The notes under the pieces are model-generated. The model was given only the letters and a program-made list of their open reading frames with translations, was not told where the DNA came from and ran no database searches. The translations under genes were made by a program, and so were the position numbers. DNA of 64,000 bases from Anabaena sp. UHCC 0204 (lineage in GTDB: Bacteria > Cyanobacteriota > Cyanobacteriia > Cyanobacteriales > Nostocaceae): contig NZ_VIKW01000018.1 in assembly GCF_009711975.1 (NCBI RefSeq), forward strand, positions 1 to 64,000, read 5' to 3'. Numbering within the stretch: position 1 is the stretch's first letter; each line of letters opens with the position of its first letter. Below are positions 1 through 64,000 of the stretch, piece by piece.

Positions 1-202
1 AAGAGAAAATCTCCAAAATGTTTTATAAGTACGGATTTTATGCGTATATAAATGGCAAATTTTGCCTCTTACAGAAAGTTAACCAGATTGTCAACCTAGT
101 TTACAATTTTTTACGCTCTCTATCATAATAGGTCAAAATCTCTAATTTTTCCAGTGGACTAGGAAGAAAATTTTATTTGGGTAGTCAAGAAGTAGAAAAA
201 CC

Positions 203-289
203 AGGACTTACGCACAAGTCACGAAAGAACAAACCACGAAGGAAGGACAGGAAGAGAAGAGGGTTTCAGAGATATTTTGCGTAAATCCT
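203..289. repeat. MITE-like dispersed repeat, copy A
   Basis: The ends are inverted repeats: AGGACTTACGC at 203-213 and GCGTAAATCCT at 279-289, matching at 10 of 11 positions. The interior right half (a GACAGG block, then GTTTCAGAGA) matches the element at 49945-50086. No reading frame for a transposase is present, so this looks like a small non-autonomous element. Confidence 0.6.
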
Positions 290-314
290 AGAATCATAAG
301 CAGAAAATTCTTAA

Positions 315-343
315 CAACTGACAACTGACAACTGACAACTGAC
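315..343. repeat. Short tandem heptamer repeat (CAACTGA)
   Basis: Four copies of the heptamer CAACTGA in tandem. It is the reverse complement of the TCAGTTG array near 63.5 kb. Such arrays are typical of heterocystous cyanobacteria. Confidence 0.85.
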
Positions 344-389
344 TAATGACGCTAGAATGGGTCGTACAGTGAAAATTGATTAATTCTAA

Positions 390-665
390 ATGTTTACCAT
401 CGACTTAAGCATCAAAAATACTGCTTTCCCCATATCAGTACAACGTAAGTCTACTGAGGATGCCGAAGCTGTCTATCAGTTAATTTTGGCGGCAATGCGC
501 TCTGGAAATCCTGATATTGTGGAACTCAAGTGCGAAGGCAAAACAGAGAAAAAAATTGCTGTTCGTGCTAGTGAAATTTCGGGAGTCCAGATTATCCAAA
601 AAGATAGTGCAGCGACTAGCAGTGGTACAAGACCTGGCTTTGCTGCTTTCACTGCTGCTGAGTAA
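390..665 (+). CDS. Conserved hypothetical protein, 91 aa
   Basis: A small soluble protein with no signal peptide or membrane segment. It has an alternating hydrophobic/charged N-terminal half that could form a compact alpha/beta fold, and a low-complexity Ala/Thr/Ser tail (residues 74-91). No catalytic motif is recognised and no function is proposed. The stop codon lies 14 bases before the ABC ATPase start at 680 on the same strand, so the two are probably cotranscribed. The protein may be an accessory to, or simply a neighbour of, that ATPase. The frame is likely real because its composition is protein-like and its spacing to the next gene is tight. Confidence 0.7.
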   Translation: MFTIDLSIKNTAFPISVQRKSTEDAEAVYQLILAAMRSGNPDIVELKCEGKTEKKIAVRASEISGVQIIQKDSAATSSGTRPGFAAFTAAE

Positions 666-679
666 CCAAAGGTGTAAAC

Positions 680-1348
680 ATGACATCAATAGGCATCGAA
701 GTTAATAATTTAAACTTCTTTTGGCCTAATGGAGAGCAAGTCATCAAAGCTTGCTCTCTTAAAGTACCTAAAGGTGAATTTTGGATGCTTTTGGGAACAA
801 ATGGGAGTGGTAAATCAACTCTGCTCAGATTAATAGCCGGATTATTAACTCCTCAATCTGGGGAAGTGATGGTTCTACCCCCTGTTGGCTTTGTGTTCCA
901 AAATCCTGATCATCAGCTAGTGATGCCAACAGTTGGTGCTGATGTGGCTTTTGGATTAGTATCTGAAAAGTTACAACCTACTGTCACGAAAGCTAGAGTT
1001 GAAGAAGCTTTAGGGGCGGTAAATTTGCTGTCTTTACAGCGACGGCCTATTTATGCTCTTTCTGGTGGACAAAAACAGCGGGTAGCAATTGCTGGAGCGA
1101 TCGCTCGTCACTGTGATGTCTTACTATTAGATGAACCTACGGCTTTACTAGATCCAGATAGTCAACTCGATTTAGTGGCTAGTGTTCGTAATCTAGTCAA
1201 AAGTCGTGGACTTACAGCTTTGTGGGTGACTCATCGTCTTGATGAGTTAAATTACTGTGATGGTGCTTTTTTATTGGAAAAAGGCACTCTAGTTGATTCC
1301 GGTGAAGCGGAACGTCTCAAACAGCGATTAATGCAGGTAAATCATTAA
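680..1348 (+). CDS. ABC transporter ATP-binding protein, ECF/CbiO type
   Basis: A 222-residue ABC ATPase with all nucleotide-binding motifs: Walker A GTNGSGKST (39-47), Q-loop Q74, signature LSGGQ (127-131), and Walker B with LLLDEPT (148-154). The run FQNPDHQL followed by PTVGADVAFG is characteristic of energy-coupling-factor A components (CbiO/EcfA group), which power uptake of metals or vitamins. No EcfT permease or substrate-specific S component lies nearby, so partners must be encoded elsewhere and the substrate cannot be named. AAAGG about 8 bases upstream of the ATG supports the start. A hairpin terminator follows at 1385-1434. Confidence 0.88.
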   Translation: MTSIGIEVNNLNFFWPNGEQVIKACSLKVPKGEFWMLLGTNGSGKSTLLRLIAGLLTPQSGEVMVLPPVGFVFQNPDHQLVMPTVGADVAFGLVSEKLQPTVTKARVEEALGAVNLLSLQRRPIYALSGGQKQRVAIAGAIARHCDVLLLDEPTALLDPDSQLDLVASVRNLVKSRGLTALWVTHRLDELNYCDGAFLLEKGTLVDSGEAERLKQRLMQVNH

Positions 1349-1384
1349 GATAGGTTGCTTGCCTCTTCATAAATACCATCAATT

Positions 1385-1434
1385 ACCAGATGCCAGCATA
1401 CAGCCTGTTGTTGTATGTCTCCATCTGGTTTTTT
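1385..1434 (+). terminator. Rho-independent terminator after the ABC ATPase
   Basis: The outer stem ACCAGATG (1385-1392) pairs with CATCTGGT (1422-1429), and the inner arms CATAC/GTATG extend the hairpin. A run of six T follows at 1429-1434. It lies 36 bases past the stop codon at 1348. Confidence 0.75.
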
Positions 1435-1669
1435 AATAAATTGAAATATGAGATTTTGCAGACGGGAAAAATTTTTTTTTAGAGAAAACAACTTTCACAA
1501 GCCTTATTTTTAGAAGCGTTTTCGGAATTATGACTTCTATCTAAGGGTCTATTTTTGACGCACAGAAGCATTTTTTATTTTTTGTAACATGGGGTTACAA
1601 GCAATGCTTCATTTACTATAAGTCTTATGAATGATTTTTGTTAACTCTAGATAATTGTGATTAAAAACC
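1435..1669. other. Spacer upstream of the NYN gene
   Basis: AT-rich non-coding spacer. Together with the terminator it forms a gene-free stretch of about 320 bases (1349-1669). It likely holds the promoter of the NYN gene, but no confident -35/-10 pair was picked out. Confidence 0.5.
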
Positions 1670-2218
1670 ATGCCCCGTTCCATAGTCCCAGCCGTGCTAT
1701 TAGTAGACGGCTACAATATTATAGGCGCTTGGCCTTGCTTGATAAAAACCCGTGATCATGCCGGACTTGAGGCCGCACGGGGTGAGTTAGTGGAAGCAAT
1801 GACTAATTATAGTGCTTTCCAAGGTTATGAAACCCAAGTTGTGTTTGATGCTCAATATCAAAACACTCCCAGTAACAAAGAAACTATTACAGAATTTTTA
1901 ACAGTACATTATACGGATTTTGGGCAGACCGCAGACACATATATAGAAAAAACCTGTGCGTCTCTTCGTCAGCATATAGCCCAAGCGGTAATTTCTCGCA
2001 TGATTGTCGCCACTTCAGATCGGGCGCAGCAATTAATGGTCCAGGGGTATGGTGCTGAATGGTTGTCAGCGCATCAATTATGTGGTGAAGTGGAAACTAC
2101 TGTTTGTCGAATGCGCCATCGGTATCAGTCAAAGAAACAACCTAAAAGTAGATTTTTGGCTAATGCTATTGACGCTAAGGCCAGAGAACGGTTAGCAGAA
2201 TTACGCATGGGATTATAA
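1670..2218 (+). CDS. NYN domain (YacP/Rae1-like) protein
   Basis: A 182-residue protein starting MPRS, with the PIN-like NYN signature LLVDGYNIIGAW (11-22), in which the Asp is the expected first metal ligand. Further acidic clusters follow (VVFDAQY, then TADTYIEK and TSDRAQQ). The family includes Bacillus Rae1/YacP, a ribosome-associated endoribonuclease, and chloroplast/cyanobacterial homologues that are poorly studied. The expected role is RNA cleavage or ribosome-linked mRNA turnover in the cytoplasm, which is inference from the family. Length fits the family (about 170-185 residues). It stands alone, between a terminator and a tRNA gene. Confidence 0.85.
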   Translation: MPRSIVPAVLLVDGYNIIGAWPCLIKTRDHAGLEAARGELVEAMTNYSAFQGYETQVVFDAQYQNTPSNKETITEFLTVHYTDFGQTADTYIEKTCASLRQHIAQAVISRMIVATSDRAQQLMVQGYGAEWLSAHQLCGEVETTVCRMRHRYQSKKQPKSRFLANAIDAKARERLAELRMGL

Positions 2219-2377
2219 ATTTTATAATTTAGAAATCTCTGAATGTCGCTGCTGGAAAGGGTTTGGGTTGTTAAAAGTTAGAGGCTTCAGCAGCAACAAA
2301 AAAAAAGTTCAAAAAATTTGCAAAAACCCCTTGCATTTATCTGAATTTCGGTTTAATATAGTAAACGTTGAGAGCAT

Positions 2378-2449
<72 letters not shown>

Positions 2450-2472
2450 TTAAAAGAATAAACTGCATAACA

Positions 2473-2502
2473 CGGAGTAAAAGATATTTTACTCCGGTTT
2501 TT
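2473..2502 (+). terminator. Rho-independent terminator of tRNA-Asn
   Basis: A perfect 10-bp stem: CGGAGTAAAA (2473-2482) pairs with TTTTACTCCG (2487-2496) around the loop GATA, followed by GTTTTT. It begins 24 bases after the tRNA. Confidence 0.9.
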
Positions 2503-2605
2503 GCTTTAATTTTTATCCCATTACGTATCTTGATACAAATGGGGTACATTTTTTCATAAATTAATTTATAGACATAACTAGGCACTAATGCGAATATTTG
2601 GGTCA

Positions 2606-3215
2606 TTAATGAGATTCAATTTCTTTCACCATATCTACATTGACTGTTTTACCAAATGTATAGATTTTGAGCTTTTCTAGTTCGGTGAATATCAGTCGTG
2701 TATGATTGCCTGTGTAATCAATCAATACTGTGTAGGCATCGGTGGTGAGTGTTACACCTACTTCGTCAGCTAAAGTCCGAAGCTTGCTGTATTAATGCTT
2801 GGGTTTGCCATTGGGGAATGAGAGGAAATTCTTTTACCTGTGCGTATTCCAGCAGTAGTTTGACTGATTTATTTCTCGCGTCAGGTTTGTGAGTGTTGGT
2901 GATAAGGACGGTATTTGTTGAGGGAATTTTGGGGAGAATGGACTCCAACTGCAACAAAATTTCTTTTGAACAAACTCCCAGTAATGTGCTGTTGGGCAAA
3001 TGTACTAATCTTCCTCCACTCCCAACTGGTGGTGTCATGATATCGGATAATGCTTGAGGAATGGTTTCTTTAGATTCTGGGGGGTATTCTGTATAGTTAA
3101 AGTTTGCCCATTGTTGATCTAGAGTGTGGGTTTTTAGTTGTTTGATGGTGCAAGTTAGAAAGAATTCGTTTTCACCAAAGTATAAGTATGTTGGCATAGT
3201 AGTACGGCAATGCAA
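2606..3215 (-). pseudogene. Frameshifted, truncated holA-like gene (DNA polymerase III delta)
   Basis: The 5' part reads as about 143 residues from MPTYLYFGENEFF (Met at residue 7 of the longest frame, the better start). It resembles the N-terminal domain of the clamp-loader delta subunit: TYLYFGE start, NYTEYPP, GGRLVHL, and KPDARNKSVKLL before FPLIPQW. That frame stops at 2766. Moving to a neighbouring frame near 2784 restores homologous sequence (LADEVGVTLT, then YTGNHTRLIFTELEKLKIY), which runs to a stop at 2606. Even joined, the product is only about 200 residues against about 330 for HolA and lacks the C-terminal domain. It is therefore read as a decayed extra copy, assuming an intact holA exists elsewhere. 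The alternative is a sequencing frameshift in a short paralogue. Confidence 0.75.
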
Positions 3216-3425
3216 TTGTCGTACATGAGCGTTAGCTCTAAAACTACTATCGCAAAACCTGAAACAACCAAATATCGTTCCTACACATGATTGGCAGAAT
3301 TATTGCTATTTTAAGTGAATTCGGCTAATATCTGATTGTTATAAAAATCCCAAATCCTTAATGAAAAAACACCTTAATCATAGAGCTTATTAAAGTCAAA
3401 TCATCGAAAATATTTACCTATTGTA

Positions 3426-3449
3426 TTGGTTCACTAATTGATGAACCAA
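3426..3449. promoter_or_regulatory. Inverted repeat upstream of the dynamin operon
   Basis: TTGGTTCA (3426-3433) and TGAACCAA (3442-3449) form a perfect 8-bp inverted repeat with an 8-base spacer. It sits 63 bases before the preferred start of the GTPase gene. The position suits an operator or promoter-proximal hairpin. No regulator is known, so this is a candidate only. Confidence 0.4.
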
Positions 3450-3512
3450 AAAATTTTAACGACGAAATATTGAAGCAATACAAAAACAGTTGTTTAAATG
3501 AAGGAATTTTTT

Positions 3513-6149
3513 ATGTACTCTGACATCATCAAAGCCAGCCGCAACGAAGTTTTACGATTGATTGACAAACAAAGTGAAATGTTGCATTTATTACTTGGCA
3601 TACCTAATTTATTACCGAAAGCTAGTGGGGATAAGCAACAGGGAATAGACAGCCAAACAGTGAAAAATTGGCAGAATGTTCTTGGTAATGAGAAGAAAAA
3701 AGTTGAGAACCTAGAAATGGTTCTTGCGGTTGTGGGGATAATTAAGGCAGGTAAGTCAACAACAATAAATGCAATTGTTGGATATGAAATCTTGCCTAAT
3801 CGCAATCAACCTATGACAACTTTGCCAACTTTAATACGTCATTACAAAGGCAAAAAAGATCCTGTTCTTACCTTCGTAAAACGTCAGCCTGTTGAGGAAA
3901 TGGTTAATCAGATTAAAGAGAAGCTCTGGAAGTTAAAGCAAGATGACAAATTAAATAAGGTCAATTTGAGTAACGAAAAAAATGGTCAAGATTTGATTAA
4001 TAACATTCTAAATAATAGTTATGGATATTTCAAAAACGAAAAAGATGATCAAGTTTTTATCAATAACCTTATAAATAATAGTTATGGATATTTTAAAGAG
4101 CGTTACGAAGGACAGAAGCAAATATTTGAATTTTTACAAAAGCTAAATGATTTAGTAAGGTTGGCTCAAGACCCATACATCAATGTTGAATTTCCTATCG
4201 AAAAGTATGAGAACCTAAATGATTTACCATTTATTGAGGTTGAGTTCATTCATCTTGGAAATTTGCAAGAAGCTGATAGAGGAACTATTTCCTTATTGGA
4301 CACCCCAGGACCTAATGAATACGGTCAGGGAGATAAGCTACGTAAGATTTTGGATGTCCAAATAGCTAGAGCATCGGCAATATTAATGATTGTAGACTAT
4401 AACAATCTCAAAAGTGAAGCCGAAGGACAAATCCGTGATCGATTAGAAATACAATCTGGACTAATTTCAGATCGTCTTTTCACGATTGTGAACAAATTTG
4501 ACCAGTACAATAATAACAGTATGAATGAAAATGAGGTTAAGCAATATGTTGCAGACACTCTCTTTCAAGGTAATATTTCTCAAGCAAGAGTGTATCCAGC
4601 ATCTGCCCGTAATGGATATCTTGCCAATCGCGCACAACAGGAAATTGATAAAAATGGCAAGTTGCCTAATGACGATGAAAATGGTTGGGTTGATGATTTC
4701 GGTAGGATAGCGTTTGGAGATTTTTGGGATGTTCTCAAACACCAGAAAAATGCAGAATTAATTAAAACAATGATCCCAAAAGTGTGGGAAAACAGTATGT
4801 TTCAGACACCACTGAACGAAGCAATTGTTAAGGCATCTGGGACAGCTGCTTTAGTAAGTATGCAATCTGCGACAGCAAAGATGTTGGATTTAGGTAATCG
4901 CTTAGAGAATTTTCTGGAAGTTAGTCGTGGTACTTTAACAAAAACTGTACAAGAAATTCGTGAAGTAGTTAATGAATTAGAGAAGGATGTTAAAAAAGTT
5001 GAACAGGCTGAAAAGCAAGCAGAAGAAGAGCTTTTGCAGCAGCTAAACTATTTTTTACATTTTACTCAAACTTTATACGATAATACTAAGAAAGAACTTG
5101 GTGAAATTCTAAAAAATTTCTTTAAGTATGGAAAACTCCAAGAAGAAGTCAAATACCTTCAAAAAAAAGAAGAAATAGCAACATCGAATACATCAATCTT
5201 AGAAAAAATATACTTTGGACCTTCGTTTTTTATTGCTAATATTGTTGTTAATTTGTTGAAAAATGATTTTAAAAGTTTATTTTCTACAAATGATTTTCCA
5301 ACTTTATTTTCATATGTATTTTCACAAGATGAATATAGACTTAGACGGCGTACAAATTTTGAGTTTGATCCTAATAATCCCAGAATTACATTTGAATCGA
5401 AAAAAGAAGCAGAAGATTTTATAGAAAAAATAAATCGAGAAATTAACTTATTTACAAATGATGCTGAACAGAAGATTGAAAGTGTTATGAAAGTTTTATC
5501 TAAAGAATTAGAACAGAAAATTCATGAGGTCTTAGTGAGAAATGTTGGAAAAATTCTAGATGAGGCAAAGCAGAAGTTAAAGGATGATGGTTTTTCAGTG
5601 AATTTCCTTGTTCCAGAACCCGACACAGAAAATAATAGAATTGATTTTAGTTCTTTGGTGTTAGGAAGTATTGAAAATATACCTAACAAAACAGTAAGTT
5701 CTCAACTTTCTAAAAAAGGCGGGTTGCAGGGAAAATTGAGCCGTGGTGTAAGCACAGCAATTAAGTGGGGAACACTCTGGTTATTGCAACCTAACTGGGG
5801 ATATGAAACAGTAACAATTGAAAATACTGAAACTTTGTATGTTGTGGATATAGAAAAACTTGAAGAAAGTGTGCTGGAAAATTTGGGTAATACAGTATTT
5901 AATTTGGATTCTAAAAATAATAAATTTTTTGAATCAGATATGAAACCGATAATTTATAATTATTTTGATGACTTGAAGAATTATTTAAAAGAGTTCCGAG
6001 ATACTATGATAGAAAGTATAAATAACCATCGTTTAGATGAAAAAGCTACACAAGAATTAATGCAGCAAATTATTGATTTGAAAAAAAATGTAATTTCTCA
6101 TAATAAGGATGTAGAAGGTATTGAAGAAGGTCTAAAGGAACTAAAATAA
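3513..6149 (+). CDS. Dynamin-like GTPase, first gene of three-gene operon
   Basis: A large dynamin-family GTPase. Numbered from an in-frame ATG at 3498 (883 residues), it has G1 GIIKAGKST (80-88), a G2 threonine in PMTTLPT (106-111), G3 DTPG (268-271) and G4 NKFD (332-335). Coiled-coil segments follow at about 480-540, then a hydrophobic stretch near 575-610 that could contact membrane, then more helical sequence. The start at 3513 (MYSD, 878 residues) is preferred because GAAGGA lies 5-12 bases upstream. Bacterial dynamins hydrolyse GTP to assemble on or remodel membranes. The gene overlaps the next by one base (TAATG), so translation is probably coupled. It may be related to E. coli CrfC/RdcA, which is also paired with a downstream partner gene. 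Base composition is markedly AT-rich. It contains a 63-bp tandem duplication. Confidence 0.9.
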   Translation: MYSDIIKASRNEVLRLIDKQSEMLHLLLGIPNLLPKASGDKQQGIDSQTVKNWQNVLGNEKKKVENLEMVLAVVGIIKAGKSTTINAIVGYEILPNRNQPMTTLPTLIRHYKGKKDPVLTFVKRQPVEEMVNQIKEKLWKLKQDDKLNKVNLSNEKNGQDLINNILNNSYGYFKNEKDDQVFINNLINNSYGYFKERYEGQKQIFEFLQKLNDLVRLAQDPYINVEFPIEKYENLNDLPFIEVEFIHLGNLQEADRGTISLLDTPGPNEYGQGDKLRKILDVQIARASAILMIVDYNNLKSEAEGQIRDRLEIQSGLISDRLFTIVNKFDQYNNNSMNENEVKQYVADTLFQGNISQARVYPASARNGYLANRAQQEIDKNGKLPNDDENGWVDDFGRIAFGDFWDVLKHQKNAELIKTMIPKVWENSMFQTPLNEAIVKASGTAALVSMQSATAKMLDLGNRLENFLEVSRGTLTKTVQEIREVVNELEKDVKKVEQAEKQAEEELLQQLNYFLHFTQTLYDNTKKELGEILKNFFKYGKLQEEVKYLQKKEEIATSNTSILEKIYFGPSFFIANIVVNLLKNDFKSLFSTNDFPTLFSYVFSQDEYRLRRRTNFEFDPNNPRITFESKKEAEDFIEKINREINLFTNDAEQKIESVMKVLSKELEQKIHEVLVRNVGKILDEAKQKLKDDGFSVNFLVPEPDTENNRIDFSSLVLGSIENIPNKTVSSQLSKKGGLQGKLSRGVSTAIKWGTLWLLQPNWGYETVTIENTETLYVVDIEKLEESVLENLGNTVFNLDSKNNKFFESDMKPIIYNYFDDLKNYLKEFRDTMIESINNHRLDEKATQELMQQIIDLKKNVISHNKDVEGIEEGLKELK
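3996..4121 (+). repeat. 63-bp in-frame tandem duplication in the GTPase gene
   Basis: Residues 167-187 and 188-208 (numbered from the ATG at 3498) are tandem copies. The core NNSYGYFK appears in both, and the DNA AATAATAGTTATGGATAT is identical. It lies between G2 and G3, so it lengthens an insert in the GTPase domain. Confidence 0.8.
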
Positions 6150-7066
6150 TGAATGAATATTTCCAAATCACGATAGATAATAATGTAATTGTAGATAAAC
6201 TAATACGGAATCATTCCCAACTTAGTGAAAAGGCAATTGTTGATTACATTAATGGTTTAGAGATCATTAACGACCACATTAATGTAAATCAATGGATCAT
6301 GAACAGTGACTCGTTCCTGAATAAAATACTTGATTCTATCACAGGGAGAAGTCAACAACGCCAACTCATAATTAACAAAAATATTGCAACTTCTTTGGAG
6401 GTAATTTCTGTTTGGCTTCAAGAACTAGATTATTATCGAATTGACAATGACATAGTGATAACTCGTCTTACCGATAAGCTTCGTGAAACTCGTGAAGGTG
6501 TAATGCGTTTAAACGGAAGAGTTATTGAAATTGATAATCGTCTTGGACAACTAAATCTTGAGTTTATTAATTTAAAAAATGAACTTAATCAGGTAAAGGC
6601 AAAAAACCACGTAGATTTAGTGTTTGCTAAATGGAATGGAGAACTATGGCTCAATTATCCCCCTCTTGTGAGTTTGTATTTAGCAATTGATGAACTATTT
6701 TGGGGAGATTTTGGCATATACTGTCGTAATTCTGCCGATTCCAGAAAAGTGAATGACCTGATAGAATATTTATGCAACAAAGTGTTAAAAATGATAAAAG
6801 ATGAAATAGGCATAAACCAGCATAAACCATTGCTTCTATCTGAATTATTAAGCCCTATTTGTAAATTATCAGATGAAGAACGTGAAATGCTTTCATATCT
6901 TTGTGATTGGTCAGATTTCAAGACTGCGCCAGTTACTTGGTCTATTTACAGTTATGCGTCTGATCACAAACCTCCTCATGTAAATAAGGAGATTCCTATA
7001 GTTTTACATTCCAAGCGACTTTTTTATCGCCTAATAGATGAGCAGAATGAGAGAGTAAAATTTTAA
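6149..7066 (+). CDS. Coiled-coil partner protein, possibly RdcB-like
   Basis: A 305-residue soluble protein. The N-terminal third is helical, and a clear heptad-rich coiled coil occupies about residues 108-155 ([11 protein letters not shown] through [11 protein letters not shown]). The C-terminal half is a separate domain rich in aromatic residues ([28 protein letters not shown]). No enzyme motif is seen. It overlaps the GTPase stop by one base and the patatin start by one base, so it is an obligate middle gene of the operon. In E. coli the dynamin-like RdcA/CrfC is followed by a protein of similar size, RdcB, which acts with it. Equivalence here is inference from gene order, size and dynamin linkage. 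It could instead be an unrelated adaptor joining the GTPase to the phospholipase. Confidence 0.75.
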
Positions 7067-8109
7067 TGATAACCACTAAAAAAGAAAATTTAAATATAAC
7101 CACTGAAAAGGAGCGAGTCGGCTTAGTTTTGTCTGGTGGTGGTTCTAGAGGTGCTTATCATATTGGAGTGATCCAATGTTTAGCTGAACACAATATTAAA
7201 ATTGATGTTATTTCTGGTGCAAGTATTGGCGCGTTAAATGGTGCATTTATAGCAGCAGAAAACAATCTCACAATTGCAGCTAAACGCCTTCAAGAAATTT
7301 GGAATCTTCTCGCCGAAGATAGTCCCAGCAAACTGAAAATAGATGTTACCACTTTCCTAGTTTTAAAGCTCCTGAGTGAGATTATGGGAAAATTGGGTGG
7401 TGAACTATTGAAAGAAGTTATTAATTCATTGAACTTGCCTTCAGAGAAACTTGGTCTTCTTGAACAAGAGTATATTAATAAATTATTAACAAATAATAAT
7501 ATTAATGTTGAAAAACTAAAAGCAGGTTTACCTTTATATGTATCTGTGTACAGAACTCAAGGTGCTTTGAATGATATAAAGTCTGTGATTCTGGCCGCAA
7601 TGAATCTGAAAAATACACCATTCTCAGAGTTTCTTCATATCCAATCGCTAGAACAAACAAAGCAGCGTGATATAATCCTTGCTTCAGCAGCACTTCCCCT
7701 CATATTTGAGTCAAAACATGGTTTTGCTGACGGAGGTATGGGTAGCTTTATAGATTCTCAAGGTAATACACCCGCATATCCTCTTGTTCATAAGGAGTCT
7801 TGTTCTCACATCATTGTTACTCATTTAGATAATGGCAGTCTTTGGGATCGCTATAAATACAACGCCTCAAAAGCAATTCTTTTAGAAATTCGTCCAAAAG
7901 AATCAATGAATCGGGAGGGATGGAAGGATTTAATTAACTTTAATGCCAACAGTATTCAGTCTTGGATTGACCAAGGCTATGAAGATACTGAGAGATGCTT
8001 AAAGAAAGTAAGCGATGCAATTATACTGCGTCGTATGGCTCAAAAGACAAAAACAATGAAAGAAGAAGCTTTAAAAAGACTAGATGAGGATAATTTCCAC
8101 ATTGATTAA
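7066..8109 (+). CDS. Patatin-like phospholipase, third gene of the operon
   Basis: A 347-residue patatin-family hydrolase. The oxyanion-hole motif GGGSRG is at 24-29, the nucleophile elbow GASIG is at 51-55 with catalytic Ser53, and the dyad Asp lies in DGG (222-224). All catalytic elements are intact, so an active lipid acyl hydrolase is expected. The family cleaves membrane phospholipids. In bacterial immunity patatins such as CapV of CBASS act as cell-killing effectors, and others are housekeeping lipases. No signal peptide is seen, so it acts from the cytoplasm. Its start overlaps the stop of the preceding gene (TAATG), placing it under the same control as the dynamin GTPase. No CD-NTase or other sensor gene lies nearby, so if it is an effector its trigger must come from the two upstream proteins. 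Confidence 0.92.
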
Positions 8110-8192
8110 TCATACTAAAATGAAATCAGTAGTGTGCGATCGCCCCTCAAATCCCATAGACGATCGCCTCCTCAATTACCATAACCCCCCAC

Positions 8193-8645
8193 TCAAAACA
8201 GACTCAACTGCTTCCCCACATTACCTTGAGGCTCAACAACCGAAAGTAACTCATCTCGTTTTTTAGCCATCAACTCCAAATAATACCCACTGGAATAGGC
8301 TTCAGAATTAGTCAATCCCAAAATTCCTTGATAAAACGTCACAACATCCCCAGTATTACCCAGAACCAGCAAAGCCTTTTCACCCTTCTTAATTTTCCGA
8401 GTAACCTGTAACTGTTCCACAGGAAAATCACCAGAACGAATAACCTTTGTTAATTCTTGGTAATATTGTTCTGCCTGAGCCTTTGACAGAAGATATTGTG
8501 TCAAGTAGTTCAAAGGAAACTCCTTTTCCAGACGAGAACGGTCTCTTTTTCGCCATGAACCCTTAGTAGTAATTTTACCATCTTCATGCCAGATAATATA
8601 ATTCTTAGCTCCTCTAGAGGGAACAAACATCGCTTGAGCATAGAA
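8193..8645 (-). pseudogene. C-terminal remnant of a family-B DNA polymerase
   Basis: About 150 residues resembling only the end of a family-B DNA polymerase: KNYIIWHEDGKITTKG (the thumb-region KNY...DGK..KG pattern), followed by LEKEFPLNYL, a helical segment, then QVTRKIKKGEK and GDVVTFYQG. The reading frame can be extended a few codons before the first Met (8630) to about 8645. It has no polymerase or exonuclease active-site motifs, which would lie in the missing 500 or more upstream residues. It is a gene fragment rather than a functional enzyme. It borders the dynamin operon on its downstream side, in convergent orientation. Confidence 0.7.
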
Positions 8646-8657
8646 TATTACAGAATA

Positions 8658-8897
8658 TTACAAAATATTTCGTAATTGCTCAAAGCATGATTCTATTTCC
8701 TCCCATGTTGGATAATCGCCATAGCATAAACTTTTGCATTGTTGGCTATATTCCTTTGCAATTAATTGTCGTAAGTCTCCTGTTGGAAAAATTGCTATAA
8801 TCTTTGAAAAACTCAAATTTTCAGGTGGTTGATAATTATTAAAATGTTGTTGTCCAATGTTAAAATAATCATCTTCTGGATGTTTGTAAAGTTTCAC
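8658..8897 (-). CDS. Hypothetical protein, 79 aa
   Basis: A small acidic/aromatic protein starting MKLYKHPEDDYF, with no membrane segment, no signal and no recognised motif. It lies directly upstream of the polymerase remnant on the same strand. The frame is complete, and the amino-acid mix (balanced charge, ordered hydrophobics) suggests a real or recently real gene. It may be part of the same decayed locus. No function is proposed. Confidence 0.45.
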   Translation of the reverse strand: MKLYKHPEDDYFNIGQQHFNNYQPPENLSFSKIIAIFPTGDLRQLIAKEYSQQCKSLCYGDYPTWEEIESCFEQLRNIL

Positions 8898-8909
8898 TTA
8901 GCTTGCCAC

Positions 8910-9038
8910 TCACTCCTTGGCATAGCAAAGATTCCTGAGATTACCAAAATCAAAACGAGATACGGGGTTTAATCCTTTCTTGATTTTTACTAAGATATCT
9001 CGACTCTTTCCTAGCTCTTGCCCGATTGCTCCTAGCAT
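8910..9038 (-). CDS. Small ORF, 42 aa, possibly a gene fragment
   Basis: Reads MLGAIGQELGK, then VKIKKGLNP, and ends RNLCYAKE. It has good protein-like composition with helical Lys-rich character. It is 12 bases upstream of the 79-residue frame on the same strand. It may be the start of a broken gene whose remainder has been lost. No family is recognised. Confidence 0.35.
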   Translation of the reverse strand: MLGAIGQELGKSRDILVKIKKGLNPVSRFDFGNLRNLCYAKE

Positions 9039-9167
9039 ATATTAAAAACCCAAAACCCTGATTCTGTAATGTTGGGGAATAATAAGCTCTAAAAAAAGCT
9101 GCTCTCTTTTGGGGAAATCATCACGCGATCGCCAGCTTCCGCCAATGCAGTCAAAGAAATCCAGACT

Positions 9168-9530
9168 TCAAAAATCTGTATTTTTATCCCAAAAGGCTTT
9201 CATGTTTTCAGCTTGTTGTACTACTCGTTGACTAATGCGATCGCACGCTAATTCACAAAGTTCAAAAATTATGGGGTCAGCAATTTCATAATAAGCACTA
9301 GTCCCTTTGGGTTGTCGAGATAAAATCCCCGCCTGAGTTAACACCTTCAGATGCTTTGACAAATTTGCTTGTCCTAATCCAGTCGCTTCTGCAATCTCCA
9401 TAACATTCATTGAACCTAATTTGAGACAGATCAAAATCTGTAACCTACTTCCTTCTGATAGCACCTTGAAATAGTCAGCCATAGCTGCGATAATAGCTGG
9501 ATCAGCCTTAAACGGCTTTGTTTTTGGCAT
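9168..9530 (-). CDS. ArsR-family transcriptional regulator
   Basis: About 120 residues with a winged helix-turn-helix of the ArsR/SmtB type: FKVLSEGSRLQILICL, then the recognition helix region GLGQANLSKHLKVLTQAGIL, and a wing with YYEI. The classic metal motif ELCVCDL of helix 3 is absent. Two cysteines four residues apart near the C-terminus (ELCELACDRI) could instead sense thiols or persulfides as in the SqrR/BigR branch, which is inference. The ATG at 9530 is preferred over a TTG at 9542 because it is the canonical start. No target gene sits beside it, and the divergent spacer leads to a pentapeptide protein gene. Confidence 0.88.
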   Translation of the reverse strand: MPKTKPFKADPAIIAAMADYFKVLSEGSRLQILICLKLGSMNVMEIAEATGLGQANLSKHLKVLTQAGILSRQPKGTSAYYEIADPIIFELCELACDRISQRVVQQAENMKAFWDKNTDF

Positions 9531-9542
9531 AGGGCAACTCAA

Positions 9543-9943
9543 TTATCAGCACAGAAATTTATCACCGATTAGCATTATAACTAAATATCAGTTAATTAGG
9601 AAGGAACAAAAGACGTTCATAAATGATTGAGGATTGCTATATTTTCCTATTTTTAATGATAAAAATATGTTATATTAATAATGTAGTGCTAATTTTTAGG
9701 CGGTGCTAAATTAAAAGATGAATTATGTTTCGCACCCTCATACAAAGGTGCAAAATTGTCAAGTTTCAAGTTTTGAATTTGCCAATTTTATATTCCAATT
9801 CATCAATGCCAGATTATTAGCTAATTTTGACAACTTAGCCTCATTCCACTTTATGAGCAGGAGACTAAAAATAAAGTGCAGTGAATTTTAAATTTTGTTA
9901 GTCTAGCTCTTCCAAAACGAGCGAGAGGCATTTTAAAGTATTT
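9543..9943. other. 400-base spacer between arsR-like gene and pentapeptide gene
   Basis: AT-rich divergent spacer, presumed to hold both promoters. A small hairpin-forming pair (GCACC...GGTGC, about 9731-9749) is visible. No gene, RNA family or known operator was recognised. Confidence 0.5.
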
Positions 9944-10657
9944 ATGAATGTAGAAGAAATTATTAAACGCTATTCTGCTGGAGAAAGGAATTTTCAGCGC
10001 GTCAATCTCCAAGACGCAGAGTTAACAAACGCAAATTTAGAAGGTATAGATTTTAGCCATGCAGATTTGCGTCAGACACGATTAGGTAAAACTAACTTCA
10101 GTCAAGCTTGCTTGCGAGAAGCAAATTTAAGTGAAGCTATTCTCTGGGGAATAGATTTAAGCGCCGCTGATTTATATAGAGCTATTCTGCGAGAAGCAGA
10201 TTTAACAGGGGCAAAATTAATTCAAACTAGACTAGATGAAACAAATTTAATCAAAGCTAGTTTATGTGGTGCGAATTTGCATGGTGCAAAACTATCTAAT
10301 TCTTTGCTCATTAAAGTAGATTTACGTCCTAGCTCCAACCAACGTACAGATTTAGGATATGCAGTTTTGAATGGTGCAGATTTGAGTTACGGTGATTTAA
10401 GAGCAGCTTCATTACACCATGCTAACTTAGATGGTGCAAAGTTATGTAGAGCTAATTTAGGTCAGATTTTGCAATGGGGAGATTTAGCAACTGATTTAAC
10501 GGGAGCTAGTTTAAAAGGTGCTGATTTAAGTTATGCAAATCTCAGTCATGCAATATTACGAAACGCGAATTTAGCAGGAGCAGATTTAACTGGAGCAATT
10601 CTCACAGATACGGATTTAGCAGGAGCGATCATGCCTGATGGGACAATATATAGATAG
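9944..10657 (+). CDS. Pentapeptide repeat protein
   Basis: A 237-residue protein built almost entirely of A(D/N)LXX pentapeptides from about residue 22 to 235 (for example DLSAADLYRA and ANLAGADLTGA), interrupted by short loops near 126-136 and 176-184. Such proteins fold as a right-handed quadrilateral beta-helix and are abundant in cyanobacteria. Most have unknown roles, and a few mimic DNA or act as adaptors. There is no signal peptide, membrane segment or fused catalytic domain. The repeats are regular enough that the fold is near certain while function is open. It appears monocistronic, followed by a repeat-rich spacer. Confidence 0.92.
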   Translation: MNVEEIIKRYSAGERNFQRVNLQDAELTNANLEGIDFSHADLRQTRLGKTNFSQACLREANLSEAILWGIDLSAADLYRAILREADLTGAKLIQTRLDETNLIKASLCGANLHGAKLSNSLLIKVDLRPSSNQRTDLGYAVLNGADLSYGDLRAASLHHANLDGAKLCRANLGQILQWGDLATDLTGASLKGADLSYANLSHAILRNANLAGADLTGAILTDTDLAGAIMPDGTIYR

Positions 10658-10981
10658 GGGTTGCTGATAGCGTAAGCGTGGCGTTAGCTATAAAAGTCTT
10701 TTGGTTAAGGCTAGAAGTCAGGAGTCAGGAGTCAGGAGTCGTAGGGGCGTTCGCGAAGCGTGCTGGAAGCATCAGCATTCGGACGATTAATTATCGGTTT
10801 TTTCCCAGTAGGGGCGAAGCATTCGGACGATAATCTATCGGTTTTTCCCAAGTTTATTTTCCGAATGCTTCGCCCTTACACCAAATGCTTCGCCCTTACA
10901 CCGAATGCTGATGCTTCCATCTCCCGTCAGAGATACGCCCGTACAGGAGTTAGGAGGAAGAATTAGAAACGGCAGGGTAGT
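10658..10981. repeat. Repeat-rich spacer with GCGAAGCATTCGG inverted copies
   Basis: Holds a tandem AGGAGTC run at 10716-10740, then several direct and inverted copies of a GGGCGAAGCATTCGG-type unit (about 10810-10905) and related GCTGATGCTTCC sequence. A degenerate relative is seen near 58197-58265. No gene is supported here. Confidence 0.7.
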
Positions 10982-12049
10982 TCACCGAACTGTTCCCCGA
11001 AAAGCCTCAGTATCAATGGGTTTGATGAAATAAAGCAGCAATAAATTTCCAAAAATGGACAGGAATAAAGGAAGTTTACGGAAAAGTTTCACCAATTTTG
11101 GTTGAGAACTGCGGGAAATTTCCGCTATTTTTAAATTGTAATCTGAGCAGTTTTTTAGACGTGGGAAAAACTGGGGATGTTCAGTATTTAACATCACGGG
11201 AAAAGCTCGCCCTGCGGTTTCATTAGTGTTGCGAACTACTTGCTGATCAAATTCTGTGGGTTCAAGTCCCAGTAAGTGGTAAAAACTACCCCGTTCGTGA
11301 ACTGTTAATGTATGGGTAGCAAATACTGATAACAGGAAAAACCGACTCCATAACCTTGATTGCCAATTATTCCAGAGTTTAGGTTGAGAACGTAACAAAG
11401 CTTTGAATATATCCCCATGTCGGTTTTCGTCCTGACACCAACTCTCAAATTTACGAAAAATGGGATAAAACTGATGCTCTGGATGTTTTTGTAAATGATG
11501 GTAAATAATAATATAACGCCAATAACCAATTTTTTCAGATAGGTAGACGCTGTAAAGAACCCATTCAATGGGGAAAAATGTATAAGTGCGAGTTTTTGTT
11601 ACCTCTCCCAAGTCTAAGGAAAGTTTAAAATCACCCATGGCTTTGTTGAGAAATCCGGCATGACGGGCTTCATCACGCGCCATTAGTTGAAATATTTCCG
11701 CTAATAAAGGATTACGTTGTTTTACCTTCCGAGATAGTTCTTTAAATAGCAAAAAACCAGAAAACTCGGACATACAAGAGCGTTCCAAATACTCAATAAA
11801 GGCACGGCGTGCTTCACCGTCAATGTGTTCCCAAGATTGATCAAATTCATCATCTCGGACGAAATGATGGCGATTATAGTCAGCTTGCATTTCTGCCAAC
11901 AAGGACTTTAACTCATTTTCTTGGGCGGAGAGATCCATGTTCGCCGCGGTTTCAAAGTCTGTGGTATAAAACCGGGGTGTGAGTACGGTTTCTTTGGTTG
12001 GGGCTTTAATTCCTAGTTTCGTTTCTGATTGGGGTAGGGTATTAACCAT
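10982..12049 (-). CDS. acsF: Mg-protoporphyrin IX monomethyl ester oxidative cyclase, copy 1
   Basis: A 355-residue di-iron protein of the AcsF/ChlA family. It forms the isocyclic ring of chlorophyll using O2, converting Mg-protoporphyrin monomethyl ester to divinyl protochlorophyllide. Carboxylate/His ligands are visible: SEFSGFL (E95), DEARH (E127, H130), SEKIGYW (E172) and DENRH (E208, H211). Length is normal. It is transcribed divergently from hemF across 331 bases, so the pair shares a control region. A second copy (55807-56901) lies near heme oxygenase and hemN. In cyanobacteria with two copies, one serves oxic and the other micro-oxic conditions. Linkage to the O2-dependent hemF suggests this is the oxic form, which is inference. 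Confidence 0.95.
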   Translation of the reverse strand: MVNTLPQSETKLGIKAPTKETVLTPRFYTTDFETAANMDLSAQENELKSLLAEMQADYNRHHFVRDDEFDQSWEHIDGEARRAFIEYLERSCMSEFSGFLLFKELSRKVKQRNPLLAEIFQLMARDEARHAGFLNKAMGDFKLSLDLGEVTKTRTYTFFPIEWVLYSVYLSEKIGYWRYIIIYHHLQKHPEHQFYPIFRKFESWCQDENRHGDIFKALLRSQPKLWNNWQSRLWSRFFLLSVFATHTLTVHERGSFYHLLGLEPTEFDQQVVRNTNETAGRAFPVMLNTEHPQFFPRLKNCSDYNLKIAEISRSSQPKLVKLFRKLPLFLSIFGNLLLLYFIKPIDTEAFRGTVR

Positions 12050-12380
12050 GATTCCTCTAGTGATTTGTTAAATACTTACATAGCTATCAAGTTATGATAA
12101 CTATAGTTCTTTGCCTAGATTCTGTAATCGAACTTTTACAATCCTTAAACAAAGTTGAGTTAAGTTAAGACTGGTAATTGGTGATGGGTGATGGGTAATG
12201 GGTAAGGGGTGATAAAATCTAGGACTTAAATCCTGTAAATCCTGATTCTGGCGTTATTCATAATCTGTGAGTCTTGATTTGATTAAGTTTTGTAAATATA
12301 TTAATATCTTTTTGGCTTAATAGCTATATAGTCATTAATCGAAGTAACTGCTCTTACGAAGAGATTAAGAGGTATTTAGC
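12050..12380. promoter_or_regulatory. Divergent control region acsF1/hemF
   Basis: Contains overlapping palindromes about 41-59 bases upstream of acsF1: AGTTATGATAACT (12090-12102) and the perfect AACTATAGTT (12099-12108). A GATGGGT-type tandem repeat is at 12181-12212. Promoters for both genes must lie here. The palindromes are candidate operators, with no known regulator identified. Confidence 0.5.
12181..12212. repeat. Short tandem repeat (GTGATGG/GTAATGG)
   Basis: Degenerate heptamer repeats of the GTGATGG type, of the same class as the other short tandem repeats in this window. Confidence 0.75.
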
Positions 12381-13442
12381 ATGAGTCGTCATTCAGAGAA
12401 TTATCTGCAAGAATCCACAAGTCAAACAATTTTGCTCACTTCTCCAGCTAATGCAGTCAATATGCCACCTGTAGATTCTTGCCAACGAGCAAAGCAGTTG
12501 ATGCAGAATATACAGGATGAAATTTGCGCTGGATTGGAACAACTGGATGGAGAAGCGCGTTTTCAGGAAGACCTCTGGGAAAGAGCCGAAGGTGGTCAAG
12601 GACGCACCCGTGTAATTCGAGAAGGGCGGATATTTGAACAAGGTGGTGTTAATTTTTCGGAAGTTTGGGGAGATAGCTTACCTGCGGCAATTTTGACTCA
12701 ACGCCCAGAAGCGGCTGGACATGATTTCTATGTGGCGGGAACTTCGATGGTGCTACATCCTCGTCATCCATATATACCAACGGTACACCTTAACTATCGC
12801 TACTTTGAGGCTGGTCCAATTTGGTGGTTTGGTGGTGGGGCTGATTTAACGCCATATTACCCTTTTGCTGAAGATGCTGTTCATTTTCACCAAACTTTAA
12901 AAGATGCTTGTGATGCTTCTCATCCAGAATATTATCCAGTTTTCAAACGCTGGTGTGATGAATATTTTTACCTAAAACATCGTCAGGAACAAAGAGGTAT
13001 CGGCGGGATCTTTTTTGATTATCAGGATGCTAGTGGCAAACTGTATTTAGGTTCTCAACCAGATAGTCCAGCAGCACTCTACAGTCAGCAAGTGGGGACA
13101 GTATCTCGTAGCTGGGAAGATATATTTGCATTTGTGCAACGCTGCGGGCAGGCATTTTTACCAGCTTATTTGCCGATCGCAGAACAACGACAAAAAATAG
13201 AATATAGCGATCGCCAGCGTCAATTTCAATTATACCGCCGGGGTCGTTATGTCGAGTTTAATCTGGTATATGACCGGGGAACAGTGTTTGGACTACAAAC
13301 TAATGGCCGGACGGAATCTATTTTAATGTCTCTACCACCTCTAACGCGCTGGGAATATGGTTATCAACCAGAGCCAGGAAGCCCCGAAGCAAAACTCACA
13401 GAAGTCTTCCTTCAGCCTCAAGATTGGGTCAATTGTCATTAG
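12381..13442 (+). CDS. hemF: Oxygen-dependent coproporphyrinogen III oxidase
   Basis: A 353-residue HemF. It oxidatively decarboxylates coproporphyrinogen III to protoporphyrinogen IX using O2, a shared step of heme and chlorophyll synthesis in the cytoplasm. Family motifs are all present: [40 protein letters not shown], and the C-terminal [17 protein letters not shown] with [14 protein letters not shown]. Length is slightly above bacterial HemF (about 300-340) owing to an N-terminal leader of about 35 residues. GAGG (12369-12372) precedes the ATG by 8 bases. It is divergent from acsF1. The oxygen-independent counterpart hemN lies at 58299, so the organism carries both. Confidence 0.97.
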
Positions 13443-13570
13443 TCAGTTGTCCGTTGTCAGTTGCAAAAGAATATTTTTCCCCTGCCCCCTGCTCCCCTGC
13501 TCCCCTGCCCCCCTGCTCCCCTGCCCCCCTGCTCCCCTGCCCCCCTGCTCCCTGCTCCCTGCTCCCTGCC
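13441..13570. repeat. Tandem repeats after hemF (TTGTCAG and CCCCTGCT types)
   Basis: A few TTGTCAG/TTGTCCG heptamers are followed by a long C-rich array of CCCCTGCT/CTCCCTG units up to about 13569. This fills the spacer between hemF and the desaturase gene. It gives an open frame on the plus strand that is pure low-complexity Pro/Cys/Leu. Confidence 0.85.
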
Positions 13571-13593
13571 TCTTCTCTGTTACCTAATTATTT

Positions 13594-14454
13594 ATGACTT
13601 TGAATTTTCCATCAAATTTACCAGATAACCATCAACCTCTGCGTCTTCATTGGATATCTGTAGTATTTTTCGGTACTGTTCATGCGCTCGCATTACTAGC
13701 TCCCTGGTGTTTTTCCTGGGCTGCTGTGGGTGTAACTGTATTTCTGCATTGGCTGTTTGGCAGCATTGGAGTCTGTTTAGGTTATCATCGGTTACTGAGT
13801 CATCGTAGTTTTAAAGTTCCTAAGTGGTTAGAATATGCGATCGCTATTTTAGGTGCATTATCTATCCAAGGTGGTCCCATATTTTGGGTAGCTGGACATC
13901 GTTTACATCATGCTTACACCGAAGATGAAGACAAAGATCCCTATTCTGCCCGTAAAGGTTTTTGGTGGAGTCATATCCTCTGGATTTTCTATCCTCGGTC
14001 TGAATTTTTCGATTATGAGTTATATCAGCGATTTGCTCCTGATTTAGCGCGAGATCCTTTTTACGTCTGGCTTAATCGCTATTTTCTGCTACTGCAAGTT
14101 CCCGTTGCCTTGTTACTGTATGCCCTGGGAGGCTGGTCATTTGTGATTTATGGCGTGGTTTTGAGGTCTGTGTTGCTCTGGCATACTACCTGGTTCATAA
14201 ATTCAGTTACACATATGTGGGGATACCGCACCTTTGACAGCGATGATAATTCTCGTAATCTCTGGTGGGCAGCTATTCTCACCTATGGGGAAGGCTGGCA
14301 TAACAATCACCATGCCTATCCTCATGTGGCCAGGTGTGGCTGGCGCTGGTGGGAAATTGACCTGACTTGGTGGGCAATTACGGTATTAAAAACCATGGGT
14401 TTAGCGACCAATATCAACCTACCACCCGCTCAAGCTATGAAAGCAGGAGATTAA
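13594..14454 (+). CDS. desC: Acyl-lipid delta-9 desaturase (DesC type)
   Basis: A 286-residue membrane di-iron desaturase with the three histidine boxes HRLLSH (65-70), HRLHH (102-106) and HNNHH (236-240), and four hydrophobic spans (about 22-55, 83-98, 165-205, and a shorter one before box 3). It introduces the first double bond at C9 of membrane-lipid acyl chains with electrons from ferredoxin, and it matters for low-temperature fluidity. Length and box spacing fit cyanobacterial DesC rather than DesA/DesB (about 350 residues). Its stop codon overlaps the stop of the convergent M56 peptidase gene by four bases. Confidence 0.93.
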   Translation: MTLNFPSNLPDNHQPLRLHWISVVFFGTVHALALLAPWCFSWAAVGVTVFLHWLFGSIGVCLGYHRLLSHRSFKVPKWLEYAIAILGALSIQGGPIFWVAGHRLHHAYTEDEDKDPYSARKGFWWSHILWIFYPRSEFFDYELYQRFAPDLARDPFYVWLNRYFLLLQVPVALLLYALGGWSFVIYGVVLRSVLLWHTTWFINSVTHMWGYRTFDSDDNSRNLWWAAILTYGEGWHNNHHAYPHVARCGWRWWEIDLTWWAITVLKTMGLATNINLPPAQAMKAGD

Positions 14455-15284
14455 CTATGAAATACTACCGTTAACATAGGTAGAAACGCCAATAAAAAAA
14501 TATGCCAGGATTGTAATTGAGCTTCTAAAGTTGATGTTGGGGGTGTTAATAAAGCCTCTATTCTCTGTTCCAAGCGATCGCCAGCACCCAAAGCAGCACA
14601 GCAAATATCTGATGTCATCGGGTTATTACTCACGACTAACAACAAGGATTCTGCCAATACTAAGGGATCTACTTGGGAAGCGGCGTAATTATCAGCCCGT
14701 AATTCTCTCAAGACTAACAATTCTTGCCATAAAGGTTCTGTATTAGGCAACCAAGCCGTACAGAAACGCATCCAACCTAACAAAAAGAACCAGAACGTAT
14801 CCCTATATTGATAATGCCCTTGTTCGTGAGCTAAAACACTTTCTAGGTGTTGTGGAGAAAGGGTTTGCAGTAATCCTTGACTGACTACTAATTCAGGTTG
14901 CCAGAAACCTATTTGACCGGCAAATAAAGCCTTAGTTTGGAGAAGTCGGGCTTGTTTAGCACCTAAATGTATTTGCGGACATTCACGGGCGGATTTGATA
15001 GATTTCCAGCCTCCAAAAGCCAGTTTGATACCTAAGATGTTAAAACAGCCTAGAAAAATTAATGCTAGGAGATAGCTTAGAGAGTCGGTATATATTCCGC
15101 CCATTTTCCCCTGAGTACCCATACAGACTATCGAAGTTGCTGTCATGAAAATGAGTAAAGGGGGAAAAAGGAATAAAAATAGCGTTTTTTGCCATCGTAA
15201 ACGCCAATTACCTTCGGGTATACTGCCAGAGTATCGTAACCAGCAAGCAACGGTTACAGCGGTGACAATCATGAGTAAGTGCAT
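14451..15284 (-). CDS. M56-family (BlaR1-like) membrane metallopeptidase
   Basis: A 277-residue membrane protein with the zinc protease motif HEQGH (153-157) and downstream ELRAD (194-198) giving the third ligand. Hydrophobic segments are at about 2-15, 33-55, 70-90, and near the C-terminus (260-277). It matches the peptidase half of BlaR1/MecR1 but lacks the extracellular beta-lactam sensor domain, so the signal it responds to is unknown. It is 39 bases downstream of a BlaI-type repressor gene on the same strand. The expected role, inferred from the BlaR1 paradigm, is cleavage of that repressor to induce transcription. No beta-lactamase gene is adjacent. Confidence 0.9.
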   Translation of the reverse strand: MHLLMIVTAVTVACWLRYSGSIPEGNWRLRWQKTLFLFLFPPLLIFMTATSIVCMGTQGKMGGIYTDSLSYLLALIFLGCFNILGIKLAFGGWKSIKSARECPQIHLGAKQARLLQTKALFAGQIGFWQPELVVSQGLLQTLSPQHLESVLAHEQGHYQYRDTFWFFLLGWMRFCTAWLPNTEPLWQELLVLRELRADNYAASQVDPLVLAESLLLVVSNNPMTSDICCAALGAGDRLEQRIEALLTPPTSTLEAQLQSWHIFLLAFLPMLTVVFHS

Positions 15285-15323
15285 AAATTTTTCTCCCAGT
15301 TGCTTGGTGAGTGAAGCATAATT

Positions 15324-15743
15324 TTATTTTTCTCCTCTGGCTTCCCGTGCAGCTTGAATGCGTTTAGCGATCGCTTCGATTTGGTCACTAGCAGCTTGAT
15401 CTAAACTATCAGCAAAAGCAGCAACGACATCAGGATTTCCTACTGCTAAAAATCGCTGTAATTGATCATGGGCTTTAATCACTTCTGCTTGTTGCTTGGT
15501 TAGTAATGGCCGCCAATAGAATGCTTTACCCTGTTTATCGCAAGCTAACCAACCTTTTTCTGTCAAACGACGCAAAACAGTGGTGACGGAAGTGTAAGCC
15601 AATTCGCGGTTAGGATCAGCCAGAATGCGATCGTGTACATCTTTAACTGTTGCTGAATTCAGTTCCCAGACGATGTTGAGGATTTCTGCTTCTAAGGGAC
15701 CAACAGATAGCTGTTTGGGACGGTAATCAGGTAAAGGGGCCAT
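15324..15743 (-). CDS. BlaI/MecI-family transcriptional repressor
   Basis: A 139-residue winged-helix regulator: LGPLE-type opening (SVGPLEAEILNIVWEL), then TVKDVHDRI, and the recognition helix TSVTTVLRRLTEKGWL, followed by a helical dimerisation tail. BlaI-family proteins bind TACA/TGTA palindromes as dimers and are inactivated by proteolysis. It is the first gene of a two-gene operon with the M56 peptidase, the usual pairing. Target genes cannot be read from the sequence, and autoregulation of the pair is likely. The tail is Ala/Gln-rich, as in cyanobacterial homologues. Confidence 0.92.
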   Translation of the reverse strand: MAPLPDYRPKQLSVGPLEAEILNIVWELNSATVKDVHDRILADPNRELAYTSVTTVLRRLTEKGWLACDKQGKAFYWRPLLTKQQAEVIKAHDQLQRFLAVGNPDVVAAFADSLDQAASDQIEAIAKRIQAAREARGEK

Positions 15744-16064
15744 GTTGATATTTTTGGCAGTAATATTCTTTTATATTTTTACATTTTTTATCTCACGCAG
15801 AGCCGCAAAGACGCAAAGGAAAATCCTTGAGTCTTGATTTAGACTAAGTTCACCTCACTCTAACAACGCTATTAGATCATCTCCAGTTTTTTCTATCTTT
15901 GCGATTAGAAGAAGCAATACCAAGCCTAAAACCCTGATAAATAGGCTGTTTATAATTTTTTAGTATTTATGTATTGATAAAGAGATATATTTTAGTATAA
16001 ACAGTTGGTGACATCAAGTGGGTAGAATATTACCGCAGTCTTATGAAGTAGGTGTAGCCAGCAC
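15744..16064. other. 321-base spacer between blaI-like gene and comB
   Basis: A divergent spacer. It contains a run resembling the dispersed ACGCAGAGCCGCAAAGACGC repeat (about 15794-15813). Promoters for both flanking genes are expected, but none is clear. No gene is seen. Confidence 0.5.
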
Positions 16065-16805
16065 GTGAAGATATTTGTATATCACACTCCCGAATTGACC
16101 CCAACTGATGCAGTTCCAGAATGTGCGATCGCTGTTGATGTTCTGCGAGCAACTAGTACAATGGCCACAGTTTTAGCCGCTGGAGGCGAAGCTGTCCAAG
16201 TTTTCAGCGATTTAAATCAACTGATAGAAGTTAGTGAACAATGGCCTCCTGAAAAACGATTAAGGGCTGGAGAACGGGGAGGTGGTAAAGTAGCTGGTTT
16301 TGATTTAGGTAACTCTCCTTTAGACTGCACAGCAGAATTAGTTGCTGGACGACGGTTATTTATTAGTACAACTAATGGTACTCGCGCCTTACAAAGGATT
16401 CAGAATGCACCAATTGTCCTTGCAGCCGCTTTGATTAATCGAGCAGCCGTAGTCAAATTTCTCCTAGAAAAACAACCGGAAACTGTCTGGATTGTTGGTT
16501 CTGGTTGGGAAGGTAGTTATTCTTTAGAAGATACAGTATGTGCAGGAGCGATCGCTCATAGTATTTGGAAACAAACTAATTGTTCTCTAGCAGAAATTAG
16601 TGGTAATGATGAAGTGATTAATGCGATCGCTCTTTATTCCCAATGGCAAAATGACTTATTAGGACTACTTCATCAAGCTAGTCATGGTCAACGATTGTTA
16701 CGTTTAGAATGTTTAGAAGACCTCAAATATTGTTCTCAAACCGATATTTTAGATATTTTACCAATTCAGCAAGAACCAGGAGTATTAAAAAGTCAAAATA
16801 AGTAA
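16065..16805 (+). CDS. comB: 2-phosphosulfolactate phosphatase-like protein
   Basis: A 246-residue ComB-family protein, starting at GTG. Motifs typical of the family are seen: [21 protein letters not shown] (20-40), [29 protein letters not shown], and a C-terminal [11 protein letters not shown]. In methanogens ComB dephosphorylates 2-phosphosulfolactate in coenzyme M synthesis. Cyanobacteria do not make coenzyme M, so the natural substrate here is uncertain, and sulfolactate metabolism or another Mg-dependent phosphatase role is possible. No other coenzyme-M genes are nearby. The GTG start is chosen because the downstream sequence begins with the conserved KIFVYHTPE. Confidence 0.88.
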
Positions 16806-16839
16806 CCCAAAAATTCTTTTTTCTAAAAAATTAATCGTC

Positions 16840-16935
16840 TGAATCAGGATTGACAAGATTTGAGGATTTGCAGGATTTAATTGTCTATATTTTTTATCAT
16901 CCTGTACATCCTTTAATCCTAGACATCCTGATTCA
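16840..16935. repeat. Dispersed palindromic element (TGAATCAGGAT ends), copy 1
   Basis: TGAATCAGGAT (16840-16850) and its exact inverse ATCCTGATTCA (16925-16935) bound an element rich in internal AGGATTTG-like repeats. A longer relative lies at 60879-61037. It separates the convergent comB and M61 genes and could act as a terminator hairpin. Confidence 0.75.
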
Positions 16936-16943
16936 AACATTTA

Positions 16944-18725
16944 TTACCGAATACTTGTCAAAGACGTACCTAACCAACCCGCAAATTTCTCTTGCTGAGA
17001 GAGATCAGGATTTTGGACTGGTACTAACTGATAATGATTGGGAATAGGTGCAGCTAAGGTGACACAATAAGTCCGGAGTTCATCTTGATGGAAAACAGTA
17101 ATTTGGATAGAATCATTTGGTTGATAATCCTTCAATCTTTCATTTAACTGATTTCCCACCTTAATTCCATCAATAGCTAGTAACTCATTTCCCGCATCAA
17201 TTCCCGCTTTTTGTGCAGGTGAACCTAATTCTACAAATTTAATTATTTCCCTACCATTTTCAGTATTTGTCCTCACACCCAAATAAGGTTCTTCTCGTTT
17301 ATCTTCAACTAATTGCAAACCAAAAGGTTGCAAATACTGATTAAATGGTAAATCGTCCAATCCATAAAGATAGCGTTGAAAGAAATCTCCTAAATCCATA
17401 CCAGCTACAGATGCAATCACTCCTTCTAACTGTTCAGGAGTATAACCAATTTCTGCTTTTCCAAATTCCTCCCACATTTGCCGCATCACATCATCTAAAG
17501 ATCGTTGATTTTCATGATGTACACGAATTAATAAATCTAACAAAAGTGACACCATTTCTCCTTTTAAATAATAGGAGATTTGGGAATTACCACTATTAGC
17601 ATCTGGACGATAAAGTTTAATCCAAGCATCAAAACTTGATTCTGATAAAGGTTGTACTTTTCGTCCTGGAGTGTTTAAATATCTAGTAATTTCCTTACTC
17701 AAATAGTTTAAATATGCCTTGGTATTATAAATACCTGCCCGTAAAGGAATTACTAAATCATAATAACTGGTTACTCCCTCACAAAACCATAAAGATGGTG
17801 TATAGTTTTCCTGATCATAATCAAACACTTCCAAACCTTGAGGACGAATTCTTTTAACATTCCATAGATGAAAGAATTCATGGGCAACTAATTGTAAAAA
17901 CGGTTCATATTTATCTTGATTCCGAAAACCAAACCGTTGATAAATTAAAGAACAAGAATTTTTATGTTCTAAACCGCCAAAAGCTTGCTGAAGTAAATGC
18001 AGAAAAAATACATATCTGTCATAAGGCAAACCACCAAACATTTTTGCCTCTACTTCAATGATTTTTTCAAAATCTGCAATCATTTCTTGTACTTGAAAAT
18101 TGCCTCTTCCCCAAATTGCTAATTCATGAGGTTTACCCAAAACTGCAAATTTGTATAATTGATGATCACCAATTTCAAAAGGACTATCAACTAAAGTATC
18201 AAAATCGGCTGCTAAAAAAGAATTAGTTGCCTCTGTAATTGTTGATAAACTTGTAGTAATTTGCCACTTTTCATTAGGAGGAATTATCGTTACTTGAATT
18301 GGTAAATGATCATAATTAGGGATTCTGAAAAATAACGCTGCACCATTAAAATAACCATGAGTAGGATCTAAATGATTTGTTCTAACTGTTAATTCATTAG
18401 CGAATATACGGTAAGTAATCGTAACTTCTGAAACATCACCTTTTTCTACTTGCCAATGGTTTTTACTAATTTTTCGCCAAGATAAAGATTCATTGTCACC
18501 AAAAGCAGCAAAATCTTGTAAATTTTTCTCATATTCCCTCACCAAATACGATCCAGGTGTCCACACTGGCATTTTTAAATCGAGAATTGAATTTGGGTAG
18601 TTAACAATTTTTAAAGTTATTTCAAATAAATGGGTTTCTGGTTGAGACATTCCCACTAAATAATGAATTTGTGGAGAGATATCTAGAATTTGATTGTGAA
18701 GATTAGACGCTGTTGCTTGAGTCAT
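16944..18725 (-). CDS. M61-family peptidase with PDZ domain
   Basis: A 593-residue protein of the glycyl-aminopeptidase (M61) family. It has an N-terminal beta-sandwich domain (about 20-190) with TPGSYLVREY, the zinc motif HEFFH (282-286) followed by LWNVKRIRP, and a substrate-recognition GGLEH (250-254). A PDZ domain is near 485-560 (PYLGVRTN, then SPAQKAGIDAGNELLAIDG). M61 enzymes cleave N-terminal Gly/Ala residues from peptides. No signal peptide is evident, so a cytoplasmic role in peptide turnover is likely. Domain order and length are normal for the family, and all catalytic residues are present. Confidence 0.93.
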   Translation of the reverse strand: MTQATASNLHNQILDISPQIHYLVGMSQPETHLFEITLKIVNYPNSILDLKMPVWTPGSYLVREYEKNLQDFAAFGDNESLSWRKISKNHWQVEKGDVSEVTITYRIFANELTVRTNHLDPTHGYFNGAALFFRIPNYDHLPIQVTIIPPNEKWQITTSLSTITEATNSFLAADFDTLVDSPFEIGDHQLYKFAVLGKPHELAIWGRGNFQVQEMIADFEKIIEVEAKMFGGLPYDRYVFFLHLLQQAFGGLEHKNSCSLIYQRFGFRNQDKYEPFLQLVAHEFFHLWNVKRIRPQGLEVFDYDQENYTPSLWFCEGVTSYYDLVIPLRAGIYNTKAYLNYLSKEITRYLNTPGRKVQPLSESSFDAWIKLYRPDANSGNSQISYYLKGEMVSLLLDLLIRVHHENQRSLDDVMRQMWEEFGKAEIGYTPEQLEGVIASVAGMDLGDFFQRYLYGLDDLPFNQYLQPFGLQLVEDKREEPYLGVRTNTENGREIIKFVELGSPAQKAGIDAGNELLAIDGIKVGNQLNERLKDYQPNDSIQITVFHQDELRTYCVTLAAPIPNHYQLVPVQNPDLSQQEKFAGWLGTSLTSIR

Positions 18726-18929
18726 TTTGCTTGTTGAGTTTTGAGTTATTAATCTATAGTTAACAATTCATCGTCAATCGTCAAGTATGGGAATAAAAGT
18801 TTATGATTACTTTTTAATGAGTATAATAACTAGGGATCTGGGAAAAGTATAAGATTTGGGAATAAAACCCGATTCCGAAAAAACTATTGGTTTCAAAGTA
18901 AACACGGTTTATATATCTGAAAAAAAATT

Positions 18930-18957
18930 GTAGAAACGTTCTATAAAACATCTCTAC
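18930..18957. repeat. GTAGAGACGTT palindromic repeat, degenerate copy
   Basis: GTAGAAACGTT, six bases, then AACATCTCTAC. It is the same hairpin family as copies at 21364, 25111 and 31415. It lies in the spacer (18726-19017) between two minus-strand genes. Confidence 0.65.
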
Positions 18958-19017
18958 AAGAGTTATGGAAAACTTTTGAATGAAACAATTATCAATTGTC
19001 AATTGATAAAAGGAATA

Positions 19018-20676
19018 TTATTTACCTGTACTAGGTTTGAGTGACAACAACATTTCCATTTGAGTTATTGATTTATTAGGGCTAGTGACAGTCACACCAA
19101 GTCCACGAATGGAAGCGAGGATAGCAGTAGCCTCTGAAGGTAAAGGTTGACTTTGAGCGGCTAAACGCTCAATTATGGTAGCGGTTTTGTCCATATCTAA
19201 ATAAAAATAACCACTATTGGGAGTTTGCAAAGAACTGGTTACAGTTTTAAAGGTATCAGTTTGATCAAGTGCTTGACCTTTACGATCTGCTAATGTTTCG
19301 GCAATAGGTCCGCCAATAGCCAGAAATACAGTATCATCATCTAGCCAACCATGAGCCAGAAGAGCGCCTTGTTGGGGAATTTGCCATTCTGTTACATTTT
19401 TACCACCAATTGTTCTTTGAGCAACATTGAGAGATTGTTGTTTAGCCAGATTATCGAGTTTAGTAAAGGTAGCTTCGGCAGTTTGGCGATCGCTCGTATC
19501 CAATACTAATGCACCTCCAAACCCGACATTGGCTAATAAACCTTGATTAGATTGAATCGCACCAAAACCAAATTCTCCATTCATCCATCCGAAAATATCT
19601 TTATCTAAATCTAATTGGAAATTTTTTAATTGACTCCGAGCTTGTTGAAGTCCTTGATTTAATTCTGGATAATCTTTTGATTGTTCAACTAGAGTTTGCC
19701 ACGTTTTACTAATCCCTTTGCCACTTGCTAACGCAAATGTTTCACCAGGAAATTGTCCGACTATTTTTGCGGGTGTGGTTTCATATTGAAATTTATTCAG
19801 TTGAGGATCTAAATTAACCACAGCTTTTAATCTCAATCCAGCGTCATCTACTCCTACAGCGGCAACAAGTGATTTCACTTGTTTAATTTGTGCCATAGTT
19901 TGTGGGGGCAATTGTCTCGTTTGAGAATTTAAAGCTGTTAATTGTTGTACCATATTGGCATAATCAGGTACATAAATTTGAGCTAGACTATTCTTAACAT
20001 CTACACTTTTGTTGAGAATATCACTTGCCCCTTCTTTCGTAGCAAAGGAAGGTTCACCTTTATAGGTATCAATAGCTTTTTCTACAGCTTGTTTATTTGA
20101 TGTTAAAAGCAAGTGGTCATTATTCAAAACTGTTGTATATGTAGGCTGACCTTGACCTTTAGTTTCAATAATTTTTTGCCCTTTGTAGTCTGATTCTTGA
20201 GTTTTGACATTTTTTTGCTCTTTCAACTTATTGGCAAAATTTAGAGCAGCCAGTTTATCCTTAATACCTACTACCAAGAGTATATTTGGTTCTTCCGATG
20301 AGCGTAAATTAGCCTGGGATACTTTTTTCGCTTCTGGTGGTAGTACCGCAATCATCACACCACCAACCCAAGGTTTAATATCTGCTTCGTAAGAAATTTT
20401 ACTATCACTCAATATTTCTTGGTTGAAATCTTTTAACCCTTTTGTCAATAATTGCTGTGCTTGAGGTGTACCAAACTGCTGCAACTTATTCCAGGATTCA
20501 GGATTAGTATCAATGTAAGTTGCCATTAATGCAGTTGCGGGTACTAACTTAGCACTACCTAAAGGGCTAGAACTTTCTGTACCGCCTTTGAGGTACATAT
20601 AAGCTGCTATACCTCCCGCTAAGATTACAGTAGTACCAATTACGGGAATTAAAAACGATGATTTCTTTTCAGACAT
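19018..20676 (-). CDS. DUF3352 domain protein
   Basis: A 552-residue protein with an N-terminal membrane anchor (SFLIPVIGTTVILAGGIAAY, about 6-27) and a long periplasm/lumen-facing beta-rich region. It matches the DUF3352 family common in cyanobacteria: ALMATYIDTNPESWNKL near the start, repeated segments with YKGQKI and KAVEKAID, and FGFGA later. No catalytic motif is known for this family. Gln, Lys and Ser content is high, consistent with an exported protein. It is monocistronic, with a long upstream spacer. Function is unknown, and a role in envelope maintenance is only a guess. Confidence 0.85.
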   Translation of the reverse strand: MSEKKSSFLIPVIGTTVILAGGIAAYMYLKGGTESSSPLGSAKLVPATALMATYIDTNPESWNKLQQFGTPQAQQLLTKGLKDFNQEILSDSKISYEADIKPWVGGVMIAVLPPEAKKVSQANLRSSEEPNILLVVGIKDKLAALNFANKLKEQKNVKTQESDYKGQKIIETKGQGQPTYTTVLNNDHLLLTSNKQAVEKAIDTYKGEPSFATKEGASDILNKSVDVKNSLAQIYVPDYANMVQQLTALNSQTRQLPPQTMAQIKQVKSLVAAVGVDDAGLRLKAVVNLDPQLNKFQYETTPAKIVGQFPGETFALASGKGISKTWQTLVEQSKDYPELNQGLQQARSQLKNFQLDLDKDIFGWMNGEFGFGAIQSNQGLLANVGFGGALVLDTSDRQTAEATFTKLDNLAKQQSLNVAQRTIGGKNVTEWQIPQQGALLAHGWLDDDTVFLAIGGPIAETLADRKGQALDQTDTFKTVTSSLQTPNSGYFYLDMDKTATIIERLAAQSQPLPSEATAILASIRGLGVTVTSPNKSITQMEMLLSLKPSTGK

Positions 20677-21491
20677 TAGTAGAACATCCTTATTTAAGTA
20701 AAATTTGTAACAACTTTTATGAAATATTCACTGCCTGGTGCGGGAATTTATCTAAATAGATTCTGACTTATTAATCCTTTTTTGATCATTATTCTTTGCT
20801 AATTTAACGGTATTTGCTGATAAAATTTAGTGTTTCGGCTCACCAAGTTAATTCACAATTGGCTCTAAATAATACTTCACTATGGTCAGGAATGAATCCG
20901 CAAATCATGTTTCATTTGTCAACATCGCTGCTTGAAAGGAAAAAAAAGCCAAAAAATTCTTCTTTCTCAATCCTTACTCTGGCAGTGCGAGGTAATTGTC
21001 AATTGTTTAAACCTAAATCCTTACGAAAACAATAGTCAATTTGTCACCTCCAAGCTATTCTAATAAATATATGAAAAATTGGTAGTATTTGTACTCAATA
21101 ACAATTGATCACGGATCAAGCTCGATTTGATCCGAGGCAGCCAGGAGTGCATAGACTATAAGGTTTTGAGTGTAGCAGAATATCTGTCAATCTGTGGACT
21201 TAATAGCGCCGACGCTACTAGGAGCAAACAGTAAGAAAATGTCAGACTGCGCTACACTTCATCAGAGAGATTGTTAGCATTTTTTGTATCAGTGCAAAAT
21301 ATAAGCTGACATCAGGGTATGCAGATGTGGAAGATGGGTAGATTACATCAAATCCTCCAACCTGTAGAGACGTTCCGGTGTAACGTCTCTAGTCAACAGT
21401 CATTTGGACTGGGGATATGCACCTGATAATGCTATTTATTATGACTTACATCCCATTAGACGTTTCAGGATTAGAAGGCTAGAAATTATCA
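20677..21491. other. 815-base spacer between DUF3352 and M1 peptidase genes
   Basis: No believable gene. It includes an 8-bp perfect inverted repeat, CGGATCAA (21112-21119) and TTGATCCG (21127-21134), and a GTAGAGACGTT palindrome at 21364-21391. The two flanking genes are divergent, so both promoters are expected. The length leaves room for an untranslated leader or a small RNA, but none can be identified. Confidence 0.55.
21364..21391. repeat. GTAGAGACGTT palindromic repeat
   Basis: GTAGAGACGTT (21364-21374), seven bases, then AACGTCTCTA (21382-21391). A hairpin-forming dispersed repeat, about 100 bases upstream of the M1 peptidase gene. Confidence 0.8.
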
Positions 21492-24065
21492 ATGTCGCAG
21501 TCTTATTTTGATATCGAAAAAACCGCACACAAACGGTTTGAGTTACCAGGGGCAAAACCACACTATAACCCTGATCGACCTGGACAGGTAGAGCATATTT
21601 TTCTGGATTTGAGTTTGGATATTCCCAATCAAAGTTGCTACGGATCGTGTAGCATTCGCCTATTGCCAGTCCGTAATGGGATTGATAGGTTAACTTTGGA
21701 TGCGGTAAATCTCAAGATTAAGTCTGTCCAGGTAGACGAAGTTGAGCAGAAGTTTGAATATGATGGCGAAAAACTGTGTATTCAACTGTCTCAACCGACA
21801 GAAATCGGTCATCGTTTGTTAATTGCGATCGCCTATGCAGCCGAAAAACCCCAACGGGGGATTTACTTTATTCAACCAGACAAACATTACCCCCACAAGC
21901 CTACCCAAATCTGGACTCAAGGTGAAGACGAAGATTCTCGCTTTTGGTTTCCTTGTTTCGACTACCCTGGACAATTATCAACTTCAGAAATTCGCGTCCG
22001 TGTTCCTAACCCTTTGGTGGCTATCTCCAATGGTGAACTAATTGACACTATACAGGAAGAAAAATACAAAACTTACCATTGGTCACAACAACAAGTTCAT
22101 CCTACCTATTTGATGACGTTAGCTGTTGGTGACTTTGCGGAAATTCGGGATGAGTGGCAGGGTAAAGCTGTTACCTATTACGTCGAAAAAGGGCGAGAAG
22201 CCGATGCTCAACGCAGCATGGGCAAAACTCCCCAAATGATCGAATTTTTGAGCCAAAAGTATGGTTATGCTTACGCTTTCCCCAAATATGCCCAAGTTTG
22301 TGTAGATGATTTTATTTTTGGAGGAATGGAAAATACTTCCACAACTCTATTAACTGACCGCTGTTTATTAGATGCACGTGCAGTATTAGATAATCGCAAT
22401 ACTGAAAGTTTAGTTGTTCATGAACTAGCACACCAATGGTTTGGGGATTTGGTGGTGATTAAACATTGGTCTCATGCTTGGATTAAGGAAGGTATGGCTT
22501 CTTATTCTGAGGTGATGTGGACAGAACATGAATATGGCGACCAAGAAGCCGCATATTATCGGTTGTCGGAAGCGCGGAGTTATCTCAATGAAGATAGCAG
22601 TCGTTACCGCAGACCAATGGTAACTCATGTTTACCGGGAAGCGATCGAACTTTATGACCGCCATATTTATGAAAAAGGATCTTGTGTTTATCACATGATT
22701 CGGGCAGAATTGGGCGATGAATTATTTTGGCAAGCTATCCAAACATTTGTTCAAGATCACGCTCATCAAACTGTCGAAACCATAGACTTATTAAGGGCTA
22801 TTGAAAAAGCCACAGGACGCAATCTGGCTTTCCTGTTTGATCAATATGTCTATCGTGGTGGACATCCTGATTTTAAGGTAGCTTATTCCTGGGATGGAGA
22901 TGCAAATTTAGCGAAGGTGACTGTTACCCAAACCCAAGCTAAAGCCGAAAGTAAGGATTTATTTAATCTCAGAATTCCCATTGGTTTTGGATATAAAGAA
23001 AATCCACAACTAACAACTTTTACAGTCCGGGTACATGAAAAGGAACAAAGTTTTTACTTTCCTTTAACACAAAAGCCTGATTTTATTAGTTTTGATGTTG
23101 GTAATAATTACTTAAAAACTGTCATTTTAGAATACCCAATTTCTGAATTAAAGGCACAATTAGAATTTGATCCTCATCCCATTTCTCGTATTTATGCAGC
23201 GGAAGCTTTAGCCAAAAAAGGCGGATTAGAAGCTACTTTAGCCCTATCCTCAGCTTTGAAAAATGATCCTTTTTGGGGTGTGCGAGTCGAAGTTGCTAAA
23301 GAACTAGCAGAAATTCAATTAGATCAAGCTTTCGATGGTTTAGTGGCTGGTTTAGATGATCCTAGTCCCTTTGTGCGGAAGGCAGTCATTAATTCTCTAT
23401 CAAAAATTAAAACTCATACTAGCTATAAAGCTGTCAAGGGTTTTGTGCAGAATGGGGATGAAAGCTACTATGTAGAAGCTGCTGCTTGTCGGACTATTGC
23501 AGCGATCGCAGCGGCGCATTTAGAAGATAAACCCCATGAAGATAAGGTAATCAAGTTACTCAAATCTGTGCTAGAAGAACGGGCAGGTTGGAATGAAGTT
23601 GTCCGGAGTGGGGCTGTAGCTGGTTTAGCTGAATTCAAATCTTCGGAAGCGGCTTTAAATTTACTACTGGAATACACAAAAATTGGTATACCGCAACCAT
23701 TACGCCTTGCAGCTATTCGCGCTGTCGGGAAAATTTCCAGAGGTCAAACTCCCGCTAATATTGAACGGATTTTAGATCGATTAGCGGAAATCGCCAGAGA
23801 GACTTTCTTTTTAACCCAGGTAGCAGTTTTGACAGCCTTGGGACAAATGGAAACCCCAAAAGCCATTAGTATTTTGCAATCTTTAGCCAATCAAACCGCA
23901 GATGGCCGTGTCCGTCGCTATGCGGAGGAAGAAGTCGCTAAAGTGCAAAAAAATATCGGTACAGACAAAACCCTACGTCATTTGCGTGAGGAACTAGATC
24001 AACTTAAACAGCAAAATCAGGAGTTGAAAAGTCGGTTGGAAAATCTGGAAGCGAAATCCAAGTAA
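21492..24065 (+). CDS. M1-family aminopeptidase with HEAT repeats
   Basis: An 857-residue zinc aminopeptidase. The exopeptidase motif GGMEN is at 277-281 and the zinc motif HELAH at 310-314, with the third ligand Glu expected about 19 residues later in HAWIKEGMASY. The M1 beta-domain is N-terminal (about 15-200). Beyond residue about 560, helical pairs with AAEALAKKG, FWGVRVEVAKELAEI and PSPFVRKAVINSL indicate HEAT-like repeats to about 800. A short coiled coil (about 828-857) ends the protein. It removes N-terminal residues from peptides in the cytoplasm. It is related to PepN and cold-active CPS41-type aminopeptidases. The first half is canonical, and the HEAT tail is common in cyanobacterial members. 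Confidence 0.93.
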   Translation: MSQSYFDIEKTAHKRFELPGAKPHYNPDRPGQVEHIFLDLSLDIPNQSCYGSCSIRLLPVRNGIDRLTLDAVNLKIKSVQVDEVEQKFEYDGEKLCIQLSQPTEIGHRLLIAIAYAAEKPQRGIYFIQPDKHYPHKPTQIWTQGEDEDSRFWFPCFDYPGQLSTSEIRVRVPNPLVAISNGELIDTIQEEKYKTYHWSQQQVHPTYLMTLAVGDFAEIRDEWQGKAVTYYVEKGREADAQRSMGKTPQMIEFLSQKYGYAYAFPKYAQVCVDDFIFGGMENTSTTLLTDRCLLDARAVLDNRNTESLVVHELAHQWFGDLVVIKHWSHAWIKEGMASYSEVMWTEHEYGDQEAAYYRLSEARSYLNEDSSRYRRPMVTHVYREAIELYDRHIYEKGSCVYHMIRAELGDELFWQAIQTFVQDHAHQTVETIDLLRAIEKATGRNLAFLFDQYVYRGGHPDFKVAYSWDGDANLAKVTVTQTQAKAESKDLFNLRIPIGFGYKENPQLTTFTVRVHEKEQSFYFPLTQKPDFISFDVGNNYLKTVILEYPISELKAQLEFDPHPISRIYAAEALAKKGGLEATLALSSALKNDPFWGVRVEVAKELAEIQLDQAFDGLVAGLDDPSPFVRKAVINSLSKIKTHTSYKAVKGFVQNGDESYYVEAAACRTIAAIAAAHLEDKPHEDKVIKLLKSVLEERAGWNEVVRSGAVAGLAEFKSSEAALNLLLEYTKIGIPQPLRLAAIRAVGKISRGQTPANIERILDRLAEIARETFFLTQVAVLTALGQMETPKAISILQSLANQTADGRVRRYAEEEVAKVQKNIGTDKTLRHLREELDQLKQQNQELKSRLENLEAKSK

Positions 24066-24102
24066 GTTAAAAAGGTGGTTAAAAACCACATCTACACAGG
24101 CA

Positions 24103-24122
24103 AAACCCACCTCCGTGGGTTT
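24103..24122. repeat. Hairpin AAACCCAC/GTGGGTTT
   Basis: A perfect 8-bp stem with loop CTCC between the M1 peptidase and CHAT genes. No T-run follows, so it is not a standard terminator. It may be another small repeat. Confidence 0.6.
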
Positions 24123-24174
24123 CAATCTGTGAATTGTATTCACCTCATGAGATTATCTAGGGAATGTCATTTTT

Positions 24175-27100
24175 ATGCCAGTGATTACCATTCGGGAACA
24201 ACAGCAAACAGCAATAGGATTTGCAGCCAGTCTCAGTTTTGGCGATGGTGAATATGACATTACCATTACTGACCCCTTTACTCCCCAGGAAGAACACGAA
24301 TTAGAATGGTATTTTGAAGAGTGGCTGGTTTTTCCCATGACTGGGACAGTCAAAGCTGAAAGGGCAAAAAACAGCGTTAAAACCTACGGTGAAAAGCTGT
24401 TTGACCAAGTTTTTCAAGATCGGAAAGCATACAGCAAATATCAACAACTTAAAAATAATCTCGGTCAAGTACAAATAGAAATAATTAGTAAAACGCCGGA
24501 ATTTCAGGCATTACATTGGGAAGCATTGCAAGACCCAGATTTTCCCCGACCTTTAGCTGTAGATTGTGTAATGCTGCGAAAAAGCGTTAACTCTGCTGTT
24601 GGGGCTGTAAATTTGCAACCTTCCCCAGTTATTAATTTGCTGGTAGTGGTAGCGCGTCCTGATGAAGAAAAGGATGTGGGTTATCGGACAATTTCCCGTC
24701 CTATGTTGGAGTTGATCAAAAATGGTCAATTGCGGGTAAAGGTGGAGTTGCTGCGTCCAGGCACATATCAAGCATTATCTCAGCATTTGGAAGCCAAAGG
24801 CGCGAATTTTTATCACATCATTCATTTGGATATGCACGGGGCGTTATTGACTCATGAACAGGTGCAGAAACCCGGTGCAGTTAATCGTTATTTATTCAAA
24901 GGACGCTATGGACGGGATGACTTGCAGCCTTTTGAGGGTATGAAGGCGTTTTTGGCGTTTGAGGGAGAGAGTCAGGGAAAGCTTGATTTGGTAGAAGCAT
25001 CGGAATTAGCCGCTTTGCTGACTGGTAAGGGTATTCCTGTATGTATTCTCAATGCGTGTCAGTCAGGTAAACAGGTGAAATCACCTCTCCCTCAAAATAA
25101 TCTAAATAATGTAGAGACGTTACATGGAACGTCTCTACAAAACACAGAAAAAGAGGTCAGAGAAACCAGTTTAGGAAGTCGGTTGATGAGTGCGGGAATG
25201 CAGATGGTGGTAGCAATGGGTTATTCTGTCACCGTGACTGCGGCTAAGTTGATGATGGAACATTTGTATAAACATTTGTTTGCAAATAAACCCATCACGG
25301 AAGCAATTAGATTAAGTCGGCGAGAATTGTTTAATGATAAGGAACGCAAAGCCTATTTTAATAAATTGATTAAATTAGAAGATTGGTTATTACCTGTGGT
25401 TTATTATAACCAGTCGGTGAATTTTAATTTACGTCAGTTTACACCAGAAGAAAAAGAGAAATATTTTGAAACTGTTGCTAGTGAATATCGGTTTACTTTA
25501 CCGACTTATGGCTTTGTCGGGCGAGATTTGGAAATTCTCAAAATTGAGAAGGCGTTGTTAAAACACAATATTTTGCTGTTGCAGGGTATGGGAGGAACAG
25601 GAAAAACAACTCTGTTAAATTATCTGCGGGAATGGTGGCAGAAAACCGACTTTGTTAAAAATGCCTTTTATTTTGGTTATGATGAAAAAGCCTGGACACT
25701 CGAACAAATTTTATTTTTCATTGGGCAGGAATTATATAAAAATGAGAAGGATAAACTTAAATTAGCTGAGTTTCAGGCAATGAATCTGATAGCGCAACAA
25801 GGGGAATTAATCACTAAATTTAAATCCGAAAAATACGCTGTGATTTTAGATAATTTAGAATCTATTACAGGACAACAATTAGCAATTCAAAATACATTAC
25901 CAGAACTAGAACAGAATCAAATCCGCGATTTTATTGGGCGGTTGGTTGGTGGTAAAACTTTAGTAGTTTTTGGTTCTCGCAGTCAAGAAGAATGGTTACA
26001 GCAACAAACTTTTAAATTCAATCTTTATGAATTGCAAGGATTAGATCAAGAAGCGCGGACGGAGTTAGCGGAGAAGATTTTAGAAACAAATATACCTCCA
26101 CACAAAATTGAGAAAATTCGCCAAGATGGGGATTTTCAGAAGTTAATGAAATTGTTAGCTGGTTATCCCTTAGCAATGGAAGTTGTGTTAGCAAATTTGC
26201 AAAAGCAAACACCACAGGAAATTTTACAGGGTTTGCAAGCAGCGGATGTAAATTTAGATGTTGCTAGTGAGGATAAGACTAAGAGTATTTTAAAATGTGT
26301 GGAATATTCTCACAGTAATTTATCACCAGAAGCGCAAAAATTACTGATTTGTTTAGCTCCTTTTAGTGGGTTTATACTTCGTGATGGTATTGATAATTAT
26401 ATCAATGAATTGCAGAAATTAGAGCTTTTTCAGAATTATCGGCTTGATAAACTTGATGATGCTATTCAAGAGGCAATTAACTGGGGTTTATTATCCCCAA
26501 TGGAGACAGGTTCACCTCTATTAACAATTCAGCCTGTATTTCCCTACTTTTTGAAAACTAAATTAGCAACGGTTGATACTGCAACTTGTGAAGCTTTGCA
26601 AGAGGGATTTAAAACCCATTATTTAGGTTTAGCTGGTTCTTATGATGAGTTAATGGAATCTAAAGATGCCCAAGAGCGACAATTGGGGATATTTTTCTGT
26701 AGTTTAGAATATGAGAATTTATATAATGGGTTACAAATTTGTTTGGATAAGCAAGAAGATATTAGTATATACTTATGTTTAGATAAGTATTTTGAATTAA
26801 GTCAAGATAATCTTAGTAACCTAAAATTAGCAACAACAATTTGTCAGCATTTAGATAATTATTCAACTACATTTATTAAGGGTGATTTAGGTTATCAAAT
26901 TCCATTTGCAATTCAACGATTGGGTAATTGTCAACTGTCATTACAGCAGTGCGAGCAAGCCAGACAATCCTACGAAAAGGCCTTGAAACTTTATGATGCA
27001 TTACAGTATGAAGACAAAAAACAAAAACAACTTTGGAAGGCAGATGTATACCATAATTTAGGAGTAGTTGCTCAAGGAATACGCAGATTTAAGGAGACAA

Positions 27101-27918
27101 AACTTTATTATCAACAAGCTTTAGCTATCAAAATTGAATATGGGAATAGAGATGAACAAGCTGCTACATACTACCAATTGGGACGAGTCACCCAAGAATT
27201 GCGGGAGTTTAAAGAAGCACAAAACTATTATCAACAGGCTTTGGATCTCTATATCGAATTTGATGACCCGTATGAACAAGCAAGGGCATACGGACAATTG
27301 GGTAATATAGCCCAAGAAACACGAAAATTTACAGAGGCTTTGTATTACTATCAACAGGCTTTGGATATCAAAATTAGATATCAGGATCGCTACTCACAAG
27401 CTGTGACTTATCATAATTTGGGAAATGTAGCCCAGGAGTTAGGCGAATATGCCCAAGCACGGGATTATTATCAACAAGCTTTAGCTATCAAAATCGAATT
27501 TGGTGATCGCTATTCTCAAGCTGGAACATACCACCAGTTGGGAATAGTAGCCCAACAAATGCGGGAATATGCCCAAGCACGGGACTTTTATCAACAAGCT
27601 TTAGCTATATTTATCGAATCTGATGATCGCTTTTCTCAAGCTAGAACTTACCACCAGTTGGGAACAGTAACCAAAGAAATGCGGGAATATGCCCAAGCAC
27701 GGGACTTTTATCAACAAGCCTTAGCTATCAAAACCGAATTTGGAGATCGCTATTCTCAAGCCTCAACTTACCAGAATTTAGGCCTACTTGCAGAAGCACA
27801 GGAGGATTATACAGAAGCGAGGGTGAATTTACAAAAAGCCTTAGAGATATATGTTGAATATAAAGATGAATATAGGGCGAATATTGCGAGGGAGATTTTA
27901 GAGAGATTACCGAAATGA
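24175..27918 (+). CDS. CHAT protease-like / P-loop NTPase / TPR protein
   Basis: A 1247-residue multidomain protein. Residues about 150-420 form a CHAT (caspase-like) domain with catalytic His221 (in LDMHG) and Cys295 (in LNACQSG). Residues about 440-720 form a STAND-type NTPase with P-loop GMGGTGKTT (471-479), YAVILDNLE as Walker B, and LVVFGSR as sensor. From about 900 to 1235 there are TPR repeats, including six 40-residue units in register (27061-27780). This layout, sensor repeats plus switch NTPase plus protease, resembles NLR-like and caspase-like proteins thought to act in bacterial immunity or programmed cell death. That role is inference here. A hicBA toxin-antitoxin pair lies downstream on the other strand. 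A small palindromic repeat is embedded in frame at 25111-25138. Confidence 0.92.
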   Translation: MPVITIREQQQTAIGFAASLSFGDGEYDITITDPFTPQEEHELEWYFEEWLVFPMTGTVKAERAKNSVKTYGEKLFDQVFQDRKAYSKYQQLKNNLGQVQIEIISKTPEFQALHWEALQDPDFPRPLAVDCVMLRKSVNSAVGAVNLQPSPVINLLVVVARPDEEKDVGYRTISRPMLELIKNGQLRVKVELLRPGTYQALSQHLEAKGANFYHIIHLDMHGALLTHEQVQKPGAVNRYLFKGRYGRDDLQPFEGMKAFLAFEGESQGKLDLVEASELAALLTGKGIPVCILNACQSGKQVKSPLPQNNLNNVETLHGTSLQNTEKEVRETSLGSRLMSAGMQMVVAMGYSVTVTAAKLMMEHLYKHLFANKPITEAIRLSRRELFNDKERKAYFNKLIKLEDWLLPVVYYNQSVNFNLRQFTPEEKEKYFETVASEYRFTLPTYGFVGRDLEILKIEKALLKHNILLLQGMGGTGKTTLLNYLREWWQKTDFVKNAFYFGYDEKAWTLEQILFFIGQELYKNEKDKLKLAEFQAMNLIAQQGELITKFKSEKYAVILDNLESITGQQLAIQNTLPELEQNQIRDFIGRLVGGKTLVVFGSRSQEEWLQQQTFKFNLYELQGLDQEARTELAEKILETNIPPHKIEKIRQDGDFQKLMKLLAGYPLAMEVVLANLQKQTPQEILQGLQAADVNLDVASEDKTKSILKCVEYSHSNLSPEAQKLLICLAPFSGFILRDGIDNYINELQKLELFQNYRLDKLDDAIQEAINWGLLSPMETGSPLLTIQPVFPYFLKTKLATVDTATCEALQEGFKTHYLGLAGSYDELMESKDAQERQLGIFFCSLEYENLYNGLQICLDKQEDISIYLCLDKYFELSQDNLSNLKLATTICQHLDNYSTTFIKGDLGYQIPFAIQRLGNCQLSLQQCEQARQSYEKALKLYDALQYEDKKQKQLWKADVYHNLGVVAQGIRRFKETKLYYQQALAIKIEYGNRDEQAATYYQLGRVTQELREFKEAQNYYQQALDLYIEFDDPYEQARAYGQLGNIAQETRKFTEALYYYQQALDIKIRYQDRYSQAVTYHNLGNVAQELGEYAQARDYYQQALAIKIEFGDRYSQAGTYHQLGIVAQQMREYAQARDFYQQALAIFIESDDRFSQARTYHQLGTVTKEMREYAQARDFYQQALAIKTEFGDRYSQASTYQNLGLLAEAQEDYTEARVNLQKALEIYVEYKDEYRANIAREILERLPK
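25111..25138. repeat. GTAGAGACGTT palindromic repeat inside the CHAT gene
   Basis: A perfect 11-bp inverted repeat, GTAGAGACGTT (25111-25121) and AACGTCTCTAC (25128-25138), with a six-base loop. It encodes residues 313-322 of the CHAT protein, 18 residues after the catalytic Cys295, without breaking the frame. The same repeat is intergenic at 18930, 21364 and 31415. Confidence 0.9.
27061..27780 (+). repeat. Six 120-bp TPR-coding repeats
   Basis: Units of exactly 120 bp begin at 27061, 27181, 27301, 27421, 27541 and 27661. The last three share long identical stretches such as GAATATGCCCAAGCACGGGA, which points to recent duplication or conversion within the sensor part of the CHAT protein. Confidence 0.9.
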
Positions 27919-27936
27919 TTAGAAATTAATAACTTT

Positions 27937-28158
27937 TTAAAGCACTTCCCATTCATCTCTGTTGATTTGAGCTTGTTTTAATATCTTTGCTAGTAAGCTT
28001 TTGCTAATATCTCCTTCATGGGGATTAGGAATTATTAATCTCACCTCATCTCTAACCATAAATTGATGTCTTGTCCCTGAATATGGACCCTCAAAACCAA
28101 GTTGTTTCAGGTAATAAATTAAATCCCGGCGACTAATAGCCCCAAAGCTTGGCATCAA
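27937..28158 (-). CDS. hicA: HicA-family toxin (mRNA interferase)
   Basis: A 73-residue protein of the HicA/YcfA family with a small double-stranded-RNA-binding-like fold: SRRDLIYYLKQLGF at the start, then GTRHQFMVRD carrying the catalytic His, and a C-terminal LLAKILKQAQI helix. HicA toxins cleave mRNA and tmRNA to halt growth until neutralised. It overlaps the upstream hicB by four bases (ATGA), giving antitoxin-first order. It lies convergent to the CHAT gene. Either of two adjacent Met codons could be the start, with the second (MPSF) outside the overlap. Confidence 0.9.
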   Translation of the reverse strand: MMPSFGAISRRDLIYYLKQLGFEGPYSGTRHQFMVRDEVRLIIPNPHEGDISKSLLAKILKQAQINRDEWEVL

Positions 28159-28397
28159 GCTACATCCTTTTTCAAAGAAAGGTAAATACCATCTAATTCA
28201 GGTATCTTATGTCCTAACTGCAATCCTAAAACAATCCATTCTTCCAAAGATTGTTTTAATTCTTCCCGACAATTTTCCAGTGTAGGTGCATTGGCATATA
28301 AACCTTGTAATTCAGGGACTTCAGCGTAAAAAGTACCATCATCTAAAAGTTCATATTTGGCTCGGTTTAAGGCTGCTTGAATGTACTCTGTTATCAT
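28155..28397 (-). CDS. hicB: HicB-family antitoxin
   Basis: An 80-residue protein with the HicB partial RNase-H-like fold: ALNRAKYELLDDGTFYAEVPEL, followed by GLYANAPTLENCREEL and LEEWIVLGLQLG. It is the antitoxin of the downstream hicA, translated just before it. This short type lacks a C-terminal DNA-binding helix-turn-helix, so autoregulation would rely on another mechanism or be absent. Pairing, order and overlap are typical of HicBA modules in cyanobacteria. Confidence 0.9.
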   Translation of the reverse strand: MITEYIQAALNRAKYELLDDGTFYAEVPELQGLYANAPTLENCREELKQSLEEWIVLGLQLGHKIPELDGIYLSLKKDVA

Positions 28398-28511
28398 TTT
28401 TTTGTCTAATGTTCACTCTGGTAATCCAAATTTTTAGCTCAAGTCTAGCTCTCTGATGACATTGTAAGCTGAAAATTAAAATCCTATATATTTGTGTAAT
28501 AGACTATTCCA

Positions 28512-28536
28512 GGACGGGGAAACCCCGCCCCTACAT
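28512..28536. repeat. Hairpin repeat GGACGGGGAAACCCCGCCC
   Basis: GGGG-AAA-CCCC-centred palindrome directly after the stop of the 160-residue gene (minus strand) and before hicB. It is a small dispersed hairpin that could serve as a terminator. Confidence 0.5.
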
Positions 28537-28542
28537 CATAAA

Positions 28543-28992
28543 TTATTTGGCTGGGGGTAAAGTTCCACCACTAGCAACCGGCGGTTCTGTGTAATCGCAA
28601 AAGATATTTACCCCTATTTTCAGGATATACAAAACTATAACAGTAGCGATCGCTGGATCAAGAGGTAAACCACTAGATGAGGCTAAACCCACTAAAGAAA
28701 CTATTGCACCTGTGAGTAGAGGAGAACTACCGGGATTTTTCGTATATTCCTTGATTTGACCACGAAATCCGTCATCACCGCAAAGCTCATTTCGCAAAGT
28801 TTTCAGGGTGATATCCCACAGAGATTTACCTTCCACCATCATGGCTTGACCATTTTTTTCTTGCCATAAATCTTGAAAAGCCATTTCCATGTCGCCATTA
28901 TGCCTTTCTAAATGAGCCATTGCTTCCAAGCCGGGGGTATAATCGGGCATTAATTCCCGCATAGCTTGGATTTCACTGCTGGTTACTTGCAT
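28543..28992 (-). CDS. Hypothetical protein with UBA-like N-terminus and membrane tail
   Basis: About 149 residues from ATG 28992 (a TTG at 29025 would add 11). Residues about 5-45 (AMRELMPDYTP, then HLERHNGDMEMAFQDLW) have the helical pattern of a UBA/CUE-like fold, with GD-E-A-L spacing. The C-terminal half has one or two hydrophobic helices (LTGAIVSLVGLASSSG and IATVIVLYILKIGVNIF) before a Pro-rich end. No enzyme motif is seen. It resembles conserved cyanobacterial proteins of unknown function. It is monocistronic, upstream of hicBA on the same strand. A membrane-linked adaptor role would be speculation. Confidence 0.65.
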   Translation of the reverse strand: MQVTSSEIQAMRELMPDYTPGLEAMAHLERHNGDMEMAFQDLWQEKNGQAMMVEGKSLWDITLKTLRNELCGDDGFRGQIKEYTKNPGSSPLLTGAIVSLVGLASSSGLPLDPAIATVIVLYILKIGVNIFCDYTEPPVASGGTLPPAK

Positions 28993-29295
28993 AGCTGATT
29001 GAGATTGTTTACTGAGTGGTGTCAAAATTAACTACATTATGGAAAGGCATTAGTCATTAAAAAAAGATAAAATACCCCAGATATAACCAAAAAGTTTGTA
29101 CTTTTATAAAGTATAATTAAGAAATAGATAAATAAATCTAGCTAAATAGGCTTAGTTCGTCACCTATTGCTCCTAGATGTGGTTAAAGTTTCTTTACTAG
29201 AGCAAAAACTACCATTTTCCTGTGTTAACTACTAAGTTAGCATTCAGGATGACGGTGAATGTATCAATTTCCCAGTTGGAGAGGCAAATAAAGGC

Positions 29296-30972
29296 GTGGG
29301 TCAGTATCAACCTGCTGAATTAAAGCAGTATAATCCAGAGGCGATCGCTCGTTACTTTCGTTACCGTCCCTGGTTAGCCTGGGGACGATTACTGAGAATC
29401 TTATGGTCTTTTGCAGGATTTATACTTAGTCTCAAATGGGACGAATGGCAAGATCAGGTGGAGGAAAATCAAGGGAAACGCGCTACCGAGTTGCGAACCC
29501 TTCTCACCCGTCTGGGTCCGACATTTATCAAAGTTGGTCAAGCCCTTTCGACTCGTCCCGACTTAATCCGCAAAGATTTTTTAGAAGAACTGATCAAGCT
29601 ACAAGACCAGTTACCACCTTTTGATAATGGTCTGGCATACCAGATTATTGAAACAGAGCTAGATCGCTCAATTAGCGAAGTTTTTCGGGAACTTTCCCCT
29701 CAACCCGTAGCAGCGGCTAGTTTGGGTCAAGTCTACCGGGGACGGTTACTGAGTGGTGAAGAAGTGGCTGTGAAGGTACAACGCCCCAACTTACGCCCTT
29801 TACTGACAAAAGACTTGTATCTCATGCGTTGGGCTGCCAGTTGGCTTGCTCCTTGGCTACCGCTGAATCTTGGTCACGATTTAACTTTAATTGTTGATGA
29901 GTTTGGCACAAAGTTATTTGAGGAAATTGATTACATCAATGAAGGCCGCAATGCGGAAAAATTTGCCCATAATTTCCGTAATGATCCTCAAGTAAAAATT
30001 CCTAGTATTTATTGGCTTTATACCAGTAATCATGTTTTAACACTGGAATGGATTAACGGCTTTAAACTCACAGATACTCAAAATATCCAAGCGGTAGGTC
30101 TCAACCCAGAGGACATTATTCAAATTGGTGTCACTACAGGTTTGCAACAACTATTAGAGCATGGTTTTTTCCATGCCGATCCTCATCCTGGCAATTTGTT
30201 CGCTATGCCCGATGGTCGCATGGCTTACATTGACTTTGGCATGATGGATCAGTTGGAAGAAACAACTAAGGAAAGTTTAGTTGATGCTTTAGTGCATTTG
30301 GTCAATAAGGATTACACCGATTTAGCTGAAGATTTTGTCAAATTGGGCTTTTTAACAGCAAATACTAATATTGCTCCTATTGTGCCGGCTTTAGAAGCTG
30401 TACTAGGAAACGCTATTGGTAAAAATGTCAAGGACTTTAACTTCAAAACCATTACTGATGAGTTTTCGGAATTGATGTATGAATATCCTTTCCGTGTACC
30501 GGCGAAGTTTGCTTTAATTATTCGTTCTTTGGTGACACAAGAAGGTATTGCTCTCAGTCTCAACCCCAATTTCAAAATTGTGGAAGTGGGTTATCCCTAT
30601 ATCGCCCGGCGGTTATTAACTGGCGAATCTCCAGCATTGCGGCGGCGGTTATTGAATGTATTGTTTAAAGATGGTAAATTCCAGTGGCAAAGGTTAGAAA
30701 ACCTCATTACCATTGCTCGGACTGATAGCCAATTTGATGTTTTACCAACAGCAAAAATGGGTTTGGAATTCATCCTTTCAGAAGAAGGTAAATTTCTCCG
30801 TCGTCAGTTGGTATTAGCTCTCACTGAAGATGACCGTTTACACACAGAAGAAGTCCAACGTCTATGGGATTTAGTCAAGGATGATTTACCACCAAATCGC
30901 TTACTAAATGTTGCAATTAGCCTATTAACCGAGTTCTCAAAAGAAGGTGTAGCTGCTATTTTGCCTAAATAA
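29296..30972 (+). CDS. ABC1/UbiB-family atypical kinase
   Basis: A 558-residue protein starting at GTG, with GGAGAGG (29277-29283) 12 bases upstream. The ABC1K hallmarks are clear: KxGQ region TFIKVGQALSTRPD, the Ala-rich loop AAASLGQVYRG replacing the Gly loop, VAVKVQRPN with the catalytic Lys, HADPHPGN (293-300) and DFG (313-315). C-terminal helices include LIIRSLVTQEGIALSLNPNF. The family (UbiB, COQ8, plastid ABC1Ks) supports quinone and prenyl-lipid metabolism at membranes. In cyanobacteria, plastoquinone or tocopherol maintenance is the likely role, though this is inference. A small membrane-protein gene follows after 46 bases. Confidence 0.92.
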   Translation: MGQYQPAELKQYNPEAIARYFRYRPWLAWGRLLRILWSFAGFILSLKWDEWQDQVEENQGKRATELRTLLTRLGPTFIKVGQALSTRPDLIRKDFLEELIKLQDQLPPFDNGLAYQIIETELDRSISEVFRELSPQPVAAASLGQVYRGRLLSGEEVAVKVQRPNLRPLLTKDLYLMRWAASWLAPWLPLNLGHDLTLIVDEFGTKLFEEIDYINEGRNAEKFAHNFRNDPQVKIPSIYWLYTSNHVLTLEWINGFKLTDTQNIQAVGLNPEDIIQIGVTTGLQQLLEHGFFHADPHPGNLFAMPDGRMAYIDFGMMDQLEETTKESLVDALVHLVNKDYTDLAEDFVKLGFLTANTNIAPIVPALEAVLGNAIGKNVKDFNFKTITDEFSELMYEYPFRVPAKFALIIRSLVTQEGIALSLNPNFKIVEVGYPYIARRLLTGESPALRRRLLNVLFKDGKFQWQRLENLITIARTDSQFDVLPTAKMGLEFILSEEGKFLRRQLVLALTEDDRLHTEEVQRLWDLVKDDLPPNRLLNVAISLLTEFSKEGVAAILPK

Positions 30973-31018
30973 TCCCTCTGCTAATAAAAACGAATTTTAA
31001 TAACACTCAGGAGTTTTA

Positions 31019-31399
31019 ATGTACTATTACCCTCTGCAACCGCCTTACTTTTTACTATTAGTTGGTTTTCTCACTGCTTTAACTTCTGGCATAGCTTTAT
31101 CTGGAACATTAAAAGTAATTGTCCAGCAATGGCCAAAGGATAAGTCTACTGAAGAGAAAACAAATACCCGTTCTTTTTATAAACAATTATTAGTACCATT
31201 CTTTGGGATTACTGCTGGTGTTTGTTTATTTCTCTCTTGTGGTTTAGAGATATTTGGTTTTCCCTCTGGTTTAGCTGTAGGTGTGGGTTTACCAATGAGT
31301 CTGCTAACTTGTGTATTTGTTTGGTGGCAGTTAGGAGGTTTGTTAGATTATGTTAAAACCCAAGGAATGCAATCTTTAGATTTAGATTCTTGGTCTTAG
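31019..31399 (+). CDS. Small membrane protein, 126 aa
   Basis: Three hydrophobic segments are seen (about 9-32, 58-80 and 85-107), with a basic cytoplasm-like loop between the first two (VIVQQWPKDKSTEEK). No motif was recognised. It starts 46 bases after the UbiB-type kinase on the same strand, with AGGAG (31008-31012) 6 bases before the ATG, so cotranscription is likely. It might be a membrane partner of that kinase, but nothing in the sequence proves it. Confidence 0.75.
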   Translation: MYYYPLQPPYFLLLVGFLTALTSGIALSGTLKVIVQQWPKDKSTEEKTNTRSFYKQLLVPFFGITAGVCLFLSCGLEIFGFPSGLAVGVGLPMSLLTCVFVWWQLGGLLDYVKTQGMQSLDLDSWS

Positions 31400-31414
31400 A
31401 TATAAAATCAATAT

Positions 31415-31442
31415 GTAGAGATTTTTTAAGAAACGTCTCTAC
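31415..31442. repeat. GTAGAGACGTT palindromic repeat, degenerate copy
   Basis: GTAGAGATTTTTT... and AAACGTCTCTAC. The right arm is intact and the left arm is eroded. It lies just past the membrane-protein gene and could form a terminator-like hairpin. Confidence 0.6.
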
Positions 31443-31608
31443 ATTCAAACTCTATATTTGGCTTTTTACCTATTTCATCAAAATAGCTAAGTAGGTAGGT
31501 GGGAAAACTTATAACTATGTCATTGCGAGTGGAACGCAGCAATCCCAGGAGTTTTGGATAATTTACAGTTCGTTACATAGTTGGGTTGATTAGCATCTAC
31601 CTACTTAA

Positions 31609-32538
31609 TCACTTCTTTTTTATTTGCCGGATTTGGTTTTTGACATTATCAACAGTTTCTTGCAACTGACTTTTTTTTACAGGTGCGGGAATAGTAGCAG
31701 GTGGTAAACTAGGATGCAAATTCCGATAATATTCCCAAATTTCCCAATATGGACAACCTGGTTGAATTTTAATTCCTGCCCAATGAATGTATTGTAGAGG
31801 TTGATTGACTGTTGGATCAAATAAGGTATTACCTTGAATTTGAAAATGTGGTGTTCCTCCCCAATTTCCTGGTCCTTTACCTTCCCTACGGACGATGTTA
31901 AAACGCCGGGGAATACGCTTTAGTAGCATATAGTTGATAATTGGTTGATCTGAGGTTTTTTCAGAAAAATCAAAGTATTCTGGATGGGATGCACATTCGG
32001 TAAATGTTTCATACAAGTCATTTTCGGAAATTAAGTTTTTCTTAGAACCCCAAAAACCACCGTTGAAAATTTCTTTAACTTCATTATTTGTAAATACTTT
32101 ATTTTCTAGGACTTGGGAGCTAAAAACGTTTTTAATTCCCCCTAAATGTTGATAATCACAACAGATAAAGTCAGTATTTGCTAAATAATTAAGATTATCA
32201 ATTATTTTTTCAAAGACAACAATATCAGTATCAATATACAAAAATTCATCAAATTCTCCAAACCAGCAAGCTTGTTTACGAAATTGATTAGGACGAGCAA
32301 AAAATTTACCCCCAAAGGTTTCGTATAATCTTTGGGAAAGACGATCAATAAAATCTAAGTCTTCGTAAACTTTTACGCCATAATTTTCCCCCAGAATATC
32401 AGCAATAGCGTGATAATTGTCATCATAAGGAATCATGACAACTGGTGTTTCAGTATCATGTAATCGAATGCTATTCAGGAGAGCGATCGCTTGATCTGTC
32501 ACCTTATCATTAGCAATAATATAAATTCCCCTAGTCAT
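31609..32538 (-). CDS. GT8-like glycosyltransferase, Npun_R2821/R2823-type family
   Basis: A 309-residue protein with a GT-A style nucleotide-sugar fold. The N-terminus GIYIIANDKVTDQAIALLNS opens the domain and a DxD motif appears in LYIDTDIVVF. It ends with DQPIINYMLLKR, a QPLQYIHWAG segment typical of sugar-transferase folds, and a Lys-rich tail. It is paralogous to the next gene upstream in the operon, which has the same opening (ANDKVYDQLIALLNS). The likely role is sugar transfer in surface polysaccharide or glycolipid assembly, with sugar and acceptor unknown. It is the last gene of a nine-gene minus-strand cluster. Confidence 0.8.
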   Translation of the reverse strand: MTRGIYIIANDKVTDQAIALLNSIRLHDTETPVVMIPYDDNYHAIADILGENYGVKVYEDLDFIDRLSQRLYETFGGKFFARPNQFRKQACWFGEFDEFLYIDTDIVVFEKIIDNLNYLANTDFICCDYQHLGGIKNVFSSQVLENKVFTNNEVKEIFNGGFWGSKKNLISENDLYETFTECASHPEYFDFSEKTSDQPIINYMLLKRIPRRFNIVRREGKGPGNWGGTPHFQIQGNTLFDPTVNQPLQYIHWAGIKIQPGCPYWEIWEYYRNLHPSLPPATIPAPVKKSQLQETVDNVKNQIRQIKKK

Positions 32539-32549
32539 GAATTAATCCT

Positions 32550-33548
32550 CTACTTTTTATTTAATCCTAATTTTCTGATAATTCGTGTTCCTAAACTGGG
32601 AGGAGCATCATAAGCCTTTGGTTTAGTTGTAAATTTTGGTCGTTGTTCTGGTTCGTGCAAATAACGATAGTGCAAGAAAAGATCCCGGTAAGGAAAATCA
32701 ATATTTTCTCCAGCGCAAACTTGATTAAATATTTTTGAGGATAAGCCAATGTAATGTAAATAAGTTAGTCTATTACCTTGATCATAAATGAGATTATCTT
32801 TAATCTGAAAATGGGGAGAGGTTATACAACATCCTGTTTTTTCTTGATGAGATAGATGAGTGGCAAAATTATAATTGGAAATACCTGAACGCATTACTAG
32901 ATAGTTGAGAATTGTTTGATCAGGAGCCATGTCATAGAGAAGTTCTGCTTCTCCTTGTCGTAATTTTTCTAGTAATGAAATACGCATTGGTTCAGGAAAT
33001 ATATCTTTTTTAGAACCATAAAATCCTGAGCAAAATATTTCTGTTTGTAGTTGTTCAGATGTAAATAACTCTGTTAATTTAACTGATTCTATATCGTAAA
33101 CATGAGATAAATCGGTGTATTGAAAATCATATACTACCCAATCATTTTGCTCTAGCTTTGCAAAAATCTGATCTAGAGGACTGATTAATAAAGTATCAGC
33201 ATCCATATAAACAAAACGATCAAATGGTCCATCGAAGGCACAATAGCGCCGATGAGTGCCAATTCGGTGATATTTATCTTTACCTATAGATTGCCAATGT
33301 TTATGGGCTGTAGGATGGGCATCCCAAATATCCTTAACAAATTCATCCCATTTATCAATTGAATTTTGGCGATCGTAAAGTTGTACATGAGGACGTTTAG
33401 CAATTTCCGTAGTAATTTGCGCTGTATTCCCATCATAAGGATAGATACATACAGGCATTTTTTGACCATAAATTGCCTCTATACTATTGAGCAGGGCAAT
33501 AAGTTGGTCATAAACTTTGTCATTGGCAAGGGTACAGATACCATCCAT
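32550..33548 (-). CDS. GT8-like glycosyltransferase, paralogue of the next gene
   Basis: About 332 residues from the Met at 33548 (MDGICTLANDKV), chosen because it aligns with its paralogue. An in-frame Met at 33605 would overlap the neighbouring gene. The DxD motif is in FVYMDADTLLISPLD. The C-terminal region has PDQTILNYLVM and LTYLHYIGL, matching its paralogue. It is separated from the following gene by 11 bases and from the preceding GT10 gene by 37. It likely adds a sugar in the same pathway. The two copies probably arose by tandem duplication and then diverged. Confidence 0.82.
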   Translation of the reverse strand: MDGICTLANDKVYDQLIALLNSIEAIYGQKMPVCIYPYDGNTAQITTEIAKRPHVQLYDRQNSIDKWDEFVKDIWDAHPTAHKHWQSIGKDKYHRIGTHRRYCAFDGPFDRFVYMDADTLLISPLDQIFAKLEQNDWVVYDFQYTDLSHVYDIESVKLTELFTSEQLQTEIFCSGFYGSKKDIFPEPMRISLLEKLRQGEAELLYDMAPDQTILNYLVMRSGISNYNFATHLSHQEKTGCCITSPHFQIKDNLIYDQGNRLTYLHYIGLSSKIFNQVCAGENIDFPYRDLFLHYRYLHEPEQRPKFTTKPKAYDAPPSLGTRIIRKLGLNKK

Positions 33549-33585
33549 ATATAATTCCAAACAATGTAAATTTATAAATTTAAAC

Positions 33586-34554
33586 CTAAGAAAATTTGGC
33601 GACAAATTCTGATAGCCAGTTAAGTAAATTCAGTTTATGTAAGATGATTTGTCTAGCTTCGGCGATCGCCTCTTTAGCATCGTGCCAAGCATCGGGACTA
33701 GAAGTTACTTCTTGAATGTAAGCAATGCCTTTTTCGTCCAAACTAGGTAATCTCAAAAAACTACCAGGAGGTAATAACTTATCTGCTGCTGAACCACCAT
33801 AGTAAATAGGTAAACACCAAGCTAATAGACTATCCCAAAGTTTCTCGCTGACATACCAATCATTATCAGCATAATTTTCTATAGCCAGATTGTAATAATA
33901 CGGCGACATTCCATGACATTTGCCTCCTAATTCTCCTGCATCTTTTGACCATGATGGTAAATTTCTCCCATAAAAATCAATTTCCAAATTACTATTTTGT
34001 AAGGATTGTAAAAAATTTAATCTTTTTTGATGGTTTTCAGTTCTATTAATACCGGAAGTAATCCAACTACAAGTTTTCACTTTTTTAAATGGTGGCATTT
34101 CATCTAATTCTCGAAAGGAGTTAGAAAGATACCAAATTGCGGGCATATAATCGGGTATGGGCGCAAAATCATCAGGTCCAGAAATATAACCACAATAATT
34201 ATCAGCTTGCTGGTAGTTATATTTATTGATTTCTACAATTTCTGATAACGGTGGTTCTCGTAATAAATAAATAATTCTTTCTTTACTAATTCCACGCAGG
34301 AGAGAATTAATATTGAGTTCTGTTTTTTTTGGCTGGTTTCGTAAGCGATCTAATAAAGATTGTGGAGATGGGGGTTTAGGAAAATCAAATTGGTACATTA
34401 GTAAAAAATCTGGTTTTTTTGCTAATGCTTGCATTTGGATATTTTCCCAAATTCCAAATTCATTTGGAGTTTGTTGCCATAGCCAATCTCCTCTTTTATT
34501 AAGATTGTCATAGCTACTAATCATGCCGATTGTTTTCATATTTCTTTGACTCAT
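33586..34554 (-). CDS. GT10-family (fucosyltransferase-like) glycosyltransferase
   Basis: A 322-residue protein with the GT10 signature IENYADNDWYVSEKLW followed by LPIYYGG, the conserved nucleotide-sugar binding region of alpha-1,3/1,4-fucosyltransferases. The N-terminal half has LLREPPLSE, as in the family. A second Met (MKTIGMISSY, residue 6) could be the true start. It transfers a deoxysugar, probably fucose from GDP-fucose, onto a surface glycan. Donor identity is family inference. No GDP-fucose synthesis genes are in the window. It is fifth from the end of a minus-strand operon-like run if the exporter and GT4 genes are included. Confidence 0.88.
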   Translation of the reverse strand: MSQRNMKTIGMISSYDNLNKRGDWLWQQTPNEFGIWENIQMQALAKKPDFLLMYQFDFPKPPSPQSLLDRLRNQPKKTELNINSLLRGISKERIIYLLREPPLSEIVEINKYNYQQADNYCGYISGPDDFAPIPDYMPAIWYLSNSFRELDEMPPFKKVKTCSWITSGINRTENHQKRLNFLQSLQNSNLEIDFYGRNLPSWSKDAGELGGKCHGMSPYYYNLAIENYADNDWYVSEKLWDSLLAWCLPIYYGGSAADKLLPPGSFLRLPSLDEKGIAYIQEVTSSPDAWHDAKEAIAEARQIILHKLNLLNWLSEFVAKFS

Positions 34555-34593
34555 ATTTTTATTGATGTTATAGATTTGGTAGGGGTATTTTTT

Positions 34594-36843
34594 TTATTTA
34601 ATACTTTCTTCCAGTTTTTCTAAATTTCTCAGAAGATAGATAGCAGCTTCATAAGCTTCTGTAAGAACTTGATTTTGTGATTGGGGATTTTCTATCATAT
34701 TATTTTCGAGGATACGTATATTAGTAAATACGGGATTTAAGCAGGTACGAAATTCTTCAAAAATACTATTAAAGTTGTGGTAGGGAGATGTAATGGTGCT
34801 ACGATTTTGCTCTGCAAATGTAACTAGTCCTTCTTTTATTTGTTTGTTGATAACATCATCAAAAACATCAATAGTGTTGAGAATTCTCCATACTGATTTA
34901 TAGGATTCTTGTAATAATTCTTGACGCTCTTGATAATCGTCTACTAAATCATCAAGTAATAACTGTATTAACCCAAGCATTGAATTAAGTTGTGTGCGGA
35001 TTTCGTAAGATATCCTGAGTAAGCTTTGATTCCGTTTTATGGAGATATCCGGTTTATTTGCAAATTGCATTGAGTAGAGATTGGAGTAATAACCACCTTT
35101 TTGCAGAAGTTCATCATGAGTTCCTACTTCTACTACACGACCTTGATCTAAAACAGCAATTTGATCGGCTTTGCGGACGGTAGAAAGTCGGTGAGCAATC
35201 ACTAAGGTGGTACGATCTCGACTGAGTTCATCCAGTGCAGCTTGTACTAACCGTTCGGAAACTGTATCTAAAGCACTGGTAGCTTCATCTAAAATGAGGA
35301 TTTCGGGGTTTTGGAGGAGGGCGCGAGCGATCGCTAATCTTTGTCTTTGTCCTCCTGATAACATGACACCGCGATCGCCTATGATTGTCTCGAATCCTTC
35401 AGGTAATTTACTAATAAATTCATAGGCATTAGCGCGTTTTGCTGCTGTCATAATATCCTCGTCACTAGCATCTATTCTGGCATAGGCAATATTACTTCGT
35501 ACTGAATCATTAAAAAGAAACGTATCTTGACTAACAATCCCCATAGATTTACGGACTGATTTCAGATCAAACTCCCGTAAATCTCTACCATCTAGTGTAA
35601 TACAACCAGATGTAGGATCATAAAACCTTGGTAGTAAATATGCTATAGTGGATTTACCTGCACCTGAACCACCTACTAAAGCTAGAGTAGTGCCTTTGGG
35701 TAAATATAAATCTACATCCTGAAGAACTGGATTTTTATGATTAGGATAGGAAAAAGAGAGATTATTAAAATGTATTCCTTTTTTTAATTTTTCATATAAA
35801 ATAGTGCCGGTTTTCATAAACGGCTTGTTACCGTATAGTAAAAAATCAGCGACAATATCCACACTAGAAGATGTATTCGCAAAACTACTGCGGAGAGAAT
35901 TTAATTGAGAAATAAATGGTAGCAATCTCAACAATAATATTAAATATGTAATTAAAATTGTTGAGAACGAAGAGATTTGATTGGCAAATAATGTGCGTCC
36001 TATCACTACAATCAGCATTAAAGAAATAATGCCCGTTACCTCACTAATCGGCGCAATTGCTTGAGAATTAACTTGAGATTTAAAATCTGCTTCTTCTCGA
36101 TCACGAATTAGTTTTGTTAATCGGTTATATTCTCTATCTTCATTCCCAGTTGCCTTAACTAAACGAATTCCATTTAATATTTCCATTAACGCAATAGAAT
36201 AAGCTTTAGATATTTCTGAAAGCTGTTTACCCAAATTTTTTGATTGGTAAATTGCGTACTGATTTATTAAAGTTACAAAGGACAATAAAATTGTAGCTGC
36301 AATAGTTAGTTCCCAGGAAATTGATAATAATAAAGCAACAAAAACTAAAATTGTAATGACGATGATAATCAATTTCATGAAATTGCCTATAGCCGTAGCT
36401 GCACGACTAATTTCTCCACCCAGACTATTGATCAAATCACCAACTTTCGTTTTAGCGTAATAGTCTATGTCAACTTCAAGTAATATTTTTAATCCAGCTT
36501 CTCGCATATCAGATGTCAAAGTCCGACTTAAAGAACTAGACACCAATGCACTCACATAATTAGCAACATTTTTTAAAAGTATTGTTAATATAATTGATCC
36601 AGTCATTATCCATAGGCGGTAATTCTCTGGAATAGAATCAAAAGGAGTAATAAATGCTTTAATAATTGGTGGAGCGCCTGTTAAATCAACAGGCTGTCCC
36701 ACGATTTTCAGGATAATAGGAACGATGAGTGCCGTACTCACCCCATTAAATAAAGCCCCTGAAAATCCCAATAAGATGGTAAAAAATATCCTGAACGGAT
36801 AAGGTTTAGCAAATCTTAGTATTAGTAACTTGCTGTTAGACAT
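34594..36843 (-). CDS. ABC exporter with degenerate histidine-kinase-like tail
   Basis: A 749-residue half-transporter. A six-helix permease spans about 15-320, followed by an ATPase with Walker A GGSGAGKST (391-399), signature LSGGQ (495-499), Walker B LILDEATSALD (516-526) and the H-loop His551. It resembles MsbA/HepA-type exporters of lipid-linked sugars. Beyond residue 600 is an extra segment of about 150 residues. Within it, LRISYEIRTQLNSMLGLIQLL mirrors the HisKA phosphoacceptor helix, but the His is replaced by Tyr613 and the Pro by Gln. No ATP-binding kinase domain follows. The tail may be a dimerisation or regulatory four-helix bundle. The exporter lies within the glycan cluster and likely flips its product. 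Confidence 0.92.
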   Translation of the reverse strand: MSNSKLLILRFAKPYPFRIFFTILLGFSGALFNGVSTALIVPIILKIVGQPVDLTGAPPIIKAFITPFDSIPENYRLWIMTGSIILTILLKNVANYVSALVSSSLSRTLTSDMREAGLKILLEVDIDYYAKTKVGDLINSLGGEISRAATAIGNFMKLIIIVITILVFVALLLSISWELTIAATILLSFVTLINQYAIYQSKNLGKQLSEISKAYSIALMEILNGIRLVKATGNEDREYNRLTKLIRDREEADFKSQVNSQAIAPISEVTGIISLMLIVVIGRTLFANQISSFSTILITYLILLLRLLPFISQLNSLRSSFANTSSSVDIVADFLLYGNKPFMKTGTILYEKLKKGIHFNNLSFSYPNHKNPVLQDVDLYLPKGTTLALVGGSGAGKSTIAYLLPRFYDPTSGCITLDGRDLREFDLKSVRKSMGIVSQDTFLFNDSVRSNIAYARIDASDEDIMTAAKRANAYEFISKLPEGFETIIGDRGVMLSGGQRQRLAIARALLQNPEILILDEATSALDTVSERLVQAALDELSRDRTTLVIAHRLSTVRKADQIAVLDQGRVVEVGTHDELLQKGGYYSNLYSMQFANKPDISIKRNQSLLRISYEIRTQLNSMLGLIQLLLDDLVDDYQERQELLQESYKSVWRILNTIDVFDDVINKQIKEGLVTFAEQNRSTITSPYHNFNSIFEEFRTCLNPVFTNIRILENNMIENPQSQNQVLTEAYEAAIYLLRNLEKLEESIK

Positions 36844-36900
36844 TGGCTGTTTTGATTAGAATTTACTAAGTGTTAATGTTCATAAATTAGGTTGTCTTAA

Positions 36901-38052
36901 CTATAAGCGGGAAATGACACCAGCCAGGGTAGATGCCATAGTTTCTAAGCTATATTTTTCTACACATATTTCTCTTGCTTTTCTACCCCGCGCTTCTGCT
37001 TGCTGCAAATCTGCAAATATAAGTTGAATTTGTTCGGCAATTTGCTCAGGACAACCAGGATCAACTAGATAGCCAGTTTCTCCTAAAATATCAGGAATAT
37101 CTCCTACCCTTGTTGATAAAACAGGTTTAGCCATGGCCATTCCATCTGTCAATTTGAGGGGAAATTGAGCGCGAGCAATTATACTATCTCGTTGCGGAAC
37201 AACTACTACATGAGCGGCTGTGACAATTTCCGGCATAACTTCTACAGGACACTTGGGTAGCTTAATAATCCAACGTCCCCATTTTTGGATTAGTTGATTA
37301 TCGTAATCATCATAAGGACTGCCACCAACGATTACTAATCTTAAATCTTCCTGATTTAATATATCTAAAGCTGTTAAAACATCTTCAACTCCTTTATGAG
37401 GTCTTGGTGCGCCAGGAAACATGAGGATTCGATAGTTTTCCAGCCCATAACGCTTTCTGCTAACTTCAGCATTATATTTACCTGGATCAAACATAACAGT
37501 ATCTTTACCATTAGGCAAATAAGCACCACCAAATCGGTCTTGAAGAAATTGAGTATCTATTGTAACTCCATTAGCACGATTTACTAAACTTTCCATCCAC
37601 TGGATATAAAGTGGATGATCAGGAAATTTCAATGCACCATTTTGTTTAAAAATATCTCGATAAAGTTGTTTGATACCAGGATTATACTTCCATTCAAATC
37701 CTCCATACCAACTAAGTTCCCAGTCATCCATATCTAATAGTAAAGGACGTGAACCGGTGAATTTCTTGAGGAGAGAAACACCAAAACTCGTTGGCTTTGG
37801 TTTAACTGCATAAATAATATCACCATCTATTTTTTGCAAAAGCTGCTTGGCAGATCCGAAAAACTCAGGATAGTTTTTACCTGGAATTGAAACAACGGGT
37901 ATTCCTCGTGGCGGGTTAGCATATAGTTCTTGTCCAAATAAAAATCCTATTACCTCTACTTCATAAGATATTTTTTGAAGTGTTTGAGCTAATAAAAATG
38001 CTCTAACGCTTCCACCACCAGATAAATCACTAACAACTATTGAGATTTTCAT
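36901..38052 (-). CDS. GT4-family glycosyltransferase
   Basis: A 383-residue GT-B enzyme. The N-terminal domain opens MKISIVVSDLSGGGSVRAFLLAQTL, with the glycine-rich acceptor-side loop. The C-terminal domain has ILMFPGAPRPHKGVEDVL (the PxxxKG donor-binding pattern), RLVIVGGSP, and the EX7E-like region near MAMAKPVLSTRVGDIPDIL. It is a retaining transferase using a nucleotide sugar, cytoplasmic or membrane-peripheral. It is separated by 5 bases from the truncated gene upstream and 57 from the exporter downstream, so it is part of the glycan operon. Sugar specificity is unknown. Confidence 0.9.
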   Translation of the reverse strand: MKISIVVSDLSGGGSVRAFLLAQTLQKISYEVEVIGFLFGQELYANPPRGIPVVSIPGKNYPEFFGSAKQLLQKIDGDIIYAVKPKPTSFGVSLLKKFTGSRPLLLDMDDWELSWYGGFEWKYNPGIKQLYRDIFKQNGALKFPDHPLYIQWMESLVNRANGVTIDTQFLQDRFGGAYLPNGKDTVMFDPGKYNAEVSRKRYGLENYRILMFPGAPRPHKGVEDVLTALDILNQEDLRLVIVGGSPYDDYDNQLIQKWGRWIIKLPKCPVEVMPEIVTAAHVVVVPQRDSIIARAQFPLKLTDGMAMAKPVLSTRVGDIPDILGETGYLVDPGCPEQIAEQIQLIFADLQQAEARGRKAREICVEKYSLETMASTLAGVISRL

Positions 38053-38057
38053 AGTTC

Positions 38058-38423
38058 TTAAAACAAATGTTCAATAAATGGCAGCATGGAAATAATAGCG
38101 GCTAGAACTTTATTATTAATAATTGATAAATCTTTTTTAATTTGCTCTATTTTAGTGCCTTGTTTTCTATGACCCTTGCCCGTATAGTGGATAATATAGC
38201 TTTGAAAAGGATGATCTTTAGCGAATACTTGAAGATGATGTTTGGAAACTAAATTAGAAATTTGGTATTTTTCAAAATAAGGAACATCAAAACCCATCTT
38301 GAGATTGTTGATTACTACAAAATTTGCTCCTATCTTTTCCGCATAAGCTCGTAAAAATGGGTGAGTAATTTCACCGCGGCGATTTGCAGCATCTCCAACA
38401 CACAATGTAACTACAGCTTTCAT
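38058..38423 (-). pseudogene. Internally deleted glycosyltransferase-like gene, 121 aa
   Basis: The first 57 residues (MKAVVTLCVGDAANRRGE, then FLRAYAEKIGANFVVIN and YFEKYQISNLV) match the opening of GT-A sugar transferases. The sequence then jumps to a C-terminal-like SYIIHYTGKGHRKQGTKI. The expected middle of about 150 residues, with the DxD metal site, is missing while the frame stays open. The product cannot be an active transferase of this type. It is read as a gene with an in-frame deletion, though a small functional protein cannot be excluded. It sits between two intact genes with spacings of 5 and 13 bases. Confidence 0.6.
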
Positions 38424-38436
38424 GTATTTTCCTCAC

Positions 38437-39270
38437 TTAATTGAGAAGTTCTATAACTTTTTGATAGAATTGCTGATTTGCATCTCTACATTCTGCTAAG
38501 GCATCTGGATACCTACGTGCTTCCTGTAGTTTATCCTGCCAATCATTTGGATTAAGGGGATCACAAAAAGGAACTTTATACTTCAAAGTATAAAATTTAG
38601 TCGAAAATGGAAAAGCCAAAACTTTTTTATTTAATAAAATTCCCCAGTACATCCCATGATAGGTATTAGTTAAAATTGTATCAGCTTCGCCTAAAAATTT
38701 GATGATTTTACTAAAACTAACTTGAAAATCATCTGGGCTAAATAAGTTAAACAGTTGATTGATTTTTGTAGGTTTATAATTAACTTGGTGATTTTCCATT
38801 ACTGGAAAATTGAGTTCATTCATGGGAAGTTTCCAGTTTGAATTGCCATGTTTATAAATTGCAAATTCATGTTTTACGTTATATTTTTTATCAAAAAGCT
38901 TACTCATACAACTTACACAAGGAACATAGTTAAAGCCTTGGTTATAATCTCTAATTCCATGCAAGTCGAATTTATCCATATATTGAGGATATTTTAACTC
39001 TCTATCTACATTTTCATAACCATTATGTCCTATTCCCCAAGATATTAATTTTCCCTTCCTATTATCAGCTATATAATTTAATTTTTCGGTAAAGAAATCT
39101 CTGGCGATTAATCCACCTCCACCGATAATAATATTATTTTTCAAGATTTCTGGGTTGTTCACAGTCATAATGTCAATTGCTTGTGTTTCTTTAGGAAATT
39201 TAAAGTAACGCAGGGGAGAAGACATTATATCTCCAACATTATTATCTCTTCTATGAATATTAAGTAGCAT
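38437..39270 (-). CDS. Polysaccharide pyruvyltransferase-family protein
   Basis: A 277-residue protein with family features: NNVGDIMSSPLRYF at the start, the Gly-rich IIIGGGGLIARDFF, and the C-terminal ADTILTNTYHGMYWGILLNKKVLAFP, in which the HG pair is conserved. Members (CsaB, WcaK and relatives) add ketal pyruvate from PEP to sugar residues, although some act otherwise. It would modify the glycan built by the surrounding transferases. The upstream GT4 gene ends 26 bases before it, and the deleted GT gene starts 13 bases after it. Confidence 0.85.
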   Translation of the reverse strand: MLLNIHRRDNNVGDIMSSPLRYFKFPKETQAIDIMTVNNPEILKNNIIIGGGGLIARDFFTEKLNYIADNRKGKLISWGIGHNGYENVDRELKYPQYMDKFDLHGIRDYNQGFNYVPCVSCMSKLFDKKYNVKHEFAIYKHGNSNWKLPMNELNFPVMENHQVNYKPTKINQLFNLFSPDDFQVSFSKIIKFLGEADTILTNTYHGMYWGILLNKKVLAFPFSTKFYTLKYKVPFCDPLNPNDWQDKLQEARRYPDALAECRDANQQFYQKVIELLN

Positions 39271-39296
39271 GAGTTAAAGCTCCTAATTGTTACAAA

Positions 39297-40352
39297 TTAG
39301 TTTAAAAGTTTTTGGAATTCGAGAGAAAAATGTTCCCAACTCAAATTTTCAACAGTCTTTCTGATATCTGTTTTAACTTTGTATGCTTGTTCAATTAGTT
39401 CACATATTGTCTCAACAGAACTATTGATATCAAACGTAAATCCATTTTCACCGTGAATAATCAAATCAGGAGCAAATCCAGTTTTGCTCGCTACAGGAAC
39501 TACATTACACATCATCGCTTCTACTAATGGAATTGGTCCTCCTTCTAACTTGGCCGTGGAAACAAAGATGTCCATTTGAGCATAATATTTAGGATAATCA
39601 GCATATGGAGCTTCAATATAAGAAAAATTAGGTAATGCTTTCATTTCTGCAAATTTTTCGTATTTTTCCCATCCTTTGCCCAGCAGAATAAAATTTCTTG
39701 CAGGCATCATTTGAATAATATTAAAAATTCTTTCAGGTTCTTTTCGATAATAAAAGGCTGTACAGAAACCTACCGAACCATTTGAGCGTTCATGGGGAAG
39801 AAAAATTTTTGGATCAGCAGAACCTAAAATATAGGTAACTTTCTCTGATTTTAATCCTTGTGAAATTAGTAGGTTCGAGAATTGGGAACACATACATATC
39901 ACTTTAGTTGCTCTATTCATCGCATAAATTAGTTCTTCATTACTAATTTCCAAATCTGTACGGGGATGTGTGTGAAATACAAGTGTTTTACTTCCCCAAA
40001 TATGAGGATTTAGTTTTAAGCAAACTGGTAAAAAAGAGTAATGTGCAAAAAAGTAAGCTTTAGATGGTGGTAAAGACAATTCCGAATAATGGAAGCAATA
40101 CTTACCAGGAAAGTAAGTTGCGATTTCTCTACATATAGCTTCAAGTATCCAACCCTTTGCTAAATCTAAGACGACAAATACTAAGTCATACTCTTCTACT
40201 ATCTTTTCTGGGTGCGACCGAATCTTCCATTTCTCTGTCAAAAATTTTAAGTAAGAAAGTCCATAAGGTATGATGTGAACGGGTCTAGAAAATGTTTTTT
40301 CTATCTGATCCTTAATTTTTTTGAGTTGATTTTTAATATTGATAGGAATCAT
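39297..40352 (-). CDS. GT4-family glycosyltransferase
   Basis: A 351-residue GT-B type transferase. The C-terminal donor domain shows VGFCTAFYYRKEPERIFNI, ARNFILLGKGWEKY, and the sugar-nucleotide binding FVSTAKLEGGPIPLVEAMMCNVVPVAS, with E and G positions of the family. The N-terminal domain is less conserved. It is the second gene of the glycan run, 56 bases after the GT2 gene. Sugar specificity is not predictable. Confidence 0.87.
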   Translation of the reverse strand: MIPINIKNQLKKIKDQIEKTFSRPVHIIPYGLSYLKFLTEKWKIRSHPEKIVEEYDLVFVVLDLAKGWILEAICREIATYFPGKYCFHYSELSLPPSKAYFFAHYSFLPVCLKLNPHIWGSKTLVFHTHPRTDLEISNEELIYAMNRATKVICMCSQFSNLLISQGLKSEKVTYILGSADPKIFLPHERSNGSVGFCTAFYYRKEPERIFNIIQMMPARNFILLGKGWEKYEKFAEMKALPNFSYIEAPYADYPKYYAQMDIFVSTAKLEGGPIPLVEAMMCNVVPVASKTGFAPDLIIHGENGFTFDINSSVETICELIEQAYKVKTDIRKTVENLSWEHFSLEFQKLLN

Positions 40353-40408
40353 GTAATTTTGTTAGAGATATTTTACAATTTATTTAAATAAATTAATCCA
40401 AGGATTAT

Positions 40409-41449
40409 TCATTGAGGTAAACTAAGTATATTTTTGACGGATTTTATTTTTCCTGATACAAAAGATATGAGCTTTTTTGAGCGTGGACCCCGATATTTTT
40501 CATAGAGTAGAAAATTGGGTGTAATTGATCTTAAGGCATTTAATATTTTTATGGAAGCTGCGTTAGTTGTTTTGATTTTTTTATCGAATAAATAAACTGG
40601 TGTAGGAACTATTTCTATTAATCTATTAAATAAATCTTGATCTTTTTCTCTGATGGCTTCTTCGAGTAAGTATTCAATACCAATTTGACAATTTTGATTT
40701 AGTTCTGGATATGTTTGAGCTATATTTTCATAGAAAATTGTATAGTAGTTTTTCATGTAATTCCAATTATTAGTTCTGTTTGATTTGTGCTTGGTATAGT
40801 AAGCACCAACCATAGGAGTATAAATGAAATTTGCACCCAATTTTAGAATATCTACTGCAAAATATCTATCACCTAATGCTTTGAGATGTTCAGGAAACTT
40901 TGTTTTATTCAAGATGCTTCTGTTCATAAGCATAGCTTGCTGAAGACAAGGATGAGGTGAATCAGCGAGGAAGTCAGGTATGAGTAAACGTTGAATTAGT
41001 TGATCTTTATTCAGTGAACCGATAATATTTTCCTGAGTGTTAACAATATTTTCTTGAGCATCTATAAATACTCGTTCATAATTTGAGTAAAAAACTATAT
41101 TTTCGCTATTGCTGTTATTGATTTGCTCTAAATGACTTAACTGAAATTTAATTTTGTCTTCATGAATCCAATCATCAGAATCTAGACATTGAATCCATTC
41201 TCCTTGAGCCTGTTGAACACCGAAATTTCGAGATGATGGTAGTCCACTATTTTCTTTAAAGAAGTATTTAACTCGCTTATCTATAGTGATCAAATTTTCA
41301 GCTATCTGACGAGTATTGTCGGTAGAACCATCATCTACAATCAGGCATTCCAAATCAGTAAAGGTTTGTGACAATACACTTTTGACTGAACGTTCTAGGT
41401 AGTGACCTTGATTAAAGCAATTTACAATAATTGATACAAGTGGAGTCAT
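40409..41449 (-). CDS. GT2-family glycosyltransferase
   Basis: A 346-residue inverting transferase of GT-A fold. VSIIVNCFNQGHYLERSVKS opens the domain, with LIVDDGSTDNT (first Asp pair) and the metal-binding DSDDW later (WIQCLDSDDWI). The C-terminal helices are less conserved and it has no membrane anchor. It is the first gene of the nine-gene minus-strand run ending at 31609, so the operon promoter probably lies in the 41450-41785 spacer. It would act early in glycan assembly. Confidence 0.92.
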   Translation of the reverse strand: MTPLVSIIVNCFNQGHYLERSVKSVLSQTFTDLECLIVDDGSTDNTRQIAENLITIDKRVKYFFKENSGLPSSRNFGVQQAQGEWIQCLDSDDWIHEDKIKFQLSHLEQINNSNSENIVFYSNYERVFIDAQENIVNTQENIIGSLNKDQLIQRLLIPDFLADSPHPCLQQAMLMNRSILNKTKFPEHLKALGDRYFAVDILKLGANFIYTPMVGAYYTKHKSNRTNNWNYMKNYYTIFYENIAQTYPELNQNCQIGIEYLLEEAIREKDQDLFNRLIEIVPTPVYLFDKKIKTTNAASIKILNALRSITPNFLLYEKYRGPRSKKLISFVSGKIKSVKNILSLPQ

Positions 41450-41785
41450 CTTTCAATAATTCCTGCTAGTAAGTAAAAATTTTATTGATTACGATTGATA
41501 ACTCCCCACGGCTAGAAGCTGGGGGATTTCTAATTGGCTATTTTTAAAATACCAAAGTACAGAACAAAAGTAAATAAAATTACTAATGCTTCGTGCGTAT
41601 TCATGGCTAGTTGTTTTTGTATTTTCTGACCACAGGTACAGCATTATACTACCATAATTTATAAAAACTTACAGATAACATCAACAAAATACAAGTAATA
41701 TTGGCGTTGCTGAATTAAGGAATATATGGGATAGGATCATTGATAAATACTAATCATATCTTTATTTGTGGGGTAAAAAAAGCTA
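41450..41785. other. 336-base spacer with IS200/IS605-like hairpin
   Basis: CTCCCCACGGCTAGAAGCTGGGGGA (described by its arms CTCCCC and GGGGG at about 41502-41526) resembles the imperfect hairpins at IS200/IS605-family ends. No tnpA or tnpB frame remains. The divergent promoters for gloB and the glycan cluster are expected here. Confidence 0.4.
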
Positions 41786-42559
41786 ATGCAAGTAATCCGT
41801 CTACCGGTGCTTTCCGATAACTATATCTTTTTACTGCACGATCGCCAACAGAATATCGCTGCTGTAGTTGATCCAGCCGAAGCGCAACCAGTTTTAGAGG
41901 AACTTAGAAAACTGAAGGTTGATTTAGTGGCTATTTTTAATACCCATCATCATGGTGATCATGTGGGTGGTAATACAGAGTTGATGAAAGTATTTCCCGA
42001 AGTAACAGTTTATGGCGGTGCGGAAGATCGGGGCAGAATTCCGGGACAACAGGTATTTTTACAGGAGGGCGATCGCGTCCACTTCGGAAATCGCACGGCG
42101 GAGGTTTTCTTCGTTCCTGGACATACCCGCGCTCATATTGCTTACTATTTCCCTCCAGAAAGCCCAGGAGAGCCGGGAGAATTGTTCTGTGGTGATACAT
42201 TGTTTGCGGGGGGTTGCGGTCGTTTATTTGAAGGCACACCAGGGCAAATGCTAGATTCATTAAGTAAACTGCGGGCTTTACCTGATCATACTCGCGTTTG
42301 GTGCGCCCATGAATACACTTTAAGCAATTTGCGTTTTGCTGTGACTGTAGATGCTGACAATGTGGATTTACAAAAACGCTATCAAGAAGTTCAAGCTCAA
42401 CGTCAGGCTAATAAACCAACAGTTCCATCAATTCTGGGAGTCGAAAAACTCACAAATCCTTTTTTGCGTTGGGAAAGTCCATCCCTACAAAGAACAGCAA
42501 AGAGTGATGATAGAGTCCAAACCTTTGCGCGGATTCGGGGAATGAAGGATAAGTTTTAA
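41786..42559 (+). CDS. gloB: Hydroxyacylglutathione hydrolase (glyoxalase II)
   Basis: A 257-residue metallo-beta-lactamase-fold hydrolase. The di-metal motif THHHGDH occupies 53-59, and further ligands are in [13 protein letters not shown] (His) and [18 protein letters not shown] (Asp). [14 protein letters not shown] provides the last His and the glutathione-binding region typical of glyoxalase II. It hydrolyses S-lactoylglutathione to lactate and glutathione, completing methylglyoxal detoxification in the cytoplasm. Length and domain order are canonical. It is followed after 156 bases by rplI. Confidence 0.96.
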
Positions 42560-42715
42560 TATTTCTGGCATTTGGTATTGCGATCGCCCCCCAAATTTCG
42601 CTAAAATCTTGAGGTTGTGGGTATGTTCAAAGTCGCTGAGGATCAAGCTACAATTTTGTGAGCCACCCTGATGACACCCAAATAACTAAGATTTTACAAA
42701 GAAAAGCGAAAAACA

Positions 42716-43174
42716 ATGGCGAAACGTGTGCAATTAGTTTTAACAAAAGATGTCAGCAAGCTGGGAAAACTCGGCGACTTAGTAGAAGTAGCTCCCGGTT
42801 ATGCTCGTAACTATCTGATTCCCCAGAGTTTAGCCGCTCGTGCTACACCTGGTCTTCTCAAACAAGTAGAACGCAAGCGTGAACAAGAACGTTTAAGACA
42901 ATTAGAACTCAAACAACAAGCAACTGAGCAAAAAGCAGCTTTAGAAAAAGTTGGTAACTTAAAAATTGCCAAGCAAGTTGGTGAAAACGAAGCTATTTTC
43001 GGTACTGTTACTACCCAAGACGTGGCAGATGCTATTCAAGCAGCAGCTAATCTAGAAATAGATCGTCGTGGTATTACCATTCCCGATATTAGTCAATTGG
43101 GTACTTACAAAGCTGAAATCAAACTCCATTCTGAAGTAACAGCAGAAATTAACATTGAAGTCGTCTCCAACTAA
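42716..43174 (+). CDS. rplI: 50S ribosomal protein L9
   Basis: A 152-residue L9. The N-terminal rRNA-binding domain has the family signature [24 protein letters not shown] and a long connecting helix (about 55-85, [14 protein letters not shown]). The C-terminal domain ends [15 protein letters not shown]. It contacts the L1 stalk base of the 50S subunit. rplI-dnaB adjacency is a common cyanobacterial arrangement. It is probably cotranscribed in part, although a terminator-like hairpin lies at 43192-43214. Confidence 0.98.
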
Positions 43175-43191
43175 TGGTGACTTAATTAATC

Positions 43192-43228
43192 ACCACAGAT
43201 ATATCATCTGTGGTCATCAGTGTTTTTT
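43192..43228 (+). terminator. Terminator-like hairpin after rplI
   Basis: ACCACAGAT (43192-43200) and ATCTGTGGT (43206-43214) form a perfect 9-bp stem with a 5-base loop. A T-run (GTTTTTT) follows 8 bases later, so termination may be partial. Confidence 0.65.
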
Positions 43229-43282
43229 ATCGGTTTTGGATAATTCAGATATAAATCCAAAAGCGCCAAATTTTTAAATTTT

Positions 43283-46200
43283 ATGGCTGAAGAACTAAGT
43301 TTTCAAGGTGATGGTAGTAATCGTTTACCACCCCAAAACATTGAAGCAGAAGAAGCGATTTTGGGGGGTATTTTACTAGATCCAGAGGCAATTGGTCGAG
43401 TGAGCGATCGCCTAGTTCCCGAAGCTTTTTATATTAGCGCCCATACAACTATCTATCAAGCTGCACTGCGTCTGCATACCCAGCAAAAACCTACAGACCT
43501 ACTTTCTATTACCAGTTGGTTAACAGACAATGATCAGTTAACACGAATTGGTGGCAGAAATAAACTAGCAACATTAGTAGATCGCACAGTTTCAGCAGTA
43601 AATATTGATGCCCTCGCAGGGTTAGTGATGGAAAAATACCTGCGCCGGCAATTAATCAAAGCAGGTAATGAAATTGTCCATCTTGGTTATGAAACAGAAA
43701 CAGAATTACCAATAGTTCTAGATCAAGCCGAACAAAAAGTTTTCAATGTCACCCAAGAAAAAACCCAAACAGGATTAGTTCATATTGGTAATACTTTAAT
43801 TAATACATTTCAAGATATTGAAACTCGTCATCAAGGCATCGCATTACCAGGAATACCTTGTGGTTTTTATGATTTAGATGCTATGACTAGCGGTTTTCAG
43901 CGTTCTGATTTAATCATCGTCGCTGGTAGGCCGTCAATGGGGAAATGTCTCAGCTATGATTCAGAAATCGTCTTAGCAGATGGACAAATTGCCACAATTG
44001 AAGAATTATATCAGCAACGACAAGGTTCACTATTAACCTTAAATGACGATTGGAAATTTACCTTTACCCAACCATCTGCATTTGTAAATGATGGTATTAA
44101 ACCAGTTTTTCGAGTGACAACTCGCTTAGGTCGGACAATTGAAACCACAATTACTCACCCGTTTTTAACTATTAAAGGTTGGGAAAGATTAGAAAATCTG
44201 CAAGTTGGTAATAAAATTGCAATTCCTCGTAAAATATATGTGTTTGGAACAGAAACCATCCGCGAGTGTGAAGTCAAATTATTAGCTTATTTAATTGGTG
44301 ATGGTGGTTTAACTAACACCACTCCCAGATTTACAAACAGTAACCCATTATTGCAAGCAGATTTTTCCCAAGCAGTGACTGAATTTGGTGGTTTGTCAGT
44401 AAGATGGGAAGATTCCCAAGGTCAACGTACACCATCATTATGTGTTCGAGGAGATTGGGAATTTATTGCTACTCAAAGACAGCTTTTTGCCGAAAATCTC
44501 AAAATTGCTATTAGTTCTCATTCATTATCTGCTAAAAAATTGAGCGATGAAATAGGAGTCACTCCATCTTTACTTTGTATGTGGCAAAAAGGAGAGTGTG
44601 TACCCAATTATGACACTTTTCAGCTATTGTGTAAAACACTGGGAATTGAGTTAGAAGAATTTGCACCTCATGGATTTGCTAGTATTAGTAAATCTAGTAA
44701 AAATGCGTTGACGATTTGGTTAGAAAAATTAGGTTTATGGGGTAAAAATGCTCATGCTAAAACCATTCCACCAATTATCTTTAAATTAGAAAAATCACAA
44801 TTATCCTTATTTCTAAATCGTCTCTTTGCAACTGATGGTTGGGCTACTTTACTTAATAGTGGTCAATCACAATTAGGTTATGGCACAGTCAGTGAAAAAC
44901 TAGCAAGACAAATTCAACATCTGTTATTAAGATTTGGCATTATTGCTGCCTTGAAAAAACGGGCTATAAAATATAATAATACCCGTAGACCAGCATGGCA
45001 ACTAGATATTACTGATGCCTTATCTATTAAGAACTTCATTGCAGAAATTGGCATTTTTAGCAAAGAAGCAGCATTAGAAAAAGTCAAAGCAGCACTATGT
45101 CAAAAGAGATATCAAACCAATCGTGACTTGATACCTGTAGAAATTTGGGAACAGATAGCAACAGCTAAAGGTAGAGAAACTTGGAGTAGTTTAGCTCATA
45201 GGGCTGGAATTAAAAGCTATACAAATATCCATGTCGGTAAACGGGCATTAACACGGGAAAGATTATTTATTTTAGCGACGGCTTTAGAGAATTTACCACT
45301 TCAGCAATTAGCAACAAGTGATATATATTGGGATGAAATTATTTCTATTGAATCAGTAGGTAACAAACAAGTTTATGATTTGACAATTCCCGAAACACAC
45401 AACTTTGTAGCTAATGATATTTGTGTTCACAATACTGCATTTTGCTTGAACCTCGCGCATAATATTGCTTCCGGTTATCAATTACCAGTTGCTGTTTTTA
45501 GTTTAGAAATGTCCAAAGAACAGCTAGTACAAAGACTATTAGCTAGTGAAGCCGGAATCGAAAGCAGTTATTTAAGAAGTGGACGCATTAGTCAAACCCA
45601 GTGGGAACCTTTAAGTCGTGCTATTGATAAACTATCAGAAACTCCAATGTTTATTGATGATACGGCAAATATTACAGTCACACAAATGCGAAGTCAAGCG
45701 CGACGACTGCAAGCCGAAAACACTGCAAGTTTGGGATTAATAGTCATTGATTACTTGCAATTAATGGAAGGTGCAGGTGACAATCGGGTACAAGAATTAT
45801 CGAGAATTACCCGTTCTTTAAAAGGTTTAGCGAGAGAATTATCTGTACCCATCATTGCTTTATCACAGTTAAGTCGAGGTGTAGAAGCAAGAACTAATAA
45901 ACGTCCTATGTTATCTGATTTGAGAGAATCGGGTTGTTTAGCTGGCGATAGCCTAGTTACATTGGCGGATACCGGGTTACAAGTACCAATTAAAGAATTA
46001 GTAGGTAAATCCGATTTTGCAGTTTGGGGACTGAACGAAAACACAATGAAACTAGAAAGGGCAATTGTTAGCAATGCCTTTTCTACAGGTATCAAATCCG
46101 TATTTACTTTAAAAACTCGATTAGGAAGAAAAATCAGGGCAACGGGTAATCACAAATTCCTAACAATTCACGGGTGGAAAAGGCTTGATGAATTAAGTTC

Positions 46201-46681
46201 TAAACAACATATTTGCTTACCACGATGTTTCCCTAGCTCTGGCGAACAAACTATGGCTTATGCCGAAGTTGCGTTATGTGGTTCTACACTTTATAAGGCA
46301 CATTTAAGTCGAGAAAGAGCATTAAAAGTTGCCAATATTGTTAAATCAAGTGAGCTACTCGAACTTGCAAAAAGTGATGTGTATTGGGATGAAATTGTTT
46401 CAATTATACCTGATAGAGAAGAAGAGGTATTTGATTTAACAGTTGATAAATTTCATAACTTTGTTGCCAATAATATCATTGTTCACAATTCAATTGAACA
46501 AGATGCGGATATAGTGATGATGTTATACCGTGATGAATATTATTCACCTGATACTCCAGACAGAGGAATTGCCGAAGTCATAATAGCTAAACATCGGAAT
46601 GGACCAACGGGTACTGTGAAACTCTTATTTGATCCACAATTTACAAAATTTAAAAATCTCGCTAAACAAAATAGTTGGTAA
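43283..46681 (+). CDS. dnaB: Replicative DNA helicase with two inteins
   Basis: A 1132-residue precursor. The joined host parts (residues 1-221, 718-884, 1070-1132) total 451 residues, a normal DnaB length. The N-terminal domain begins PPQNIEAEEAILGG. The first insertion splits the Walker A site, GRPSMGK|C...N|T. The second lies after LRESG and before SIEQDADIVMM in motif 4. Both insertions begin with Cys and end with HN, as protein-splicing inteins do. The mature helicase unwinds DNA at the replication fork and must splice twice to be active. It follows rplI and ends 1 base before the dacB-like gene start. Confidence 0.97.
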   Translation: MAEELSFQGDGSNRLPPQNIEAEEAILGGILLDPEAIGRVSDRLVPEAFYISAHTTIYQAALRLHTQQKPTDLLSITSWLTDNDQLTRIGGRNKLATLVDRTVSAVNIDALAGLVMEKYLRRQLIKAGNEIVHLGYETETELPIVLDQAEQKVFNVTQEKTQTGLVHIGNTLINTFQDIETRHQGIALPGIPCGFYDLDAMTSGFQRSDLIIVAGRPSMGKCLSYDSEIVLADGQIATIEELYQQRQGSLLTLNDDWKFTFTQPSAFVNDGIKPVFRVTTRLGRTIETTITHPFLTIKGWERLENLQVGNKIAIPRKIYVFGTETIRECEVKLLAYLIGDGGLTNTTPRFTNSNPLLQADFSQAVTEFGGLSVRWEDSQGQRTPSLCVRGDWEFIATQRQLFAENLKIAISSHSLSAKKLSDEIGVTPSLLCMWQKGECVPNYDTFQLLCKTLGIELEEFAPHGFASISKSSKNALTIWLEKLGLWGKNAHAKTIPPIIFKLEKSQLSLFLNRLFATDGWATLLNSGQSQLGYGTVSEKLARQIQHLLLRFGIIAALKKRAIKYNNTRRPAWQLDITDALSIKNFIAEIGIFSKEAALEKVKAALCQKRYQTNRDLIPVEIWEQIATAKGRETWSSLAHRAGIKSYTNIHVGKRALTRERLFILATALENLPLQQLATSDIYWDEIISIESVGNKQVYDLTIPETHNFVANDICVHNTAFCLNLAHNIASGYQLPVAVFSLEMSKEQLVQRLLASEAGIESSYLRSGRISQTQWEPLSRAIDKLSETPMFIDDTANITVTQMRSQARRLQAENTASLGLIVIDYLQLMEGAGDNRVQELSRITRSLKGLARELSVPIIALSQLSRGVEARTNKRPMLSDLRESGCLAGDSLVTLADTGLQVPIKELVGKSDFAVWGLNENTMKLERAIVSNAFSTGIKSVFTLKTRLGRKIRATGNHKFLTIHGWKRLDELSSKQHICLPRCFPSSGEQTMAYAEVALCGSTLYKAHLSRERALKVANIVKSSELLELAKSDVYWDEIVSIIPDREEEVFDLTVDKFHNFVANNIIVHNSIEQDADIVMMLYRDEYYSPDTPDRGIAEVIIAKHRNGPTGTVKLLFDPQFTKFKNLAKQNSW
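43946..45433 (+). mobile_element. Intein 1 in DnaB Walker A site, with homing endonuclease
   Basis: A 496-residue intein (precursor residues 222-717). The splicing block begins CLSYDSEIVLADG and includes the TxxH-type block (TTITHPFLTIKGWERL). It ends with THNFVANDICVHN, followed by extein Thr718. A LAGLIDADG-type endonuclease is present, with first motif LIGDGGLTN (GDGG 339-342) and second LFATDGWATL. Between them is a helix-turn-helix-like segment (SAKKLSDEIGVTPSLLCMW). The second catalytic acidic residue looks intact (TDGW), so activity is possible. Insertion in the P-loop means the helicase is inactive until splicing. Confidence 0.95.
45935..46489 (+). mobile_element. Intein 2 in DnaB, mini-intein without endonuclease
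   Basis: A 185-residue intein (precursor residues 885-1069), beginning CLAGDSLVTLADTG and ending HNFVANNIIVHN, with extein Ser1070 next. The insertion site matches that of the well-studied Synechocystis DnaB intein (before SIEQDAD). Splicing blocks with TGNHKFLTIHGWKRL are present. No LAGLIDADG motifs remain. A short linker (LYKAHLSRERALKVANIV) looks like a remnant of the DNA-binding part of a lost endonuclease, since intein 1 has a similar run (KRALTRERLF) at the same relative place. Confidence 0.95.
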
Positions 46682-46682
46682 T

Positions 46683-48146
46683 ATGTCAAAAAAGAATTAT
46701 TTGAGCTTGATATTAATATTTATTAGTATCCAAATTGGTAGCATCCAACAAATAACTAAAGCACAAACCTCAGTTCCACAAATTACCCCGACAAAATCAA
46801 TTTGTCCGGCTCAATTATCATCAGCAATTGATACCATTATTAATCGTCCTCAATTTAGTCGAGTGCGTTGGGGTATTTTAGTTAAACCATTAGCATCAGA
46901 AAAAATTCTCTATAGTCAAGATGCTCAAAAATACTTTATTCCCGCTTCTAATATTAAGCTATTTACTACCGCTGCGGCATTAAAAGAATTAGGTGCAGAT
47001 TTTCGGATTCGTACCTCCATTTATGATGAAGGTAATGGTGTTTTGCGTGTCGCAGGTAGGGGAGATCCTAGTTTCAAAAATGCTCAATTAAAAATATTAT
47101 CCAAGCAACTATATCAACAAGGAATTAGGCAAATTAATCAGCTAATTGCTGATGATAGTTATTTTCAAGGTGAAATGGTTAATTCTAGTTGGCAATGGGA
47201 AGATATACAAGCTTATTATGGCGCACCTGTTAACAGTTTAATTTTAAATGAAAATGCTGCTATCTTAACTTTTTTACCCCAAAATATCGGACAACCATTA
47301 CAACTAAAATGGGCTGAACCTACAGAAAAATATTGGTGGAAAATTGAGAATGATAGTATTACTACTCAAGCCAATGAACCTAGTTTTGTAGAAGTTAATC
47401 GTGATTTAAAAGGACAGACTTTAAGAATAAAAGGACAATTACCAATAAATTCCCAACCAAATATTACTGCTTTAGCTATATTTGATCCAGTTGCCAATTT
47501 TTTAAGACAATTTCGCCATAATTTAGCTAGAGAGGGAATTACTGTTAAAGGGACTTTACGTAGTGATTTTAGTAGAAATACAAAGGAAATAGCCACAGTA
47601 AAATCTCCACCTTTATCTGAATTATTAATCGAGACAAATGTGAATAGTAATAATTTGTATGCTGAGGCTTTACTGAGAAGTTTAGCTATTAAAAAAACCA
47701 GAGTAAAAAATCAAAATACGGCAGATGTTGGATTGCAAGTTGTCAGAGAAAGTTTAACTCAATTAGGAGTTGAACCAGCAGGTTATATCATTGTAGATGG
47801 TTCTGGTTTATCTCGGAAAAACTTAACGACTCCAGCCGCATTGGTACAACTTTTACAGGGAATAGCTAAATCTTCTCAAGCAGAAGTTTTTCGTGATTCT
47901 TTACCTATTGCAGGTATTAGAGGTACTCTAAGAAATCGGTTTCGGAATACTTCTGCTGAGGGAATTGTTCAAGGAAAAACAGGGACTATGGGAGGAATTT
48001 CTGTTTTGTCTGGATATGTGAATGCACCTAATTATGAACCGTTAGCTTTTAGTATTATGGTGAATCAATCGGAACAACCTGGTAGCGTTATGAGAACAGC
48101 AATAGATGAAATTGTGGTTTTATTAGCGCAGTTAAAGCGATGTTAA
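46683..48146 (+). CDS. dacB: D-alanyl-D-alanine carboxypeptidase/endopeptidase (PBP4 type)
   Basis: 487 residues from the ATG at 46683, which begins a signal peptide (KKNYLSLILIFISIQIGS, then cleavage near TKAQ). A longer in-frame start at 46629 would overlap dnaB and spoil the signal. The serine protease-like penicillin-binding motifs are SNIK (S89, K92), SGL (the SxN-like site, here SGLSRKN) and KTGT (in QGKTGTMGG). Low-molecular-mass class C PBPs cleave D-Ala-D-Ala ends and peptide cross-links of peptidoglycan in the periplasm. It lies immediately after dnaB. Confidence 0.93.
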   Translation: MSKKNYLSLILIFISIQIGSIQQITKAQTSVPQITPTKSICPAQLSSAIDTIINRPQFSRVRWGILVKPLASEKILYSQDAQKYFIPASNIKLFTTAAALKELGADFRIRTSIYDEGNGVLRVAGRGDPSFKNAQLKILSKQLYQQGIRQINQLIADDSYFQGEMVNSSWQWEDIQAYYGAPVNSLILNENAAILTFLPQNIGQPLQLKWAEPTEKYWWKIENDSITTQANEPSFVEVNRDLKGQTLRIKGQLPINSQPNITALAIFDPVANFLRQFRHNLAREGITVKGTLRSDFSRNTKEIATVKSPPLSELLIETNVNSNNLYAEALLRSLAIKKTRVKNQNTADVGLQVVRESLTQLGVEPAGYIIVDGSGLSRKNLTTPAALVQLLQGIAKSSQAEVFRDSLPIAGIRGTLRNRFRNTSAEGIVQGKTGTMGGISVLSGYVNAPNYEPLAFSIMVNQSEQPGSVMRTAIDEIVVLLAQLKRC

Positions 48147-48216
48147 ATTATTCCTGAGCAAGAATATACCGATTTTTTTGAAGAGGGTGTTTGAAAAGTA
48201 TCAGAATTAATCAAAG

Positions 48217-49917
48217 TTATTGATATAAAGGAATTTGAATTAAAAATTCTGTTCCTTTGCCTATTTCTGATTCACATTTGAGGATTCCTGAATGTTTATT
48301 AACAATAATTTCATAACTAATAGATAATCCTAAACCTGTTCCTTTTCCGATTGGTTTAGTAGTAAAAAATGGGTCAAATAACTTACTTTTTATATCGTCT
48401 GTAATTCCTAGTCCGTTATCAATAATTCGGATTTCTACTTGATTGTTATTTGTAAGTTCAGTATGAATTATAATTTGACTAGGATGATTCTGAATTTCTG
48501 CTAAAGAACGCTGATTATTATAACTTTCCAGAGAATCAATAGCATTATTAATAATATTCATAAATACTTGATTTAGTTGTCCTGCATAGCATTGAACCAA
48601 GGGTAAATTACCATAATTTTTAATAACTTTAATTTCTGGATGTTCTGATTTGGCTTTTAGACGATTTTGTAAAATTAATAATGTACTATTAATACCTTCA
48701 TGAATATCAACTTCTTTCATATCTGCTTCATCTAATCGGGAGAAAGTGCGTAAAGATAAAACTATTTCTCGAATCCGATTAGATCCTATTTGCATGGAAT
48801 TAATAACTTTTGGTAAATCTTCTAAAATAAATTCTAGATCAATTTCCTCAATTTTATCCTGAATTTTATCCCTGGGATTTGGGAACTCTTCATTATATAA
48901 ACTGATTAAATCTAGTAGTTCATGAGCATATTCGCTGAGATGTATAATATTTCCAGAAATGAAATTTACAGGATTATTAATTTCGTGGGCGATACCGGCT
49001 ACAAGTTGGCCTAAGCTAGACATTTTCTCTGTTTGAATTAATTGAGCTTGGGTACTTTTAAGTTTTCCTAAAGCGTCTTTTAGTGCTATTTCTATTTGTT
49101 TACGTTCATGAATTTCTAACTCTAAGCGTTGGTTAATTTCTGTTAATTCATTATTTTTAACTAGGGTTTCTCGGAATTCAGTTAGCTTCATAGCCATGTA
49201 ATTAAATGCCACAGCTAATTTTTCTACTTCATCACCTGTGACAATATCTAAACGATATTCAAGATTACCAGCCGCAATTTCTTCTGTTCCCATTTGTAAT
49301 TGTTTTAGAGATTTAATAACTGGTCGCCAAACAAAGTTAAATGTAACTGTAAATAGAATCAGAATGACACCAATGATTTCAAGGGTAATAATTGCTTGTA
49401 TTTGATATATATTATCTAATTCAGCTTTCATTAATAATCTTTTTTGATATGCACGCTCAATTACCTTTTTTAGCATGACATTAATATCTTTATTATAGGA
49501 ATTAATAGCTAGAAAATATTCCTGATATTCATCTATACTCATCCTATTTTTTTCATTGATAACTAACTGATCTGCTATCTTGGTGAAAGAAATATGCCGG
49601 CTACGAATCAAATAAATTTCTGGATCATCTGGCATAAAAACTGCTAATTTATCCAGGGAATTGAGAAACTGATTTTGCAGATTAGCTATTTCTGATGGTT
49701 GGTGCTTAAATAAAACTTTATCTTTGAGTAAACTTATTTCCGACTGTAAAGCATTTTCGGTTTCTAAAGCAGCTTTAATGGTGTCCATAGTGAGATTACT
49801 TTTTTCTTGGACAGCATTTTTAATTCGCTGAACAACAACAGCATTACCAATGAGAATACCTGTAACAATTCCTAATAATAAAATTGCACTAGTGAAAAAC
49901 TTTTTAGATATATTCAT
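48217..49917 (-). CDS. Membrane sensor histidine kinase
   Basis: A 566-residue two-component kinase. TM helix 1 is about 8-30. A periplasmic four-helix-like sensor region (about 35-170) is followed by TM helix 2 (about 175-197). A HAMP domain is at about 198-250 and a coiled coil at 255-300. HisKA follows, with phosphoacceptor His311 in GIAHEINNPVNF. The HATPase domain has INNAIDSLE (N box), DNGLGI and GTGLGLSI. It autophosphorylates on His311 upon an unknown periplasmic signal. No response regulator gene is adjacent, so the partner is elsewhere. This AHEINNPVNF subgroup is common in cyanobacteria. Confidence 0.93.
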   Translation of the reverse strand: MNISKKFFTSAILLLGIVTGILIGNAVVVQRIKNAVQEKSNLTMDTIKAALETENALQSEISLLKDKVLFKHQPSEIANLQNQFLNSLDKLAVFMPDDPEIYLIRSRHISFTKIADQLVINEKNRMSIDEYQEYFLAINSYNKDINVMLKKVIERAYQKRLLMKAELDNIYQIQAIITLEIIGVILILFTVTFNFVWRPVIKSLKQLQMGTEEIAAGNLEYRLDIVTGDEVEKLAVAFNYMAMKLTEFRETLVKNNELTEINQRLELEIHERKQIEIALKDALGKLKSTQAQLIQTEKMSSLGQLVAGIAHEINNPVNFISGNIIHLSEYAHELLDLISLYNEEFPNPRDKIQDKIEEIDLEFILEDLPKVINSMQIGSNRIREIVLSLRTFSRLDEADMKEVDIHEGINSTLLILQNRLKAKSEHPEIKVIKNYGNLPLVQCYAGQLNQVFMNIINNAIDSLESYNNQRSLAEIQNHPSQIIIHTELTNNNQVEIRIIDNGLGITDDIKSKLFDPFFTTKPIGKGTGLGLSISYEIIVNKHSGILKCESEIGKGTEFLIQIPLYQ

Positions 49918-49944
49918 TTTGATCGGCTAGAAATTAAGTTGATC

Positions 49945-50086
49945 ATGACTTACGCAAAATCATGAAGAAACGTATCCCTTACGGGAGTCGATAGCTTGCG
50001 TGGCGACGCAGGAGCCATAGACATACCGCAGAGGACGCAGAGGACAGGTCGAAATAAGAGTTTCAGAGAGTTATTGCGTAAGTCAT
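49945..50086. repeat. MITE-like dispersed repeat, copy B
   Basis: Perfect 11-bp terminal inverted repeats ATGACTTACGC (49945-49955) and GCGTAAGTCAT (50076-50086). The right half matches the element at 203-289 (GAGGACAGG block, then GTTTCAGAGA). It is longer than copy A because of extra sequence in the middle. No transposase is encoded. Confidence 0.8.
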
Positions 50087-50161
50087 ATTGATATCCTTGC
50101 GAATTTTATGAATTGCTTCATAAATGGTTGACTGTTGTCATATTTTATAAGTATAAGGAAA

Positions 50162-51337
50162 TTAAGCAATACTGCCGCGTTTTCTAGCTTCTTTGTTGGA
50201 AATACCGACATTTTTGATCCCAGCTTTAATCATTTGTCGTTCTAAAAGGGCAAAGAACCGAGTTCTATCACCACCTCTAACTACAGCTTGATTATGGGCT
50301 TCGGCGATCGCTACAGGATAACCATATCCTTTTTGTACCTGTGCCAACATTAATCCTAGTGCTTGATCAAACATGGTGGAATTTTCCACAACCCAAGCAG
50401 GAACTTCAATGCGAGCAATTTCTGTACCTACGTGGACGTAACAAAAATAAATAATTTGGTCTTCATATAATTCTAAAATCCGCGCATTACTACGCCATAG
50501 GGGTCCGCGTTGTCCGGGTTGGAGTTGGGTTGTCCATAGGGTTGTATCTCGCAAAGTATCAAATTTTTTACAAGGTACGTATTCCAGTTGATTGGGACAA
50601 TAGGTGACACAATCGGGGACAGGATGGGGACAAGCTAAAAAGCGTAAAAAGTTGGTGGCTTCGATGTTTCGAGAGGCGCTAAGATAACCCATGATGGGGA
50701 TTTGGGCTGCCCGCATTTGTTTCCAAGATTCTAAAACAGGGGGTAAGATGAGATCGCGGGCATCCATCGGTAACTGATCTAAAAACCAGTATATTAACGA
50801 ACCATCTGTCATTGCTAAGGTTGGTGCTGCTGTTTTTGCACTACAAGCCAGTTCTGCTAAGATTGTAGCCTCAGAAGCAGTACGGCGATAACTCATCCAT
50901 TCTTCCGTTCTAATTCCCCACTGACGCGATATATATAAATCTTCGGGGCGATAAAATACCTCCGGTAAACTATCGAGAACAGGGTGAAGATTTTGACCAT
51001 AGTGTAAAACAACTCTACCAATATTTAGTAAGTAACAATACGCAATTTCGTGATGATTGGGGGCAATTTGTGACCCATCGGTAGAAATGACAGTATGAAC
51101 TTTGGGGGGAACAGGGATAGTAATGCAGGTTTCTAGGGGTTCAATGGGTGTAGCATTAGCAAAGAGAATGCGATCGCGCCATGTTTCTTGACGTTTAACT
51201 AATTCTTCTTGACACTCAAAAGCCTTGGTTAAATGTTGTTGTGCTAACTCCAACCGCTGATGACTTGCAGTCACTTCTGAAGTTAAATGTTGACTGAAAC
51301 CTTGCATTTGTTTCGATATTTTTGTTAAATCCAGCAT
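50162..51337 (-). CDS. nurA: NurA-domain nuclease
   Basis: A 391-residue NurA-family protein. N-terminal coiled coil (about 20-55), then the catalytic metal site STDGSQI (Asp87) and a second TDGSLIYWF. NurA works with the HerA translocase in 5' end resection for double-strand-break repair in archaea. Bacterial homologues, including cyanobacterial ones, are less studied, and some HerA-NurA pairs act in phage defence. No herA is in the window. Length is normal. Upstream of it, the divergent spacer leads to a TPR gene. Confidence 0.85.
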   Translation of the reverse strand: MLDLTKISKQMQGFSQHLTSEVTASHQRLELAQQHLTKAFECQEELVKRQETWRDRILFANATPIEPLETCITIPVPPKVHTVISTDGSQIAPNHHEIAYCYLLNIGRVVLHYGQNLHPVLDSLPEVFYRPEDLYISRQWGIRTEEWMSYRRTASEATILAELACSAKTAAPTLAMTDGSLIYWFLDQLPMDARDLILPPVLESWKQMRAAQIPIMGYLSASRNIEATNFLRFLACPHPVPDCVTYCPNQLEYVPCKKFDTLRDTTLWTTQLQPGQRGPLWRSNARILELYEDQIIYFCYVHVGTEIARIEVPAWVVENSTMFDQALGLMLAQVQKGYGYPVAIAEAHNQAVVRGGDRTRFFALLERQMIKAGIKNVGISNKEARKRGSIA

Positions 51338-51418
51338 CTTAGTTGAGTGTATTTGTGTGAATGGATATAAATGGTATATAATTAATAACTGTATTCTAAT
51401 AATTGGAAAAATAGTCTA

Positions 51419-52027
51419 ATGAAAGGATGCACATTAACAATCATCATTTTCATATTAGGAACTATATTACATAGTCCGAGAGTGAATGCGAACAATTTAA
51501 CCAATATTTCTGACTTAAAAACAAAATCATCACTGTTAGCACAAACTACTCTTCAAGATGCTGTAGTATATTTCCATCGAGGACTTAATCGCCATACATC
51601 AGGAGATATGAAAGGGGCGATTGAAGAATATAGTGAAGCCTTACGTTTACATCCTAACTTTGCTGAAGTTTACTATAAACGTGGTTTATCCCGCAATCAA
51701 TTGGGAGACTTAAAAGGAGCTATTGCTGATTATAGCCAAGCCATAAGTATTAATTCTAGCTATGCTGGTATTTACAATCATCGAGGACTTGCTCGCTATG
51801 ATTTAGGAGATACTAAAGGGGCAATTGAAGATTTCAATCAAGCATTAATTCTTAATCCTAAATTTCCTGAAGCTTACCAAAATAGAGGTATGATTCGCAA
51901 TAGTTTAGGTAATAAACAAGTAGCAATTACCGATTTAAAGACAGCAGCTAACTTATTTCAGCAACAAAAAAGAATTACTAATTATCAAGAAGTTATTGAT
52001 CTAATTAAAAAGATAGATCGTAAGTAA
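51419..52027 (+). CDS. Secreted TPR protein
   Basis: A 202-residue protein with a signal peptide (MKGCTLTIIIFILGTILHSP, cleavage near VNA). It carries at least three TPR motifs of 34 residues from about 46 to 150 (RGLNRHTSGDMKGAIEEY, RGLSRNQLGDLKGAIADY, RGLARYDLGDTKGAIEDF) and a fourth, RGMIRNSLGNKQVAI. The protein is predicted to be periplasmic or lumenal and to bind other proteins. No catalytic domain is present. It is monocistronic and convergent with a HAD hydrolase gene. A palindromic repeat lies just after its stop. Confidence 0.88.
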   Translation: MKGCTLTIIIFILGTILHSPRVNANNLTNISDLKTKSSLLAQTTLQDAVVYFHRGLNRHTSGDMKGAIEEYSEALRLHPNFAEVYYKRGLSRNQLGDLKGAIADYSQAISINSSYAGIYNHRGLARYDLGDTKGAIEDFNQALILNPKFPEAYQNRGMIRNSLGNKQVAITDLKTAANLFQQQKRITNYQEVIDLIKKIDRK

Positions 52028-52039
52028 TTGAGATTAATG

Positions 52040-52072
52040 ATTAGATCCCCGACTTCTCAAGAAGTCGAGGAT
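52040..52072. repeat. GATCCCCGACTTCT palindromic repeat
   Basis: ATCCCCGACTTCT, three bases, then AGAAGTCGAGGAT. It forms a strong hairpin between convergent genes and has a relative at 62336-62368. It could end transcription of the TPR gene. Confidence 0.75.
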
Positions 52073-52091
52073 ATTAGTATTCTGAATGCAA

Positions 52092-52877
52092 TTATAACCA
52101 ATTGGAAAAATCGTGAGCAAAATGAGAAAGTGATATTAGCTGAATGCGTGAATCATTTTTTCCTGCTTCCCTTTCTGGTTGAGTATTGTAACCCCAATCT
52201 GCTAAGAAAAGTTTGACATGATTTAAGTCTGATTGCTGTTGAACTAATTGCAATGTTTTGAGCCTATCTTCTACAAACCATAAACTTACAGGTTGGGTAT
52301 TTGCTTTCTCAATTAATTCGCGCAAAGTTTCATATTTTGGGCGTTTTACTTCCTTGCCAAAAATTGTTTCTGAAGGTAAATCAACTCCTTCTTGCTTTAA
52401 CAATTGCTTGACAAATCGCCCTTCTTTAGTGGTGACAATATATAATTGAACTGCACTTGCTAGAGTTATTTTGAGTCTTTCTATGACACCAGGATAAAAC
52501 CTATGCAAACTGAGCCAACCATCTAAATCTGTCTTAATCCATTCATCCCGCAGATGATCCAATTTTGTAGAAACTGCTTTTGCTTCTAGGTGATCTGCTG
52601 CTAAAATTTGGGGAGTGATAGTTGTCCATGATTGCAGAATTTGATCATCAGAAAAACCCTCAATTAAGGCTGTAATTAAAACAGGCATTTCCCACCCGGT
52701 TTCAATTACAGGACGTAAACGATAGAATCTCAAAGCTAAATCATCTGGTGGTGTGTCGTTAGCTGGCGACCAAATTTGACAGTAGGTACGCCACGCTACC
52801 TCAAAATATTCAATTAGTCCATCACAAACTACTCCATCAAAGTCTAAAGCCAAAATCGTGGGACTATTTGCTGTCAT
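52092..52877 (-). CDS. HAD-family hydrolase
   Basis: A 261-residue haloacid-dehalogenase-fold protein. The nucleophile motif DFDGVVCDG is at 12-20 (Asp12 nucleophile, Asp14). Motif II Thr is in YIVTTKEGRF, motif III Lys follows in GKEVKRPKY, and the acidic motif IV is near LWFVEDRLKTL. A cap segment lies between motifs I and II. The likely role is a phosphatase on a small metabolite, with substrate unknown. It is conserved across cyanobacteria. It is monocistronic and lies 87 bases downstream of the metal permease gene stop, on the same strand. Confidence 0.88.
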   Translation of the reverse strand: MTANSPTILALDFDGVVCDGLIEYFEVAWRTYCQIWSPANDTPPDDLALRFYRLRPVIETGWEMPVLITALIEGFSDDQILQSWTTITPQILAADHLEAKAVSTKLDHLRDEWIKTDLDGWLSLHRFYPGVIERLKITLASAVQLYIVTTKEGRFVKQLLKQEGVDLPSETIFGKEVKRPKYETLRELIEKANTQPVSLWFVEDRLKTLQLVQQQSDLNHVKLFLADWGYNTQPEREAGKNDSRIQLISLSHFAHDFSNWL

Positions 52878-52964
52878 TGTTTAGAGGGTAAAAACTGCTT
52901 TTGTCAGTTTACCGCACCTTTGTCTATGGATATGTAGCGATTATTAAATTTAGCATTGATTCTT

Positions 52965-53810
52965 TTATTTCCTATTCACACTAGATATCAAAATCCCATG
53001 TCGAGGACTAAACAACAAAGCCAACGTAAATAAACCCGAAACTACTAACACAATCGCCGGACCAGAAGGTAAATTATAAAAATAGCTGAGATACATTCCG
53101 CTAATACTAGAAATTACCCCAATTACTGCCCCTAAAATCATCACTTCATGTAACCGTTTTACTAATAAATAAGCAGTTGCACCGGGAGTAATTAAAAGTG
53201 ATAATACTAAAATTACTCCTACAGCTTTCATGCTGGCAACAATTGTCAAAGAAATCAATAACATTAAGCCAAAATTTAAGCGATTAACTGGTAAACCAGC
53301 AGCTTGTGCGCCTAAAGGATCAAATGTGTAAAATAACAGTTCTTTGTATAATAAGAAAATTACGATTAAAACAATAGCTGCAATAATAGCTGTATCTCTC
53401 ACTTCGTCGGCTGTTACACCTAAAATGTTACCAAAAAGAAAGTGATTCAAATCAATTTTATTATCTTTTTGAATGACTGTAATTAAGGTGACACCAAGGG
53501 CAAAAAAGGCGGAAAAAACTATTCCCATGGCTGCATCTTCTTTGATGGGGGAACGTGTTTTAATAAAGGCGATCGCCATTGTACTCAATATACCAGCAAT
53601 AAACGCCCCGACAAAGATATTAGCACCAATCATGAAGGCGATCGCTAATCCTGGTAATACTGAATGACTAATAGCATCTCCCAGCAATGCTAGGCGTTGT
53701 ACCATCAAATAACTACCAACTATGGCACACAATAAACCTACTAATATGGCGATGATTAAGGAACGTTGCATGAAGCCATATTGCAACGGTTCTATTAGTG
53801 CTTGAAGCAT
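52965..53810 (-). CDS. Metal ABC transporter permease (MntB/ZnuB type)
   Basis: A 281-residue integral membrane protein with about eight hydrophobic helices. It has the ABC-3 family features LLGDAISHSVLPGLAIAF and MKAVGVILVLSLLITPGATAYLL. It forms the channel for Mn2+ or Zn2+ uptake with the ATPase encoded 60 bases upstream and the binding protein encoded divergently at 54779. The intervening short repeat (CGAAGGAGCGAAGG) might lower permease expression relative to the ATPase. Confidence 0.93.
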   Translation of the reverse strand: MLQALIEPLQYGFMQRSLIIAILVGLLCAIVGSYLMVQRLALLGDAISHSVLPGLAIAFMIGANIFVGAFIAGILSTMAIAFIKTRSPIKEDAAMGIVFSAFFALGVTLITVIQKDNKIDLNHFLFGNILGVTADEVRDTAIIAAIVLIVIFLLYKELLFYTFDPLGAQAAGLPVNRLNFGLMLLISLTIVASMKAVGVILVLSLLITPGATAYLLVKRLHEVMILGAVIGVISSISGMYLSYFYNLPSGPAIVLVVSGLFTLALLFSPRHGILISSVNRK

Positions 53811-53870
53811 AGAGGAAAATGAACCACGAAGGAGCGAAGGACACGAAGGAAGAAGGAAGAGAAGATATGA

Positions 53871-54695
53871 TTATGCCGCGTCGGAAAAGTACATGACTTT
53901 CCCGCTATAAGCGTTATTTAAGTTTTCTTCTGTTAGGACTTGTTGGCGTGAACCTGTGGCGATTAATTCGCAGTTGAGTAAGATTAAATCATCAAAATGG
54001 CTGATTGATTCGCCTAAGTCATGATTAACTACTAAGACGATTTTATTGGCTTTTGCTAGTTCTTGAAAGACTTCAAAAATGATAGTTTGGGTTTTTTGAT
54101 CTATACCGACGAAGGGTTCATCAAAACAGAAAATTTCCGCTTCTTGAGTTAAAGCCCTGGCTAAAAATACTCGTTGTTGTTGTCCTCCTGAAAGTTCACC
54201 AATGGGACGATTTTTTAATTCTTCTATTCCCACTCTTGCTAATGCTTGTTTAGCAATTTGGCGGCTAACTGTGGAGAAACTACGTAACCAGCCTGTTTTT
54301 TTGACACGCCCCATCATCACTACATCCCACACGGTAGCAGGGTAATTCCAGTCAATTTGGCTACGTTGTGGTACATAGGCAACTTTTTCTAGTTGCTGCA
54401 TTAAGGGCTGACTTTTGTATAAAACTTGACCACTACTCATGGGAACTAATCCCAAAATGGCTTTCATTAATGTACTTTTACCTGCGCCATTTGGTCCAAA
54501 AATCCCCGTTAGTCTTCCTGGTTTAATAATGCAGTTAACGTCTCTTAACGCTTCTTGGGTGCGGTAATGTACACCTACATGAGAGATGTTAATCGCTGTT
54601 GAGGAATTCATATCAATGGTTTTGATAGCTTGTGTAGGTATATCTCTGGTAGACAGGCTAAATTTTTGATAAAAAGAGACGTTTTGCATAACCAT
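53871..54695 (-). CDS. Metal ABC transporter ATP-binding protein (MntA/ZnuC type)
   Basis: A 274-residue ABC ATPase: Walker A FGPNGAGKST, Q-loop VPQR, signature LSGGQQQR, Walker B AEIFCFDEPF, and His in LVVNHDLGE. A Met at 54611 (MNSSTAIN, residue 29) is a good alternative start, because the family usually begins there and the first 28 residues look non-conserved. It powers the permease gene just downstream. It is divergent from the binding protein gene across 83 bases, a typical layout for a regulated metal transport locus. A Mn- or Zn-responsive regulator is expected but not encoded here. Confidence 0.94.
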   Translation of the reverse strand: MVMQNVSFYQKFSLSTRDIPTQAIKTIDMNSSTAINISHVGVHYRTQEALRDVNCIIKPGRLTGIFGPNGAGKSTLMKAILGLVPMSSGQVLYKSQPLMQQLEKVAYVPQRSQIDWNYPATVWDVVMMGRVKKTGWLRSFSTVSRQIAKQALARVGIEELKNRPIGELSGGQQQRVFLARALTQEAEIFCFDEPFVGIDQKTQTIIFEVFQELAKANKIVLVVNHDLGESISHFDDLILLNCELIATGSRQQVLTEENLNNAYSGKVMYFSDAA

Positions 54696-54778
54696 AGTTA
54701 AAATACTTATTTTTGAGTTTACTATAAAAATGAGAGAAATATGAAAAAATATATAATTAGGAGTAATAATTTAGATAA

Positions 54779-55729
54779 ATGAAACTAATACTTAATGCCA
54801 TAAGTCTGGGAATGTTGTTATCTTTGTCCTTAATGGGTTGTACTCCCGATTCTGAAACTCAGGAAAATACTCAGCCGCAGGTTGTAGCAACTAGTACCAT
54901 AATTGCTAATTTAGCTGAAGAGGTGGGAGGAGAAGAAGTACAAATTACGGGAATTCTCAAACCTGGTACAGATCCTCATGTTTATGAACCTGTACCCGCA
55001 GATAGTCGAGTTTTGGAACAAGCTAACTTGATTTTGTATAACGGTTACAATTTAGAACCGGGAATTATTAAGTTAATGAATGCGGCTGGAGGGAAAGCAA
55101 AAAAGGTGGCTGTGGGGGAAGTTGTTAAATCTTTAAAGTTAGATAAAGGTAAAGGGCAAATTGTCCCAGATCCTCATGTTTGGGGAAGTGCGGAAAATGC
55201 CATATCTATGGTGAAAGCAATTCGAGATAGTTTAATTGAGTTGTCACCAGAAGATCAAGATAAATTTACCGAAAATGCAGAAAATCTAATTGATGAATTA
55301 CAACAATTACATATTTGGATTAATCAACAAATTCAAACCATTCCCCCAGATAAGCGGAAACTCATTACTACCCATGATGCTTTTCAATATTATGGAAATG
55401 CTTATAAGATAGAAATTGCGGGAACTTTAATTGGGATTAGTACAGAAGAACAACCCAGCGCCCAAACAGTGAAAAAGTTAGTTGAATCTATTAAAAAAAT
55501 AGGTGTTCCTGCCATATTTGCAGAAACGACAATTAACCCAGCTTTAATGAAAACAGTCGCCGAAGAAGCAGGAGTAAAATTAGCACCAACTTCACTTTTT
55601 TCTGATTCTATTGGGGCAAAAGGTAGTAATGGCGATACTTATATAAAGATGATGGCAGCAAATACCCGCGCTATTGTTGAAGCCTTGGGAGGAAAATATA
55701 CGCCGTTTCAATTAAATAGTAAAAAATAA
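54779..55729 (+). CDS. Metal ABC transporter substrate-binding lipoprotein (MntC type)
   Basis: A 316-residue cluster A-I binding protein. A lipoprotein signal ends at the lipobox LMGC (Cys21). Metal ligands are visible: His67 in GTDPHVYEP, His133 in DPHVWG, Glu in FAETTINP, and Asp in FSDSIG. The His-rich loop typical of zinc-specific ZnuA is missing between the first two ligands, which favours manganese, the usual cargo of the homologous cyanobacterial MntCAB. This is inference. It is anchored to the outer face of the plasma membrane and hands metal to the permease encoded on the opposite strand. Confidence 0.93.
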   Translation: MKLILNAISLGMLLSLSLMGCTPDSETQENTQPQVVATSTIIANLAEEVGGEEVQITGILKPGTDPHVYEPVPADSRVLEQANLILYNGYNLEPGIIKLMNAAGGKAKKVAVGEVVKSLKLDKGKGQIVPDPHVWGSAENAISMVKAIRDSLIELSPEDQDKFTENAENLIDELQQLHIWINQQIQTIPPDKRKLITTHDAFQYYGNAYKIEIAGTLIGISTEEQPSAQTVKKLVESIKKIGVPAIFAETTINPALMKTVAEEAGVKLAPTSLFSDSIGAKGSNGDTYIKMMAANTRAIVEALGGKYTPFQLNSKK

Positions 55730-55761
55730 GGTGATTGGTGATTGGTAATTGGTAAAACTCT

Positions 55762-55802
55762 TACCTGTCACCTGTCACCTGTCACCTGTTACCTGTCACC
55801 TA
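55762..55802. repeat. Short tandem repeat (TCACCTG)
   Basis: Five degenerate copies of the TCACCTG heptamer, between the mntC-type gene and acsF2. They belong to the same class as the other short tandem repeats. Confidence 0.85.
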
Positions 55803-55806
55803 TTCC

Positions 55807-56901
55807 CTAACAAACTTGTTCACGAGTTGCTTCTGTGTCTATAGGTTTAATCAGAAAAATTCTGAACATATTCCAAAAAATCATTAAGATTAAAGGAATT
55901 TTTTGGAAAAATTTCACAATTCCCCAATCATTGATTTGATTGAGATCAATTATTTTCTGATTATACAATGCACATTGTTCTAAATACCAGAAGAAGTAGG
56001 GATGATTGGTATCTAAAATAATTGGAAATGCTTTGGCTGCGGTTTTGTTGGTTTCTTCAACTACCTGAGTATTGTATTTGCGGGGATGAATCCCTAATAT
56101 TTCATAGAAATTCCCTCTTTCAAATACTGTCATGGTGTGAGTAGCAAAAACAGTTAAAAGGAAAAAGCGCACCCATAACCGAGATTTCCAATTATTCCAT
56201 AATTGGGGTTGAGAACGTAACAATGCTTTGAAAAAATCACCGTGTCTATTTTCATCTTGACACCAGCTTTCAAACTTCCGAAATAAAGGATAAAACTGGT
56301 ATTCTGGGTTTTTTTCCATGTGACGATATACTAAAATATAACGCCAATAACCGATTTTTTCCGATAGATAAACTGTGTAAATAACCCACTCGATTGGGAA
56401 AAATGTATAGGTACGATTTTTAGTTAGATAACTCAAGTCAAGGGAAAGGTTAAAATCTGCCATTGACTTATTGAGAAATCCCGCATGACGGGCTTCGTCT
56501 CGCGCTAAATAACCAAATGCTTCTGATAGTAAAGGGTTACTATCCTTGAGACGACGAGATAATTCTTTAAACAGTAAAAACCCGGAGAATTCCGAAGTAC
56601 AAGAACGTTCTAAAAAGTCAATAAAAGCAAGTCGTTTTTCACCAACAATGTGATCCCAACCTTGCTTAAATTCATCATCTCGCACAAAGTGATGACGATT
56701 ATAATCAGCCTTGAGTTCGTCAATTACAGCCCTTAATTCCGGTTCATACCCAGAAATATCCATTTTTGCCACTGTATCAAAGTCAGTGGTATAAAAACGG
56801 GGTGTTAATAATGTTTCTTGAACAGGTGCTTTTACACCTGATTTCCCTAACTCAACTGGGGGTTTATCCAACGACTTAACCATAAGTAGTCCCTTTGCCA
56901 T
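55807..56901 (-). CDS. acsF: Mg-protoporphyrin IX monomethyl ester oxidative cyclase, copy 2
   Basis: A 364-residue AcsF, clearly paralogous to the gene at 10982 with the same ligand pattern: SEFSG (E104), DEARH (E136, H139) and DENRH (E217, H220). It makes the fifth ring of chlorophyll. A Met at residue 7 is another possible start. It is divergent from the heme oxygenase and hemN genes. In Synechocystis the equivalent set (chlAII, ho2, hemN) is induced under low oxygen by the MarR-type activator ChlR. The same grouping here points to a micro-oxic isoform, by inference. No ChlR-like gene is in the window. Confidence 0.95.
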   Translation of the reverse strand: MAKGLLMVKSLDKPPVELGKSGVKAPVQETLLTPRFYTTDFDTVAKMDISGYEPELRAVIDELKADYNRHHFVRDDEFKQGWDHIVGEKRLAFIDFLERSCTSEFSGFLLFKELSRRLKDSNPLLSEAFGYLARDEARHAGFLNKSMADFNLSLDLSYLTKNRTYTFFPIEWVIYTVYLSEKIGYWRYILVYRHMEKNPEYQFYPLFRKFESWCQDENRHGDFFKALLRSQPQLWNNWKSRLWVRFFLLTVFATHTMTVFERGNFYEILGIHPRKYNTQVVEETNKTAAKAFPIILDTNHPYFFWYLEQCALYNQKIIDLNQINDWGIVKFFQKIPLILMIFWNMFRIFLIKPIDTEATREQVC

Positions 56902-57277
56902 TGTCTGCCTTAAAATTATATAAGCATAAATATTTGTTATTAGTCATCAGTTAAATTATTGAAACTAATTATTACAAAATCACTGAATTATCTGATAATT
57001 TCGCATAGTTTAAATACCTATTTACTAAACAAATGTATTTATGAAACCATAAATAAATATGAATACCTTTATAGTTATACAAGGAATAATAGTTAAATAA
57101 TTTTAGAAGCAGTAAAAAGAGCCGAAATATGTATCGGTAGGAATTTGTGCTGGAGAAATTATGCTTCAAAATTTATGCACCTAGAATAGCATTTTTTCCT
57201 GATTATATCGGCTGTGAACTGATAAACGAGTCGGTAAATGTTGGGAAATCTAATACGTAAACAAGAAGGAAGCAACA
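56902..57277. promoter_or_regulatory. Divergent control region acsF2/heme oxygenase
   Basis: A 376-base AT-rich spacer holding a perfect 15-base palindrome, AATTATCTGATAATT (56986-57000). It lies 85 bases upstream of acsF2. It is a reasonable candidate operator for an oxygen-responsive regulator. Its core TTATC/GATAA resembles the palindrome upstream of acsF1. Confidence 0.5.
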
Positions 57278-57952
57278 ATGAGTAATAATTTGGCAATGAA
57301 ACTGCGTGTAGGAACGCAACAAGCACATATAGATTCAGAAAATATCGGCTTCATGAAATGTTTTGTGCAAGGAGTTGTAGATAGAGATTGTTTTATTCAG
57401 TTGTTGAGGAATTTGTATTTTGTTTACAGTGAACTAGAAACAGCAATTGAGAAACATAAACAGCATCCTGTCATTAGTTTGATTTATTTTCCCGAACTAA
57501 ATCGCCAATCTTCCCTAGAACAAGATATGTTATTTTATTATGGGAATCAATGGCACAAGCGCATTACACCTTCACCTGCTGCTCAAGCTTATATTGCGCG
57601 TATTCAACAAATTTCTGCTCATGAACCTGCACTATTGTTAGCTCATTCCTATACCCGTTATTTGGGTGATCTTTCTGGTGGACAAATGCTCCAAAAAATT
57701 GCTCAGTCAGCCTTAAAACTTTCTGGATATGAAGGAACTTCATTTTACAATTTTCAGCAAATTCCAGACAAGCAGGCTTTTAAAGAAAAGTATCGTCAAG
57801 CATTAGACAAACTTCCAGTTGATGATACAACTGCTGACAAAATTGTGGCAGAAGCTAACAATGCTTTCAAATTAAATATGCAGATACTCAAAGAATTGGA
57901 AGTTATTTTAATAGAAGCTCTTGGTAGAGCTACTTACAATGATTTAACTTGA
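57278..57952 (+). CDS. ho: Heme oxygenase (biliverdin-forming)
   Basis: A 224-residue heme oxygenase. Proximal His17 is in GTQQAHIDSEN, and the distal helix RYLGDLSGGQML contains the conserved glycines. It opens heme to biliverdin IX-alpha, CO and iron using ferredoxin, the first step to phycobilins. Linkage to acsF2 and hemN suggests the low-oxygen isoform (HO2-like). A constitutive HO1 would be elsewhere. AGGAAG (57266-57271) lies just upstream of the ATG. The next gene, hemN, begins 346 bases later, so cotranscription is uncertain. Confidence 0.95.
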   Translation: MSNNLAMKLRVGTQQAHIDSENIGFMKCFVQGVVDRDCFIQLLRNLYFVYSELETAIEKHKQHPVISLIYFPELNRQSSLEQDMLFYYGNQWHKRITPSPAAQAYIARIQQISAHEPALLLAHSYTRYLGDLSGGQMLQKIAQSALKLSGYEGTSFYNFQQIPDKQAFKEKYRQALDKLPVDDTTADKIVAEANNAFKLNMQILKELEVILIEALGRATYNDLT

Positions 57953-58298
57953 GTCTCTGCATTATTTACAAACATATAATTCATCACCCAATTGATTTTG
58001 GCAATGATGAATTATATAGCAATCTTCAACAACACATAAACATCTATTTCTTATTCTCTGTGTTCTCTGTGACTCTGTGGTTCGTAAAAAAAATAATGCT
58101 AACTACAAACAAATAGGATAAATATATTCTATTTGCTAAATCCTAAATTACAACATTAACTTGGGAAAATTAATTGTAATTCTTCCCAAATCATAAGGGC
58201 GAAGCATTCAGATTGAAAGTTAATAGTTTTAGTCATAGTTTATCGCCAGAATGCTTTGCCCCTACAAGGAAATATACTCACATCTATTGGAGGCTTTA
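57953..58298. other. 346-base spacer between heme oxygenase and hemN
   Basis: Contains a CTCTGTGTTCTCTGTGACTC-type repeat (about 58059-58078) and inverted halves GGGCGAAGCATTC (58197-58209) and GAATGCTTTGCCCC (about 58250-58263), related to the repeats at 10.8 kb. A promoter for hemN may lie here. No gene is seen. Confidence 0.55.
58289..58293 (+). promoter_or_regulatory. Ribosome binding site fixing the hemN start
   Basis: GGAGG at 58289-58293, five bases before the ATG at 58299. It rules out the longer in-frame start at 58251, which overlaps a repeat. Confidence 0.8.
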
Positions 58299-59681
58299 AT
58301 GGTTTTTCTATTACCTGGTGTTAAGTTTGACTTGGATCTAATTCAAAAGTATGATACTCGCGCTCCCAGATACACCAGCTACCCCCCAGCAACAGAATTA
58401 AGTGAAACTTTCACCGCCAGAGATTTCCAAACAGCTATTACTGCTTCTAATCAACGAGAAACTCCCCTATCCTTGTATTTCCATATTCCTTTTTGCCAAA
58501 GTGCTTGTTATTTTTGTGGTTGCAATACGGTAATTACTAATAACAAGAATATGGCTAAACCATATCTGGAACATTTAGAGCAAGAAATCAAAAATACCTC
58601 GTCTTTAATTGACAAGAATAGAAAGGTACTCCAAATTCATTGGGGTGGAGGTACTCCAAATTATTTGGAACTTGATCAAGTAGAATTTCTCTGGAAAAAT
58701 ATTACCCGTCATTTCCAAATTGCTTCAGATGCGGAAGTATCTATTGAAATTAATCCTCGTTATGTAAATAGAGATTATATCTTATTTTTGAGAGATATTG
58801 GCTTTAATCGGATTAGTTTTGGTATTCAAGATTTTAACCCAGAAGTACAAAAAGCGGTGAATCGCATTCAACCAGAATCATTACTTTTTGATGTCATGGG
58901 TTGGATTAAGGAAGCTGAGTTTGATAGTGTCAATGTAGACTTAATTTATGGTTTACCTTATCAAACTCTAGAAACTTTTCGGGAAACATTACACAAGACA
59001 ATGGCATTAGATGCTGATAGAATTGTCGTCTTTAATTTTGCTTATGTACCTTGGATCAAACCTGTCCAAAAAATGATTCCCCAAACAGCATTACCAGGAG
59101 CAGAAGAAAAGTTAGATATTCTCAAAATGACAATTGAGGAATTAACTAATAACGAGTATTTGTTTATTGGGATGGATCATTTTGCTAAAAATAACAATGA
59201 ATTAGCGATCGCTCAACGTCATGGCACACTAAAACGCAATTTCCAAGGTTATACTACCCATGCAGAAACGGAATTGTTTGGTTTTGGTGCTACATCTATT
59301 AGTATGTTAGACGATGCCTATGCTCAAAATTACAAGGAATTAAAGGATTATTACAAAGCGGTAGCCGCAGGTGTTATTCCTACTAGTAAAGGTATTCAAC
59401 TAACTCAGGATGATATTATTAGAAGAGACGTAATTATGTCAATTATGTCTCACTTCCGTCTCAATAAATCAGAGATTGAGCATAAATATCACATTGATTT
59501 TAATGAATATTTCTGTTATGAACTAAATCAGTTACAACCTCTAGAAGATGATGGATTAGTGAATGTATTTGCTGATGAAATCCACATTACTGATATTGGT
59601 AGATTGTTAGTCAGAAATATTGCCGTTCTTTTCGATACTCATACAAGAAGTAGAGAGACAAAATTCTCTCGCGCTATCTAA
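58299..59681 (+). CDS. hemN: Oxygen-independent coproporphyrinogen III oxidase
   Basis: 460 residues from the ATG at 58299. A radical-SAM enzyme with CxxxCxxC cysteines 66, 70 and 73 (FCQSACYFCGC), the SAM-binding GGGTPNYL, and an N-terminal DTRAPRYTSYPPAT typical of true HemN rather than HemW. It decarboxylates coproporphyrinogen III without O2. The C-terminal domain, with HFRLNKSEIEHKY, fits HemN. It completes the micro-oxic set with acsF2 and heme oxygenase, allowing heme and chlorophyll synthesis when HemF lacks oxygen. Confidence 0.95.
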   Translation: MVFLLPGVKFDLDLIQKYDTRAPRYTSYPPATELSETFTARDFQTAITASNQRETPLSLYFHIPFCQSACYFCGCNTVITNNKNMAKPYLEHLEQEIKNTSSLIDKNRKVLQIHWGGGTPNYLELDQVEFLWKNITRHFQIASDAEVSIEINPRYVNRDYILFLRDIGFNRISFGIQDFNPEVQKAVNRIQPESLLFDVMGWIKEAEFDSVNVDLIYGLPYQTLETFRETLHKTMALDADRIVVFNFAYVPWIKPVQKMIPQTALPGAEEKLDILKMTIEELTNNEYLFIGMDHFAKNNNELAIAQRHGTLKRNFQGYTTHAETELFGFGATSISMLDDAYAQNYKELKDYYKAVAAGVIPTSKGIQLTQDDIIRRDVIMSIMSHFRLNKSEIEHKYHIDFNEYFCYELNQLQPLEDDGLVNVFADEIHITDIGRLLVRNIAVLFDTHTRSRETKFSRAI

Positions 59682-59821
59682 GGAAAAGGGGTTATGTAGT
59701 TGCGCTAAAGCGATAAATGCAACTACATACCTTTTGATTTATATATTTATGTCATTTGGTAGAAATAAAAAAAATTTAGCCTTGATAAATTTGATACGAG
59801 TCATATTTTTGAGGCAATGTA

Positions 59822-60097
59822 ATGATGAATATTATTGCTTGGATAATTTTAGGACTAATAGCTGGTGCGATCGCTAAAGCTATCTATCCTGGTTCTCAAG
59901 GTGGGGGTATGTTATCAACCATGATATTAGGTATTGTTGGTGCTTTTATCGGTGGTACTTTATTTACTCTCATCCGCACAGGAACTCTCCAATTTACAAC
60001 CGCAACTTTAAGTATTCCTGGGTTAATAGTGGCAATTATCGGCGCAGTTATCGCTATTTATCTATGGGGATTATTCCAAAGAAGTAGTCGAGCCTAA
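59822..60097 (+). CDS. GlsB/YeaQ/YmgE-family stress membrane protein
   Basis: A 91-residue protein (90 if the second ATG is used) with three hydrophobic helices and Gly-rich turns: IIAWIILGLIAGAIAKAIYPG, LGIVGAFIGGTLF, and VAIIGAVIAIYLWG. It matches the transglycosylase-associated / GlsB family of small stress-induced membrane proteins, whose mechanism is not known. It is 69 bases upstream of a Mn-catalase gene and may be coexpressed with it. Confidence 0.9.
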   Translation: MMNIIAWIILGLIAGAIAKAIYPGSQGGGMLSTMILGIVGAFIGGTLFTLIRTGTLQFTTATLSIPGLIVAIIGAVIAIYLWGLFQRSSRA

Positions 60098-60151
60098 CCT
60101 CAAATTTAGCAAATTAGACTGGATATAAGTTGTTTCTTAGCATTGCTAGTT

Positions 60152-60157
60152 AAAGGA
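60152..60157 (+). promoter_or_regulatory. Ribosome binding site fixing the Mn-catalase start
   Basis: AAAGGAG (60152-60158, core 60152-60157) lies 8 bases before the GTG at 60167. A TTG/ATG-like start further upstream at 60143 would place this site inside the gene. Confidence 0.8.
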
Positions 60158-60166
60158 GCTAAAATT

Positions 60167-60868
60167 GTGTTTTTTCATAAAAAAGAATCAATTCATGTAG
60201 TGAAAGTTGATCAACCAAATCCCCGTTTTGCTCAGTTACTTCTAGAACAATTTGGTGGTGCAACTGGTGAACTTTCAGCCGCTTTGCAATATTGGGTACA
60301 ATCTTTTCATGTTGAAAATCCTGGTATTCGGGATATGCTCCAAGATATTGCTATTGAGGAATTTGGCCATTTAGAAATGGTTGGTAAACTCATTGAAATC
60401 CACACTAAAAATACAGATCAAACAGAAGCCTATAAAAGTACCTTATTTGCTCTTCGCGGCATTGGTCCCCATTTTCTTGATAGTCAAGGAAATGCTTGGA
60501 CTGCAAATTATTTAAATGAAGGTGGTGATGTTGTCCGCGATTTACGTGCTAATATTGCCGCTGAAGGTGGTGCTAGACAAACTTATGAAGAGTTGATTAA
60601 ACTAGCCACAGATGAGGGAACTAAACAGACTTTGGTACATCTGTTAACGCGAGAAGTTTCTCATACTCAGATGTTTATGAAAGCTTTGGATTCTCTGGGT
60701 AAGTTAACTGATCCTATGTTTGGGAATATCCAACCAGATGAAACCGTCGCTCTTTACTATAATTTATCAACTGATGGAGACGGTGCAGATCAACGCGGTC
60801 CTTGGAATTCTGAACCAACATTTCAATATATCTCTAATCCTTTGGAGAAGGTAATGAGTGCTAAATAA
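60167..60868 (+). CDS. Manganese catalase
   Basis: 233 residues from the GTG start (reads FFHKKESIHVVKV next). A four-helix di-Mn catalase. Ligand motifs are ATGELSAALQYW (Glu), IEEFGHLEM (Glu and His), NIAAEGGARQTYEEL (Glu) and LTREVSHTQMF (His). It converts H2O2 to water and oxygen in the cytoplasm without heme, and it is used by heterocystous cyanobacteria in stress and desiccation. Only about 230 residues, it belongs to the short bacterial form. It could be linked with the upstream small stress protein. Supply of Mn by the transporter at 53-55 kb fits but is only context. Confidence 0.92.
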   Translation: MFFHKKESIHVVKVDQPNPRFAQLLLEQFGGATGELSAALQYWVQSFHVENPGIRDMLQDIAIEEFGHLEMVGKLIEIHTKNTDQTEAYKSTLFALRGIGPHFLDSQGNAWTANYLNEGGDVVRDLRANIAAEGGARQTYEELIKLATDEGTKQTLVHLLTREVSHTQMFMKALDSLGKLTDPMFGNIQPDETVALYYNLSTDGDGADQRGPWNSEPTFQYISNPLEKVMSAK

Positions 60869-60878
60869 AAACTTTATT

Positions 60879-61037
60879 GTCTGAATCAGGATTTACAGGA
60901 TTTGAAGATTAGCAAGATTTTTTAATTATCAAAATTGTCTGAATCAGGATTTACAGGATTTGAAGATTACCAAGATTTTTGAAATTATCAAAAATCATGA
61001 ATCTTGAAAATCCTTTAATCTAGAGTATCCTGATTCA
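60879..61037. repeat. Dispersed palindromic element (TGAATCAGGAT ends), copy 2
   Basis: TGAATCAGGAT occurs at 60882-60892 and again at 60940-60950, as the starts of a 58-bp direct duplication. Its inverse ATCCTGATTCA is at 61027-61037. The same ends bound the element at 16840-16935. It fills the spacer between convergent Mn-catalase and protease genes. Confidence 0.85.
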
Positions 61038-61044
61038 GATATTT

Positions 61045-62241
61045 TTATTTTTCTAAAGACTTCGCTATTACCCCTAACTGTAAACTTGGTGGAAAGTTAC
61101 CTTCTTCCTTAATGCGTTTGATTTCCAATGAAGTAATTGGCAAATTTAACTTTTGTGCTAACGCTTGTACAATATCTCCTCTATCAATGATACCAGCCAC
61201 AGCATCAGCGGGAGAAAGAACAGTAATTTGAGGTATTTGTTCCTGTTCTAATTTATTAATTACCTCTGCTAAAGAAGTAGATTCGGTAACAGTAGGAATT
61301 GTATTCAGGGGATGAACAATGCTTTGTAAAGTTTGGTTTTCCCATTCACTTCTTTGGGTTGTTCGTAAATCATTAATAGCAACTAAACCCCGATAACGAC
61401 CGTCAGCAGCCGCAAAATAAACTTGCGGTGTAGTAGTTTCTAAAAGATATAAATCAGCGAATTCTCGCAATGTTTGATTAGCATTAACTACGCGAAAATT
61501 ACGAGTCATCCCATCGCTGGCTACTAGCTTCAGCAAAGTTTCTTGTAATGTGGTTACACGGTCATAACTGTTAGCATTGCGAACTGCAAACCAGCCGATC
61601 AACACAATCCATAAACCTGTGATAAATTCTCTGGTAAAGAAATCAATCGCAAATCCCAAAGCGATCGCTGCATAACCTAAAATTTGTCCAGCTTTGGCTG
61701 CCATGTGTACTGCTTGAAAGCGATCGCCTGTCACTTTCCATAATGCAGCTTTTAATACTTGTCCCCCATCCAGTGGTAAACCAGGAATCAAGTTAAACAA
61801 CGCCACAACTAAGTTAATTCTCGCTAAATCTCCCGTCATTGAACTGAGAGGGGTACTATCAGGCAGCAAACTTGAACCTAGACGCAGTAAGAAAAACAGA
61901 CCAACACTCACCGCAGGACCGGCGATCGCTACCTGAAAAGCTTGACCAGGTGTTTTCGATTCTTCCTCTATGGCTGCAATTCCCCCAAACAAAAATAAAG
62001 TGATAGAATTCACCTTAATTCCTTGGGATTGAGCCACTAAGCTATGTCCTAACTCATGCAACAGCACCGAAGCAAATAACAATAGTGCCATTACCAAACC
62101 CGCACTCCAACCCACAATAGAACCCCATTGTTGGTAAGCAAACCCAAAATTCAGAGTTGTTAACCCCAAAATTACAAACCATAAGGGGTCTAAAAATAAC
62201 GGGATGCCAAATAAAGTACCTATTTTCCAATTTGTTTGCAT
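61045..62241 (-). CDS. Site-2-type intramembrane protease with CBS domains
   Basis: A 398-residue membrane metalloprotease. The zinc motif HELGH is at 62-66 and the second site GLPLDGGQVL is near 154-163. About six hydrophobic helices lie within residues 1-220. Two CBS domains follow (about 245-305 and 308-370), which often bind adenine nucleotides. This CBS-fused S2P class is widespread in cyanobacteria. Its substrates are unknown. It may cut membrane-bound regulators in response to energy state, which is inference. It is monocistronic. Confidence 0.92.
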   Translation of the reverse strand: MQTNWKIGTLFGIPLFLDPLWFVILGLTTLNFGFAYQQWGSIVGWSAGLVMALLLFASVLLHELGHSLVAQSQGIKVNSITLFLFGGIAAIEEESKTPGQAFQVAIAGPAVSVGLFFLLRLGSSLLPDSTPLSSMTGDLARINLVVALFNLIPGLPLDGGQVLKAALWKVTGDRFQAVHMAAKAGQILGYAAIALGFAIDFFTREFITGLWIVLIGWFAVRNANSYDRVTTLQETLLKLVASDGMTRNFRVVNANQTLREFADLYLLETTTPQVYFAAADGRYRGLVAINDLRTTQRSEWENQTLQSIVHPLNTIPTVTESTSLAEVINKLEQEQIPQITVLSPADAVAGIIDRGDIVQALAQKLNLPITSLEIKRIKEEGNFPPSLQLGVIAKSLEK

Positions 62242-62335
62242 TATTTTAGATATTCCAGAAATTCTTTTATAAGTGAGAAATGATAGGTATAACTCTAGGA
62301 TAACAATTTAAAAAATTTGATCACAAGAAAGTCGC

Positions 62336-62368
62336 AGGTCCCTGACCTCTCTAAGAAGTCGGGGATCT
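62336..62368. repeat. GATCCCCGACTTCT palindromic repeat, relative
   Basis: AGGTCCCTGACCTCT, a few bases, then AGAAGTCGGGGATCT. It is a diverged copy of the hairpin at 52040-52072, in the spacer between the protease and psaK. Confidence 0.65.
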
Positions 62369-62381
62369 AAATGCCTTTACC

Positions 62382-62416
62382 AAAAAAAGCGATAGGCAAA
62401 TTAATCACCTATCGCT
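62382..62416 (-). terminator. Rho-independent terminator of psaK
   Basis: On the minus strand, AGCGATAGG and CCTATCGCT (62408-62416 and 62388-62396) form a perfect 9-bp stem, followed by seven T. It lies about 30 bases after the psaK stop. Confidence 0.85.
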
Positions 62417-62444
62417 GTTGATAAAAAAAGAATATTAATCCAAT

Positions 62445-62696
62445 TTACAACCGACCAATATTAGTCAGTCCTAAAACAATGCCGATACCAATCACATGAC
62501 CAAACGCCATTGCTGCAATGAATCCTGGCACACTGATAGGTAATACAGGCATCGGTGGTCCGACTTTAGTAGATTTCAAGGCAAAAGTTAGTAAAAGTAC
62601 AACTACGCTACTGACGCTGATAATGATGCCTACTGTAGGACTCCACACCGGTGTTACAGGAACAGATGCTGCGGCTAATAAGATTGATGACATCAA
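62445..62696 (-). CDS. psaK: Photosystem I subunit PsaK
   Basis: An 83-residue thylakoid protein (82 from the second Met). Two transmembrane helices (about 22-42 and 56-78) are joined by a short basic loop (KSTKVGPPMPVLP). PsaK sits at the edge of photosystem I, binds chlorophylls and contributes to antenna and state-transition links. Sequence hallmarks are VPVTPVWSPTVGIIIS and FGHVIGIGIVLGLTNIG. It is monocistronic with its own terminator. Confidence 0.94.
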   Translation of the reverse strand: MMSSILLAAASVPVTPVWSPTVGIIISVSSVVVLLLTFALKSTKVGPPMPVLPISVPGFIAAMAFGHVIGIGIVLGLTNIGRL

Positions 62697-62822
62697 GGTG
62701 TGTTCTCCTGAATGAAAAAATGAATATAATCTTACAGAATTATAAAATTACCCTGGACAAAGCAAAAGTTTTTAACTTGAATTAAGATACTTTTGTGATT
62801 ATTTGTAACTTTTCAGATATAA

Positions 62823-63476
62823 ATGCGGGTTAAAATTTGCGGCATTACTCAACCACAGCAGTCTTTAGCCATAGCTTCTCTTGGTGCAACTGCACTAGGA
62901 TTTATATGTGTCCCGACTTCTCCTCGCTATGTGACTATAGCTCAAATTCAGGACGCGATCGCTGCCCTGGCTGAAGGCAACGCTCCTCTTCCTCAAAATA
63001 TTGACAAAATCGGTGTTTTTGCTAACACTACTATTTCTAAAATTAGCCAAATAGTTAAAGAGTCTGGTTTAACCGGTGTTCAGTTACATGGAGATGAAAC
63101 ACCGGAATTTTGCCATCAATTGCGTCAATCTCTACCCCAAGTAGAAATAATCAAGGCTTTTCGAGTCCGCAGTTTAGAGCATCTACAAACTACCACTAAT
63201 TACACTGATTATGTAGATACCCTATTATTAGATGCCTACCATCCTCAACAACTAGGAGGAACAGGGCAAACCTTAGATTGGCAAGTATTAAATCAGGAAT
63301 TTTGCCCTAGTCTTCCTTGGTTATTAGCTGGTGGACTAACCCCAGATAATATTTTAACTGCGTTGAGTCAGATCAACCCCAATGGGATTGATTTATCCAG
63401 TGGGGTAGAAAAATCTCCTGGTAACAAAGATTTAGACAAAGTAGCTCTATTATTTCAAAAGTTAGGGAATAGGTGA
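62823..63476 (+). CDS. trpF: Phosphoribosylanthranilate isomerase
   Basis: A 217-residue TIM-barrel enzyme of tryptophan synthesis. It isomerises N-(5-phosphoribosyl)anthranilate to the carboxyphenylamino sugar. Motifs: [12 protein letters not shown] with the catalytic Cys, [39 protein letters not shown] with the catalytic Asp, [10 protein letters not shown], and [16 protein letters not shown] at the phosphate site. Length is normal. It stands apart from other trp genes, as is usual in cyanobacteria. Confidence 0.97.
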
Positions 63477-63477
63477 T

Positions 63478-63610
63478 TTGTCAGTTGTCAGTTGTCAGTT
63501 GTCAGTTGTCAGTTGTCAGTTGTCAGTCGTCAGTTGTCAGTTGTCAGTTGTTAAGAAGTTTTCCTGCTCCCTGCTCCCTGCTCCCTGCTCCCCTGCTCCC
63601 TGTTCCCTAT
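63478..63610. repeat. Tandem TTGTCAG array and CTCCCTG array
   Basis: About nine heptamers of TTGTCAG (63479-63550), then CTGCTCC units (63563-63604). It lies between trpF and folE. The two repeat types occur together here as they do after hemF at 13441-13570. Confidence 0.9.
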
Positions 63611-63613
63611 TCT

Positions 63614-64000
63614 TCAAAAGAATGACGCTTGGTGACGAATCAAATTGAAGAATTCCTCACGGGTTTTATGTTCTTCTTGGAATATACCTACCATCGAACT
63701 GGTGACTGTCCAAGCACCTGGTTTTTGAACTCCCCGCATAACCATGCACATATGACTTGCTTCCATGACAACAGCAACGCCTTTAGGTTCAAGAACTGTT
63801 TGCAGTGCTTCGGCAATTTGTCGAGTTAGTCTTTCTTGTACTTGCAATCTACGAGAATACATTTCTACAATTCTTGCTAGTTTACTTAATCCCACAACTT
63901 TTTGATTGGGAATATAAGCAACGTGCGCTCTGCCCATGAATGGCAGCATATGATGTTCACACAAGCTAAAGAAGTTAATATCTCTAACTAACACCATCTC
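63614..64000 (-). CDS. folE: GTP cyclohydrolase I, 3' part, runs off the window
   Basis: The last 129 codons are seen. The gene continues past the right edge, where the frame stays open upstream of an internal Met. Motifs: [20 protein letters not shown] (zinc-binding Cys and His), [22 protein letters not shown], and [21 protein letters not shown]. The enzyme converts GTP to dihydroneopterin triphosphate for folate synthesis. In cyanobacteria it may also supply pteridine glycosides. The missing N-terminal part should hold about 90-110 residues. Confidence 0.95.

Follow-up and report, generated by a model that had tools for sequence, protein, structure and literature searches.

Does a mobile repeat that is translated close to the active site of a protease become part of the working enzyme, or is it tolerated there? 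The question is raised by a CHAT gene of Anabaena sp. UHCC 0204, in which a 28-bp palindrome that is dispersed through the genome is read in frame. We propose that it occupies a permissive linker which has repeatedly taken in in-frame mobile repeats, and that it is quite probably tolerated rather than domesticated. By the window we mean the whole stretch of 64,000 nucleotides that was analysed, which lies on contig C9 of a genome, G000, that comprises 5.74 Mb in 83 contigs.

The host gene and its product

The open reading frame at 24175–27918 (plus strand) specifies a protein of 1247 amino acids, in which a domain scan recognized a CHAT domain (PF12770, E-value=1.9e-17, 64.1 bits against a cut-off of 24), an NB-ARC/NACHT-like region scoring slightly below both curated cut-offs, and TPR repeats. 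The presumed catalytic residues are His221, which is part of an HG motif (codon at 24835–24837, plus strand), and Cys295 (codon at 25057–25059, plus strand); together with G222 they are invariant in all 34 aligned proteins. Locus L117 was kept out of the 34-row alignment by an in-frame stop, but its linker was read and it entered the gene tree with 46% of the columns; an alignment of 29 rows omits L027.

The gene was found in three of the 16 genomes of the genus, namely G000, G008 and G011. With the linker excluded, dN/dS lies between 0.10 and 0.20 in nine of the ten pairs formed by five sequences, from which we conclude that the gene is under purifying selection outside the linker; the highest value, 0.39, belongs to the closest pair (L017–L018). 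Comparison of the TPR part (window 27100–27900) with L085/L086 gave many overlapping alignment pieces, which suggests that close relatives differ in their number of TPR copies. Since the PADLOC match is confined to the TPR part, no defence role is claimed for this protein. Two peptidase genes lie nearby, one for an M61 peptidase with a PDZ domain (16944–18725, minus strand) and one, directly upstream of the CHAT gene, for an M1 peptidase with HEAT repeats (21492–24065); a DUF3352 gene sits between them (window 16944–24065).

The palindrome and its family

The 28-mer at 25111–25138 (plus strand; GTAGAGACGTTACATGGAACGTCTCTAC) begins exactly with codon 313, and the next two bases complete codon 322, giving VETLHGTSLQ as residues 313–322. 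The reading frame and codon positions thus bear out the initial annotation, which described a hairpin that adds this peptide to the CHAT protein in frame. Its placement "just after" Cys295 holds as to direction, the actual distance being 18–27 residues. On either strand two of the three frames through the repeat are open, and translation is therefore possible.

In the whole genome, GTAGAGACGTTNCATGNAACGTCTCTAC occurs in 22 exact copies (two N allowed) and in 64 copies at up to three mismatches, against none for a reversed-pattern control, so that the palindrome is not a chance pattern. The copy at 25111 differs by one base from the family consensus GTAGAGACGTTCCATGGAACGTCTCTAC, itself a perfect palindrome. 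That this stretch has nothing to do with the repeats, being coding sequence of coincidental or ancestral origin, is accordingly next to inconceivable, given that 27 of its 28 bases are those of a consensus drawn from dozens of dispersed copies and that the repeat is missing from 48 of 51 orthologue rows. Copies with at most one mismatch are present in 26 of 27 genomes, which were hand-picked rather than random, and judged by sequence the family is a small palindromic dispersed repeat of heterocystous cyanobacteria. Of 100 ends of palindrome copies that were counted, 76 have T at position -1, which makes a 30-bp unit of the form T...A possible. Nostoc is said to carry comparable small dispersed repeats (SDR; reportedly Elhai et al. 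2008), which are 21–27 nt long, occur in heterocystous cyanobacteria and are often nested in minitransposons; the likeness is one of description.

RNA folding gave -15.3 kcal/mol for the 28-mer (z=-6.2; z=-5.1 in a context of 108 nt), with an 11-bp stem that starts at the first base and in which GTAG pairs with the terminal CTAC. A hairpin of this stability might act in the mRNA, through pausing, decay or translation control. It lies deep within the reading frame, however, with no T-run 3' of it and no Rfam match at gathering score in window 18000–32000, and most orthologues are read without it. Neither the folding nor the Rfam scan offered evidence for a role in the mRNA, and we consider one very unlikely.

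Three further sites in the window, all intergenic and on the plus strand, had been annotated as exact copies of the hairpin. All three are diverged relatives: those at 18930–18957 and 31415–31442 have five and six mismatches to the consensus, respectively, and that at 21364–21392 is 29 nt long and on folding keeps the arms around a 7-nt loop, with the last base changed. A search of the window with the 25111 sequence at up to three mismatches returned only 25111 itself.

Several intergenic copies, L002, L004, L013, L051, L053 and L077, and also L010, L060 and L061, lie mid-way in larger shared units whose outer parts are GGCGTTGCTGA-like or AGATATCTCC-like, which suggests that the intergenic copies are nested in MITE-like elements. 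The genome has four Y1_Tnp matches, of which two are adjacent on one contig. In the 3.1–3.4 kb around each of them no family copy (at least 19 of 28 bases) was located, and no link to a transposase is claimed.

The linker in orthologous genes

The palindrome is contained in a hypervariable linker comprising residues 299–328 (KQVK...EKEV; 25069–25158, plus strand), which orthologue alignments place between ..CQSG and RETSLGSRLM. In five close orthologues, four of them 89–92% identical in protein to that of the window, K299–K302 and E327–A370 are identical in all five. Between these identical flanks the linker differs in kind among G000, G019 and G175. In G008 and G011 the position of the window palindrome is taken by the consensus palindrome without a mismatch, next to which there are small differences that keep the frame; in two orthologues of 90% and 89% identity, which belong to other genera, it is taken by different dispersed repeats. 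The G019 linker contains a GTGGGACAGGC...GCCCAACCCAC repeat. A search of its own genome with this repeat, in which 40 of 87 candidates were scored, gave 51 match rows at 41 places, the linker copy being counted among them. The G175 linker contains CCTCTCCC...GGGAGAGG hairpins, with 22 rows at E≤1 and 14 at E≤0.001, its own copy included; that of G054 contains a related type (18 rows, eight at E≤0.001). These own-genome searches covered the linkers alone, and the stem comparison described below is the sole within-gene control.

A still different element occupies the linker of Prochloron (L101). It is 91 bp long and MITE-like, with CAGGACTTACGCA ends and 13-bp terminal inverted repeats, and is flanked on both sides by CTCAA, a 5-bp target duplication which brings the total to 96 nt, or 32 codons. 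By these marks it is the footprint of a frame-keeping transposition. The linkers of Elainella and of some other strains are probably tandem heptamers.

Linkers were readable at 60 of 69 CHAT loci. Outside the cyanobacteria (five loci) they measure 5–7 amino acids; within them, they measure 10 in four Microcystis, 11–16 in many Nostocales, and at the longest 47 in Prochloron and 49 in Elainella. At nine loci (L108–L111, L119 and L120–L123) no linker was recognized by pattern. Among these, Scytonema L109 has a G019-like linker peptide, shortly after which the frame stops; in Scytonema tolypothrichoides L111 the CHAT frame ends in the same linker (around 3877–4000) and is followed by a frame that possibly resembles a transposase; in Coleofasciculus L108 similarity is gone right after the Cys (after 3889); and L110 runs into the contig end.

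Orthologues with and without the repeat thus exist, the palindrome being found in G000, G008 and G011 and other linkers elsewhere. Three carriers among 51 non-duplicate orthologue rows do not agree with the possibility, raised in the initial annotation as one that would refute its reading, that all orthologues encode this sequence without DNA-level similarity to the repeats. No clean empty site of the GTAG palindrome was found in the CHAT gene among the orthologues compared, and the 30-nt insertion is therefore one that we infer.

Stem lengths were compared within each gene, the longest perfect stem of a linker being set against 118–127 equally long windows from its own gene region. In nine of 47 distinct linkers, among which the sister rows L017/L018 and L021/L022 are non-independent, the stem is longer than in every control window. 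All nine belong to the 16 longest linkers, the other seven of which are unexceptional; for L020, one of 120 control windows matches the stem length.

A gene tree of 51 rows was calculated by a quick method with the linker excluded, after dropping eight loci that repeat genomes already included and one identical row; 20 of its 48 inner branches have support below 80. The hairpin-type states change at least seven times on this tree, or 11 times with the tandem labels, all of which, like the state labels of L022, L035 and L044, were assigned by resemblance only. The three palindrome carriers do not group, G000 joining G019 and G175 (support 86), and this leaves shared ancestry of the insert uncertain.

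Predicted structure of the CHAT domain

An AlphaFold model of residues 1–462, built from 34 diverse sequences, reached a pLDDT of 77.8 and a pTM of 0.80; an earlier model from 29 close sequences (pLDDT 43) was discarded. Foldseek and VIA-align matched the model to TPR-CHAT/Csx29 chains (Z up to 20.6), separase (Z up to 19.0) and the caspase-6 zymogen, procaspase-6 (Z about 10). The predicted fold thus resembles those of Csx29/TPR-CHAT, separase and caspases, and the host protein combines the conserved HG...C residues with a caspase-like fold, as far as the model can be relied upon. A sequence profile of the protein retrieved nothing from the PDB at E≤1. We know of no repeat-filled linker in Csx29/TPR-CHAT, separase or caspases. 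The openly licensed PMC literature, among the matches listed, held no account of a repeat-occupied CHAT linker, and a search with a 9-mer gave, among the matches listed, no title on cyanobacterial repeats.

Confidence is low (pLDDT<50) at residues 303–329, and also at 234–248 and 439–453. The model puts VETLHGTSLQ inside the first of these stretches, a probably disordered loop adjoining the active-site strand, which is in line with the surface loop that the initial annotation considered. In the alignment the other two stretches do not vary in length to a comparable degree, so that disorder alone does not explain why this site varies. From its position after the Cys strand, we take the linker to be in the place of the caspase p20/p10 inter-subunit linker, an assignment which depends on the model.

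Inter-subunit linkers of caspases act as cleavable activation linkers or gates. The inserted peptide could in the same way tune the protease, as a cleavable activation linker or an active-site gate, and would then be truly domesticated, as was initially thought. The predicted location, directly behind the Cys strand in a caspase-like fold, points in this direction, as do cyanobacterial linkers that exceed the 5–7 amino acids of the five non-cyanobacterial loci; that the palindrome is retained near-intact in three species could also mean a use. Yet linker sequence, length and repeat family vary even among orthologues that are 89–92% identical and share identical flanks, as is typical of a spacer that is tolerated and free to vary. 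Moreover, five orthologues with a 12-amino-acid linker (L029, L031, L032, L034 and L036) keep open frames of 1222–1351 codons, and the gene therefore looks intact without any insert. We regard domestication as improbable.

The reading we prefer remains that of a permissive linker. It would lie outside the folded core of the CHAT domain, and in-frame insertions would survive there for that reason. Unrelated repeats would have entered it repeatedly, among them the palindrome, two other dispersed hairpin repeats, a MITE-like element and probably tandem heptamers, and older ones would have eroded or been replaced. The repeat peptide would be a neutral flexible spacer, with selection acting upon the frame and the core and not upon the insert.

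In-frame copies in other genes

The coding context was examined for 125 copies of the palindrome, comprising 50 of the 64 in G000, seven of the 108 in G054, and all those with at most one mismatch in G019 (28), G021 (22) and G020 (18). Nine copies, that in the CHAT gene included, are embedded in frames of 150 codons or more and have no fewer than 25 codons to each side. Seven of the nine in-frame peptides are of the VETFHGTSLQ type, and two (CRDVPWNVST and CKDVPWNVST) come from the second open frame. Besides CHAT, the host genes recognized by family scans, which left out one frame (L061), were SMC, AAA_16, TPR, Mfd-like, SufD, LysA and PrmC. The loci L249 and L254 (both in G020), L200 and L209 (both in G019) and L011 (G000) represent LysA, PrmC, Mfd-like, SufD and AAA_16. 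The SufD frame has its copy at residue 31, a position that may precede the true start. PDB alignments around the repeat, to homologues that are distant, show a net excess of about 4 residues in LysA and 7–9 in PrmC.

In G000 the palindrome is also in frame in a TPR protein (L069/L182, G000:C49:72-499). Eight congeners (L183–L190) are comparable at the site, five of them having decayed palindromes and three another hairpin-like sequence. Such a site raises the alternative that the CHAT linker is a preferred target, in which repeats seed repeats through nesting, short-repeat recombination or transposase targeting of palindromes. In the window itself CACCTCTCCCT (25082–25092, plus strand), which by sequence comparison also opens a different repeat in the linker of G175, adjoins the palindrome and may be a remnant of an older repeat; and in Scytonema L111 the frame comes to an end within the linker, next to what may be a transposase frame. 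Survivorship, however, gives the same pattern if insertions elsewhere in the domain are lost. Targeting is a possibility that we entertain with some doubt, and we continue to favour a linker that is simply permissive.

The copy in SMC (L007/L124, G000:C10:15746-16173), identified by family scan, lies in frame before the hinge match. No gap is seen at this site in any of 44 genomes, comprising all 16 of the genus and 28 others which were hand-picked and non-random (L125–L139, L154–L181). The site being of one length throughout, the repeat is length-neutral there, the 28-mer or a decayed form of it occupying the same ten codons. The match to the 28-mer is 20 or more bases in 23 of the 44 genomes and 11–18 in the remaining 21, which lack a clear palindrome. 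It reaches at least 26 in six (G000, G006, G012, G022, G054 and G037), the near-perfect forms being scattered over lineages, with a loop of the CCATGG type in G000, G006 and G022 and GCATGC in G054 and G037. In G037 the match is 26, both differences forming the GCATGC loop, and the rows grouped with it, G048 and G016, have 13 and 11. With the cut placed at 20, the SMC tree requires five changes, on a topology from a quick method in which 10 of 41 inner branches have support below 80.

From these sequences, the palindrome may have overwritten existing SMC codons. An insertion offset by a deletion of the same length, recombination among strains and repeated decay of older copies are further options, between which and overwriting the data do not decide. 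More generally, the family might spread in part by in-place overwriting that leaves length unchanged, besides insertion, a suggestion we think rather unlikely but worth stating. A hairpin or single-stranded copy would anneal through partial homology and convert the target. If true, coding sequence would be replaced by copies of an element of less than 30 bp, and repeats would have a novel way of spreading.

Comparison with known repeats

For palindromic repeats that are read in frame, the closest parallel is in Rickettsia. According to two sources (PMC2229807, PMC10969869), Rickettsia palindromic elements (RPE) occur in frame in unrelated conserved protein genes, where they are apparently tolerated; one of these papers puts their length at 105–146 bp, the other at about 150 bp. 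The window palindrome is likewise a palindromic mobile repeat in frame within genes, but it is cyanobacterial and only 28 bp long, perhaps 30, well short of the RPE range of about 105–150 bp, and the likeness between the two is one of description.

For short palindromes within genes the closest parallel is the GTAG superfamily of REP sequences (Di Nocera et al. 2013, PMC3733652). These are short high-copy palindromes with a GTAG end, with families in Anabaena and Nostoc and with GTAG-12, -15 and -16 in cyanobacteria; some are intragenic, many of these in repair or replication genes. The window family has the expected size (28 bp, within 20–40 bp), dispersion (64 copies) and GTAG end, and its intragenic copies also fall in repair and replication genes, SMC and Mfd-like. 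The same source has the tag of GTAG REPs unpaired at one end, which is one of their defining features, and RAYT transposases as their presumed mobilizers, whereas the GTAG of the window palindrome is paired with CTAC.

Conclusions

Palindromic repeats translated in frame thus have precedents, in Rickettsia RPE and in intragenic REPs, and the novelty lies in a linker that has been occupied time and again. From SMC comes the further question by what means repeats of less than 30 bp are mobile at all. The orthologue linkers form a natural series in which the neutrality of inserts can be tested, and their apparent position, that of a caspase-type inter-subunit linker, is a good reason to test their function. 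One protease linker occupied in turn by unrelated repeats would represent a route from non-coding mobile DNA to protein sequence.
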